40,282 bases of DNA from Nitrosovibrio sp. Nv4 (GTDB lineage: Bacteria > Pseudomonadota > Gammaproteobacteria > Burkholderiales > SG8-39), in assembly GCA_945906765.1 (NCBI GenBank), contig CAMDRF010000018.1, positions 1 through 40,282 on the forward strand, read 5' to 3'. The notes under the pieces were generated by a model, which was not told the DNA's origin, ran no database searches, and saw nothing but the letters and a program-made list of their open reading frames with translations. The translations under genes were made by a program, and so were the position numbers. Of the stretch, positions 1 to 40,282 are shown in pieces (position 1 is the stretch's first letter; every line of letters begins with the position of its first letter).

Positions 1-820
1 CCCGCGTCGAGCTGGTGACGAAGGCGCGATTGCTTTTCGTGGCGTCGTACTTTTCGTAGGCCGCCGCGCAACCCGTCGTCGACTTCGCGCACAACTGCCG
101 CCTGCCCTCGTCGTCGAGCTTGCCGAACGCCGAGTAATCGATCCCGAAAAGAGCATCCTTCGGCAACAGCTCGTCGGGCAGGCTCACGTCCGACAGCTCT
201 TCCCGCGTGATCAGGTTTTCCGACAGGGCGTTCCTGCCAGGAAGGCTGGTGCAGGCTTTCTCGATCGTACCTTCGCAGAGTGAGCCGTTCACGCGAAAGG
301 ATGGGTGGTACATGTAGGCGAAGCCGGACTTGTTGAGCGATTCCAGCGCCTTGATGATCGGGGACTGGTCCACCGCGCTCCCGAGCCGCTTCCGGTAGTA
401 CGAGTAGACCGTCGCCCAGCCGCGGTGATCGCGTTCGCCGCTTTGCGTGTTGTAGGAACCGTGGAATCCGATCGTCGAAACGGCCGGATAGCGCGCCGAA
501 AACTGCCTCTCCCTGCCCGCCAGGAATAGGATGGTGCAGGCGCTCCTGCACCGTCCCGCGATCACGGTGGCGACGTTGCGCTCGATCAGGTCGTCCGCGA
601 TGCCGATGGCAGCGCCGATGTTCCCTCCGGGCTGGTTGAGGAGGATGACGGTCCTGATGTCCCTGCCTTTCACGAGCTCGCGGTACTTGATGTAGTCGTC
701 GACGCCGAGTTCCGTGGAATGCAGGTAGAGGCGGTCTTCCTCCAGCTTCATTTCCATCGCCGCGGCCTGAAAGCTGCCGGCTGCAAGAAGCGCTGCAACG
801 AGCCAGCGGGCTATCTGCAT
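1..820 (-). CDS. Exported ClpP/crotonase-fold protein (COG3904-like), 3' end outside window
   Basis: The frame starts at the ATG ending at base 820 and stays open to the window edge, giving about 273 residues without a stop. Residues 1-21 form a short signal peptide ending in an Ala-rich cleavage region. Residues 58-66 (ILLNQPGGN) and the stretch RCRSACTILFLAG, with Ser93, followed by GFHG with His120, match periplasmic ClpP-like proteins in which Ser and His form the likely catalytic pair. Several cysteines downstream suggest disulfides after export. Family assignment comes from motif recognition; the substrate is unknown. It may be a protease or a non-catalytic relative. The next gene on the same strand, the Rieske oxygenase, ends 18 bp upstream of this start, so the two could be co-transcribed. 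Confidence 0.75.
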   Translation of the reverse strand, partial: MQIARWLVAALLAAGSFQAAAMEMKLEEDRLYLHSTELGVDDYIKYRELVKGRDIRTVILLNQPGGNIGAAIGIADDLIERNVATVIAGRCRSACTILFLAGRERQFSARYPAVSTIGFHGSYNTQSGERDHRGWATVYSYYRKRLGSAVDQSPIIKALESLNKSGFAYMYHPSFRVNGSLCEGTIEKACTSLPGRNALSENLITREELSDVSLPDELLPKDALFGIDYSAFGKLDDEGRRQLCAKSTTGCAAAYEKYDATKSNRAFVTSSTR

Positions 821-837
821 CTAGAAGGTCGGAAATT

Positions 838-1950
838 TCATGCGTACCTCCCGCCGAGCAGCGCGCCCAGCTCGCGGTGAAAGTGCACGATGCAGCCTTC
901 GAACTTGCCGAAGGTGAAGGCGTCGTTGGCGCCGCTGCCGATGCTCTTCTGGATGGATGTCACGACCGCGAGGTCTTCCTGCGCGCCGGTGTTGCCGACG
1001 AAGTCCCGGTCGCGCTTGGCTTCGGCGAGTGCTTCCTCGCCCGGATCGTTGGCCAGCGTGTAGGTGATCTGCCGCGTGCGGTCCACGGCGAGCGGCTCGA
1101 GAATGACGACGTTGGTGTGGCGCGACAGGATGGTGATGAGCACGTTCGGGAACAGGTGGTAGACGTAGGTCAGCAATCCTTCGACCCTGCGCTCTGCCGG
1201 CGCGACCTTTTCAAGCTTCTTGATGCGCTTGAACGGATAGGTGATGCGGCTGCTGCGGCCGTAGAAGTCGATGAGGTTCAGGTTGTCGAAGCCATAGGGA
1301 AAGAAGCTTTCAGGATGCGTGAAGCGGATGTGGTAGCCCTCGATGAAGCCTTCGAGGAATACTTTCCAGTTGACCTCGAGCTCGCGCTCCGCCGTGGCGA
1401 ACATGGGCTGGTCCGGACGGATCAGCATGGGTAGTTGGTCTTTTGAATCTACGGTCTGGTCTTGATTGATAAACACAAGGCCAAGGCGCTCTTCCGCATG
1501 CACTGGCACCAGGCCGTTCAGATTCTTGTCGAGCCCGGGAAAGCCTTCTTCGTGCGGCACGTGGCGCAGCCTGCCTTCCAGCGTGTAGGTCCAGGCGTGG
1601 TACGGGCAGACGAAGGACTTGGCGCAGCCCGAGCCGTTCGCGAGCTGCGTGCCGCGGTGGCGGCAGGCATTGCGGAAGGCGCGCACCTTGCCGTCGGCGC
1701 CGCGCACCGCGAGCAGCGGTACGCCGGCGGCTTCGCGCGCGACGTAGGCACCGTTCCGCGGCAGCGCCGCCGACGGGCAGAACGGCACCGGCACGCGGCG
1801 CAGCAGGGCGAGTTCGGCGGCGAGGCGGCTCGCCGAGAGGTAATTGGCCACCGGCTCGCGCCACACCTGCGTACCGGTGTCGGTGCTGCCGCGCTCGATG
1901 TGCTCGAGGATGCGCCGGGCCACGGATTGGTCGCCGCTACGCGCTGCCAT
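838..1950 (-). CDS. Rieske-type aromatic ring-hydroxylating oxygenase, alpha subunit
   Basis: The 370-residue product has a complete Rieske [2Fe-2S] site: CRH at residues 96-98 and CPYH at 115-118. The catalytic domain shows NWKVFLEGFIEGYHIRFTH, with the two histidines of the mononuclear iron site, and QEDLAVVTSIQKS near the C-terminus, which probably supplies the carboxylate ligand. Such enzymes use electrons from a separate reductase to hydroxylate or demethylate aromatic or similar substrates. No reductase or beta subunit is adjacent. It is the third gene of a minus-strand operon after a broken GST gene and a broken MBL-fold gene, and starts 14 bp after the latter. The substrate cannot be read from sequence. 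Confidence 0.9.
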   Translation of the reverse strand: MAARSGDQSVARRILEHIERGSTDTGTQVWREPVANYLSASRLAAELALLRRVPVPFCPSAALPRNGAYVAREAAGVPLLAVRGADGKVRAFRNACRHRGTQLANGSGCAKSFVCPYHAWTYTLEGRLRHVPHEEGFPGLDKNLNGLVPVHAEERLGLVFINQDQTVDSKDQLPMLIRPDQPMFATAERELEVNWKVFLEGFIEGYHIRFTHPESFFPYGFDNLNLIDFYGRSSRITYPFKRIKKLEKVAPAERRVEGLLTYVYHLFPNVLITILSRHTNVVILEPLAVDRTRQITYTLANDPGEEALAEAKRDRDFVGNTGAQEDLAVVTSIQKSIGSGANDAFTFGKFEGCIVHFHRELGALLGGRYA

Positions 1951-1964
1951 GATCGCCTACTGTC

Positions 1965-2313
1965 TCACGAAACCGCGAAACGAAAACCTTCCGCGTCGCG
2001 AACGATCCTGCCGCCGGTCGGGGTCGCGAAATGGGTTCCCAGGACGAGCTCCGGCCGGTTGGCGTAACGTTCGAGGAAGTCGCGCCGGGTGTGGCGAGCG
2101 GCCTTCGGACTGGATGACGAAGCAGTGGATGGAGGCGCGCACGCGGCCTTCCTCGGTGAGGAAGTGCGGCTTCAGCCAGGCGTGCTGCAGCAGCTGCTCC
2201 GGCCTGGTCTCCTTGAAAAAGAAGGTGCAGGGCGAGGCACCTTCGATCTCGATCACGCGGGTGATGCTGGCGGCGCCGATGTTCCAGCGGGTAATCGGAT
2301 AAGTCGTGGCCAT
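1965..2313 (-). pseudogene. MBL-fold metallo-hydrolase with its catalytic core deleted
   Basis: From the ATG at 2313 the frame reads a typical N-terminus of the family (RWNIGAASITRVIEIEG ... AWLKPHFLTEEGR ... SIHCFVIQSEGR). Near 2098-2103 the family-like sequence moves to another frame and continues RRDFLERYANRPELVLGTHF and ATPTGGRIVRDAEGFRF to a TGA at 1965-1967, the usual C-terminus. The middle, including the HxHxDH metal-binding motif, is absent. From memory of family length, roughly 170-180 residues are missing. The remaining length (349 bp) is not a multiple of three. The junction bases GGCCGC can be read as Gly-Arg on the N side and Ala-Ala on the C side, consistent with deletion between short repeats. 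The gene cannot make an active hydrolase. Confidence 0.85.
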
Positions 2314-2317
2314 GACG

Positions 2318-2621
2318 TCAGACGTAAGGCGCGGCCAGCTGCTCCGTTGCGAACACGCGCTGCACGGCCGGGCGCGCCGTAGCGCTCGCCGAAGAACCAG
2401 TCCTTGCCGTGCGCGGCGAGATGCGCATCCATCTGCTCGAGCAGGGCGCCGTCCACCAGCACCGGGATCAGGCCGTTGGGGTTGAGCTTGAGATAGGCGG
2501 GCGATTTGTGCATCCCCACGGTACGGTCCACGTACTGCAGTTCGAACGGCGTGCCGAGCTCCTCGAGCAGCAGGTGCGGCGCGAAGCTCGCGTTGCCGGG
2601 AAAGTAGTGAAGCTGGATCAT
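2318..2621 (-). pseudogene. Glutathione S-transferase with two internal deletions
   Basis: The start at 2621 opens a normal thioredoxin-fold GST N-terminus (MIQLHYFPGNASFAPHLLLE ... KLNPNGLIPVLVDGAL). At about 2436-2450 the sequence jumps in frame to a C-terminal-domain segment, EQMDAHLAAHGKDWFFGERYG. At about 2368-2380 it jumps again with a frame change to ARPAVQRVFATEQLAAPYV and a TGA at 2318-2320, the usual GST end. The region between VDG and the C-terminal helices, and the segment after ERYGA, are missing. The remaining 304 bp are not a multiple of three. It lies just upstream of the broken MBL gene (4-bp gap), so two adjacent operon genes carry three lesions. Confidence 0.85.
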
Positions 2622-2665
2622 GCGATCTCCGGTGGTTCGACTCTATCGTATGCGAAAATCGCCGC

Positions 2666-3274
2666 ATGAACTCTCCCGCCGCCGGCAAGCAGGTCGAATT
2701 CTTCTTCGATTTCGGCAGCCCGACCGCGTACCTCGCCTACACGCAGCTGCCGAAGATCGCCGCCGAATGCGGCGCCGGGATCGTGTGGCGGCCGATGCTG
2801 CTGGGCGGCGTGTTCAAGGCGACCGGCAACCAGAGTCCGGTACTGGTCGCCCTCAAGGGCGCCTGGATGTGGGGCGACATGGAACGCTGGGCGTGGCGCT
2901 ACGGCGTGCCGCTGCTGAAAAATCCGCATTTCATCATCAACACGCTCACGCTGATGCGCGGTGCGGTCGGCCTGCAATTGCGGCAGCCCGGCCAGTTCCA
3001 GCGCTACGTTGACGCGATGTTCCATGCCATGTGGGTCGAGCCCTGCAACCTGGGCGATGCGGCGGTGGTCGCCGCGACGCTGCAGAAAGCGGGATTCGAC
3101 CCCGCCGCCTTCGCCGCGCTGGCCGGCGACCCGGAAGTGAAGGCGAAGCTGATCGAACTCACCGACGAAGCGGTGCAGCGCGGCGTGTTCGGCGCGCCGA
3201 CCCTGTTTGTCGGCAACGAGATGTTCTTCGGCCAGGACCGCCTCGAATTCGTGCGCGAGGCGCTGCTGCGCTAG
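2666..3274 (+). CDS. 2-hydroxychromene-2-carboxylate isomerase family (DsbA-like, kappa-GST fold)
   Basis: The 202-residue product is full length for the family. The N-terminus [20 protein letters not shown] carries the conserved Ser of the glutathione-binding site in the family FDFxSP motif. The C-terminal part has [21 protein letters not shown], the cis-Pro loop and terminal motif typical of NahD-type isomerases. In naphthalene-type degradation these enzymes isomerise hydroxychromene carboxylate with glutathione; many relatives have other roles. It is divergent from the broken GST-MBL-Rieske operon with a 44-bp gap, which would fit a shared aromatic-degradation role. The ATG at 2666 is the first start that keeps the whole fold. 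The exact substrate is inference only. Confidence 0.88.
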
Positions 3275-3294
3275 TTTTCTGGCAGCATTCGCGC

Positions 3295-4194
3295 ATGGCC
3301 GGAAGCAGCTTGTTTGCGCTGATCGATGACATCGCCACGGTACTAAACGACGTGGCGCTGCTCACCAAGGTGGCGGCAAAGAAGACCGCCGGGGTGCTGG
3401 GCGATGACCTCGCGCTGAACGCCGAGCAGGTCGCCGGGGTCAGGGTCGAGCGCGAGTTGCCGGTAGTCTGGGCGGTGGCCAAGGGCTCGGCGGTGAACAA
3501 GGTGATCCTGGTGCCCGCCGCGCTCGCCATCAGCGCGCTCGCGCCCTGGGCGGTGACGCCGCTGCTGATGCTGGGCGGCGCTTACCTCTGTTTCGAGGGC
3601 TTCGAGAAGCTGGCGCACAAGTTCCTGCACAGCCGCGCCGAGGACCAGGCGCATCACGCCGAACTGGTGAACGCCCTTGCCGATCCGGCGGTGGACCTGG
3701 TTGCCTTCGAGAAGGAAAAAATCCGCGGCGCGGTGCGCACCGATTTCGTCCTCTCCGCCGAGATCATCGTCATCACGCTCGGCACCGTCGCGCTCTCGCC
3801 CTTCGCCACCCAGGTGGCGGTGCTCGCCGGCATCGCGGCCCTGATGACGGTCGGCGTCTACGGCCTGGTGGCGGGCATCGTGAAGCTGGACGACGCGGGC
3901 CTCTACCTGAACCGGCAATCCAGCGCCATCGCGCGCAGCTTTGGCGCCGGCATCGTGAAAGCGGCCCCCTGGCTGATGAAGTTCCTGTCCGTCGCCGGCA
4001 CCGCGGCGATGTTCCTGGTGGGCGGCGGCATCATCGTGCACGGCATCCCGGCATTGGGTGCGGCGGCCCACGGCTGGGCGGGCGCGCTGTCATTCTTTGC
4101 CGATGCCGTGGTCGGCATTTTTGCCGGCGCCGCGGTCTTCACGGTGATTGCCGCGGTCAACAAGGCACGCAAGTCGCAAGTAATCGGGCTCTAA
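3295..4194 (+). CDS. DUF808 family integral membrane protein (YedI-like)
   Basis: The 299-residue product starts at the ATG at 3295 ([21 protein letters not shown]), the usual DUF808 N-terminus, 20 bp after the isomerase stop. It contains the conserved [20 protein letters not shown] segment and several hydrophobic helices (about residues 65-100, 150-195, 215-240, 265-285). The family is widespread in Proteobacteria, sits in the inner membrane, and has no established function. An in-frame opening extends upstream into the isomerase gene, but those codons do not resemble the family, so 3295 is preferred. It converges on the TauD gene with 15 bp between stops. Confidence 0.85.
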
Positions 4195-4209
4195 ACCCGA
4201 TTCAATTTT

Positions 4210-5061
4210 TTACTGCGGGATCTGGGCGCCGACGGTCAGGCGCCGCATGCGGCGGCGCTGGCCGTGATAGTCGTTGACCGCGTTGTGCTGCGTGCAGCGG
4301 TTGTCCCACACGGTCAGCGTGCCCGGCGCCCAGCGAACCCGGCAGGTGAATTCAGGTCTTGTTTGATGTTGAAATAAAAAATTCAAGAGCGGTGCGCTCT
4401 CCTCTTCCGTCATGCCCTTGAAGTGCGTGGTATGGCTGCGGCTCGCGTAGAGCGCCTTGCGGCCGGTTTCGGGATGGGTGCGCGCGACGGGATGCTCTGA
4501 AACGTACTGGTCGGCGTTGTCCGTGTCATGGACCTTCATGCCGCCGATCTTCTGGTGCATGGCGGTGCGCCCGCCGCCGTACTTCAGCTCGGCGCTGTTC
4601 ACGCCGATGAGCGTGTCCACCACTTTGCGCACGCCCTCCGACAACGCGTCGTAGGCGGCATACGTGCTGGTGAAGAGCGTGTCGCCGCCGTGGCTCGGGG
4701 TTTCGACGGCGTAGAGCAGCGTCGCCAGCGGCGGCTGCTTCAGGTAGGCGGTGTCGGAGTGCCAGGCACCGCCGAAGTTCTTCTTCTCTTCGGGCTCCTT
4801 CACCACTTCGAAGATGAACGGGTAGCCGTCCATGCCGGTGACGAACGGATAGTGGCAGGGCTCGCCGAACTTCGCGCCGACCCTCATGATGTCCGCCGGC
4901 TCGAGCTTCTGCTCGCGAATCGCTAGGACCGAGTATTGCAGGAAGGCCCGATGAACGTCCTCCCAGCCTTGCGCGTCAAGATTGAGGAGATCCACACCCA
5001 GAATTTCTGCGCCGAGGGCGCCGGCAAGAGGGGCAATCCGGGGCATCATTGATATCATCAT
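4210..5061 (-). CDS. TauD/TfdA-family Fe(II)/2-oxoglutarate dioxygenase
   Basis: The product (283 residues from 5061) has the iron-binding HxD in GAWHSDTAYL (His101, Asp103), the distal histidine in TQHNAVNDY (about residue 259), and a C-terminal Arg cluster (RRRMRRLTVGA) that should bind 2-oxoglutarate. Family members oxidise taurine, 2,4-D and similar acids or aromatic ethers. An ATG-like frame also opens at 5088, but it would overlap the divergent neighbour; starts at 5061, 5058, 5049 or 5046 are all possible and no clear Shine-Dalgarno separates them. Around 4347-4390 the codons turn AT-rich while the protein stays conserved. Substrate unknown. Confidence 0.88.
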   Translation of the reverse strand: MMISMMPRIAPLAGALGAEILGVDLLNLDAQGWEDVHRAFLQYSVLAIREQKLEPADIMRVGAKFGEPCHYPFVTGMDGYPFIFEVVKEPEEKKNFGGAWHSDTAYLKQPPLATLLYAVETPSHGGDTLFTSTYAAYDALSEGVRKVVDTLIGVNSAELKYGGGRTAMHQKIGGMKVHDTDNADQYVSEHPVARTHPETGRKALYASRSHTTHFKGMTEEESAPLLNFLFQHQTRPEFTCRVRWAPGTLTVWDNRCTQHNAVNDYHGQRRRMRRLTVGAQIPQ

Positions 5062-5074
5062 GGAGGAAGACTGA

Positions 5075-6127
5075 ATGAGCAAGCGCATTGTAATCGTGGG
5101 TGCGGGAGCGTTGGGCGGCTACGTCGGGGGTTCGCTCGCGCACCTTGGCCACGACATCACCCTGATCGACCCCTGGCCGGAGCACGTCGAAACGATCCGC
5201 GCGCGCGGCCTCGAACTCGACGGCGCCACGCCGGAAGAGAAGTTCGTCGCTCGTCCACGGATCATCCACATCACGGAGGTCCAGTCGCTCGCAAAAAACC
5301 CGGTGGACATCGCCTTTGTCGCGATGAAGTCCTACGACACCGCATGGGCCACGGCGCTGATCGCGCCCTACCTCGCAGCCGAAGGTTTCGTGGTCTCGCT
5401 GCAGAACTGCCTGAACGAGGAAACCATCGCTGGCATCGTCGGCTGGGGGCGCACCGTCGGCGTGGTCGCCTCGATCATCTCGGTGGACCTGTACGAGGCC
5501 GGCCGCATCCGCCGCACCGTTTCCAAGGGCGGCGACAAGCACACGGTGTTCCGCGTCGGCGAGCCGCACGGGCGCGTGACGCGCCGCGTGGAGGAACTCG
5601 CAGAATGGTTGCGCGGCATCGACAGCTCGAAAGTGACCACCAACCTGTGGGGCGAGCGCTGGTCGAAGCTGGTGGCGAACGGCATGGGCAACGGCGTGAG
5701 CGCGGCGACCGGCCTGAGTTCGAGCGACTGCGCGCGCAACGACACCATCCGCCGCTTCCAGATCCAGCTCGCCGGCGAAGCCATCCGCATCGGCCAGGCG
5801 CTCGGCTACCCGCTGGAGAAAATCCGCGGCCTCGATGCCGAGCGCATCGCGCTCGCCGCCGAAGGCGATTCCGCGGCGCTCGCCGAAACCGAGGCCGCGC
5901 TCAGCCCGAAGCCCGGCGCCAATCCGCGCGCCGACATCCAGCGCCCCTCAATGGCGCAGGACATCCGCAAAGGCCGGCGCACCGAGATCGACGCCATGAA
6001 CGGCTTCATCGCTGCGAAAGGCGCCGCGGTAGGCATCGCCGCGCCGAGCCACGTGAAGCTCACTGAGATCGTAACCAAAGTGGAGAGAGGGGAATTGAAG
6101 CCCTCGCCGTCTCTCCTGGACGCCTGA
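5075..6127 (+). CDS. Ketopantoate reductase (PanE/ApbA) family oxidoreductase
   Basis: The 350-residue product opens with a Rossmann nucleotide-binding loop, IVIVGAGALGGYVGGSLA, followed by DPWPEHV, and continues with FVAMKSYDTAWA and the conserved Asn region VSLQNCLNEE. The C-terminal helical domain includes LWGERWSKLVANGMGN, where Lys and Asn are catalytic in PanE, and PSMAQDIRKGRRTEIDAMNG, the usual substrate-binding motif. Family members reduce 2-oxo acids with NADPH. In catabolic surroundings many are not pantothenate enzymes, so I do not assign panE. A strong Shine-Dalgarno (GGAGGA) lies 7 bp before the ATG. The divergent TauD-like gene starts only about 13 bp away. Confidence 0.88.
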   Translation: MSKRIVIVGAGALGGYVGGSLAHLGHDITLIDPWPEHVETIRARGLELDGATPEEKFVARPRIIHITEVQSLAKNPVDIAFVAMKSYDTAWATALIAPYLAAEGFVVSLQNCLNEETIAGIVGWGRTVGVVASIISVDLYEAGRIRRTVSKGGDKHTVFRVGEPHGRVTRRVEELAEWLRGIDSSKVTTNLWGERWSKLVANGMGNGVSAATGLSSSDCARNDTIRRFQIQLAGEAIRIGQALGYPLEKIRGLDAERIALAAEGDSAALAETEAALSPKPGANPRADIQRPSMAQDIRKGRRTEIDAMNGFIAAKGAAVGIAAPSHVKLTEIVTKVERGELKPSPSLLDA

Positions 6128-6138
6128 AAACGCGTTCC

Positions 6139-7125
6139 CTATTCCACCCTGGCGCCAGAGGCCCGAATCGCAGGCGCCCAGCGCTCGGTGTCTTCCTTGA
6201 TGAAGGCGGCGAACTGCTGCGGCGTCATAGCGGTGGCTTTCGACCCGCCGGCGGCGTACTTATCCTGCATCTCGGTGGTGGCCATGGCGCGCTGGATCGC
6301 GGCGGAAAGTTTTTCCACGATCGAGGGCGGCGTGGCGGCGGGAAACGCGACGCCGTGCCAGGACATGGCCTGGAAACCGGGCACGCTTTCGGCGATGGCG
6401 GGAATCTCGGGCGACGTAAACCAGCGCTCGGCCGAGGTCACGCCGAGGGCGCGCACCTTGCCGCCCTTGGCGTGCGGCAGCACGGTGGGCATGTTGCCGA
6501 AAGTCATCGCGACCTGCCCGCTCATCACATCGGTGAGCGCGGGCCCGCCGCCTTTGTAGGGCACGTGGAACATGTCGGTGCCGGTCAGCATCTTGAACAG
6601 TTCGCCGGAGAGATGCAGCGACGTGCCCTGCCCTGAGGACGCAAACGCGTATTTACCCGGTTCTTTTTTCAATAGGAAAATTAATTCCTGAACAGTTCGC
6701 ACCGGCAGGTTGTTGTTCACCACCAGCAGGTTCGGGAAGGTGCCGGTCATGGACACCGGCGCGAAGTCCTTGATGTGGTCGAAGGGCAGCTTCGCGTAGA
6801 GCGTCGGATTGATGGCGTGCGAGGCGACCGTGATCCAGCCCAGGGTGTAGCCGTCGGGCGCGCTGCGCGCGGTTTCCGCGACGCCGATGTTGCTGCCCGC
6901 GCCGGGCTTGTGGTCGATGATGAACTGCTGGCCGAAATGGCGGCCGAGCCAGTCGCACAGGATGCGGCCCTGGAAATCGGTGCTGCCGCCGGGCGTGAAC
7001 GGGATGATCAGGCGCACCGTCTTTGCGGGCCAGTTCGCCGCCGGGTCCTGGGCCCGCGCGACGCGCGTCAGGCCGAGCCCCAATGCGAATCCGGCGCCCA
7101 TCTTCAATGCCGTTCTGCGTTTCAT
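6139..7125 (-). CDS. Bug/TctC-family periplasmic solute-binding receptor
   Basis: The 328-residue protein has a twin-arginine-like N-terminus (MKRRTALKMGAGFALG) with cleavage expected after ARAQ, then PAKTVRLIIPFTPGGSTDF, the typical Bug motif around the ligand carboxylate. Further family signatures are GAGSNIGVAETARSAPDGYT and VPYKGGGPALTDVMSGQVAM. Such receptors bind carboxylates in the periplasm, sometimes for a TctAB permease. No permease genes are adjacent, which is common in Burkholderiales that hold many orphan bug genes. A GGAGG lies 11 bp upstream of the ATG. Codons around 6661-6705 are strikingly AT-rich (QELIFLLKKEPGKY) within an otherwise GC-rich gene. It converges on the PanE-like gene with an 11-bp gap. 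Confidence 0.93.
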   Translation of the reverse strand: MKRRTALKMGAGFALGLGLTRVARAQDPAANWPAKTVRLIIPFTPGGSTDFQGRILCDWLGRHFGQQFIIDHKPGAGSNIGVAETARSAPDGYTLGWITVASHAINPTLYAKLPFDHIKDFAPVSMTGTFPNLLVVNNNLPVRTVQELIFLLKKEPGKYAFASSGQGTSLHLSGELFKMLTGTDMFHVPYKGGGPALTDVMSGQVAMTFGNMPTVLPHAKGGKVRALGVTSAERWFTSPEIPAIAESVPGFQAMSWHGVAFPAATPPSIVEKLSAAIQRAMATTEMQDKYAAGGSKATAMTPQQFAAFIKEDTERWAPAIRASGARVE

Positions 7126-7169
7126 GGCTTGCGGTGCCTCCGCCCTAAAAGTCCAAGCTTTTGATTTAA

Positions 7170-7198
7170 TTGACCGAACGCTAGAATACCTGTATAAA
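7170..7198 (+). promoter_or_regulatory. Sigma70-type promoter for the cold-shock gene
   Basis: TTGACC at 7170-7175 and TATAAA at 7193-7198 are separated by exactly 17 bp, a near-consensus -35/-10 pair. It points toward the cold-shock gene and predicts a start near 7205. It lies in the 218-bp gap between the Bug gene and cspA. Confidence 0.75.
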
Positions 7199-7204
7199 GG
7201 CGCG

Positions 7205-7343
7205 GCAGGATTCTCAAGCAGTGAATAGGCTGGTCAGGTCGTAGCGTTCGCGCTGTGCTCATCAGGTCCCATCTCTTCCTTGATTTTCCGCAGGGCATAC
7301 AAGCAAAACGCCCTTACTTTTAATTAATTTCAAGGAATAAGAC
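7205..7343 (+). promoter_or_regulatory. Long 5' leader of the cold-shock mRNA
   Basis: If transcription begins near 7205, the leader is about 139 nt long. This is similar to the long leaders through which cspA-type mRNAs respond to temperature in enterobacteria. It contains a possible hairpin pairing AGGGC with GCCCT shortly before an AT-rich stretch, and an AAGGA ribosome-binding site about 8 nt before the ATG. No protein frame of substance is visible in it. Thermosensing is inference from family practice. Confidence 0.45.
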
Positions 7344-7547
7344 ATGAGTACAGGTACCGTTAAGTGGTTCAACGACGCTAAGGGTTTCGGCTTCATCACG
7401 CCGGACGACGGCGGCAAAGACCTTTTCGTGCATTTCTCGGCGATCCAGGGCGGCGGCTTCAAGTCGCTCAAAGAGAACGACAAGGTGCAGTTCGATATCG
7501 GCCAGGGCGCGAAAGGCCCGAACGCCACCAACGTCAAGCCGGTCTGA
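7344..7547 (+). CDS. cspA: CspA-family cold-shock protein
   Basis: The 67-residue product is the full length of a cold-shock domain. It starts [20 protein letters not shown] with the RNP1 motif KGFGFI at residues 13-18 and RNP2 LFVHF at 27-31, the aromatic residues that bind single-stranded nucleic acid. It should act as an RNA chaperone in the cytoplasm, melting structures at low temperature or in growth transitions. It has its own promoter and leader upstream and a strong hairpin terminator 19 bp after the stop, so it appears monocistronic. The gene symbol is used in the family sense; which paralogue it is cannot be told from one window. Confidence 0.96.
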
Positions 7548-7566
7548 TAGCCCGATCAGCTTAAAG

Positions 7567-7591
7567 AGAGCCCGGGCAACCGGGCTCTTTT
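7567..7591 (+). terminator. Intrinsic terminator after cspA
   Basis: AGAGCCCGG (7567-7575) pairs perfectly with CCGGGCTCT (7580-7588) around a GCAA tetraloop, followed by TTTT. The same GCAA-capped CCCGG/CCGGG core recurs at 12618-12642. Confidence 0.9.
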
Positions 7592-7605
7592 CATTTGGAA
7601 ACCCT

Positions 7606-7938
7606 ATGAGCATTCCGATCCTGGAACGCAAGCGCTACATGGTTGGCAAGTACGAGATCATCGCCAAGCCTTTTCCCTACTCGGCGCACATGTTCCGTTA
7701 CACGGTGTTCGTCGATGGCAAGCGCATCGGCGCGATGGCGAGCGTGCCCTCGGAGTCCGATTGCCTGTTCATGGAAAAGCCGCCGATCGTGCCGCCGCTG
7801 GTGCCCTACCAGGCGGTGTACCGTCCCGGCCGCCCCAAGAAAGGCGCGCCGCCGCGAGTCGCGGTCGACGCCCCCACGCCGCCGCGCGAAGAACTGCCGC
7901 ACGGCATGGCGTTCCCCCAGGCCTCTGACGAAAGCTAA
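7606..7938 (+). CDS. Hypothetical protein, 110 residues
   Basis: I do not recognise a named domain. The product has a compact N-terminal part (about residues 1-75, rich in Tyr, Phe and Val, probably beta-strands: KYEIIAKPFPYSAHMFRYTV) and a Pro/Arg-rich tail from residue 75 (YRPGRPKKGAPPRVAVDAP), likely disordered. It follows the cspA terminator by 14 bp and is followed 1 bp later by a lipoprotein frame, so the two may be translationally coupled. GC-rich third codon positions across the whole frame support coding. Confidence 0.65.
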   Translation: MSIPILERKRYMVGKYEIIAKPFPYSAHMFRYTVFVDGKRIGAMASVPSESDCLFMEKPPIVPPLVPYQAVYRPGRPKKGAPPRVAVDAPTPPREELPHGMAFPQASDES

Positions 7939-7939
7939 G

Positions 7940-8311
7940 TTGCCCGCTCGCAAAACGCGGCGGGCTCTGACCCCGATTTGTTTTCTCGTTGCCGCCCTGC
8001 TCTCCGGCTGCGGCGGCTTCAGTCTGTGGCCTTTCGGTTCCTCCGGTTCGACGGAGCGCAGCCGCAAGCCGGCCGATGCCACTGAATACCAGTGCGAGGG
8101 CGGCAAGGTGTTCTACGTGCGCAACCTCGACGCCGGCGCCGTCTGGCTGATTGCGCCGGACCGCCAGATCCGGTTGGAAAAACCCGCCGGCGAAACGGGC
8201 ACGGTCTACGCCGCCGGCAAGCTGCGGCTCGAAATCACGCCGCAGAACGCGACACTGCTCGATCCGCCGGCGCAATTCCTCGGCTGCAAGCGGCCGGACG
8301 CGAAGCCGTAA
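7940..8311 (+). CDS. Small lipoprotein, possibly lysozyme-inhibitor (MliC)-like
   Basis: The frame begins at a TTG at 7940, right after the previous stop (TAA then G). The N-terminus has Arg/Lys residues, a hydrophobic run and a lipobox, LLSGC, so it should be cleaved and lipidated. The mature part contains ATEYQCEGGKVFYVRNLD and ends QFLGCKRPDAKP. The paired cysteines and YxCxxGK pattern resemble the MliC/lysozyme-inhibitor fold, but this is weak. The TTG start is chosen because no ATG or GTG is placed to include the signal peptide without running far into the upstream gene. Confidence 0.65.
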   Translation: MPARKTRRALTPICFLVAALLSGCGGFSLWPFGSSGSTERSRKPADATEYQCEGGKVFYVRNLDAGAVWLIAPDRQIRLEKPAGETGTVYAAGKLRLEITPQNATLLDPPAQFLGCKRPDAKP

Positions 8312-8322
8312 CCCGTTCGACG

Positions 8323-8811
8323 GTGACCAGCCCGCTTACCCAACTCGGCGGCACCGTGGCTGCGCTGCTGAAAGAACGCAAGCACACCATCGCCGTATCC
8401 GAATCCTCCGCCGGCGGGCTGATCAACGCCGCGCTGGTTGCGGTGCCGGGCGCCTCCTCGTACTACCTCGGCGGCGGCGTGATCTACACGGTAGCCGGCC
8501 GCGAGGCGCTGCTTCGCCTCGGCCCGCAGGATGTGACCGGCATGCGCTCGGCGAGCGAACCCTATGCGGCGCTGCTCGCGAGAACGGTGCGCGCCAATCT
8601 GGGCACCACCTGGGGCTTGAGCGAAACCGGCGCCAGCGGCCCCGGCGGCAACCGCTACGGCGACGCGCCGGGGCACGCCTGCATCGCGGTCAGCGGCCCG
8701 GTGAAAGCGGTGATCACGGTTGAAACGGGCAGCGCCGACCGGGAGGCGAACATGTGGGAGTTCGCGCGCCGCGCGCTGCAACTCCTTGAATCCTGCCTGC
8801 GCAAGTCCTGA
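8323..8811 (+). CDS. CinA C-terminal domain protein (nicotinamide-nucleotide amidase, PncC-like)
   Basis: The 162-residue product from the GTG at 8323 is a stand-alone CinA C-terminal domain. It shows the family motifs HTIAVSESSAGGLINAALV, SYYLGGGVIYT, and LSETGASGPGGNRYGDAPGH. In known members this domain hydrolyses NMN to nicotinate mononucleotide in the pyridine nucleotide salvage cycle. The motif usually written ESCTGG here reads ESSAGG. It follows the lipoprotein gene by 11 bp in the same direction. A longer upstream frame exists but reads as shadow of the lipoprotein gene. Confidence 0.85.
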   Translation: MTSPLTQLGGTVAALLKERKHTIAVSESSAGGLINAALVAVPGASSYYLGGGVIYTVAGREALLRLGPQDVTGMRSASEPYAALLARTVRANLGTTWGLSETGASGPGGNRYGDAPGHACIAVSGPVKAVITVETGSADREANMWEFARRALQLLESCLRKS

Positions 8812-8860
8812 ATGCGGGTAAAGTTCCGCCCTCGATAATTCGCAAGCTGAAAGGACTCCC

Positions 8861-9475
8861 ATGATCGATCTCTACGCCGCCGGCACCTCCAATGGCATGC
8901 GCGCCCGCATCGCGCTCGAAGAATGCGGCCTGCCCTACAAACTGATCCCGGTCGACCTCGCCAAGGGCGAAAACAAGACGCCGCAGTTCCTCGCCATGAA
9001 CCCGAACGGCCAGATACCGGTGATCGTGGACCACGAAGGCCCCGGCGGCCTGTCCGTGACGCTGTCGCAGTCCACCGCGATCCTGCTCTACTGCGCCGAG
9101 AAGTCGGGCAAATTCATGCCGAAGGATCCCGCAGTCTGGCCCGCGGTACTGCAGGCGCTGATGAGCGCCTCGACCGACGTGACGCCGATTTTCGGCGCCT
9201 ATTTCGCCGCGGCGCGCGCCAAAGAGCCGCATCCGCCGACGGTACAGTTGTTCAAGGACCGCGTGCGCGGCCTGTTCCAGGTCTGGGACGCGGCCCTCGC
9301 CAAGAGCAAGTACTGCGTCGGCGACGAACTGACGGTGGCCGATCTTTCGCTCTACGCCGGCTATGCGCGCATCAAGGCAGCGGCGCCGGACGCGGTCGAG
9401 GGCATGCCGAACGTCGCCCGCTGGGGCGACGTGATGGCCGCGCGCCCGGCGATTCAGCGCGCATTGAAGTTCTAG
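8861..9475 (+). CDS. Glutathione S-transferase
   Basis: The 204-residue protein is intact: an N-terminal thioredoxin-fold domain (MIDLYAAGTSNGMRARIALE, cis-Pro motif NGQIPVIVD, and LSQSTAILLYCAEKSG) and an all-helical C-terminal domain ending ARPAIQRALKF with the N-capping/ELTVADLSLY motif. The Ser after Thr in AGTSNG may activate glutathione. Its stop codon overlaps, on the opposite strand, the stop of a crotonase remnant within a shared CTAG. It is one of two intact GSTs in the window, against one broken. Confidence 0.92.
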   Translation: MIDLYAAGTSNGMRARIALEECGLPYKLIPVDLAKGENKTPQFLAMNPNGQIPVIVDHEGPGGLSVTLSQSTAILLYCAEKSGKFMPKDPAVWPAVLQALMSASTDVTPIFGAYFAAARAKEPHPPTVQLFKDRVRGLFQVWDAALAKSKYCVGDELTVADLSLYAGYARIKAAAPDAVEGMPNVARWGDVMAARPAIQRALKF

Positions 9476-9615
9476 CGCTTCGCGCTTTTCAACGCGCGCT
9501 TGATTTCCTCGATGTCGAAGATCGCGGGCTGCAGGGCGTTCAGGTAATCGAAACTCTCGGCGACCGAATGGTCGCGCGTGTAGGAGATCATCTGCTTGGT
9601 CGCGGCGATCGCCAC
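9472..9615 (-). pseudogene. C-terminal remnant of an enoyl-CoA hydratase/isomerase
   Basis: After the epoxide hydrolase stop, the minus strand reads APVAIAATKQMISYTRDHSV, AESFDYLNALQPAIFDIEEI and KRALKSAKR to a TAG. This is the usual C-terminus of a crotonase (compare TKEMLNYARDHSVADGLDY in family members). About the first 200 residues, with the whole active site, are absent. The remnant starts 14-20 bp after the upstream gene's stop, so the 5' part of the gene has been removed at that point. A GTG at 9615 preceded by GGGAGG could in principle express a 47-residue peptide, but that may be chance. Confidence 0.75.
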
Positions 9616-9628
9616 CGGCGCCTCCCGC

Positions 9629-10750
9629 CTATCTTAGCGCGCCAAAGAACTCGCGCACCTCGCGCGCCAGCGCTTCGGGCTGCTCGAGCGCGGCGAAGTG
9701 GCCGCCCTTCGGCATCACGCTCCAGCGCCGGATATCGGTGTAGGTCTTCTCCGCGAGCGAGCGCGGCGGGATCAGGATCTCCTTCGGGAATTCGGCGTAG
9801 CCCATCGGTACGCCGATGCTGCCGCCCTCGGGGATCGGCCAGCCCGCGTGCAGCCGCGCGTAATACGGCCAGAACGAAGAGCCGATCGCGCCGGTGAACC
9901 AGTAAAGCGCAATGTTGGCGAGCATTTCGTCGCGTGAGATGGCGTTCTCCGGATTGCCGCCGCAGTCGCTCCAGGTCCTGAACTTCTCGACGATCCACGC
10001 AGCCAATCCGGCAGGCGAATCGCTCAGGCCGTAAGCGAGCGTCTGCGGCTTGGTGCCCTGGATGGCCTGATAACCTGTTTCTTCCTTCAAGAATTTTGTC
10101 AGTTGTTCCTTGTATTTTTTCCGTGCCAAATCTTCAGAAGAAAAATTCAAATCCCGTCGAACAACCAGCAGATTCAAATGAATGCCGATGACCCGCTCCG
10201 GATAGCGGTGGCCGAGCACCGAACTGATCGAGGCGCCCCAGTCACCGCCCTGGCAACCGAAGCGTTTGTAACCCAGCACATCGGTCATCAACTCAGCGAA
10301 CGCCTCGGCCATCTCTTCGGTACCGAAGCGCGGCTGGCCCGGCTTGAACGACAGCCCGTAGCCCGGCAAAGACGGCGCGATCACCGTGAAGTCTTCCTGC
10401 AGCAGCGGAATCAGCTTGAGGAACTCGAATACCGAGCCCGGCCAGCCATGCGAGAGCAATAGCGGCATCGCGTCGGGCCGCCTGCCGGGTGCGTGGATGA
10501 AATGCAGGTCGATGCCTTTGAGCGGCACGATGAAGTGGGGAAAGGCATTCAGCTTCGCCTCGGCGGCGCGCCAGTCGAAGCCCCCATGCCAGTAACGAAC
10601 CAGGCCCTGCAGGTACGCCAGGCTCGTTCCCGTGGACCAGGGCGCAAGCGGCGGCTCGTCGGGCCAGCACGTGCGCGCGAGGCGCTCCTTCAGGTCCGCC
10701 AGCGCGGCGTCAGGAACGGCAAGACGATAGGGTTGTGGGACTTTTTGCAC
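9629..10750 (-). CDS. Epoxide hydrolase (alpha/beta hydrolase with EHN N-terminal domain)
   Basis: The 373-residue product has the EHN domain (PQPYRLAVPDAALADLKERL, residues 6-25), the oxyanion motif HGWPGS (101-106), and the nucleophile in QGGDWGA (Asp170). The catalytic His is in GGHFAALEQP (His351). Such enzymes open epoxides to diols through an ester intermediate and act in xenobiotic or terpene degradation. I choose the GTG at 10750, which has GGGAGA 7 bp upstream; an earlier in-frame ATG would extend into the divergent DUF1134 gene. Codons in 10086-10175 are AT-rich (KKYKEQLTKFLKEETGYQ). It ends 14 bp before the crotonase remnant. Confidence 0.92.
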   Translation of the reverse strand: MQKVPQPYRLAVPDAALADLKERLARTCWPDEPPLAPWSTGTSLAYLQGLVRYWHGGFDWRAAEAKLNAFPHFIVPLKGIDLHFIHAPGRRPDAMPLLLSHGWPGSVFEFLKLIPLLQEDFTVIAPSLPGYGLSFKPGQPRFGTEEMAEAFAELMTDVLGYKRFGCQGGDWGASISSVLGHRYPERVIGIHLNLLVVRRDLNFSSEDLARKKYKEQLTKFLKEETGYQAIQGTKPQTLAYGLSDSPAGLAAWIVEKFRTWSDCGGNPENAISRDEMLANIALYWFTGAIGSSFWPYYARLHAGWPIPEGGSIGVPMGYAEFPKEILIPPRSLAEKTYTDIRRWSVMPKGGHFAALEQPEALAREVREFFGALR

Positions 10751-10776
10751 GGTTATTCTCCCGCCAGGGGCGCACA

Positions 10777-11362
10777 ATGGCATCCATGAAACGACGCGAC
10801 CTGCTCGTGCTTGCAATCATAGCGGCATTCGCCGCCGGCTCCGCCTTCGCCGCCGACGAGAAGAAAAAGCCCGCCGACGGCGACACCTTCGACCAGGGCA
10901 CCGTGCTGCACGACGCCGAGGCATTCTTCGGCAAGGGCGCCGAGGGACTCGCCAAGATAATCGAAAAAGCGTTCAAGGAGAACGGCCGCCCGACCGGCTA
11001 CATCAAGGGCCAGGAAGCAGCCGGTGCGATCACCGTCGGCCTGATCTACGGCGACGGCACGTTGGTGATGAAGAACGTGAAACCCCGGCATGTGTTCTGG
11101 TCGGGGCCGTCGATCGGTTTCGATCTCGGCGCCAACGCCTCGAAGGTGTTCGTGCTGGTCTACCACATGAAAAACTCGGGAGCCCTGTTCCAGCGCTTTC
11201 CGGCGGTGGACGGCAGTTTCTATTGTCGGCGGCGCCGGCATCAACTACCAGCGGCGCGGCGGCGTCACGCTTGCGCCGATCCGGCTTGGCGTCGGCCTGC
11301 GCGCGGGCGCGAGCATCGGCTACGTGCACTACACGCCAAAGAAAACCTATAATCCATTTTGA
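10777..11362 (+). pseudogene. DUF1134 family exported protein, frameshifted
   Basis: From the ATG at 10777 the product has a signal peptide (residues 1-23, ending SAFAAD), then family sequence: FDQGTVLHDAEAFFGKGAEG, ENGRPTGYIKGQEAAGA and VFWSGPSIGFDLGANASKVF. Near 11221-11227, after DGSFY, the frame is lost. Reading on one base later restores the expected end, VGGAGINYQRRGGVTLAPI and RLGVGLRAGASIGYVHYTP through to NPF and a TGA at 11360-11362. Alignment by eye to the family suggests two missing bases. This may be a true frameshift or a sequencing error. It is divergent from the epoxide hydrolase by 26 bp and its stop overlaps the next start. Confidence 0.8.
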
Positions 11363-11649
11363 TGCAGGTTTTGCGAAGTTTTCTTTCCGGCCGCTGGATT
11401 GAGGGCTGCGGCGCAACGCAAACCCTCGTCAATCCCGCCACCGGGGATCCACTCGCCACCGCGAGCAGTGGAGGCATCGACCTCGCCGCCGCGCTCGCCT
11501 ACGCACGCGACACCGGCGGTCCGGGGCGCGCGGGTGGCGGCGAAGAACTCGGCGGGTGGCGCGCGCTGTCGTTCTACCTGCAGCGCGTGGCTCTCGAAGG
11601 TTCGCGTCCGGTCATCGCCGGGCTTGCCAAGGGCGGGACGGCTTCTTGA
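11362..11649 (+). pseudogene. PaaZ/PaaN-type aldehyde dehydrogenase with its centre deleted
   Basis: The frame opens [15 protein letters not shown] and [20 protein letters not shown], the N-terminus of phenylacetate-type (PaaZ/PaaN) aldehyde dehydrogenases. At about 11511-11541 it passes in frame into [20 protein letters not shown] and [14 protein letters not shown], the normal C-terminus. The NAD-binding region and the catalytic Cys and Glu, over 400 residues by family length, are absent. The remaining 95-residue frame is intact and may still be translated. No other paa genes are near. The ATG overlaps the DUF1134 stop (TGATG) and the TGA overlaps the next GST start (TTGA), so coupling of the operon survived. 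Confidence 0.78.
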
Positions 11650-12356
11650 GATACAAACTCTACTACTGGCCTGGAATCCAGGGCCGGGGTGAATTCGTTC
11701 GCCTCGCGCTGGAATACGCGGATGCGGACTATGTGGATGTGCTGCGTCATTCCAAAGACTTTTCCTTGCCGAAGAATCCGGCGCCCTTCGCGCTGCCTTA
11801 CCTCGTCGCCGGCAAGCTTGTCATCTCGCATACTGCGAGCATCCTGCAGTACCTCGGCCCGCGCCTCGGCCTCGCGCCGAAGGCCGAGGCCGGCCGCCTC
11901 TGGGTGCACCAGCTGCAGCTCACCATCGCCGACTGGCTGGTCGAGGTACACGATGTGCATCACCCGATCGGCTCGGGCCTGTACTACGAGGAACAAAAGC
12001 GCGAGGCGAAGCGCCGCGCCGGCGATTTTCTCGCCGTGCGGCTGCCGAAATACCTCGGCTATTTCGAAGACGTGCTGCGGCGCGCGCCGGGCGGCTACCT
12101 GCTCGGCAAAACGTGCGGCTATGCGGATCTGTCCCTTTTCCAGATGGTTGCGGGACTGCGCTATGCCTTTCCGGTTGTGTTTGGCCGGCTCGAGAAGCGC
12201 CATGCGCGCATCGCTGAGGTGCATGAGCGCGTCGCGTCGCGCCCCCGTCTGGCGGCCTATCTCGCTTCCGCGAGGCGTATTCCATTCAACCGGCAAGGCA
12301 TCTTCCGGCACTATCCCGAGCTCGACTTACCTGGGAAAAAATCAAAAAAAACATAG
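11646..12356 (+). CDS. Glutathione S-transferase family protein
   Basis: The 236-residue product starts at a TTG (11646) that overlaps the upstream TGA. It reads [20 protein letters not shown], the usual start of sigma/alpha-type GSTs with a catalytic Tyr in the first strand, then [20 protein letters not shown] and a helical C-terminal domain with [20 protein letters not shown]. Length and motifs are complete. A GGGCGGG about 10 nt upstream is a plausible ribosome-binding site. The C-terminal tail is lysine-rich (GKKSKKT). It is downstream of two broken genes in the same orientation. Confidence 0.88.
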
Positions 12357-12403
12357 ACCTGTCCCCTGGTTCGATGGTATAAAGGCGGGTGCGGGAAGAA
12401 GCC

Positions 12404-12610
12404 ATGGACTGGACCAAGGACCGAATCCAAACGTTGAGCAAACCGGAGGTGAAGCAGTTGCGCGCCAATGCGGAGCGGCTTCATGAACCGGAAGTCGTTG
12501 CCTTGTGCGACGAAGTGCTCAGCGGCAAGGCAAAGGCGGCCAAGACGGCTACGGCCCGCCCTGGCAAAACCAAGAAACCCAGGAAGGCAGCCAAAGTCGA
12601 AGGCGGCTGA
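12404..12610 (+). CDS. Small basic protein with Lys/Ala/Pro tail, function unknown
   Basis: The 68-residue product from the ATG at 12404 has an acidic-basic helical N-terminal half (MDWTKDRIQTLSKPEVKQLR, then NAERLHEPEVVALCDEVLSG) and a tail of alternating Lys, Ala, Thr and Pro (KAKAAKTATARPGKTKKPRK) like histone-H1-type tails of small bacterial DNA-binding proteins. GGGAAGAAG precedes the start. An intrinsic terminator follows 7 bp after the stop, which supports a real short transcription unit. I know no named family for it; nucleic-acid binding is suggested only by composition. Confidence 0.6.
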   Translation: MDWTKDRIQTLSKPEVKQLRANAERLHEPEVVALCDEVLSGKAKAAKTATARPGKTKKPRKAAKVEGG

Positions 12611-12617
12611 AACCAAG

Positions 12618-12642
12618 AAGCCCGGGCAACCGGGCTTTTTTT
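12618..12642 (+). terminator. Intrinsic terminator after the small basic protein
   Basis: AAGCCCGG (12618-12625) pairs with CCGGGCTT (12630-12637) around a GCAA tetraloop, and a run of seven T follows at 12636-12642. Core sequence is the same as the cspA terminator. Confidence 0.9.
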
Positions 12643-12654
12643 ATCCCCTATCCC

Positions 12655-12849
12655 ATGGACAAGAAAAAAACCTGGCGCGATCAAGAGCAACAGCTGGTCG
12701 AGCGCTGGACCGCGGCCAACGAGCGCTATCGCCTCGCCCACGCGGGCAACGTCGCGGCCGAGGTGCAGGCCGCGCAGGCCGAACTCGAACTCCTCCGGCG
12801 CCAGGTCGCGCGCCTGAAGAGCGAGTTCAACACCGGTAAACGCTACTAG
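12655..12849 (+). CDS. Small coiled-coil protein, function unknown
   Basis: The 64-residue product begins at the ATG at 12655, 13 bp after the terminator T-run. Almost the whole chain is predicted helix with heptad-like spacing of Leu, Val and Ala (VAAEVQAAQAELELLRRQVA followed by RLKSEFNTGKRY). It is charged and has no signal peptide, so a cytoplasmic dimerising protein is likely. No named family is recognised. Its TAG shares the four bases CTAG with the stop of the convergent arfB gene. No obvious promoter lies between the terminator and the start. Confidence 0.55.
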   Translation: MDKKKTWRDQEQQLVERWTAANERYRLAHAGNVAAEVQAAQAELELLRRQVARLKSEFNTGKRY

Positions 12850-13250
12850 CCTTCGGGATTTACCTTCCCCCGCAGTTGCTTGATCCGGCCGCGCCGGACC
12901 TTGTTCTCCAGGCGTTTCTTTTTCGCCGAGCGCGTCGGTTTTGTCGCTTTCCTCGGCCTTGGCACGTGCGACGCGTTTTCCACCATCCGGTGGAGCCGGT
13001 CGAGCGCCTCTTGCCGGTTCATCTCCTGGCTGCGGTGCTGCTGCGCCTTGATCACCACCACGCCGTCGCGCGTGATGCGCTGGTCCTTGAGCCCGAGCAG
13101 CCGCGCCTTCACGGCGGCCGGCAGTGAAGAAGCGGCAACATCGAAGCGCAGGTGGATCGCGCTCGACACCTTGTTGACGTTCTGCCCGCCCGCGCCGGCC
13201 GAGCGCACCGCGCTCAACTCGATTTCGCTTTCAGGGATAATGAATCTCAT
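12846..13250 (-). CDS. arfB: ArfB alternative ribosome-rescue peptidyl-tRNA hydrolase
   Basis: The 134-residue protein carries the release-factor-like GGQ motif in RSAGAGGQNVNKVSSA (Gly21-Gly22-Gln23) and a strongly basic C-terminal tail (RSAKKKRLENKVRRGRIKQL) that in ArfB inserts into the empty mRNA channel of stalled ribosomes. It should free peptides from non-stop ribosomes. Length matches the family (about 135-140). It is divergent from the TAXI receptor gene by 29 bp, and its stop overlaps that of the small coiled-coil gene. Confidence 0.95.
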   Translation of the reverse strand: MRFIIPESEIELSAVRSAGAGGQNVNKVSSAIHLRFDVAASSLPAAVKARLLGLKDQRITRDGVVVIKAQQHRSQEMNRQEALDRLHRMVENASHVPRPRKATKPTRSAKKKRLENKVRRGRIKQLRGKVNPEG

Positions 13251-13279
13251 GTTACTTCGTCCAAGGCTACACTGAGGCC

Positions 13280-14620
13280 ATGCCCCGCGTCATCCGCGAC
13301 ACGCTGGTCTCGGTCCGCGAGATGCTCATCACGGGCGGTCCATTCATTGTCCTCACGGCCGCCCTGCTCGCCGGCGCCTACTACTTCCTCAAGCCCACGC
13401 CGCCCAAGCGCGTGGTCCTCGCCACCGGCCCCGAGCAGGGCGCCTACGTCGCCTTCGGCAAGCGCTACCAGGAGGAACTGAAGCGCTTCGGCATCGAGGT
13501 GGTGCTGCGGCCCACCGCGGGTTCGCGCGAGAACCTGCGCCTGCTGCAGGACCCGAAGCAGGACGTGCAGATCGCGTTCGTGCAGGGCGGGGCGGGCGAG
13601 ACGCCGGCCACCACCGACGAAGGCGCGCAAGAGAAACTGCCGGTGATGTCGCTCGGCAGCGTTTTCTACGAACCGCTGTGGCTGTTCTACCGCGCCGATG
13701 CCGCGAAAAAGATCAGGCGCGACGGCCTCCTCACCGAATTCACGCAGTTGCGCGGCTTGCGGGTGAACGTCGGCGCCCGGGGCAGCGGCAGTCCCGGCAT
13801 CGTCAACCGTATGCTGCTCGCGAACCAGATGGAGCGCACCGACATCAAGCGCGACAACCTCGACCTCACGCCCGCGGTGGTCGCCCTGCTGTCGGGCAAG
13901 CTGGATGCCATGGCGATGGTTTCGGCGCCCGAGTCGCCGCTGGTGCAGATGCTGCTGCAGACGCCCGGCATCCGCCTGCTCGAATTCGACCAGGCCGAGG
14001 CCTATGCGCGGCGCTACCGGTACCTGAATCCGGTGATGCTGCCGCGCGGCGTGGTGGACCTGCCGCGCAATGTGCCGACGCACGACCTGGACATGGTGGC
14101 GACCACCTGCTCGCTGGTCGCGCGCGAGGATCTGCATCCCGCGCTGGCGCAGCTCTTCGTGCAAGCGGCCGCGCGGATCCACAGCAGTGGCGGCTGGATT
14201 TCGAAGACCGGCCAGTTCCCGACCCAGTCGAACACCGAGTTCCCGCTGGCGCGTGATGCCGAACGCTATTACCGCAACGGCCCGCCGGCCCTGCAGCGCT
14301 ACCTGCCGTTCTGGCTCGCCAACCTGGTGGACCGCATGTGGGTGGCGCTGTTCTCCATCATCGCAATCCTGATTCCGCTGGCGCGCGTGGTACCCCCGCT
14401 CTACCAGTACCGCATCCGCTCGCGCATCTACAAGTGGTACCGCCACCTGCGCCAGATCGAGAATGCGCTCACGGACAAGAACGCGGATCGCGCCAGGTTG
14501 CTGGTGGAGCTGGACGACCTGGACGTCAAGGTCGAGCGCGTCGCCGTGCCGCTCGCCTACGCCGACGAACTCTACGCGCTGCGCAGCGCCATCGGCCTGG
14601 TGCGCAAGCGGTTGCGCTAG
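13280..14620 (+). CDS. TAXI-family TRAP-transporter receptor, membrane-anchored at both ends
   Basis: The 446-residue protein has an N-terminal hydrophobic segment (about residues 18-37, FIVLTAALLAGAYYFL), then the TAXI binding fold: RVVLATGPEQGAYVAFGKRY, GLRVNVGARGSGSPGIVNRM and DLTPAVVALLSGKLDAMAMV. After the binding domain comes a second membrane segment (WVALFSIIAILIPLARVVPP, about 355-375) and a basic, helical cytoplasmic tail of about 70 residues. Usual TAXI receptors are soluble and work with a fused DctQM permease; no permease is nearby. The C-terminal tail suggests a sensing or scaffolding role, which is inference. It ends in a CTAG shared with the convergent gene. Confidence 0.9.
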   Translation: MPRVIRDTLVSVREMLITGGPFIVLTAALLAGAYYFLKPTPPKRVVLATGPEQGAYVAFGKRYQEELKRFGIEVVLRPTAGSRENLRLLQDPKQDVQIAFVQGGAGETPATTDEGAQEKLPVMSLGSVFYEPLWLFYRADAAKKIRRDGLLTEFTQLRGLRVNVGARGSGSPGIVNRMLLANQMERTDIKRDNLDLTPAVVALLSGKLDAMAMVSAPESPLVQMLLQTPGIRLLEFDQAEAYARRYRYLNPVMLPRGVVDLPRNVPTHDLDMVATTCSLVAREDLHPALAQLFVQAAARIHSSGGWISKTGQFPTQSNTEFPLARDAERYYRNGPPALQRYLPFWLANLVDRMWVALFSIIAILIPLARVVPPLYQYRIRSRIYKWYRHLRQIENALTDKNADRARLLVELDDLDVKVERVAVPLAYADELYALRSAIGLVRKRLR

Positions 14621-15585
14621 TTCCGAATAATTATCTTGCCAAGGTGCGCGCTGGCTTCCATGTGCGCCTTGGCCTGCGGCAGCTCGGCGAATGCAAACAC
14701 CTTGTCGATCACCGGGCGCAGGTGCCCGCTGGCGAGCGCCGGCAGCACATCGCGCGAAAAGTTGCGCACGCCTTCGGCGATCTCCGCGGCGCTGCGCATC
14801 TTGTTCGACACGCCGAACAGTTTCAGGCGCTTGGAATGCAGCGCCAGGATGTCGAGCTCGGCCTTGACCACGCCGTCCACGTAGCCCACCGTCGCCAGCC
14901 GCCCGCGGTAGGCGAGCGCGCGGATGCATTCGGCGAACACGCTGCCGCCGACGTTGTTCACCACCAGGTTGACGCCCTTGCCGCCGGTCGCATCCATGAC
15001 CGCCTTCTCGAAGCCACCGTTGCGGTTCTGCAGGCCGAGGTCCAGGCCCAGCGCGGCGAGCTTCTTCAGCTTGTCTGCCGAAGCGGAGGTGCCGATCACT
15101 TTCGCGCCGATCAGCTTGCCCAACTGCACCGAGGCGACGCCCACGCCGGCCGAGGCGCCCGCCACCAGCAGCCATTCGTTCGCCTTGAGTTCGCCGCCCG
15201 GCCACAGCATGTCGTAGGCCGTCAGGTAGGCGATTGCCGCGCCCGCCGCTTCCTCCCAGGACAGTTTCGCCGGGGCCGGCATGGCATCGCCGATGCGGTG
15301 GATGGTGTACTCCGCGAAAGCGCCATAAGCGCGCCCCATGACACGGTCGCCGACGTTGAATTCCTTCACGCCGTCGCCGACCTTGACCACCTCGCCTGCG
15401 GCTTCGATGCCGCCCACCTTGGCGGCACCGCCCGACAGGCCGTGCCCGGCGATGAATTCGCCGCGGTTCAATCCCGCGGCATGGACCTTGACGAGCAATT
15501 CACCGGCCTTGGGCTCGGGGACGGCAACGTCCCGCAATTCCACCGAGGTCGCGTCCTTGCCGCTGAGGATGAACCAGGATTCCAT
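14617..15585 (-). CDS. Zinc-free MDR-family quinone oxidoreductase-like enzyme
   Basis: The 322-residue product has the GroES-like N-domain (VPEPKAGELLVKVHAAGLNR with NRGE in place of zinc ligands) and a Rossmann NADPH domain with LLVAGASAGVGVASVQLGKL. The region AIAYLTAYDML and the C-terminal HLGKIIIRN are typical of quinone oxidoreductase/zeta-crystallin-like members. No structural or catalytic zinc cysteines are present. The ATG at 15585 is chosen because AAGGGA lies 7 bp upstream; a longer frame runs into the divergent pirin gene. It may reduce quinones or enones. It is paired back to back with pirin, 37 bp apart. Confidence 0.9.
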   Translation of the reverse strand: MESWFILSGKDATSVELRDVAVPEPKAGELLVKVHAAGLNRGEFIAGHGLSGGAAKVGGIEAAGEVVKVGDGVKEFNVGDRVMGRAYGAFAEYTIHRIGDAMPAPAKLSWEEAAGAAIAYLTAYDMLWPGGELKANEWLLVAGASAGVGVASVQLGKLIGAKVIGTSASADKLKKLAALGLDLGLQNRNGGFEKAVMDATGGKGVNLVVNNVGGSVFAECIRALAYRGRLATVGYVDGVVKAELDILALHSKRLKLFGVSNKMRSAAEIAEGVRNFSRDVLPALASGHLRPVIDKVFAFAELPQAKAHMEASAHLGKIIIRN

Positions 15586-15622
15586 GATTTTCCCTTGAAG
15601 TGAGTCCGTGTAGCATTGTTTC

Positions 15623-16456
15623 ATGGCCATGCGCAAAATTCAGCAAGTCATTCCCGGCCTGCCGGCCTCCGATGGCGCGGGGGTGAAGCTGATCCGCAGC
15701 CTGGGCAGCGCCGAGCACCTTCGGGCGGACCCGTTCCTGATGCTGGACGCGTTCTCGTCCGAAAATCCGGACGACTACGTGGCCGGCTTTCCGTCGCATC
15801 CGCACCGCGGCTTCGAGACGGTGACCTACCTGCTCGACGGCCACATGCTGCACGAGGACCATCTCGGCAACCGCGGCAACCTGAAAAGCGGCGGCGTGCA
15901 GTGGATGACCGCGGGCCGCGGCATCATCCATTCCGAGATGCCGCAGCAGGAGAACGGCCGCATGCGCGGCTTCCAGCTCTGGATCAACTTGCCGGCGAAG
16001 GAAAAGATGAAGCCGGCCGGCTACCGTGACATCCAGCCGGAGGAAATTCCGACTGTTTTGTTTTCCGATGGAAAGTTGAAAATCGTGGCCGGGACGTATG
16101 AAGGCACGAGCGGACCGGTTCAAGGGGGTACGACGGAACCCCTGTATTGGGACGTTGAATTGAATTCAGGGAAGTCCTTTGCGGCGAACATTGCCGAAAC
16201 CCATTCGGTCTACGTCTACCCCTTCGAGGGCAGCGTCGAGATCGGCGAGCGTGCGCTGAAAACGCACCAGGGCGGCGTGCTCGGTTCCGGCGATGCGGTC
16301 GAGATTCGCGCGGGCGCCGACGGTGCGCGGTTCCTGGTGCTGGCCGCCAAGCCGCTCGGGGAACCCGTGGTGCAGTACGGGCCCTTCGTCATGAATACGC
16401 GAGCTGAAATCGAGCAGGCGATCCACGATTACCAGAACGGGGTGTTGGCAGTTTAG
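15623..16456 (+). CDS. Pirin family cupin protein
   Basis: The 277-residue protein has both cupin domains. Metal ligands of the N-terminal cupin are visible: His59 and His61 in PSHPHRGFET and His103 and Glu105 in GIIHSEMPQQE. The second cupin is degenerate (SVYVYPFEGSVEIGERALK) as usual. Bacterial pirins act as quercetinases or redox-sensing regulators. The quinone-oxidoreductase-like gene opposite would suit a redox or quinone link (inference). Codons around 16045-16180 are AT-rich relative to the rest of the gene. It is followed by a CoA-transferase gene 9 bp downstream. Confidence 0.93.
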   Translation: MAMRKIQQVIPGLPASDGAGVKLIRSLGSAEHLRADPFLMLDAFSSENPDDYVAGFPSHPHRGFETVTYLLDGHMLHEDHLGNRGNLKSGGVQWMTAGRGIIHSEMPQQENGRMRGFQLWINLPAKEKMKPAGYRDIQPEEIPTVLFSDGKLKIVAGTYEGTSGPVQGGTTEPLYWDVELNSGKSFAANIAETHSVYVYPFEGSVEIGERALKTHQGGVLGSGDAVEIRAGADGARFLVLAAKPLGEPVVQYGPFVMNTRAEIEQAIHDYQNGVLAV

Positions 16457-16465
16457 AATTGGGGC

Positions 16466-17647
16466 ATGCCTCGCATCTCCGCCTCTGCCGCTCTGTCCAA
16501 GCTCCGCATCCTCGACCTCACGCGCGTGCGCGCCGGGCCCACCTGCGTGCGCCAATTCGCCGATTTCGGCGCCGACGTGATCAAGATCGAGAACACCGCG
16601 GCCGAAGACATGGGTGGGCCGCGCGACGGGCCGGACTTCCAGAACCTGCACCGCAACAAGCGTTCGATCACGCTCGATCTGAAGTCGCCGCAGGGCAAGG
16701 AGATCTTCATGCGCATGGTGAAGACCGCCGACGTGGTGGTAGAGAACTACCGCCCGGACGTGAAGGACCGCCTCGGCATCGACTACGAATCGCTGAAGAA
16801 GGTCAACAAGCGCATTATCCTCGCCAGCATTTCGGGTTTCGGCCAGGACGGCCCCTACCGCGCGCGGCCCGGTTTCGACCAGATCGCGCAGGGCCTCTCC
16901 GGCATCATGTCGGTGACGGGCAAGCCCGGCGAAGGCCCGATGCGCGTCGGCTGCGCGGTCGCGGACGTGGGCGGCGGGCTGCTCGCCGCGCTGGGTATCA
17001 TGACCGCGCTGCTCGAGCGTGAGCACTCGGGCGAAGGCCAGTGGGTACAGTCCAGCCTGCTGCAGGCGGCGATCCAGTTGCTCGATTTCCAGGCCGCTCG
17101 CTACACCATGTCGGGCGAAGTGCCGGAGCAGGTCGGCAACGATCATCCAACCAGCATGCCGACCTCGGCCTACGCCACCGCTGACGGCCACATCAACGTC
17201 GCCGCCTCGGGCAACAAGATGTGGCACATCGTCTGCGAGTCGATCGGCCGGCCTGACCTGGAAAATCACCCGGACTTCAATTCCGCGGAGGGCCGCGCGA
17301 AGAACCGCAAGGCGCTGAACCTGGAAATGAACCGCGGCTTTGCGGCGAAGACCAGCGCCGAGTGGATCGCGATCCTGAACCAGGGCGGCGTGCCCTGCGG
17401 CCCGATCTACCGCATGGACGAGGTGTTCGCCGATGCGCAGGTAAAGCACATGCAGGTGCGGGCGGAAGTCACGCACCCCAGGCTCGGCAAGCTGGGCCTC
17501 ATCAACCAGCCGGTGAAGCTCTCGCGCACGCCGGCGAAACTCCTGACGGCGACGCCGGAGCGCGGCGAGCACACGGAAGAAGTTCTTCTTGAAATGGGTT
17601 TTAATTCTCAAGAAGTTGATAAATTCAAGAGCGAAGGAATTATCTGA
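16466..17647 (+). CDS. CaiB/BaiF family (class III) CoA-transferase
   Basis: The 393-residue product shows LRILDLTRVRAGPTCVRQFA, the nucleotide-loop-like segment ADVIKIENTA, and NKRSITLDLKSPQGKEIFMR, all hallmarks of family III. The catalytic Asp that forms the acyl anhydride is Asp167 in VGCAVADVGGG. The enzyme should move CoA between carboxylic acids, for example from succinyl-CoA. It is followed by a crotonase (stop and start overlap, TGATG) and a Bug receptor, so the unit looks like uptake, activation and beta-oxidation-type processing of one carboxylate. The last 20 codons (17588-17645) are AT-rich. Confidence 0.93.
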   Translation: MPRISASAALSKLRILDLTRVRAGPTCVRQFADFGADVIKIENTAAEDMGGPRDGPDFQNLHRNKRSITLDLKSPQGKEIFMRMVKTADVVVENYRPDVKDRLGIDYESLKKVNKRIILASISGFGQDGPYRARPGFDQIAQGLSGIMSVTGKPGEGPMRVGCAVADVGGGLLAALGIMTALLEREHSGEGQWVQSSLLQAAIQLLDFQAARYTMSGEVPEQVGNDHPTSMPTSAYATADGHINVAASGNKMWHIVCESIGRPDLENHPDFNSAEGRAKNRKALNLEMNRGFAAKTSAEWIAILNQGGVPCGPIYRMDEVFADAQVKHMQVRAEVTHPRLGKLGLINQPVKLSRTPAKLLTATPERGEHTEEVLLEMGFNSQEVDKFKSEGII

Positions 17648-18429
17648 TGGCCGAATTGAAAACATCGATCGACGGCGCCGTTGCGACGATCCTTTTCTCC
17701 AACCCGCCGAAGCTAAACGCCATGAGCTACGACATGTGGCGGGCGGTGCCGAAGGTGTTTGCCGAGCTCGACCGCGATCCCGCGGTGCGCGTCATCGTCT
17801 GCGCGGGCGACGGCGAAAAGGCCTTTATTTCCGGCGCCGACATCTCGCAGTTCGAGAAGCTGCGCGGCACGGACGAAGCGCAGGCTGAATACAACAAGGC
17901 CGTGGAGCAGGCCTACGGCGCGCCGACGGCCTGCAGCAAGCCGGTGGTCGCACGCATTCGCGGTATCTGCATCGGCGGCGGCCTCGGCTTCGCCGCTGCC
18001 TGCGACCTGCGCATCTGCTCGGAGGGTTCCATTTTCCGCATGCCGGCGGCACGCCTCGGGCTGGGCTACAGCCCGGCGGGCGTGCGGCGCTTCATGAATG
18101 TGCTCGGCGCGGCGAACACCACCGACATCTTCATGTCGGCGCGCAAGTTCGACGCAAAAGAAGCACTGCGCATGGGCTTCGTCAGCAAAGTGGTAGCTGT
18201 AGGCGATCTGGAAAAGACCGTCGCCGACTACTGCAAGATGGTCGGCGAGAACGCGCCGCTCACCGTCGCCGCGGCCAAATTCGCCGTGCAGCAATGGCAA
18301 AAAAACGAGCCGGAGCGCGACATGGCGAAGGCCATGAAGATGGTCGAGGCCTGCTTCGCCAGCGAAGACCACAAGGAAGGCCGCAAGGCGTTCATGGAAA
18401 AGAGAACGCCGCAATTCAAGGGCAGGTAA
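17647..18429 (+). CDS. Crotonase-family protein lacking both canonical catalytic glutamates
   Basis: The 260-residue protein has the crotonase oxyanion motif FISGADISQFE and the GGGLGFAAACDLRI helix. In enoyl-CoA hydratases, two Glu (rat numbering 144 and 164) act on the substrate. Here the first is Gly114 (GGGLGF instead of GGGCEL) and the second is Ala134 (RMPAARLGLG instead of the usual PE). So simple hydration is unlikely and another crotonase reaction (isomerase, lyase, thioesterase or dehalogenase type) is more likely. It is translationally coupled to the CoA-transferase and precedes a Bug receptor. Confidence 0.9.
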   Translation: MAELKTSIDGAVATILFSNPPKLNAMSYDMWRAVPKVFAELDRDPAVRVIVCAGDGEKAFISGADISQFEKLRGTDEAQAEYNKAVEQAYGAPTACSKPVVARIRGICIGGGLGFAAACDLRICSEGSIFRMPAARLGLGYSPAGVRRFMNVLGAANTTDIFMSARKFDAKEALRMGFVSKVVAVGDLEKTVADYCKMVGENAPLTVAAAKFAVQQWQKNEPERDMAKAMKMVEACFASEDHKEGRKAFMEKRTPQFKGR

Positions 18430-18432
18430 GTC

Positions 18433-19383
18433 ATGCGAATTTTGGGTCTTCTTGTTTTCTGCCTTTTTTCCGGTTCAAGTTTTTCTCAAAACTACCCGGT
18501 AAAACCGATCCGCATCGTGGTCGGTTACCCGCCGGGCGGCTCGGGCGACTTCACCACCCGCATCATCGGCGATGAGTTGTCGAAAGAACTGGGAATCTCG
18601 GTTATTGTCGAGAACCGGCCCGGTGCGGGTGGTTCGATTGCCTCTGAATTCGTCGCCAAGGCCACACCCGACGGCTATACCCTGCTCAACCAGGGCAATC
18701 ACGCCATTAACCGGTCCCTCTACAAGGACCTTTCCTATGGCGACAAGGATTTCATCCCCGTTTCGCGGGTCGCCAATGGCGCCACGGTCCTGGTGGTGAA
18801 CAACGCCACGCCGTACCAGAGCGCGCGGGAACTGGTCGCCTACGCCAAGGCCAATCCCGGCAAGCTCTTCAATGCCTCGGCCGGCTTCGGCTCGGCGCCG
18901 CAGATCGCGGCCTGCGCCTTCGAGGCGGCCGCCGGCATCAAGGTCACCTCGGTGCAATTCAAGGGCGGCGGACCGGCGTCGCAGTCGCTGCTCGCCGGCG
19001 ACACGCAGATGATGTTCGCGACCTCGCCCACGGTGACCGGCATGATCAAGGCTGGGCGCATGCGCCCGCTGTTGGTGAGCCTGTCCAAGGGTTCGCCTTC
19101 AATTCCCGGGATTCCCGGCGGCGATGAAGCAGGCGTGCCCGGCTTCGAATCGACGTTCTGGTTCGGCCTGTATGCGCCGGCGGGAACGCCGATGGAGATC
19201 GTGCGTCGCCTGCACGCGGCGGCCGCGAAGGGCCTCTCGAAACCGGAAGTGCGCGAGAAGATCGCATCGCAGGGCATGGACGCCCTGCCCTCGGTGTCGC
19301 CCGAGGCGTTCGCCAGCGAGATCCGCGGCGAGGCGCCGGAAATCGAGCGCGCGCTGCGCAATTGCGGCGCAAGGGTGGAGTAG
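18433..19383 (+). CDS. Bug/TctC-family periplasmic solute-binding receptor
   Basis: The 316-residue protein has a Sec signal peptide (MRILGLLVFCLFSGSSFS, cleavage after about residue 18), the ligand motif KPIRIVVGYPPGGSGDFTTR and GAGGSIASEFVAKATPDGYT. It ends NCGARVE, very like the other Bug protein of this window (SGARVE), which suggests common ancestry. It is the last gene of the CoA-transferase-crotonase unit, starting 3 bp after the crotonase stop. The ligand is probably the carboxylate processed by those enzymes (inference from context). No permease subunits are encoded nearby. Confidence 0.93.
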   Translation: MRILGLLVFCLFSGSSFSQNYPVKPIRIVVGYPPGGSGDFTTRIIGDELSKELGISVIVENRPGAGGSIASEFVAKATPDGYTLLNQGNHAINRSLYKDLSYGDKDFIPVSRVANGATVLVVNNATPYQSARELVAYAKANPGKLFNASAGFGSAPQIAACAFEAAAGIKVTSVQFKGGGPASQSLLAGDTQMMFATSPTVTGMIKAGRMRPLLVSLSKGSPSIPGIPGGDEAGVPGFESTFWFGLYAPAGTPMEIVRRLHAAAAKGLSKPEVREKIASQGMDALPSVSPEAFASEIRGEAPEIERALRNCGARVE

Positions 19384-19387
19384 TTAC

Positions 19388-19441
19388 ACGCCTTACATTG
19401 TGTTTCAATTCAGGAGGAAGTGCGGTTAGCTGAAACGGCGT
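19388..19441. repeat. Nested inverted repeat before the DUF3300 gene
   Basis: GTTTCA (19402-19407) pairs with TGAAAC (19431-19436), and ACGCC (19388-19392) pairs with GGCGT (19437-19441), with a 9-nt bulge on the 5' side. The loop holds CAGGAGGAAG, a Shine-Dalgarno-like sequence with no start after it. It could be a weak terminator, a leader structure, or chance. Confidence 0.35.
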
Positions 19442-19471
19442 AGAAGCGTTAATGGAACAAAGGAGAACTCC

Positions 19472-20190
19472 ATGACGCGCATCGCCGGCAGATTCCTCGT
19501 CGTACTGTTCGCACTGTTTGCCGCCGCCCCCGCCGCCTTCGCGCAAGCCCCGCGCGCGGCGGTCCAGGGCTACTACTCCCAGGCCGAGCTCGACCAGATG
19601 CTCGCGCCGATCGCGCTTTATCCCGATGCGCTGTTGTCGCAAGTTCTGATGGCCGCGACCTACCCGGATGAGGTGCGCGAGGCGGCACGCTGGTCGCGCG
19701 CCAACCTCGGCCTGGAGAGCGACGATGCGGTGCGCGCGGCGCAGTACAAAGACTGGGATCCGAGCGTCCAATCGCTCGTCGCGTTTCCGCAGGTGTTGGC
19801 GCGCATGGACGAAAACCCCGACTGGACGCGCAGGCTCGGCGAGACCTTCCTCGGCCAGCAGCCGCACGTCATGGATACGGTGCAGCAACTGAGGCGCCGC
19901 GCCCAGGCTGCGGGCAATCATGGCCGGCGTACCGGCCGGTCGCGTGGGCGCCCTGGCATGGTTATGCGCACCCCAACGCGTACTACTACCGTTCCGCGGC
20001 GCAGGCGAACCGGACGCTCGCCGTGTCGCCACAGCGCTGGCAGAACGATGCGCAGCGCCGGGCAGCCTTCGCCGGGCGGCAGGCCGTGCAGGCACAACAA
20101 CAGGTCCAGGTGCAACCGCGCGCCGAACGGCGTGAGGAGCGGCGCGAGAAACGCCAGGAACAGCGCCAGGAGCGCGGCCAAAAGGGCTGA
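19472..20190 (+). pseudogene. DUF3300 family exported protein with internal deletion and frameshift
   Basis: The ATG at 19472 (AGGAG 8 bp upstream) begins a signal peptide ending AAPAAFAQA, then the DUF3300 core: YYSQAELDQMLAPIALYPDA, LLSQVLMAATYPDEVREAAR and WDPSVQSLVAFPQVLARMDE. At 19915-19922, after RRRAQAAGN, the recognisable sequence moves to another frame: WPAYRPVAWAPWHGYAHPNA, YYYRSAAQANRTLAVSPQRW and an Arg/Glu/Gln-rich end ([20 protein letters not shown]) to a TGA at 20188. The aromatic/proline linker usually found between (VYVPVYDP type) is missing. The original frame would run on into the next gene. Function of DUF3300 is unknown; it is likely cell-envelope. Confidence 0.8.
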
Positions 20191-20246
20191 AAACGCTCAT
20201 GGATGCGTTACCATGCGCGCTCTTTCGCGTGCCTGGGGAATCGTTC

Positions 20247-20993
20247 ATGAGCAAGATCGCAATCATCACGGGCGCCGGCAGCGGCGTCGGCAAGGCCGCT
20301 GCGCTGGCGTTCCTCAAGGACGGCTGGCAGGTCGCGCTCGCGGGGCGGCGCAAGGACGCGCTCGAGAAAACGGCGCAGGAATCCGGCGCCGGGGAGCGCG
20401 CATTCTGCGTCCCGACCGACGTCGCGAAGCAGGATTCGGTCAAGGCGCTGTTCGCCGCGGCAAAGCAGAAGTGGGGACGCGTCGACGTGCTGTTCAACAA
20501 CGCCGGCGTCAACGCACCGGGCACTTCCCTTGAGGAGCTCAGCCTGGAGCAGTGGCAGAACGTGGTCGACATCAACCTCACCGGCATGTTCCTGTGCATG
20601 CAGGAGGCCTTCAAGGTGATGAAAGACCAGAGCCCGCGCGGCGGCCGCATCATCAACAACGGCTCGATCTCGGCGCACGCGCCGCGGCCAGGGTCGGTCG
20701 CCTACACCGCCACCAAGCACGCGGTCACGGGATTGACCAAGACCGGCGCGCTCGACGGCCGCAAATACGACATCGCGGTCGGCCAGGTGGACATCGGCAA
20801 CGCGCTTACCGAGATGGCCGCGCGCATGGCGAACGGCGTGCCGCAGGCGGATGGCTCGATCAAGCCCGAGCCGCTGATGGACGTGGCCCACGTCGGCCAG
20901 GCGGTGCTGCACATGGCGGGCTTCCCGATCGAGACGAACGTCCTGTTCCTCACGATCAAGGCGACCAAGATGCCATTTGAGGGAAGAGGTTGA
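20247..20993 (+). CDS. Short-chain dehydrogenase/reductase (SDR)
   Basis: The 248-residue protein shows a classical [18 protein letters not shown] cofactor loop (residues 8-22), NNAGV, the catalytic Ser in [10 protein letters not shown] and the YTATKHA motif with Tyr and Lys. The Arg at GRRKD after the second strand suggests NADP(H). A start at the ATG at 20247 gives the full Rossmann fold; a frame opening upstream overlaps the DUF3300 remnant and is not used. The substrate is unknown. The TGA overlaps the TTG start of the LOG-family gene (TTGA), so the two genes are coupled. Confidence 0.92.
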
Positions 20994-21712
20994 ACAGAGT
21001 CAAGGCCTACCACGACGCCGAGTTCATCAACAGCAAGGACGCGCGCGCGCTGCGCATCCTCGCCGAGTACCTTGAACCCAAGGCGCGCTTCGAGGCGCAC
21101 GGGCTGGAGGACACGATCGTGTTCTACGGTTCGGCGCGCACCAAGCCGGATTCAAAATACTATGAAGCCTCGCGCCAACTCGCCTACCGCCTGACGCAAT
21201 GGTCCAAGGCTCTGGCTTCGGGCGAGAGGCGCTTCGTCGTCACCACCGGCGGCGGCCCGGGCATCATGGAGGCGGCCAACCGCGGCGCCTCCGAGGCGAA
21301 AGGCCTGACCGCGGGCATCGGCATCTCGATCCCGATGGAGCAGACCGACAACGCCTACATCACGCGCGGCCTGTCGTTGCATTTTCACTACTTCTTCATG
21401 CGCAAGTTCTGGTTCGCCTATCTCGCCAAGGCGATGGTCGCGTTCCCGGGCGGTTTCGGCACGCTTGACGAATTGTTCGAGACACTGACGCTGGTGCAGA
21501 CGAAAAAGATGCGCAAGCCGATGCCGATCATCCTCTTCGGCACCGAATACTGGAGTGAAGTGATCAACTTCGAGGCGCTGGTGCGCCACGGCACCATCAG
21601 CCCGGAGGACGTGAACCTCGTCTACCGTACCGACTCGGTGGACGAAGCCTTCGACTGGCTGGTGCAGCAGCTCACCGAGCACGCGCTCGGCAAGCCCGGG
21701 GCAAGTCTTTAG
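20990..21712 (+). CDS. LOG-family Rossmann-fold protein (lysine-decarboxylase-like)
   Basis: The 240-residue product carries [20 protein letters not shown] and the signature [12 protein letters not shown], the nucleotide-binding motifs of LOG/TIGR00730 proteins. LOG enzymes release cytokinin bases or hydrolyse nucleoside monophosphates (phosphoribohydrolase); some bacterial members act in purine or stress metabolism. An N-terminal extension of about 40 residues ([20 protein letters not shown]) distinguishes this long type. The TTG at 20990 overlaps the SDR stop; GAGGG lies about 6 bp upstream. It converges on the FAH-family gene, the stops sharing TTAG. Confidence 0.87.
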
Positions 21713-22581
21713 CCGATTTTGTTCTTCAGCAGTCCGATTCCGGCGATTTCGGTTTCCAGGATGTCGCCCGCCTTGAGGAACTCCGGGGGCGTACGCGCGT
21801 GGCCGACGCCGGCCGGCGTGCCGGTGGAGATGATGTCGCCCGGCTCGAGCGTCATCCCCGCCGAGAGCTCGGCGATGATGCGCGGGATCTTGAAATGCAT
21901 GTGCCGGGTGTTCGAATCCTGCTTGATGGCGCCGTTGACGCGCGTCACCACCCGCAGATCCCACCAGGATTTCACCTTGTCGGCGGTGATGATCCACGGC
22001 CCCATCGGGCAATGCCCGTCCAGGGACTTGCCCTTGAACCACTGCTGGCCGTGCTGACGCTGGATCTCGCGCGCCGAGACGTCGTTGATCACGGTGAAGC
22101 CGAACACGTGCTTCATCGCGTCGGCTTCCTTGATATTGATGCCACCGCGCCCGATGATCACGCCCAGTTCCACTTCCCAGTCCACCTTCTCGGTCACGCC
22201 CGCGTGCAGCGGGATGCGCTCGTAGGGGCCGTTCACCGCCAGCGGCGACTTGGTGAAAAAGGTCGGATGCTTGGGCAACTCCGTGGCGTTGGCGCGCACC
22301 TTGGCGCCCTCCTCGAAGTGCTCGACGTAATTCCAGCCGACGCAGAACACGTTCTTGCGCGGCCGCGGGATGGGTGCGAGGACGCGCACGGAGGATAGTG
22401 GAATCGCCTTCGCCGCCTTCTGTTTCATGGCATTTTTCAGTAGGACCTTGCCCTTGGCGCCCATCGCAATCAGCGACAGCATGTCCGGAACCTTCACCTC
22501 CATCAGGTGCTCGGGGCCCGACATCACGCCGACGCGCGGCGCGGCGCCTTTTTTCTTTGCTGCAAACGTAAGTAGTCTCAT
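21709..22581 (-). CDS. Fumarylacetoacetate hydrolase (FAH) family protein
   Basis: The 290-residue protein has the FAH-fold metal and substrate motifs: VDWEVELGVIIGRGG, FTVINDVSAREIQ, SLDGHCPMGPWI and ISTGTPAGVGHARTP. The family includes hydrolases and decarboxylases or isomerases of oxo acids from aromatic catabolism (such as HpcE-type and acylpyruvate hydrolases) and ureidoglycolate lyase. The N-terminal part is the usual domain of about 75 residues. Which reaction it catalyses cannot be told. It is divergent from the FMN dehydrogenase gene. Confidence 0.92.
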   Translation of the reverse strand: MRLLTFAAKKKGAAPRVGVMSGPEHLMEVKVPDMLSLIAMGAKGKVLLKNAMKQKAAKAIPLSSVRVLAPIPRPRKNVFCVGWNYVEHFEEGAKVRANATELPKHPTFFTKSPLAVNGPYERIPLHAGVTEKVDWEVELGVIIGRGGINIKEADAMKHVFGFTVINDVSAREIQRQHGQQWFKGKSLDGHCPMGPWIITADKVKSWWDLRVVTRVNGAIKQDSNTRHMHFKIPRIIAELSAGMTLEPGDIISTGTPAGVGHARTPPEFLKAGDILETEIAGIGLLKNKIG

Positions 22582-22643
22582 GTGGGCGAGTGTACCTGCG
22601 AGTGGTAGCCTTGCGCATCATAAACGCCCCCTTGTCGGCACAA

Positions 22644-23723
22644 ATGCGCGAGCCGTTTCTCACCCTGCAGGAAATCGTCGCCGCCGCGCGCGCCAACACC
22701 GCGGCCGGGCCGTGGAGCTACCTGATCGGCGGGGCCGAGACGGAGACCACGGTGCGCCGCAACCGGATGGCACTGGACTCGATCGCTTTCCGGCCCCGCG
22801 TGCTGCGCGACGTGAGCCGGATCGACTCCGGTGCCCCGTTCCTCGGTCAGCGCATGCGCCTGCCGGTGATGCTCGCGCCGATCGGCGGCCTCGAATCCAT
22901 CGTCGAGGGGGGCGCGGCCTCCGCGGCGCGCGGCGCGGCGCAATTCGGCGTGCCGCAGATGCTGTCCTCGGTCTGCCAGCCGGGCCTGGAGGCGACCGCC
23001 GCGGCGGCCGAGACAACCCGCATTTTCCAGCTCTATGTGCGCGGCGACGACGCTTGGGTGGACGACCACGTGAAGCGCGCCAGGGACAACGGCTACACCG
23101 CGTTCTGCCTCACCGTCGACGTCGCCATGTACAGCCGGCGCGAGCGCGACCTCGTCGGCCGCTTCGTCAAGCCCTGGCGCGCCACCGCGCCCGAGGGCAG
23201 CAACTTCCAGTCGGGCCTCTCCTGGGACCAGGTGAAGCATTACAAGGACAAGCATGATCTGCCGCTGATCATCAAAGGCATCGCCACCGCTGAAGACGCC
23301 GAGATCGCCCTGCAGCACGGCGTCGAAGTGATCTACGTGTCGAACCACGGCGGCCGCCAGCTCGACCACGGCCTGGGCAGCATGACCGTGCTGCCGCAGG
23401 TCGTCGCCGCCGTCGCGGGGCGTGCCGAAGTCTGGGTGGACGGCGGCTTCATGCGCGGCACCGACGTGGTGAAAGCCATCGCACTTGGCGCCAAGACGGT
23501 GGGCCTGGGGCGCCTCCCCTGCCTCGGCCTCGCCGCCGCCGGCGTGCCGGGCCTGGTGCGCGCCCTGGAAATTCTGGAAAACGAGGTGCAGACCTGCCTC
23601 GGCCTGCTCGGCGTCACCTCCTTCGCAGAACTGACACCCGCGCACGTCACGGCCGCGCCGCCCGTGGGTGAGCACCACGTCTTCAGCGCCTTTCCGCTGC
23701 TCGGAAACTCGCCCACCGACTGA
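22644..23723 (+). CDS. FMN-dependent alpha-hydroxy-acid dehydrogenase/oxidase
   Basis: The product (359 residues from the ATG at 22644) has the family active-site motif SNHGGRQLDHG with the catalytic His and the substrate-binding Arg, preceded by DLPLIIKGIATAEDAE, where Lys binds FMN. The C-terminal VWVDGGFMRGTDVVKAIALG and KTVGLGRLPCLGLA fit lactate-, mandelate- or glycolate-type enzymes. The reaction is oxidation of an L-2-hydroxy acid to the 2-oxo acid. A GTG at 22590 would add 18 residues; neither start has a convincing Shine-Dalgarno. It is the last gene before the insertion sequence. Confidence 0.9.
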   Translation: MREPFLTLQEIVAAARANTAAGPWSYLIGGAETETTVRRNRMALDSIAFRPRVLRDVSRIDSGAPFLGQRMRLPVMLAPIGGLESIVEGGAASAARGAAQFGVPQMLSSVCQPGLEATAAAAETTRIFQLYVRGDDAWVDDHVKRARDNGYTAFCLTVDVAMYSRRERDLVGRFVKPWRATAPEGSNFQSGLSWDQVKHYKDKHDLPLIIKGIATAEDAEIALQHGVEVIYVSNHGGRQLDHGLGSMTVLPQVVAAVAGRAEVWVDGGFMRGTDVVKAIALGAKTVGLGRLPCLGLAAAGVPGLVRALEILENEVQTCLGLLGVTSFAELTPAHVTAAPPVGEHHVFSAFPLLGNSPTD

Positions 23724-23882
23724 CAGCCCGTCCCCGCTAGCGTGGGACACCTATCCAGGAATCCGCTCACTCGTTGGACCCAGTTGATTCCACGGACATT
23801 TGTTCCGCCCCATGCAGCCTATCCCCCTGATAGTTGCCTCGGGATCGACGGAATCGAAGTTGTCAGAACGCAGCCAGTAGGC
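23724..23882. other. Non-coding stretch between FMN dehydrogenase gene and IS element
   Basis: No convincing frame. A hairpin at 23730-23748 (GTCCC with GGGAC, inner CG/CG with one bulge) lies 7 bp after the stop and has no T-run, so it is at best a weak or Rho-linked end. Base composition is lower in GC than its surroundings, so the rest may be debris of older mobile DNA. Confidence 0.4.
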
Positions 23883-23898
23883 TAATTGCACTGTGTTA
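23883..23898 (+). repeat. IS701-type left terminal inverted repeat
   Basis: TAATTGCACTGTGTTA; it differs from the right repeat at one base. Lies 64 bp before the transposase ATG. Confidence 0.85.
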
Positions 23899-23930
23899 AA
23901 GAATAAGGGATTATGACGACATCTTCAAGT

Positions 23931-23960
23931 TATTTCGGAGGTACGTATTTCGGAGGTACG
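23931..23960 (+). repeat. Perfect 15-bp tandem duplication containing the transposase ribosome-binding site
   Basis: TATTTCGGAGGTACG occurs twice head to tail. Each copy carries GGAGG. The second copy is 6 bp from the ATG at 23963; the first is 15 bp further upstream. The duplication doubles the ribosome-binding site. Confidence 0.95.
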
Positions 23961-23962
23961 CC

Positions 23963-25345
23963 ATGGGTAAGAGCCTTGAATCGCGATTCGAACGCTTTAC
24001 CAACGTGATGGTCGAGGCGCTGGGGCATGCGGATCGGGCGCAGCCGGCGCGCTGGTATTTGCGCGGACTGATGCTGCCGGGGCAGCGCAAGAGCGTGGAG
24101 CCGATGGCGGCGCGGGTGCATCCGCAGGATGTGCCATCGGCGCATCAATCGATGCATCACCTGGTAGCGGACTCCGAGTGGAGCGATACGGCGTTGCTCG
24201 CTGCGGTGGCGCGCGAGGTGGTGCCGGTACTGAGCGAAGCGGGACAGGCGCCTTGTTTCTGGATTATCGATGACACCGGCTTTCGTAAATATGGCAAACA
24301 CTCGGTCGGCGTGGCGCGACAATACTGCGGCCAGTTGGGCAAGACCGAGAACTGCCAGGTGGCGGTGAGCTTGTCGCTGGCCACCGTGGAGGGCAGTGTG
24401 CCGCTGGACTATCGGCTGTATCTGCCAGAGGAGTGGACCGAAGACAAAGGTCGCTGCAAGCGTGCGGGGGTGCCCAAGGAGCTTGCCTTTGCGACCAAGG
24501 GCGAGATTGCCTGGAGGCAGATTGAGGCGGCGCTCGCTGCCGGGACCCCGCGCGGCACGGTGCTCATGGATGCCGCCTATGGCGATGAAGCGGCGTTGCG
24601 CGATCGTTTGAGCGCCGAGGCGTTGATTTACGCGGTGGGGATACGGCCGGGGACCGCGGTTTGGTGGGGTGCGCATCAACCTGCGCGCGCACCGCTCAAG
24701 CAGGGTCGTGGTCGGCGCCGCACGCGCGTTGTGCGTGATGAAACTCACCAACCGATCGGTGTGCGCGAACTCACGCAGGGGCTGTCCTCTGCCAGCTATC
24801 GCAGCGTGACTTGGCGCGAAGGCGCCAACGCGGCTCTTTCCTCGCGCTTTACGCGAGTACGCGTGCGCGCCGCGCACGCTGATCGACCCCGCGAGGAAGA
24901 ATGGTTGCTTATCGAGTGGCCCAAAGGCGAAGCCGAGCCGACCCGCTATTTCCTGTCCACCCTGCCCGCGGACATCTCGTTCAAGGACTTGGTGGCCAGC
25001 GTCAGAATGCGCTGGCGCATCGAGTGTGACTATCTCGAACTCAAGCAGGAGGTCGGTCTCGGGCATTACGAAGGGCGCAATTGGCGCGGTTTTCATCATC
25101 ATGCGAGCCTGTGTATCGCTGCCTATGGTTTCCTCATGCTGGAGCGGCTCACCAGCAGTAAAAAAAACTCCGCTCGACTCAAAGCGCCTCCCCTACCCGA
25201 AGGCTTCCGCCCGCGCGGGGCTCGGCCCGATGCAACGGCACATCCCCTGGTCGATCGCCACCATACGCTTTTGTCTGGCGCGGGCCATCGCAAGGCACCT
25301 GTGTCAGTGTCCCTGGTGCGGCAAGCCCTACGTCAGGGGAAATAG
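23963..25345 (+). CDS. IS701-family transposase
   Basis: The 460-residue product is intact. Key regions are PARWYLRGLMLPGQRKSVEP near the N-terminus, IIDDTGFRKYGKHSVGVARQ (first catalytic Asp at about residue 100), VLMDAAYGDEAALRDRL (second Asp) and RWRIECDYLELKQEVGLGHY (catalytic Glu), the DDE triad of the IS4-like superfamily. The order and motifs match IS701-type enzymes, and the full length suggests the element could still move. The start at 23963 has a near-ideal GGAGG at 6 bp, itself duplicated. Confidence 0.95.
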   Translation: MGKSLESRFERFTNVMVEALGHADRAQPARWYLRGLMLPGQRKSVEPMAARVHPQDVPSAHQSMHHLVADSEWSDTALLAAVAREVVPVLSEAGQAPCFWIIDDTGFRKYGKHSVGVARQYCGQLGKTENCQVAVSLSLATVEGSVPLDYRLYLPEEWTEDKGRCKRAGVPKELAFATKGEIAWRQIEAALAAGTPRGTVLMDAAYGDEAALRDRLSAEALIYAVGIRPGTAVWWGAHQPARAPLKQGRGRRRTRVVRDETHQPIGVRELTQGLSSASYRSVTWREGANAALSSRFTRVRVRAAHADRPREEEWLLIEWPKGEAEPTRYFLSTLPADISFKDLVASVRMRWRIECDYLELKQEVGLGHYEGRNWRGFHHHASLCIAAYGFLMLERLTSSKKNSARLKAPPLPEGFRPRGARPDATAHPLVDRHHTLLSGAGHRKAPVSVSLVRQALRQGK

Positions 25346-25352
25346 CAATAAA

Positions 25353-25368
25353 TAACACAGTACAATTA
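25353..25368 (-). repeat. IS701-type right terminal inverted repeat
   Basis: TAACACAGTACAATTA on the plus strand, reverse complement of the left repeat except at one base. Begins 7 bp after the transposase stop. Confidence 0.85.
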
Positions 25369-25552
25369 CGAAAGCTCCCTAACCCTTCCATCCCCGATGT
25401 GCGAACAAGACGGACGGATGATTTGGTGCTGGTCGACATCGAGGCGTTCAAGTTCGACGATCCTTACCAGAGGCACGAACGCGGCGAGATCGGCGCGCCG
25501 CAGTACTTCACCCATTTGCGCACCGTTCTGAAGCTCAGGGCGCAGGTATGAT
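25369..25552 (+). pseudogene. C-terminal stub of an unidentified gene cut by the IS element
   Basis: From the right end of the IS a frame reads KLPNPSIPDVRTRRTDDLVL then VDIEAFKFDDPYQRHERGEI and GAPQYFTHLRTVLKLRAQV to a TGA at 25550-25552. Codon use is GC-rich at third positions and the stub stops 6 bp before the amidase start, as expected for an upstream operon partner. There is no start codon with a proper N-terminus, and the matching 5' part is not seen left of the IS. I do not recognise the family. Confidence 0.5.
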
Positions 25553-25558
25553 CTCCGG

Positions 25559-26953
25559 ATGACACACGACGAACTCGCATTCGCGCCCGTTCACAGCCTC
25601 GCCTCCGAGATGGCCGCCGGCAGGCTCACGTCCGCGAAACTGACCGAAGCCTGCCTCGAGCGCATCAGGCGCCACGGCGAAAAGCTGCACGCCTTCGTAG
25701 CGCTCTACGCCGAAGAAGCATTCCGGGCGGCGCGCGCGGCGGACGAAGCGATCGCCTCCGGCCACCGCATCGGCCCGTTCCACGGCATCCCGGTGGCGCT
25801 GAAGGACATCATCGACCTGAAGGGCCGCATCACCACCGGCGGCTCGAAGGTATGGGAGAAGCGCGTTTCGCCGCGCACCGCGACGCTGGCGCGCAAACTG
25901 ATCGGCGCGGGCATGATCGTGCTCGGCAAGACGCACAGCGTCGAGTTCGCGATGGGCAGCTTCGGCACCAACACGCACATGGGCACGCCGTGGAATCCCT
26001 GGGACATGAAAGAGCTGCGCGCGCCCGGCGGTTCCAGTTCCGGCACCGGCGTGGCAGTCGCCGCGGGCCTCGCGCCCTGGGGCATCGGCACCGACACCGG
26101 AGGCTCGGTGCGAATTCCGGCATCCTGGTGCGGCCTTGCCGGCCTGAAGACCACCATCGGGCGCATCAGCGTGCACGGCGTGCTGCCGCTCGCGCACACG
26201 CTGGATACGCCGGGGCCGATGTGCCGGAGCGTCGAGGACGCGGCGCTGCTCTACAACCTGCTGCAGGGCCCGGATCCGCTCGATCCGCTCACCCTGCGCC
26301 GGCCGCCGGACGATCCGATGCCGCTGCTCAAGCGCGGCGTGGCCGGGCTCGTGCTTGCGCGTCTGCCGGCCAGCGAGCGCGGTCAGGTCGATGCAGAGGT
26401 GCTCGCCGCCTACGATGCCTCGCTGGCCGTGCTGGAAAAACTCGGCGCGAAGCTGGTCGACGTGAAGCTGCCGCGCAGTTTCGCCGAGCTGGGCGCGATG
26501 GCCGGGCGAATCATCGGTTGCGAGGGCTATTCCTACGTCGGCACATTGACGGACGATCCCGCGCAACCGGTCGATCCGCACGTGCGGCCGCGTATCGGTC
26601 TGGGAAAAGGGGTAAGCGCGCGCGACTACCTGCTGCTGCTGCGCGAGCGCGAGCAATTGAAGCGCGACTGGTCGAAGGCCCTGGCCGGCTGCGATGCGCT
26701 GCTCGCCCCGACCACGCTGACCGCGGCGCCGCGCGTCGCCGACATCGACCAGTCGGGCACTGCGGCGGTCATCACGCGGGCGATCAACCTGGTGGACGGC
26801 TGCGCGCTCGCGGTGCGCAATGGTTTCACACGAAATGGCCTGCCGGCCTCGTTGCAGATTGCGTGCCGGGGATATGACGAAGCTACGGCGCTGCGCATCG
26901 GCTGGGCGTATGAGCAGGCGGCCGGCTGGCGCGAGCGCCATCCAACCCTATAG
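25559..26953 (+). CDS. Amidase-signature family amidase
   Basis: The 464-residue product contains the Ser-cisSer-Lys triad region: Lys82 in GIPVALKDIIDLKGR, the Ser cluster in APGGSSSGTGVAVAAG (159-161), and the nucleophile Ser183 in IGTDTGGSVRIPASWCGLAG. These enzymes hydrolyse carboxamides to acids and ammonia; GatA-like or xenobiotic amide roles are both possible, but no gatB or gatC is nearby, so a catabolic amidase is more likely. The stop lies in CTATAG, which also contains the stop of the convergent acyl-CoA dehydrogenase gene. Confidence 0.93.
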   Translation: MTHDELAFAPVHSLASEMAAGRLTSAKLTEACLERIRRHGEKLHAFVALYAEEAFRAARAADEAIASGHRIGPFHGIPVALKDIIDLKGRITTGGSKVWEKRVSPRTATLARKLIGAGMIVLGKTHSVEFAMGSFGTNTHMGTPWNPWDMKELRAPGGSSSGTGVAVAAGLAPWGIGTDTGGSVRIPASWCGLAGLKTTIGRISVHGVLPLAHTLDTPGPMCRSVEDAALLYNLLQGPDPLDPLTLRRPPDDPMPLLKRGVAGLVLARLPASERGQVDAEVLAAYDASLAVLEKLGAKLVDVKLPRSFAELGAMAGRIIGCEGYSYVGTLTDDPAQPVDPHVRPRIGLGKGVSARDYLLLLREREQLKRDWSKALAGCDALLAPTTLTAAPRVADIDQSGTAAVITRAINLVDGCALAVRNGFTRNGLPASLQIACRGYDEATALRIGWAYEQAAGWRERHPTL

Positions 26954-28081
26954 ACGCTTTGCCACCTCTTCCAGCATGACCTCGGTAGCGCCGCCGCCGA
27001 TGGTCTGCACGCGCGCGTCGCGGTACATGCGCTCGATGGCGGATTCCTTGATGTAGCCGAAACCGCCGTGGAATTGCAGGCAGTCGTAGACCACGTCGTT
27101 CAGCAGTTCCGCGCAGTAAGCCTTGGCCATCGAGACTTCCTTGACGCAGTCGCGGCCCTGCGCGTCGAGCGAAGCGGCATACAGCACGAGCTGGCGCCCG
27201 GCCTCGACCTTCGCGGCGAGCATCGACAGCCGCTGCCGGATCACCTGCTTGTCCCACAGCGGCGCGCCGAAGGCCTTGCGCGTGCACACGTACTCCAGCG
27301 TGAGCTCGATCGCACGCGACGCCTCCCCCATTGCCATGGCGGAGATCGCGATGCGCTCGTTCTGGAAGTTCTTCATGATGGCGTAGAAGCCGCGGTTCTC
27401 CTCGCCCAGCAGGTTGGCGGCGGGCACCCGGCAGTCGTCGAACACCAGCTCGGCGGTGTCGGAGGAGCGCCAGCCCATCTTTTCCAGCTTGCGCCCGACG
27501 GAAAAGCCCCTCATCCCCTTCTCGACAATGAATATCGAAATACCCTTGGAGCCGGCGGCCGGATCGGTTTTGGCGGCAATAAAGTAAAGGTCGGCCAATG
27601 CGCCGTTGGTAATGAACATTTTCGAGCCCTTCAGCACCCAGTCACCGCCATCGCGTCGTGCGCTGGTACGGATCGCCTTCACGTCCGATCCGGCATCCGG
27701 CTCGGTAACGCCGACCGCGGTGATCAGTTCCCCCGACACCACACCCGGCAGGAAACGCTTGATCTGCTCCGGCGACCCCGCGTTCACCAGGTGCGGCGAG
27801 GCCATGTCGGTATGCACGAGTACGGTGATCGCGAAGCCGCCGAAGGTCGAACGGCCGAGCTCCTCGGCCAGCAGCGCGGTTGCGCGCGCATCGAGCGCGC
27901 CGCCGCCGAACTCTTCCGCATAGCGCAGGCCGAGAAATCCCAGTTTCCCCATCTCGCGCAGCACCTCGCGCGGCACGAAGCCCTGCTCTTCCCAGGCATG
28001 CGCCTTCGGCACCACTTCTTTCTCGACAAAGCGGCGGATGGTTTCGCGCAGCAGTTGAAGCGTCTGTTCCGAATCTGTCAT
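26948..28081 (-). CDS. Acyl-CoA dehydrogenase
   Basis: The 377-residue protein (ATG at 28081; a GTG at 28087 is possible) has the FAD and substrate motifs AVGVTEPDAGSDVKAIRT, FITNGALADLYFIAAKT and QFHGGFGYIKESAIERMYRD. The C-terminal motif reads RDARVQTIGGGATEVMLEE: the position held by the catalytic Glu in medium-chain enzymes (YEG) is Gly here. As in isovaleryl-type enzymes, the base is probably the Glu of FQNERIAISAMAMGEA. It would desaturate an acyl-CoA, passing electrons to ETF. The start lies next to the end of the broken PIN gene. Confidence 0.93.
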   Translation of the reverse strand: MTDSEQTLQLLRETIRRFVEKEVVPKAHAWEEQGFVPREVLREMGKLGFLGLRYAEEFGGGALDARATALLAEELGRSTFGGFAITVLVHTDMASPHLVNAGSPEQIKRFLPGVVSGELITAVGVTEPDAGSDVKAIRTSARRDGGDWVLKGSKMFITNGALADLYFIAAKTDPAAGSKGISIFIVEKGMRGFSVGRKLEKMGWRSSDTAELVFDDCRVPAANLLGEENRGFYAIMKNFQNERIAISAMAMGEASRAIELTLEYVCTRKAFGAPLWDKQVIRQRLSMLAAKVEAGRQLVLYAASLDAQGRDCVKEVSMAKAYCAELLNDVVYDCLQFHGGFGYIKESAIERMYRDARVQTIGGGATEVMLEEVAKRL

Positions 28082-28083
28082 GG

Positions 28084-28397
28084 TCACGTAAGTGTACCCA
28101 ATGAATGATCCGGACTGATGAGCGCAAGCTTCGCAAAATAGGTCCGGTAGCGGCGCGTATCTCGCGTCAGCAGCGGAATGCCAGCCACCGCCGCATGGGC
28201 GCCTATGAAGAAATCAGGCAACACCCCGGTCTTCGCGCCGCTCCTGCGGCGATAGTGCAGGAAGGCCTTGCCGGCGAGAAACAGCGCTTCCCGGGGAACC
28301 GGCTCGACGCGGCTTCGAGCTGCTGCTGCGACCAGTGCCGCCACCTCGCATCATCCTTCACGACGTCGAGGATGACGTTGGTGTCGACCAGCAGCAA
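28084..28397 (-). pseudogene. PIN-domain (VapC-like) toxin with internal deletion
   Basis: A TTG at 28397 begins LLVDTNVILDVVKDDARWRH and WSQQQLEAASS, a normal PIN N-terminus with the first catalytic Asp. At 28302-28310 the protein-like sequence passes to another frame: RVEPVPREALFLAGKAFLHY, RRRSGAKTGVLPDFFIGAHA and AVAGIPLLTRDTRRYRTYF, to a TGA at 28084. A stretch of roughly 35-40 residues with the mid-domain Glu is gone. The nine bases GCGTCGAGC at the junction read correctly in both flanking frames (Ala-Ser-Ser, and inside Arg-Val-Glu-Pro), the pattern of deletion between direct repeats. No antitoxin gene is visible upstream, where the MFS gene ends about 50 bp away. Confidence 0.85.
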
Positions 28398-28449
28398 TCA
28401 GTCCCCGCCGCGGGTCTGGCTGCGCCCCGGTGTTTCCGCTGCGGCGTAC

Positions 28450-29619
28450 CTAGAGGCGCCGCGCCGCCAGCCGGCGCCGGAATTCCAGCGCCAGCAGCGG
28501 CAGCCCCACGGCTGCGACCGCGAATACCGGGCGCGTGCCGACCGCGTCCACCACGTGCGACGCGAGCCACACGCCGGTTGACTGTCCGCTGAACAGGCAC
28601 AACGCGAACAACGCCACCGCGGCGCCGCGCGACTCGGGCGCCATCTGCGTGGCGTGCAACTGGAGCGTGTTGTGCAGCATGTAGAGCCCGGCGCCCAGCG
28701 CCATCAGGCAGGGCACGGCAATGTCCGGCCCCGGCGCCAGTGCGAGACCGAGGTACCCGACCCCGATGCATAGTCCACCCGCAAGCACCAGGCCGCGCTC
28801 GCCAAGGCGCGGCACCAGTCGTCCGGCAACGGCGGCGTAGAGCAGGCCGCCGGCAGCGAATGCCGCGATCAATGCGCCGCTTGCCGCGATGCCCAGTCCC
28901 AGGTAGCGATGCGCGTGGTACGCCGCGAACGCGAGCGGTCCGTAGAGCAGCACGCCTTCGATGAATACCACCGCCAGGATCACGCGTACCCATGGAATCC
29001 GCGTCAGACCGATCATGCGCAGGAACGCCTGTGCAATGGTCTCGCTCGCCTTGGCCGTCTGCCGCGTCACCGGATTGGTCTGCAGTTCGAACCACAGCAA
29101 CGCCGCGCTAACAACGTACAGGCCGGAGAGCGCGATAAAGATCGCGCGCCAGCCGTACAACTCGCCGAGCCACCCGGAGGCCGTGGTGGCAAGCGCGATG
29201 CCGAGCATGCTGCCGATGAGGAAGCGCGCGAGCACCGGCTGGCGCCGCTCGTAGGGCACCACGTCGCCGATCCAGGCGATGGCAAGCGGCACGATCGCGC
29301 CCACCGTGGCGCCGGTGGCGAAACGCGCCGCAACGAGCAGCGGCAGCGTGGGCGCGAACGCGCAGGCGAGATTGCCCACCGCCGAGATCGCCGTGACCCA
29401 GAACACCATGCGGTACTTGCCGATGCGGTCGCTGAGCGGGCCGTTGACGATCTGCAGCACGCCGTAGGCCACTGCAAACGCCGTGATCACCGCGGAGGCG
29501 CCGCCGGCGGAGGTGCCGAAGCTCTCGGCCAGCAAGGGCAGCAGCGGGTCCACCGCGCGCAGCGCCGAGGCGCTCGCAAAAGATGCGAGCGCCAGGACGA
29601 CGACCGCGCGTCCGCTCAT
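28450..29619 (-). CDS. Major facilitator superfamily transporter
   Basis: The 389-residue protein has about twelve hydrophobic helices. The cytoplasmic motif A between helices 2 and 3 appears as NGPLSDRIGKYRMVFW, with the related APE/ERR motifs later (PYERRQPVLARF). It resembles drug or metabolite efflux carriers (YajR/AraJ-type DHA1 group), or it may take up aromatic acids. It follows the acyl-CoA ligase by 16 bp and is the last gene of the pcaHG operon, so transport of the pathway substrate or export of a by-product is plausible (inference). Confidence 0.9.
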   Translation of the reverse strand: MSGRAVVVLALASFASASALRAVDPLLPLLAESFGTSAGGASAVITAFAVAYGVLQIVNGPLSDRIGKYRMVFWVTAISAVGNLACAFAPTLPLLVAARFATGATVGAIVPLAIAWIGDVVPYERRQPVLARFLIGSMLGIALATTASGWLGELYGWRAIFIALSGLYVVSAALLWFELQTNPVTRQTAKASETIAQAFLRMIGLTRIPWVRVILAVVFIEGVLLYGPLAFAAYHAHRYLGLGIAASGALIAAFAAGGLLYAAVAGRLVPRLGERGLVLAGGLCIGVGYLGLALAPGPDIAVPCLMALGAGLYMLHNTLQLHATQMAPESRGAAVALFALCLFSGQSTGVWLASHVVDAVGTRPVFAVAAVGLPLLALEFRRRLAARRL

Positions 29620-29635
29620 CGCGGCGCCAACGACA

Positions 29636-31105
29636 TCAGAGTCCGAACTCCTTCAAAGCATGCTCTCGCAGTTTTGTCTTCTGCACCTTGCCGCTCGCGG
29701 TCATGCCGATCGCTTCGAAGTCGTGGACGATTTTCAGGTAACGCGGAACCCGGAAATTTGCGCAACGTTGCCTGACCCAAGCGATCAGTTGTTCTTGCGT
29801 CGCTTGAAATCCAGAACGTAAAGTCACATAAGCACAACCAACTTCACCCAAGCGTTCGTTCGGAACCCCCACTACCTGCGCGGTTTCCACCGCGGGGTGC
29901 GAGAGCAGCACTTCCTCCACCTCGGCCGGCGCGACGTTTTCGCCGCCGACGCGGAACACGTCCTTCAGGCGCCCTGCCATGCGCAGGCGGCCCTCGACAT
30001 TGAGTTCTCCGAGATCGCCGGTGCGCAGCCAGCCGTCAGCCGTAAACGCCTTGGCCGTGGCGTCGGGGTCGTTGCAATAGCCACGCATGATGCTCCAGCC
30101 CCGGACCTGAATTTCTTTCTCTGCCGAAATTCTTATTTCAATTCCGGGAAGAGGAAGAGCCAGACCCTGAACACGAAGCTCCTCCGGATCGCGCCAGTCG
30201 CTCATCACCACGTTGGGCGAGGCTTCCGACAGGCCGTAGGCGGCGCAGACCGACTTCATGCCGAGCCGGTCGATGATCGCGCGCATGGTCTGGGGCCCCG
30301 CCGCGGCCCAGCCGCCGCGCAGCGAGAGCTTGCGCCGGGGCAAATCCTCGTGGCCCATGAGCATCTGGAAAATGGTGTCGTTGCCCGAGATCAGCGTGCA
30401 GCGTTCGCGCTCGAGCATTTCCAGCGCCGCGCGCGCTTCGAAGGTCGGCAGCGTCACGAGGCAACAGCCGAACAGCAGCGACATCAGCGCCGACAAGGTG
30501 GAGCCGCCGACGTGAAAGAAGGGCCGGCAATTGAAGTAGCGGTCCCCCGGCAGCACGCCGATGCGCGTCCCCGCCGCCCACGCATTGCGCAGCATGCTAT
30601 CGTGCGTGAGCATCACTCCCTTCGGATAGGCGGTGGTGCCGGAAGTAAATTGGATCAGCAACAGATCTCCGGGCTGGACTTTGACCGGCGTGTATTTGCC
30701 CTGCCGCAGCCGAGAAACGTCAATCGCAGTGCTGAAACCAATCTCTCTGATCATCGCCCCGAAATCGATGTTCAGAAAACGATCTACATAAAACAACGCT
30801 TTGGCGCCTGATTTCTTCAGGCCAAAATCGATTTCGTTCGCCTTGAAACGAGTATTGACCGGCACGGTAACCGCGCCGATCAGCGCCGCAGCGTAAAACA
30901 GCGTCAGCCATTGCTCGCCGTTGGGCATCAGGATCGCGACAGGGTCGCCCTTGCCGATGCCGAGCGCCTGCATCGACCCTGCAGTTTCTTTTACTTTCTC
31001 AAAAAGGTTTCCATACGAAATACGAACCGAGGGCGTGACCAGAGCCTCGGCGTCAGGATCCTTCTCAATCAGAAAATTCCCGAGCGTCTTCGGCTGCCAG
31101 CTCAC
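29636..31105 (-). CDS. AMP-forming acyl-CoA synthetase (ANL family)
   Basis: The 489-residue product has the P-loop-like motif LIQFTSGTTAYPKGVMLTHD, the A4-A5 region AAYGLSEASPNVVMSDW, GWLRTGDLGELNVEGRLRMA with the hinge at GRLKDVFRVGGEN, and the catalytic Lys in TASGKVQKTKLRE. It adenylates a carboxylate and makes its CoA thioester. The neighbours (two crotonases, a MarR regulator and a protocatechuate-type dioxygenase) would fit an aromatic or hydroxycinnamate-type acid, but a fatty or dicarboxylic acid is equally possible. The GTG start at 31105 overlaps the upstream stop (GTGA). AT-rich codons appear around 29770-29830, 30120-30170 and 30700-30880. Confidence 0.93.
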   Translation of the reverse strand: MSWQPKTLGNFLIEKDPDAEALVTPSVRISYGNLFEKVKETAGSMQALGIGKGDPVAILMPNGEQWLTLFYAAALIGAVTVPVNTRFKANEIDFGLKKSGAKALFYVDRFLNIDFGAMIREIGFSTAIDVSRLRQGKYTPVKVQPGDLLLIQFTSGTTAYPKGVMLTHDSMLRNAWAAGTRIGVLPGDRYFNCRPFFHVGGSTLSALMSLLFGCCLVTLPTFEARAALEMLERERCTLISGNDTIFQMLMGHEDLPRRKLSLRGGWAAAGPQTMRAIIDRLGMKSVCAAYGLSEASPNVVMSDWRDPEELRVQGLALPLPGIEIRISAEKEIQVRGWSIMRGYCNDPDATAKAFTADGWLRTGDLGELNVEGRLRMAGRLKDVFRVGGENVAPAEVEEVLLSHPAVETAQVVGVPNERLGEVGCAYVTLRSGFQATQEQLIAWVRQRCANFRVPRYLKIVHDFEAIGMTASGKVQKTKLREHALKEFGL

Positions 31106-31824
31106 TTTTTTCCCATCCAGCTGCCGCTGGCGAGCTGCTCGTCGATGGCGGCGATTTCCATCTCCAGCGCGCTTTGGGGGTCGAGTTCCACGCCGCGATC
31201 GATGCAGCGCTTTGCCAGGCGCAACGATTGGGATGGAGCATTGAGGATTTTTTTTCCTATTTCTTCCAAGGTTGACTCCAAGTCAGAAGCACAGACCAAC
31301 CTCGAGACCAAACCTGCTTCCCTCGCCTCCTCCGCGTCAAGGGTCCGGCCGGTGAACAGCATGTCCTTGGCGAGGCGCTTGCCGAGGATGCGCGGCAGGC
31401 GCTGCGTGGCGCCGACGGTGCCGCGCAGCGCCTCCGGCGTGCGGAAGGATGCGTCCGGCGTCGCCACGATGAAATCGCAGGCGCCGGCGATCTCGCAACC
31501 CGAACCGACCACGGCCCCCTCGACCACCGCGACGGCCGGCATCGGCAGGGCTTCGAGTGCCGCGTAGGCGGCGAAGCCCTGCATGCGGCGCTTGCGCACC
31601 TGGGCCTCGCCCATGCCCTGCCGTTCCTTGAGATCGGCCCCGGCGCAGAACACGGGACCGTTGGCACGTATCAGTACAAGCCTTATCTCCTTGTTTGATT
31701 GAATTTCCTTAAAAACAGAAATGAATCGGTCGCACATCTCCAGGTTGAGCGCATTGCGGCTCTGCGGGCGGTTCAGGGTGAGGGTCGCGACGCCTTGCGA
31801 GACTGAATACAGGACCACGCTCAT
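31102..31824 (-). CDS. Enoyl-CoA hydratase/isomerase with both catalytic glutamates
   Basis: The 240-residue protein has the oxyanion motif FCAGADLKERQ, the first catalytic Glu in VVGSGCEIAGACD (Glu111) and the second in FRTPEALRG (Glu131). So it should be a true hydratase, unlike two other crotonases in the window. Start and stop overlap its neighbours: ATGA with the CoA-transferase gene before it and GTGA with the ligase gene after it. The stretches 31240-31310 and 31690-31740 use AT-rich codons (EIGKKILNAPSQS; FISVFKEIQSNKEI). Confidence 0.93.
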   Translation of the reverse strand: MSVVLYSVSQGVATLTLNRPQSRNALNLEMCDRFISVFKEIQSNKEIRLVLIRANGPVFCAGADLKERQGMGEAQVRKRRMQGFAAYAALEALPMPAVAVVEGAVVGSGCEIAGACDFIVATPDASFRTPEALRGTVGATQRLPRILGKRLAKDMLFTGRTLDAEEAREAGLVSRLVCASDLESTLEEIGKKILNAPSQSLRLAKRCIDRGVELDPQSALEMEIAAIDEQLASGSWMGKK

Positions 31825-32996
31825 ATCGCTTTTGCCGCCTTAAGCGCCGCGATTTTTTCTTTCGAATAACCCAACCTATCCGCGAGAACCTTTTCCGTGT
31901 CGCCACCCAGCGTCGGCGGGGCGCCGATCTCCGGGTTGTCCCAGCCGAGGAATTTGTAGGGCAGCGCGAGCGCCTTGAATTCGCCCACGCCGGGGTAATC
32001 GAAGCTGCCCACCAGTCCGCGCGCCCGCACATGCGCGTCCGACAGGATTTCCGCGACGTCGTTGACCGGACCGATGGGGACTTCCACTTCGTCCAGCATC
32101 TGCAGAAGTTTTGCCCGCTCTATTTTTGATACTTCTTCATTCAATTTCAACATCACGATGTCGCGATGCTCAACCCTCAATTCATTGGTTGAAAGATCCG
32201 CGTCGAAATTCAGGTTCAGGACTTTGCACAGCGGTTGCCAGTGCTGGTCGCTGGCGGTGATGTGGGCGAACTTGCCGTCCTTGCAGCGGAACGTGGCAGA
32301 AGGAACGCGGCCCGGATGTTGCGTACCCAGGCGCGGGGCAATTTCGCCCAGCGCGAAGTAACGAGCCGCAGCCAGGGTGAGAAGCGATACCTGGCCGTCC
32401 AGCATGGAGAAATCGAGGTGCGCGCCGTGGCCCGTCTTTTCCCTTCCGGACAGCATGGCGAGGATTCCGATCGCCACCCACAGGCCCGAAGTGAGATCGG
32501 CAATCGGCAATCCCGGCTTGACCGGCCCGCCGCCCTTCTCGCCGGTGAGGCTCATCAGGCCGCCCATCGCCTGGAATACGCTGTCGTAGCCCTTCTTGTG
32601 CGCGTAGGGCCCGGTCTGGCCGAATCCGGTGCAGGAAACGTAGACCAGCCTCGGGTTGAGCGCCGAGAGCATGGCGAAGTCCAGGCCGTGGCGGCCCAGC
32701 GTGCCGGCCGGAAAATTTTCCACCACCACATCCACCTTCTGCGCCAGTTCCCGGATGATGTTCTGTCCTTCCGGTTGGCGCAGGTTGACGGTGATCGATG
32801 CCTTGGAGCGGTTGCAGGCGAAGTAGTAGGCGCTGTCCTGCGCGAGCTGTGGTTCGAAAGCGCGTGTTTCGTCGCCGGCGCCGGGTTGCTCGACCTTGAT
32901 CACGGTGGCGCCGAGCTCGGCGAGGATCATGCTCGCGAACGGACAGGCAAGCACACGCGAAAGATCGAGGATCGTGAGATGTTGCAGTGGCTTCAT
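31821..32996 (-). CDS. CaiB/BaiF family (class III) CoA-transferase
   Basis: The 391-residue product begins LTILDLSRVLACPFASMILA with ELGATVIKVEQPGAGDETR and the catalytic Asp167 in PGLPIADLTSGLWVAIG. It is a second family III CoA-transferase besides the one at 16.5-17.6 kb and lies in another operon, between a DMT exporter and a hydratase, overlapping both by four bases (ATGA). With the ligase of the same operon there are two ways to make a CoA thioester, perhaps for different intermediates. Codons at 32100-32210 are AT-rich (ELRVEHRDIVMLKLNEEVSK). Confidence 0.93.
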   Translation of the reverse strand: MKPLQHLTILDLSRVLACPFASMILAELGATVIKVEQPGAGDETRAFEPQLAQDSAYYFACNRSKASITVNLRQPEGQNIIRELAQKVDVVVENFPAGTLGRHGLDFAMLSALNPRLVYVSCTGFGQTGPYAHKKGYDSVFQAMGGLMSLTGEKGGGPVKPGLPIADLTSGLWVAIGILAMLSGREKTGHGAHLDFSMLDGQVSLLTLAAARYFALGEIAPRLGTQHPGRVPSATFRCKDGKFAHITASDQHWQPLCKVLNLNFDADLSTNELRVEHRDIVMLKLNEEVSKIERAKLLQMLDEVEVPIGPVNDVAEILSDAHVRARGLVGSFDYPGVGEFKALALPYKFLGWDNPEIGAPPTLGGDTEKVLADRLGYSKEKIAALKAAKAI

Positions 32997-33949
32997 CTAA
33001 AAGCCAGCAGGGCAATGCCGGAGAGCACCATCAAGGCGCCCAGCAGCGTGCGCGGAGTCAGCGCTTCGCGGTTTTTCAGGATCAAAACGCTTACCGGGAA
33101 GATCACCAGCGGCGTGGTGTGGACCACCAGCACCGCGAGCGCGATTTCCATGCGATTCATCGCCAGCGCGACGAATATCGAACCGAACGCGGTGGTCACG
33201 CCGCAGCCCACGTACAGCCACACCGCAATGCGCTCGGCGCCGCGCAACTGCGCCGCGATCTTTCCCCAGCCGCGCGTCGCCACCACCTGGCAGGCAAGCG
33301 CGGCCAGCGAAGACACCACCGTGCCGAGAATCGCCTCGTCCCAGCCGCGCATGGCAAGGCCGCGCAACACGTTGCCGATGCCGAAGCCCGCAACCGTGAG
33401 CAGGCCGGCGAGCATTCCCTTGCGCACGTTCGCCGGCACGTTCGCCGGCACGTTCGCCGGCACGTTCGCCGGCACGTTCGCCGGCGAGAGCGGGATGGCG
33501 CCCGTGGAAGGGCCGCGCATCGAACCTGCACGCGGCTGCGTGAACCACAGCCCGAACCAGACGACCGCCATCAGACCGATCTCGTAGAACCCGAGCCGCT
33601 CGTCGGCCAGCAGCCACGCGCCCACCAACGCAAACGCCGGGGCCGTCGAGTGGAACACGCTGGCACGCGAGGGGCCGAGCATGCGCACCGCATCGAACAG
33701 CATGCGGCGCCCGAGGAACGTGCCGATCACGCCGCCGATCGCGAACAACCCCGCTCCTTTCCAGTCCCAGGCCCAGGGCGCGGCGCGCGCCGCCAGCTCG
33801 AACGGGAACAGGATCGCCGGCAACAGGATATTGGTCGCCAGTACGATGAAAAAACCGGCCTCCACGGGCAGCCGCGTCACGGCGTAGCGCGTGATCAGGA
33901 TGTTGGCGGAAAAGCACAGCATCGCGGCAAGTGCGAACGTGACGCCCAT
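32993..33949 (-). CDS. EamA/DMT-superfamily membrane transporter with a PANV repeat
   Basis: The 318-residue product has about ten membrane helices in two EamA halves: MGVTFALAAMLCFSANILIT to LWFTQ, and GMLAGLLTVAGFGIGNVLRG to the end. The halves are joined by a hydrophilic linker with five copies of PANV (see repeat at 33425-33484). DMT carriers export metabolites or amino acids. The start at 33949 is 7 bp after the crotonase stop; its TGA overlaps the CoA-transferase ATG. It is co-directional and nearly overlapping in the pcaHG operon, where it could export a pathway intermediate. Confidence 0.9.
   Translation of the reverse strand: MGVTFALAAMLCFSANILITRYAVTRLPVEAGFFIVLATNILLPAILFPFELAARAAPWAWDWKGAGLFAIGGVIGTFLGRRMLFDAVRMLGPSRASVFHSTAPAFALVGAWLLADERLGFYEIGLMAVVWFGLWFTQPRAGSMRGPSTGAIPLSPANVPANVPANVPANVPANVRKGMLAGLLTVAGFGIGNVLRGLAMRGWDEAILGTVVSSLAALACQVVATRGWGKIAAQLRGAERIAVWLYVGCGVTTAFGSIFVALAMNRMEIALAVLVVHTTPLVIFPVSVLILKNREALTPRTLLGALMVLSGIALLAFR
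33425..33484 (-). repeat. Coding 12-bp tandem repeat, five copies (PANV)
   Basis: CACGTTCGCCGG is repeated five times without a mismatch. On the coding strand each unit gives Pro-Ala-Asn-Val. The tract lies in the linker between the two halves of the DMT transporter. Unit length is a multiple of three, so copy-number change would keep the frame. Confidence 0.97.
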
Positions 33950-33955
33950 GCATGC

Positions 33956-34690
33956 CTACGCCTTGCGGAACGCGCGCATGCGTTTGTTCGTTTCGCGCCC
34001 GCGCTTGAGCGCCTCTTCCAGCGGCAGGTCGGCCACTTCATGGAAAAGTTGTTTGGTAGCTTTCATTGCTGGAGAACTTATCGCCGTGAGCTTTTCTGCA
34101 AGCAACATCGTTTGCGACATGAGATCCGCATCCGGCACGACTCGATTGACCAGCCCGAACGAAAGCGCTTGCTGTGAAGTCAAGGCCTCCCCTAGCGAAA
34201 CCAGTTCAAAAGCGTGCTTGCGACCCACCTGCCGCACCAGGTTCGCCATGACGAGCGCGGCGACGATGCCGTGGCGCGTTTCCGGATAACCGATCGTCGC
34301 GCTTGCCGCCATGACCGCAAGGTCGCCGGCGATCGCGAGGCCGGCGCCGCCGCCCATCGCCGCGCCGTTGATCGCCGTCACCACCGGCTTCGCCATTTTC
34401 GCAAACGCGAGGTGCAGCTGCATGCTGAGTTCGGCGCGCTCGTCCACGCGCTGCGGAAACTCGGGAGTCAGGTCCTTGAACTCCGAGAGGTCCGCGCCGG
34501 CGCAGAAGCCCTTGCCGGCGCCCGCCAGCACTACCGCCGCGACCGAGTCCGAGGCGTCCGCTGCGCGCAGTCCATCGAGCAGCGCCTGCGTCAGCGCCGT
34601 ATTCAGCGCATTGCGCTTCTCCGGCCGGTTCATGGTCAGGATGCGCACCGCGCCGCGGTCTTGCGTGAGCAGGATGTCCGGCGTCGTCAT
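33956..34690 (-). CDS. Enoyl-CoA hydratase/isomerase family protein
   Basis: The 244-residue product from the ATG at 34690 has the crotonase motifs FCAGADLSEFKDL and AAMGGGAGLAIAGDLA. The first catalytic Glu is replaced (Gly117 in GGGAGL) while the second is kept (Glu137 in IGYPETRHGI). Many such one-Glu members are isomerases or lyases. Its ATG overlaps the MarR stop (ATGA). A longer frame upstream is the MarR gene in another frame. Codons near 34055-34200 are AT-rich (ISSPAMKATKQLFHEV). Confidence 0.92.
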   Translation of the reverse strand: MTTPDILLTQDRGAVRILTMNRPEKRNALNTALTQALLDGLRAADASDSVAAVVLAGAGKGFCAGADLSEFKDLTPEFPQRVDERAELSMQLHLAFAKMAKPVVTAINGAAMGGGAGLAIAGDLAVMAASATIGYPETRHGIVAALVMANLVRQVGRKHAFELVSLGEALTSQQALSFGLVNRVVPDADLMSQTMLLAEKLTAISSPAMKATKQLFHEVADLPLEEALKRGRETNKRMRAFRKA

Positions 34691-35160
34691 CGCGCCTGCT
34701 GCTCCTTCTGGATCAAGCTGCGCGCCTCGCGCGCGAGCTTGGTCATCGCCTTCTCCAGGCATGCGCGCTCCTGCGCGCTCAGGCAGCCGAGGAACGCGTT
34801 ATTGCGCTCTGCGGCGGCGCTGATCAGCTTCCGGTAAAGCTTTTCTCCGGCGCGGGTGAGGGAAAGCCGGATGCCGCGCGCGTCGTTGGCGTCCGTTTCC
34901 CGGGAGACTATTTTCTTCCGCGTCAGACCGGACACCACGCGGCTCATCTGCCCCTTGTCCATGCCCGCGGCACGCGCAAGCTCATTGAGCGATTGCGGCT
35001 CGCCCGCGCCGCCGAGCAGCGCCACCGTGCGCCATTCCCACAGGCTGACGCCGAATTCGCGCCGGTAGCGCATCTCCGCGCCGCGCGACAGCAGGTTCGC
35101 AACCTGGTGCAGGCGGTACGACAGCAACTCGCGGATGGTCGGGGATGTACGCTGCAGCAT
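34687..35160 (-). CDS. MarR-family transcriptional regulator
   Basis: The 157-residue protein has an N-terminal dimerisation helix (IRELLSYRLHQVANLLSRGA), a winged helix-turn-helix (LNELARAAGMDKGQMSRVVS, recognition helix GQMSRVVSGLTRKKIV) and the wing motif DARGIRLSLTRAGEKLYRKL with the conserved DxR. MarR proteins usually repress their own operon and are released by an aromatic acid or its CoA thioester (as for HcaR- or CouR-type regulators). Here it lies inside the operon and is coupled to pcaG (TGATG) and to the crotonase (ATGA). The inverted repeat at 36403-36436 is the likely operator, not proven. Confidence 0.93.
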   Translation of the reverse strand: MLQRTSPTIRELLSYRLHQVANLLSRGAEMRYRREFGVSLWEWRTVALLGGAGEPQSLNELARAAGMDKGQMSRVVSGLTRKKIVSRETDANDARGIRLSLTRAGEKLYRKLISAAAERNNAFLGCLSAQERACLEKAMTKLAREARSLIQKEQQAR

Positions 35161-35702
35161 CAGTCGCCGAAGAACGGAGTTTCGTTCTCGCCGCGCAAGC
35201 GGATGTCGAAGCGATAACTGCCCGGCCCCTGCTTCTTAGCCATCAGAAGTTCACGGCGTGAAGCGGGCACAGCCAAAAGAACGACATCCATTCCATGTTC
35301 AAAATACAGGGTCGTTTTCAGGATTCGCATCAACCCCGAAAACATGAGCATGAAATTGATATGCGGCGCGCGGCCTTCGGGCGCACCGGGCATGATCGTG
35401 CGGAACACGTAGCCACCCTTGTCGTCCGTGGCCGCGCGCCCCCAGCCGAGGAAATCCGGGTCGGCCCGCGCATGGCGCGGGTCGGCGGGATGGCGGAAGA
35501 TGCCGTCCGCATCGGGCTGCCAGATCTCGACGATCAGGTTCTCGAGCGCGGCGCCATCCTCCTGGACGACCCGGCCGCGGATCCAGATCGCCTCGCCTTT
35601 CGCTTTCCGACCGTCGAACATGGTCAGGTCGTTCGCTCCCTGATCCACATAGCGCGGGGGAAAGAAAGGCCCGATCGTGGCTTCTCCTGTCGGAATCATC
35701 AT
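35160..35702 (-). CDS. pcaG: Protocatechuate 3,4-dioxygenase alpha-subunit-like protein
   Basis: The 180-residue product carries intradiol-dioxygenase motifs: TIGPFFPPRYVDQGAND, LIVEIWQPDADGIFRHPADP, RTIMPGAPEGRAPHINFMLM and the C-terminal RFDIRLRGENETPFFGD typical of PcaG. In this family the alpha subunit holds no iron; it shapes the pocket of the beta subunit. It is shorter than usual (about 200 residues), mainly around TLYFEHGMDVVLLAVP, where codons are also AT-rich (35240-35300). Start and stop overlap pcaH and marR, so subunits are made together. Substrate may be protocatechuate or a related catechol. Confidence 0.88.
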   Translation of the reverse strand: MMIPTGEATIGPFFPPRYVDQGANDLTMFDGRKAKGEAIWIRGRVVQEDGAALENLIVEIWQPDADGIFRHPADPRHARADPDFLGWGRAATDDKGGYVFRTIMPGAPEGRAPHINFMLMFSGLMRILKTTLYFEHGMDVVLLAVPASRRELLMAKKQGPGSYRFDIRLRGENETPFFGD

Positions 35703-36397
35703 GGCTGCACTGGTGTTGCCGCACGACCACGCAGCACGATCTGGTGCTCGAACACCAGCGCGTCGTGGGGATCGCCGGTGGGCGGGAGGTAGCGTGCGAC
35801 CAGGGATTCACGTGCCGCCGTGTCCGGCACCGCGTTGAGGATCCGGTCCTGCCCGTTGAGCGGTTCGCCGGGAAAATACATCTGCGTCACCAGGCGCGAC
35901 AGCCACACCTTGCCGAACAGGGAGAAGTGAACGTGCGGCGGGCGCCACCAACCGTCGCGCGTCGGCACCGGGTAGGCGCCGGGCTTCACGGTGCGCAATT
36001 CGCACCTGCCGCTCTCATCGGTCACCAGACGCGCCGCGCCGTAGAAATTCGGGTCGGGCGGCGCGTGGTCGTCGTCGTTCGGGTGGAGGTAGCGCCCCGC
36101 CGCGTTCGCCTGCCACATCTCGACCAGCGTGCCGCCCACCGGCGCACCGTCTTCGTCCAGCACGCGCACCTTAAGATGGATCAGCTGACCGATGGCCTGC
36201 TTGTCGCCGTGGCCGGCGATGTCGCCGCCGAGAAGCTTGACGCGCCGCGCCGCCTCCAGCGGGCCGCTGAGTTCGGAAAGCGTCGGACTGCGCTTCACCA
36301 GCGGCTGCCTCGGATTGCGCAGCGGCGTCTGCGGGTAGCCGGCGACGATGCGCGCCGGCTGGGTGCGCTCGTCGCGCGGCTGGATGATGGTCGGCAT
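35699..36397 (-). CDS. pcaH: Protocatechuate 3,4-dioxygenase beta-subunit-like protein
   Basis: The 232-residue product from the ATG at 36397 has all four iron ligands of the intradiol enzymes: Tyr103 in AAGRYLHPNDD, Tyr142 in KPGAYPVPTRDGWW, and His155 and His157 in RPPHVHFSLFG. The N-terminal PLVKRSPTLSELSGP and C-terminal HDALVFEHQIVLRG also fit PcaH. It cleaves a catechol between its hydroxyl groups using Fe(III) and O2. Alternative starts at 36412 (ATG) and 36436 (TTG) would run into the inverted repeat. No pcaB, pcaC or pcaD gene is close, so the route after ring opening must differ or be encoded elsewhere. Confidence 0.9.
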   Translation of the reverse strand: MPTIIQPRDERTQPARIVAGYPQTPLRNPRQPLVKRSPTLSELSGPLEAARRVKLLGGDIAGHGDKQAIGQLIHLKVRVLDEDGAPVGGTLVEMWQANAAGRYLHPNDDDHAPPDPNFYGAARLVTDESGRCELRTVKPGAYPVPTRDGWWRPPHVHFSLFGKVWLSRLVTQMYFPGEPLNGQDRILNAVPDTAARESLVARYLPPTGDPHDALVFEHQIVLRGRAATPVQP

Positions 36398-36402
36398 GGG
36401 AA

Positions 36403-36436
36403 TTGACAGCATCGCGCAGTTGGTTGATGCTGTCAA
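36403..36436. promoter_or_regulatory. Probable operator: perfect 11-bp inverted repeat between divergent operons
   Basis: TTGACAGCATC (36403-36413) and GATGCTGTCAA (36426-36436) are perfect inverted repeats with a 12-bp spacer, filling most of the 41 bp between the starts of pcaH (minus) and the HMG-CoA-lyase-like gene (plus). Each arm starts with TTGACA, a perfect -35 hexamer on its strand, but no good -10 lies 17 bp further. The MarR protein of the minus operon is the obvious candidate to bind it. Confidence 0.65.
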
Positions 36437-36438
36437 CT

Positions 36439-37368
36439 ATGTACCAGGAAGTTACACCGGGTGTTACTTTATGCGAATGCTTCGCCCGCGACGGGCTGCA
36501 GCATGAACCGGGATTCATTCCCACGGAGATCAAACGCGCGCTGGTCGAGCGCTTCGCCGCTATCGGCTTCCCTCGCGTGGAAGCGACTTCCTACTCGAAT
36601 CCCAAGGTCGTTCCCCAGTTTTCGGACGCCAGTGATCTGCTCAGGTCCTTGTCTCGTTTTTCAGGTGTTTTTTACAAGGCCACCTGCGCGAATCCCAGGG
36701 CGGTACAACGCGCCATTTCGGATCTGGATGCGGGCCACGGCGTAAACGAGATCAGCCTGCTCGTTTCCGCCACCGAGGCGCACACGCAGAAGAACCTGAA
36801 GCGCACCCGGGCCGAGCAGTGGGCCAACATCGCGGAAATGGTAAGCGTGGCAAATGGCAGGTTCCGGTTGGTCGGCACCGTGTCGGTCGCCTTCGGTTGT
36901 CCTTTCGAGGGCGAGGTGAATCCAGAAAGTGTTTTCGAGGATGCTTGTCGTTTTTCCGAATTGGGCGTTCAACACGTGGCGATCGGCGACACCGCCGGCA
37001 TGGCGACGCCCTTGTCCATCAAAGGGCTTTTCAATCGTCTAAAAGCGCAAAAGAACCTCGTCCCGATCGCCCACTTTCACGACTCCCGCGGCACCGGACT
37101 CGTGAACTGCGTCGCGGCCTACGAGGCGGGCGTGCGCCACTTCGATTCCGCCTTCGGCGGGGCCGGCGGGCACCCGGCGAAGGTGAAGTACGGCGGCGGC
37201 TTTACCGGCAACGTCTGTACCGAGGACCTGGTCGGCCTGTTCGAATCCATGGGCATCGCCACCGGGATAGACTTGGACCGGCTGCTTGCGACCGCGGAAT
37301 TCTGCGAGCAGGCGCTTGGCCGTGAGCTGCACGGCCGTGTCACCAGAAGCGGATTGAATCCAGTTTAA
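36439..37368 (+). CDS. HMG-CoA-lyase-like (HMGL domain) aldolase family protein
   Basis: The 309-residue product from the ATG at 36439 opens with ECFARDGLQHEPGF; Arg17 and Asp18 match the catalytic Arg and Asp of HMG-CoA lyases (RDGLQ). The metal-binding HxH is in PIAHFHDSRGTGLVNC. The last loop, GGAGGHPAKVKYGGG with TGNVCTEDLVGLF, corresponds to the GLGGCPYA region of HMG-CoA lyase, but the catalytic Cys is absent (His in the following position). So the cleaved acyl-CoA may not be HMG-CoA. Its stop overlaps the next ATG (TAATG). A TTG at 36403 would extend the protein through the inverted repeat. Confidence 0.87.
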   Translation: MYQEVTPGVTLCECFARDGLQHEPGFIPTEIKRALVERFAAIGFPRVEATSYSNPKVVPQFSDASDLLRSLSRFSGVFYKATCANPRAVQRAISDLDAGHGVNEISLLVSATEAHTQKNLKRTRAEQWANIAEMVSVANGRFRLVGTVSVAFGCPFEGEVNPESVFEDACRFSELGVQHVAIGDTAGMATPLSIKGLFNRLKAQKNLVPIAHFHDSRGTGLVNCVAAYEAGVRHFDSAFGGAGGHPAKVKYGGGFTGNVCTEDLVGLFESMGIATGIDLDRLLATAEFCEQALGRELHGRVTRSGLNPV

Positions 37369-38453
37369 TGAAACCGCCATTTCGTGCCGACCAGGTCGGC
37401 AGCCTTCTCCGTCCGAAGGAACTTTCTGAAGCGAGAAGGAAGTTCAAGGAAGGGAAGCTCGAGGCAACAGCCCTGAAGGAAATCGAAGACCGATCGATCC
37501 GGGAAGCGATCCGGAAACAGGAGTCGGTCGGCCTCGAGTCCATCACCGACGGGGAGTTCCGCCGCGACTGGTGGCACCTGGATTTCATGGCGCAGCTGGA
37601 CGGCGTGACGTCGGTGGCCAATCCGGGGCCGAAATTCGGCGGCACCGGGGAGCAGCCGCCAATCCCGTCGGTCACGGGAAAAGTGGCTTGCTCGAAGCCC
37701 ATCATGGTCAATGACTTCAACTATTTAAAACAAAATACAGGACAAACGGCGAAATTCACCATGCCCTCGCCCGCGATGCTGCACCTGCGCGGCGGCCGCA
37801 GCTCGATCTCGAAGGAGGTGTACCCGGATCTGGACGCGTTCTGGGTCGATACGTCCGCGGCCTGGGCCAGGGCGATCCGGCACCTCGCGGACGCGGGCTG
37901 CACCTACCTGCAACTGGATGATGTGAGTTTTTCGTACCTGTGCGATCCAAAAATCCAGGATACCTGCCGCAACAACGGCGACGATCCGGCGCAACTGCCG
38001 CGCACCTATGCCGATGCGGTCACCAATGCGCTCAAGAACCGCCCCGCCGGCATGACAGTGACGATGCACACCTGCCGCGGCAACTTCAAGAGCAGCTGGG
38101 TTGCCTCGGGCGGCTACGAATCGGTCGCCGAAGCGATGTTCTCCTCCGACGTGGACGCTTTCTTCCTGGAGTTCGACTCCGAGCGTGCCGGCGGCTTCGA
38201 GCCGCTGCGCCACCTGCCCAAGGGCAAGAAGGTGGTACTGGGCCTGGTCACCTCGAAATCTCCCGCACTTGAAGACAAGGAATTCATCAAGAAAAAAATC
38301 AACGAAGCCAGCAAGTACGTGCCACTGGAGAACCTCTGCCTGTCGCCGCAATGCGGCTTCTCCAGCACCCACCACGGCAACAGCCTGACCGCAGACGAGC
38401 AGTGGCGCAAACTCGAGCGCATCGTCGAAATCGCGCGGGAAGTCTGGCGCTGA
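37368..38453 (+). CDS. MetE-like (cobalamin-independent methionine synthase C-terminal domain) protein
   Basis: The 361-residue protein resembles YxjG/YxjH-type MetE paralogues. It starts PPFRADQVGSLLRPKELSEA and has ESITDGEFRRDWWHLDFMA. The zinc site appears as MHTCRGN (His234, Cys236), FFLEFDSERAGGF (Glu) and LSPQCGFSSTHHGN (Cys). These motifs would bind a thiol acceptor. Related enzymes transfer methyl groups from folate or methylcobalamin-type donors; the role in a catabolic cluster is unknown, perhaps removal of a methyl group. AT-rich codons interrupt at 37722-37752 (NDFNYLKQNTGQ). Confidence 0.88.
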   Translation: MKPPFRADQVGSLLRPKELSEARRKFKEGKLEATALKEIEDRSIREAIRKQESVGLESITDGEFRRDWWHLDFMAQLDGVTSVANPGPKFGGTGEQPPIPSVTGKVACSKPIMVNDFNYLKQNTGQTAKFTMPSPAMLHLRGGRSSISKEVYPDLDAFWVDTSAAWARAIRHLADAGCTYLQLDDVSFSYLCDPKIQDTCRNNGDDPAQLPRTYADAVTNALKNRPAGMTVTMHTCRGNFKSSWVASGGYESVAEAMFSSDVDAFFLEFDSERAGGFEPLRHLPKGKKVVLGLVTSKSPALEDKEFIKKKINEASKYVPLENLCLSPQCGFSSTHHGNSLTADEQWRKLERIVEIAREVWR

Positions 38454-38459
38454 ACTGAG

Positions 38460-39056
38460 ATGGCCGCCCCGGTCTCCATCGCACACACCCACGTGCATTC
38501 GCTGCGCCTCGCCTCGGGCGCGGAGGCGCTCGTCGCGCGGGTACTCGCGGCCGATGGCACCGCGGGATTCGGCTTCACCCTGAACCTGGATGCCGGCGTC
38601 GCCCGCGACATGGCCGCCTGGGACGCGCTCGCGCGAGCCAGGGAGGTTCCTCTATATGGCCTTCTTGGAGGTTCTTACAGAAAAGAAATAACAACAGTCA
38701 AAGATGAACTTCCCGCAATTGCCCCTGACTGGACGGCGCTGCGAAAAGACATCCTCGACGCTCGCCACGAGCTGCTGCGCATCGACCCCTTCGCCTGGGG
38801 TTCGGTGGAGATGGTGCAGACCATCGCCGCCGTCGCCCACGCTTTCGACCTGAGCATCGCCCTGCTCGCGCCGAACGCGCATCCCTGGGAGCTGCAGTAT
38901 TGCGCCGCACTGGCAGCAACGCTAAAAGGAGAGGACACGAGAATTGTTATGCGTTCTGTTCCTGCTTTTTCTTCAATTTCTGTATCTGAACAACAAGGAC
39001 TGGGAATTGACTGGTCGGTCGAACCCTCCTTCAGCAATATCAAGTGGCAAAGCTAG
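38460..39056 (+). CDS. Short enolase-superfamily-like protein without the catalytic barrel residues
   Basis: The 198-residue protein reads EALVARVLAADGTAGFGFTL and DMAAWDALARAREVPLYGLL, the N-terminal elements of muconate-lactonising or mandelate-racemase-type enzymes, then LRIDPFAWGSVEMVQTIAAV and AHAFDLSIALLAPNAHPWEL like the last strands of the barrel. The middle of the barrel, with KxK and the Asp/Glu/Glu metal ligands, is not present, and the capping domain also looks shortened. It may be a natural non-catalytic partner of the next gene or a shrunken enzyme, as seen in other genes of this window. It starts 6 bp after the MetE-like gene. 38651-38705 and 38933-39060 are AT-rich. Confidence 0.7.
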   Translation: MAAPVSIAHTHVHSLRLASGAEALVARVLAADGTAGFGFTLNLDAGVARDMAAWDALARAREVPLYGLLGGSYRKEITTVKDELPAIAPDWTALRKDILDARHELLRIDPFAWGSVEMVQTIAAVAHAFDLSIALLAPNAHPWELQYCAALAATLKGEDTRIVMRSVPAFSSISVSEQQGLGIDWSVEPSFSNIKWQS

Positions 39057-39066
39057 AGATTCGTCA

Positions 39067-40236
39067 ATGACAACGCTGAGCGTTGTAGCGATACGCCTGA
39101 CGCGCGTATCGATCCCGCTCACCCTGGTGCACGCGGGCTCGATGTACGTGATTCAGAAGACCGAGCGCACCGTGGTCGAGCTGGTGCTCGAGAACGGCGT
39201 CATCGGCCTGGGCGAGACCTGGGGTACGCCGGACGTCTACGCCCTCGCCCGGCGCTTCGCCAGGGATTGGCTTGGCAGGGACGCGCTCGACCGCTTCGCC
39301 TTGCGCGACGTGCTCGGCAAATCCAGCTACGACAACCGTTTCGGCCGCAATGGGCTGGCGACCCTGGCTGGCCTGGACCTCGCCGCCTGGGATGCGGTCG
39401 CCCGCTCGCTGAAGCTGTCGCTCGCCGAGCTGATCGGCGCAAGAAAGCGCGAATCGATCGACGTTGTCTCCACGCTGCCCGCCGCCATCCTGCCGCAAGC
39501 CGTCTCGCGCAAGGAACTGACCGGCCACCTGGATGTGCTCGCGAACACGAAACTCGTCGTCGAATTCGCGCTGCAACAGGTGCGCAAATCCGGCTTCCGC
39601 TCCTTCAAGCTCAAAAGCGCCGCGTACTCGCCCGAATGGGACTGGAAACTGCTCAACGAATTGCGCGAAGCGATGCCCAAGGCGCGTATCCGCTTCGATC
39701 CCAACGCCAACTACGGCGCGGCAACCGCCACCGAACTTTGCCGGCGCCTCGATCCGCTCGGGCTGGAGTTCTTCGAGGACCCGACCGGCGAGCTCGAAGG
39801 CATCGCGCGCCTGAAAGCAGCAGTGAAAACACCGGTCGCCACCAACATGTGGATAGTGAAGGACGAGCACCTCGTCCCCGCGATCCGGCGCAAGGCCGTG
39901 GACGTGGTGCTCGGGGACCTGTTCATGTGGGGCGGCATCGGCCCCTGGCGCCGCATGGCGCGCGTCGCGCACGCCTACGGACTGAAACCCGCGCTGCACA
40001 GCGTCTACGAAACCGGCATCGCCACCGTGGCCAACCTGCACCTCGCCTCGGCGCTCTCGGAGATCGAACATCCCAACGACTCGGGCCTGCACTTCCTTTC
40101 CTCCGACGTCCTTGCCGAGCCTCAGGAAGTAAAAGGCGGAGCAATGCGTTTGCCTTCCGGTCCGGGGCTGGGCGTATCGCTCGACCGGGCAAAGCTTGAA
40201 AAGATGACACTGGAATCCACGGAAATTCGTCCCTGA
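39067..40236 (+). CDS. Enolase-superfamily dehydratase, glucarate-dehydratase-like
   Basis: The 389-residue protein begins VVAIRLTRVSIPLTLVHAGS and has the complete set of superfamily motifs: FRSFKLKSAAYSPE (KxK base), RIRFDPNANYGAATA and LEFFEDPTGELEG (metal ligands), PVATNMWIVKDEH (Asn as in glucarate dehydratase) and KPALHSVYETGIATVANLHL, where His is the second base. The DPN and ATNM motifs point to the glucarate dehydratase subgroup, acting on sugar diacids or similar 2-hydroxy acids. It ends the divergent operon; 10 bp separate it from the short enolase-like gene. Confidence 0.9.
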   Translation: MTTLSVVAIRLTRVSIPLTLVHAGSMYVIQKTERTVVELVLENGVIGLGETWGTPDVYALARRFARDWLGRDALDRFALRDVLGKSSYDNRFGRNGLATLAGLDLAAWDAVARSLKLSLAELIGARKRESIDVVSTLPAAILPQAVSRKELTGHLDVLANTKLVVEFALQQVRKSGFRSFKLKSAAYSPEWDWKLLNELREAMPKARIRFDPNANYGAATATELCRRLDPLGLEFFEDPTGELEGIARLKAAVKTPVATNMWIVKDEHLVPAIRRKAVDVVLGDLFMWGGIGPWRRMARVAHAYGLKPALHSVYETGIATVANLHLASALSEIEHPNDSGLHFLSSDVLAEPQEVKGGAMRLPSGPGLGVSLDRAKLEKMTLESTEIRP

Positions 40237-40241
40237 AATAA

Positions 40242-40282
40242 TCAGCCGCCTATCTCCGCCCCGCGGAAGACGATCAATCCCC
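40242..40282 (-). CDS. C-terminal end of an unidentified gene running in from the right edge
   Basis: The minus strand reads GLIVFRGAEIGG then TGA, a plausible protein end with GC-rich third positions, 5 bp from the convergent stop of the dehydratase gene. Too little is visible to name it. Confidence 0.35.
   Translation of the reverse strand, partial: GLIVFRGAEIGG

Follow-up and report, generated by a model that had tools for sequence, protein, structure and literature searches.

In beta-ketoadipate pathway operons, pcaHG neighbours pcaBCDIJF, whereas in the locus studied here a pcaHG-like pair neighbours genes for a CoA ligase, a CaiB-type protein, crotonases and a lyase. Which catechol does such a dioxygenase open, and what might CoA enzymes do with the product? 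Our preferred answer, which is tentative and falls a little short of an even chance, is that the locus is inducible and breaks down a catechol other than protocatechuate, by a route in which a variant PcaHG would be followed by CoA-ester formation, hydration and a lyase step.

Two divergent units share a candidate operator

The window, that is, the whole stretch of DNA that was analysed, is a complete contig of 40,282 nt and holds two divergent, tightly packed units (28450–36397, minus strand; 36439–40236, plus strand). On the minus strand, adjacent genes either share 1 or 4 bp or are separated by at most 16 bp. Pfam confirmed, each in its place, all the families that the first-pass annotation had named in this unit: a PcaH-like beta subunit (35699–36397; this start codon is our choice, and translation might instead begin at an upstream ATG, at 36412) and a PcaG-like alpha subunit (35160–35702), both Dioxygenase_C; a MarR-family regulator (34687–35160); crotonase 2 (33956–34690); an EamA/DMT carrier (32993–33949); a CaiB-type class III CoA-transferase (CoA_transf_3, 31821–32996); crotonase 1 (31102–31824); an AMP-binding acyl-CoA ligase (29636–31105); and an MFS carrier (28450–29619; MFS_1, 5.7e-48). 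An acyl-CoA dehydrogenase recognized by Pfam (26948–28087, minus strand) is probably a distal member of the cluster; such a gene lies 3′ of the MFS gene in L045, L046, L047, L053 and L056, with 84–88% identity. A Rieske gene at 838–1950 lies more than 25 kb from the cluster.

On the plus strand, Pfam identified an HMG-CoA-lyase-like enzyme (HMGL-like, 36439–37368), a MetE-like protein with a Meth_synt_2 core (37368–38453) and enolase-superfamily proteins (MR_MLE). The families first assigned to this unit thus held, but of the 'two enolase-superfamily proteins' the first (ENOa, 38460–39056, 198 amino acids) is a shortened member. It lacks much of the barrel, yet is conserved and under purifying selection, and the first structures matched by its predicted model belong to the enolase superfamily. 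The second (ENOb, 39067–40236) is a full-length MR/MLE protein by Pfam, NCBIfam and PDB matches. Because the contig stops 46 bases after this gene, the plus-strand unit may continue past its end. Seven cluster genes had dN/dS values of 0.10–0.18 against L037, and of at most about 0.26 against four other loci.

Between the divergent starts sits a perfect 11-bp inverted repeat, TTGACAGCATC-N12-GATGCTGTCAA (36403–36436), which is probably an operator and a candidate for MarR binding in a shared promoter region. We compared the repeat at ten loci. The exact arms occur in the window, L037, L045 and L048, arms of 8–9 bp in L046, L047 and L054, and related half-sites with different spacing in L039 and L049; for L038, the tenth locus, no such repeat was reported. 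A promoter scan at the repeat found no sigma-70 promoter. MarR would repress both units at the repeat, and the substrate or an intermediate would release it.

The gene neighbourhood is conserved beyond this genome

The first-pass annotation had proposed a gene-neighbourhood search, and lack of conservation would have counted against its reading. We found instead that the neighbourhood is conserved well beyond this genome. PcaH was present in 11 of 13 genomes of the same genus, and the lyase adjoined it in the same 11 of 11, which is more than chance would give. As first proposed, the locus is a coherent catabolic cluster with intradiol cleavage next to CoA-thioester steps.

A wider core comprising MarR, two crotonases, CaiB, the ligase, the lyase and, in most cases, an NMO-like flavoprotein is found again in both Beta- and Alphaproteobacteria, where most of the locus DNA examined contains no PcaHG. 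Among 80 CaiB loci (a set that includes the four duplicates L050, L053, L062 and L091), 24 had PcaHG no more than 10 kb from the CaiB gene, and the locus DNA examined for the other 56 contained none. Relatives of the ligase and of MarR occurred in 69 and 52 of the 80, respectively, and the NMO-like protein in 57, with no match in the window. As no PcaHG was seen in the DNA of these 56 module loci, the module would serve other substrates too, and the reactions that it carries out do not have to come after the opening of a ring. Conversely, eight PcaHG loci showed no such lyase (L040, L042, L051, L052, L057, L061, L063 and L064), several of them cut by contig ends; for L040 and L042, the whole genomes (G103 and G137) contained none at E 1e-70. 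In a 369-genome sample of the class, the lyase was found only in this genome; nearly all of the sample rows listed lie outside the order. Aldehyde dehydrogenase, GMC oxidoreductase or thioesterase genes lie near some module loci without PcaHG. Several loci have hydroxyquinol-type dioxygenase and maleylacetate-reductase-like genes nearby, which may mark a trihydroxybenzene branch.

Both this wide distribution without PcaHG and the existence of PcaHG loci without the lyase are compatible with another explanation: the CoA module would serve 3-branched, methylglutaconate-like acids in general, and PcaHG, the MetE-like protein and the enolase-type proteins would form a separate pathway, with only a MarR regulon in common. 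The nearness of CaiB to succinate–hydroxymethylglutarate CoA-transferase, and the relationship of crotonase 1 to methylglutaconyl-CoA hydratase among others, fit this idea. We nevertheless consider it unlikely, given that in the window the run of genes from PcaH to the ligase has overlaps of 1 or 4 bp and only one gap, of 6 bp, that the linkage is kept in every genus member having both parts, and that the PcaHG proteins of these loci form one clade with active-site changes of their own.

The dioxygenase is a variant with an altered active site

Like ordinary PcaHG, the enzyme has two homologous Dioxygenase_C subunits encoded in tandem and Fe(III) ligands of the Tyr/Tyr/His/His type. In the beta subunit, Tyr108, Tyr147, His160 and His162 are kept, as are Arg157 and Tyr24. 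The two subunits did not both reach the NCBIfam equivalog cut-offs: PcaG passed (TIGR02423, 135.9 bits against 126.25), but PcaH failed (TIGR02422, 232.5 bits against 296.4). The variant differs from ordinary PcaHG in having Ser for alpha-Arg133 and Val for beta-Trp149 (449), positions that we take to be near the substrate, and in its separate clade.

The alpha-subunit change is uniform. Residue 133 was Ser in all 27 module-linked PcaG rows, which represent 23 distinct loci. Of the 29 other rows, 27 had Arg and the two exceptions (L149 and L164) Pro. No module-linked PcaH row (0 of 28) had beta-Trp149, against 28 of the 33 rows whose best-matching query was the ordinary PcaH. Across the 81-row PcaH alignment, however, 25 of the 53 other rows also lack this Trp, so that its loss alone does not mark the clade; three of the 25 are a catechol-type dioxygenase of module loci, five match the ordinary query best (L145, L146, L155, L156 and L166) and 17 do not, most having entered through a PcaG search outside the order. 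Module linkage of comparison rows was examined within about 1.5 kb, and the residue counts leave out rows shorter than 120 amino acids, L008–L013 (the same places as L037–L043), L139, L167 and L168, the last being a second place in G488 and no duplicate. In a tree of loci with both subunits, the module-linked PcaH proteins formed one clade (23 of 50 rows, support 100/100); L050, L053, L062 and L091, which lie on the contigs of L037, L038, L039 and L043, were left out, as were L148, L149 and L164.

The PcaHG pocket lies between the two chains. A single Arg-to-His substitution in PcaG reportedly gave Acinetobacter PcaHG activity on catechol, and the PDB set 2bux–2bv0 has His at the position equivalent to alpha-Arg133. 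The altered active site suggests that the variant opens a catechol other than the textbook one, and the likeliest reading is intradiol cleavage of a catechol without the ring carboxylate. Since beta-Arg157 and Tyr24 are retained, the variant may still bind carboxylate to some extent.

These changes bear on the first-pass proposal that a hydroxycinnamate is shortened to a protocatechuate-type acid for PcaHG to open. Such a substrate is disfavoured, since all 27 module-linked rows have Ser where ordinary PcaG has its alpha-subunit Arg. A more general form of the proposal, in which the ligase, crotonases and lyase trim a phenylpropenoid-like acid by acetyl-CoA before PcaHG opens the resulting catechol, would suit the competent residues of crotonase 1 and the many module loci without PcaHG, including those with the oxidoreductase or thioesterase genes noted above. 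Against it, a trimmed hydroxycinnamate is a benzoate that carries the carboxylate for which alpha-Arg133 has been lost, Pfam found no aldehyde dehydrogenase in the window operon, and CaiB is nearest to dicarboxylate CoA-transferases. We rate this order of steps as distinctly unlikely.

An ordinary pcaHG and other pca candidates lie elsewhere

As first noted, pcaB, C, D, I, J and F are missing from the window: none was found, linked to pcaHG, among the window proteins scanned. Other contigs supply candidates, namely a canonical pcaHG on contig C69, a pcaB-like gene just under the cut-off, two pcaD genes over it, a pcaF-like thiolase under it and two IJ-like CoA_trans pairs. Such a location, if joined by a lack of co-transcription, was what the first-pass annotation had named as its second ground for refutation; the location is borne out. 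With an ordinary pcaHG and lower-pathway candidates elsewhere, the cluster need not replace them. It is very improbable that the locus is a second ordinary protocatechuate 3,4-dioxygenase set in a coincidental operon; PcaG does exceed the alpha-subunit cut-off and the iron ligands are kept, but PcaH falls below the beta cut-off, Arg133 and Trp149 are lost, contig C69 already provides the ordinary enzyme and the linkage is conserved.

CoA-module enzymes are consistent with hydration and cleavage

Crotonase 1 keeps both catalytic Glu residues (E111 and E131), as do 69 of 69 rows. Enoyl-CoA hydratases are among its relatives in the PDB, as is methylglutaconyl-CoA hydratase (1hzd); by its residues it is predicted to be a competent hydratase. 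CaiB has Asp167 in 76 of 76 rows, and its best PDB match, succinate–hydroxymethylglutarate CoA-transferase, makes it a sensible partner for an HMG-CoA-lyase-type enzyme. In crotonase 2, Gly replaces the first catalytic Glu (56 of 58 rows; the second Glu is kept in 55 of 58), which weakens a ferulate-type hydratase/lyase reading. The ligase is nearest to a FadD3-type NCBIfam model, below its cut-off.

The lyase scored 238.4 bits against NF004283, under the cut-off of 246. It has His245 at the usual catalytic Cys, a replacement found in 56 of 56 rows together with the motif GGxGGHP, whereas PDB entry 6nds has GGCP in the glycine loop. The Arg, Asp, Glu, His, His and Asn of the metal site and active site, with roles that we assume from human HMG-CoA lyase, were kept in 56 of 56 rows. 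Because of the His and the longer loop, the reaction may differ from that of HMG-CoA lyase. The duplicates L050, L053, L062 and L091 are left out of the lyase count and of the residue counts in the other cluster families.

The MetE-like protein, set against cobalamin-independent methionine synthase (core MetE/YxjG-like), passes NF005085 and keeps its Zn ligands (His, Cys, Glu and Cys; 7 of 7 rows). Its gene had been taken as a pointer to a methylated substrate; as it occurs in 12 of 80 loci and lies outside the wide core, that argument falls away. ENOb scored 110.2 bits against the muconate cycloisomerase model TIGR02534 (cut-off 334.95), and its nearest PDB entry is a putative isomerase (2oqh); the nearest to its G175 counterpart is a muconate cycloisomerase (3dg3).

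In the cluster that we favour, the variant PcaHG would cleave between the hydroxyls of a catechol that carries at position 4 something other than a free ring carboxylate, such as an alkyl group or a longer, uncharged side chain. From the resulting 3-substituted muconate, or from a compound made by the full-length enolase-superfamily protein, CaiB, the ligase or both would form a CoA thioester. Crotonase 1 would add water to give a 3-hydroxy-3-substituted acyl-CoA, crotonase 2 would isomerize or otherwise prepare the second double bond, and the lyase would release acetyl-CoA and leave a keto acid. This sequence of ring cleavage, CoA activation, hydration and lyase action is in essence the first model of the first-pass annotation, which also had the enolase-type enzyme lactonize or dehydrate the product; the conserved residues that it needs speak for it, and the missing lyase Cys against. 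A ligase and a transferase together also exceed what one activation needs, which counts against the model, as do the lack of an NMO-like match in the window and the negative sigma-70 scan.

Relation to known pathways and implications

The end steps of leucine/isoprenoid degradation (AUH, HMG-CoA lyase and SUGCT) offer relatives of all three enzyme types and the same chemistry as proposed here, in which a 3-branched enoyl-CoA is hydrated and then undergoes a retro-Claisen step. The cluster differs in its lyase His and longer glycine loop and in the attached ring-cleavage enzyme. Pfam found no biotin carboxylase among the genes of the unit. The methylmuconolactone (mml) route handles substituted muconates from methylcatechols after intradiol cleavage, through lactone isomerization and 3-oxoadipate-type steps; compared by description, it faces the same substituted-muconate problem but differs from the proposed route in these steps. 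For CoA modules without PcaHG, an abscisic-acid-type route is an idea by analogy, as the same hydration/retro-Claisen chemistry would there give dehydrovomifoliol.

The iad auxin-degradation locus, likewise a MarR-controlled aromatic catabolic cluster of Betaproteobacteria, was considered first because of the MarR and aromatic genes. Its markers are iadA/B (ferredoxin oxidoreductase) and iadC/D/E (a Rieske system) (PMC9613470, PMC10374108). These are missing from the Pfam families of the cluster, and we therefore rejected this identity. An HMGL–CaiB pair is described as responding to Mimosa root exudate in Burkholderia phymatum and Cupriavidus taiwanensis (PMC5789663); that HMGL may be another paralogue. 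In the open-licence literature searched, no title or abstract described this gene set, including those on methylmuconolactone with CoA or ortho cleavage, Arg133 and PcaHG specificity, in keeping with the first-pass remark that no described pathway has exactly this set.

More broadly, and with less confidence than for the cluster itself, so that we would call it somewhat doubtful, there might be a third intradiol logic in addition to the catechol and protocatechuate branches. In it, enzymes of a PcaHG clade without the carboxylate-binding Arg would open catechols substituted at position 4. The 3-substituted muconates formed, otherwise dead ends, would become CoA esters, be hydrated at the branched carbon and be split by a new HMG-CoA lyase relative of the His type, so that the lactone and 3-oxoadipate steps would be bypassed. 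If the clade does use other catechols, the routine 'protocatechuate degradation' reading of PcaHG genes would be wrong for a recognizable group, marked by Ser at alpha-133 and, for most, WWRPPH with YPV or YPY in the beta subunit, and environmental turnover of methyl- or alkyl-catechols may then have an unrecognized CoA route. The His-for-Cys lyase subfamily, present at dozens of loci among the same CoA enzymes, offers a new enzyme that can be tested.

Gene content of the divergent cluster

The assembly comprises 3.1 Mb in 149 contigs, and the window is one complete contig of 40,282 bases. Two divergent units lie within 28450–40236. On the minus strand, the PcaH-like (35699–36397) and PcaG-like (35160–35702) genes are followed, in this order, by genes for MarR, crotonase 2, an EamA carrier, CaiB (a class III CoA-transferase), crotonase 1, an acyl-CoA ligase and an MFS carrier. 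Neighbouring genes in this unit either share 1 or 4 bp or are separated by gaps of at most 16 bp, as in an operon. The plus strand carries genes for an HMG-CoA-lyase-like enzyme (the lyase), a MetE-like protein, and a shortened and a full-length enolase-superfamily protein. The gene set described in the first-pass annotation is therefore present, except that the first of its two enolase-superfamily proteins has only 198 residues. An acyl-CoA dehydrogenase gene lies farther along the minus strand and is found 3′ of the MFS gene in several relatives. At a distance of 3 kb from the cluster is a DDE_5-type transposase gene (23963–25345) that has a low coding score for its own genome.

We found ordinary pca genes elsewhere in the genome. 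Ordinary pcaHG with Arg133 is located on contig C69 (locus L044), and other contigs hold a pcaB-like gene (353.4 bits against a cut-off of 355.75), two pcaD genes that exceed the cut-off, a pcaF-like thiolase gene (547.8 against 597) and two CoA_trans gene pairs; pca families also match below the cut-off in many control genomes, and only the pcaD calls exceed the curated pca cut-off. These genes suggest that the cell can probably run the normal protocatechuate pathway, and thus that the cluster probably does something else.

Conservation of the CoA module

PcaH was found in 11 of 13 genomes of the genus, including all seven good ones, and the lyase in the identical 11. In each of these 11 genomes, comparison of coordinates placed the two genes next to each other, divergently and on one contig; the distance is within about 300 bp in nine genomes and about 2 kb in the other two, G666 and G671.

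To look beyond the genus, we scanned the CaiB alignment against named genomes and took the best 80 of 225 loci, in which counts are lower bounds, as many loci end at contig ends. Crotonase 1 was present in 75 of these 80 loci, crotonase 2 and the ligase in 69 each, the lyase in 62, MarR in 52, and PcaH and/or PcaG in 24. An NMO-like flavoprotein was present in 57 of the 80 and had no match in the window. Of the loci spanning 20 kb or more, 49 in all, 42 contained both crotonases, the ligase and the lyase together, and 10 contained PcaHG. Carriers include Pandoraea, Caballeronia, Burkholderia, Achromobacter, Pigmentiphaga, Cupriavidus and Rhodoplanes, and the genes for lyase, crotonase, CaiB, crotonase and ligase are consecutive on plasmids of Bosea, Shinella, Gemmobacter and a Paracoccaceae bacterium. 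One carrier that has been cultured from soil, Caballeronia glathei DSM 50014 (L075), has no PcaHG within the 18 kb available. The lyase was detected in 7 of 300 sampled genomes of the order and, among 369 sampled genomes of the class, in the own genome only. Together, these counts establish a core CoA module, with one line of PcaHG found alongside it. The link between PcaHG and the lyase is not absolute. The lyase was not found in the available DNA of eight PcaHG loci (L040, L042, L051, L052, L057, L061, L063 and L064), several of which are incomplete, nor at E 1e-70 in the genomes holding L040 (G103) and L042 (G137).

Several other genes accompany the cluster in relatives. A catechol/hydroxyquinol-type dioxygenase gene lies past the enolase genes or adjoins the MetE-like gene in several of them, and overlaps the latter in G103. 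Its product contains Dioxygenase_N and Dioxygenase_C in L037 (8892–9728), L040 (17476–18384) and L056 (246–1118), with further matches in L039 and L049. Four loci (L055, L057, L059 and L060) carry, 3′ of the ligase gene, a gene for an iron-type alcohol dehydrogenase whose sequence reads like that of a maleylacetate reductase, the L059 copy having been scanned for families. In two genomes of the order (L042 and L043), the PcaHG cluster is accompanied by genes for a class II aldolase, a TauD-type dioxygenase, a ketopantoate-reductase-like protein and a muconate-cycloisomerase-like enolase; families were scanned in L043 and assigned in L042 from look-alike sequence starts and alignment. On Bosea and Shinella plasmids (L126 and L127), the CoA module adjoins ABC transport genes, an aminotransferase gene, a histone-deacetylase-like gene and a succinate-semialdehyde dehydrogenase gene, a context hinting at a quite different substrate.

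A variant PcaHG accompanies the module

In the PcaH tree, all 23 module-linked rows (those beside the CoA module) of 50 form one clade with 100/100 support. The tree carries warnings of two long end branches, REF and L141, both outside this clade, and of long branches that separate most of the clade from the remaining rows and meet there. Position 133 of PcaG is serine in all 27 module-linked rows (23 distinct loci) of a 56-row alignment, whereas the 29 non-module rows have arginine (27) or proline (2). Position 149 of PcaH, which we take to be Trp449 in common numbering, is valine, tyrosine, alanine or threonine in 28 of 28 module-linked rows. Because only 28 of 53 other rows have tryptophan there (28 of the 33 that match the ordinary PcaH query best), Trp149 is the less telling residue of the two in these alignments. 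The iron ligands of PcaH and Arg157 are unchanged.

By alignment, α-133 is histidine in the PDB set 2bux–2bv0 and arginine in 1eo2. D'Argenio and colleagues reportedly found in 1999 that an arginine-to-histidine change at this position let Acinetobacter PcaHG act on catechol. On this basis, the loss of Arg133 argues for a substrate without a ring carboxylate. A related PcaHG on a Paracoccus marcusii plasmid has isoleucine at 133 (read by eye) and shares the YPV and WWRPPH signature. It is likewise in CoA-thioester company, its neighbours being a thiolase, a hydroxyacyl-CoA dehydrogenase, a 2-dehydropantoate-reductase-like gene and CaiB.

CoA enzymes and a proposed route

Crotonase 1 retains both catalytic glutamates in 69 of 69 rows, and CaiB, whose best PDB relative is succinate–hydroxymethylglutarate CoA-transferase, has Asp167 in 76 of 76. 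In the lyase, histidine replaces the usual cysteine in all 56 rows and the glycine loop is longer; six other active-site residues are present in every row. On paper, the CoA enzymes are catalytically competent. Crotonase 2 has glycine at the first catalytic glutamate in 56 of 58 rows and keeps the second in 55, a pattern that makes it more likely to be an isomerase or similar enzyme than a hydratase.

The combination of crotonase 1, CaiB and lyase resembles the final steps of leucine breakdown. By this analogy, a 3-branched diacid would be converted to its CoA ester, which would be hydrated to a tertiary alcohol and then split. A 4-substituted catechol, if cleaved between its hydroxyls, would yield exactly a 3-branched diacid. 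We infer that such a ring-cleavage product would suit the leucine-type end steps, and this forms the core of our explanation.

The MetE-like protein has intact zinc ligands, and 12 of the best 80 CaiB loci carry its gene. In G211 the MetE-like gene (L038, 16779–17370) has lost internal stretches, leaving residues 43–177 and 213–226 of the window protein without a match. The shortened enolase-superfamily protein (38460–39056) lacks much of the barrel. It is conserved in relatives, and its gene is under purifying selection (dN 0.10, dS 0.58, window versus L037). Its predicted model has a mean pLDDT of 70.7, with the first 42 residues poor, and a structure search with this model returned enolase-superfamily proteins as top matches at modest TM-scores of about 0.5–0.6. 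This protein is perhaps a non-catalytic partner of its full-length neighbour.

A candidate operator between the two units

An inverted repeat, TTGACAGCATC-N12-GATGCTGTCAA, occupies 36403–36436 between the two start codons and, as a MarR gene sits in the operon, is likely to be the MarR operator. Among ten loci inspected, exact 11-bp arms occur in the window, L037, L045 and L048, and arms of 8–9 bp in L046, L047 and L054; L039 and L049 have related half-sites with different spacing. For L038, whose intergenic gap measures about 260 bp, the repeat finder reported no inverted repeat. On both strands of the window, TTGACA lies 17 bp from GATGCT, 7 and 10 bases 5′ of the two start codons. That these pairs may be back-to-back promoters giving nearly leaderless messages is only an idea; a promoter scan returned none at this site.

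A search of open-licence papers found no description of this gene set, which is apparently undescribed as a set. Judged by sequence, the cluster is assembled from known families; it is real, conserved and under selection.
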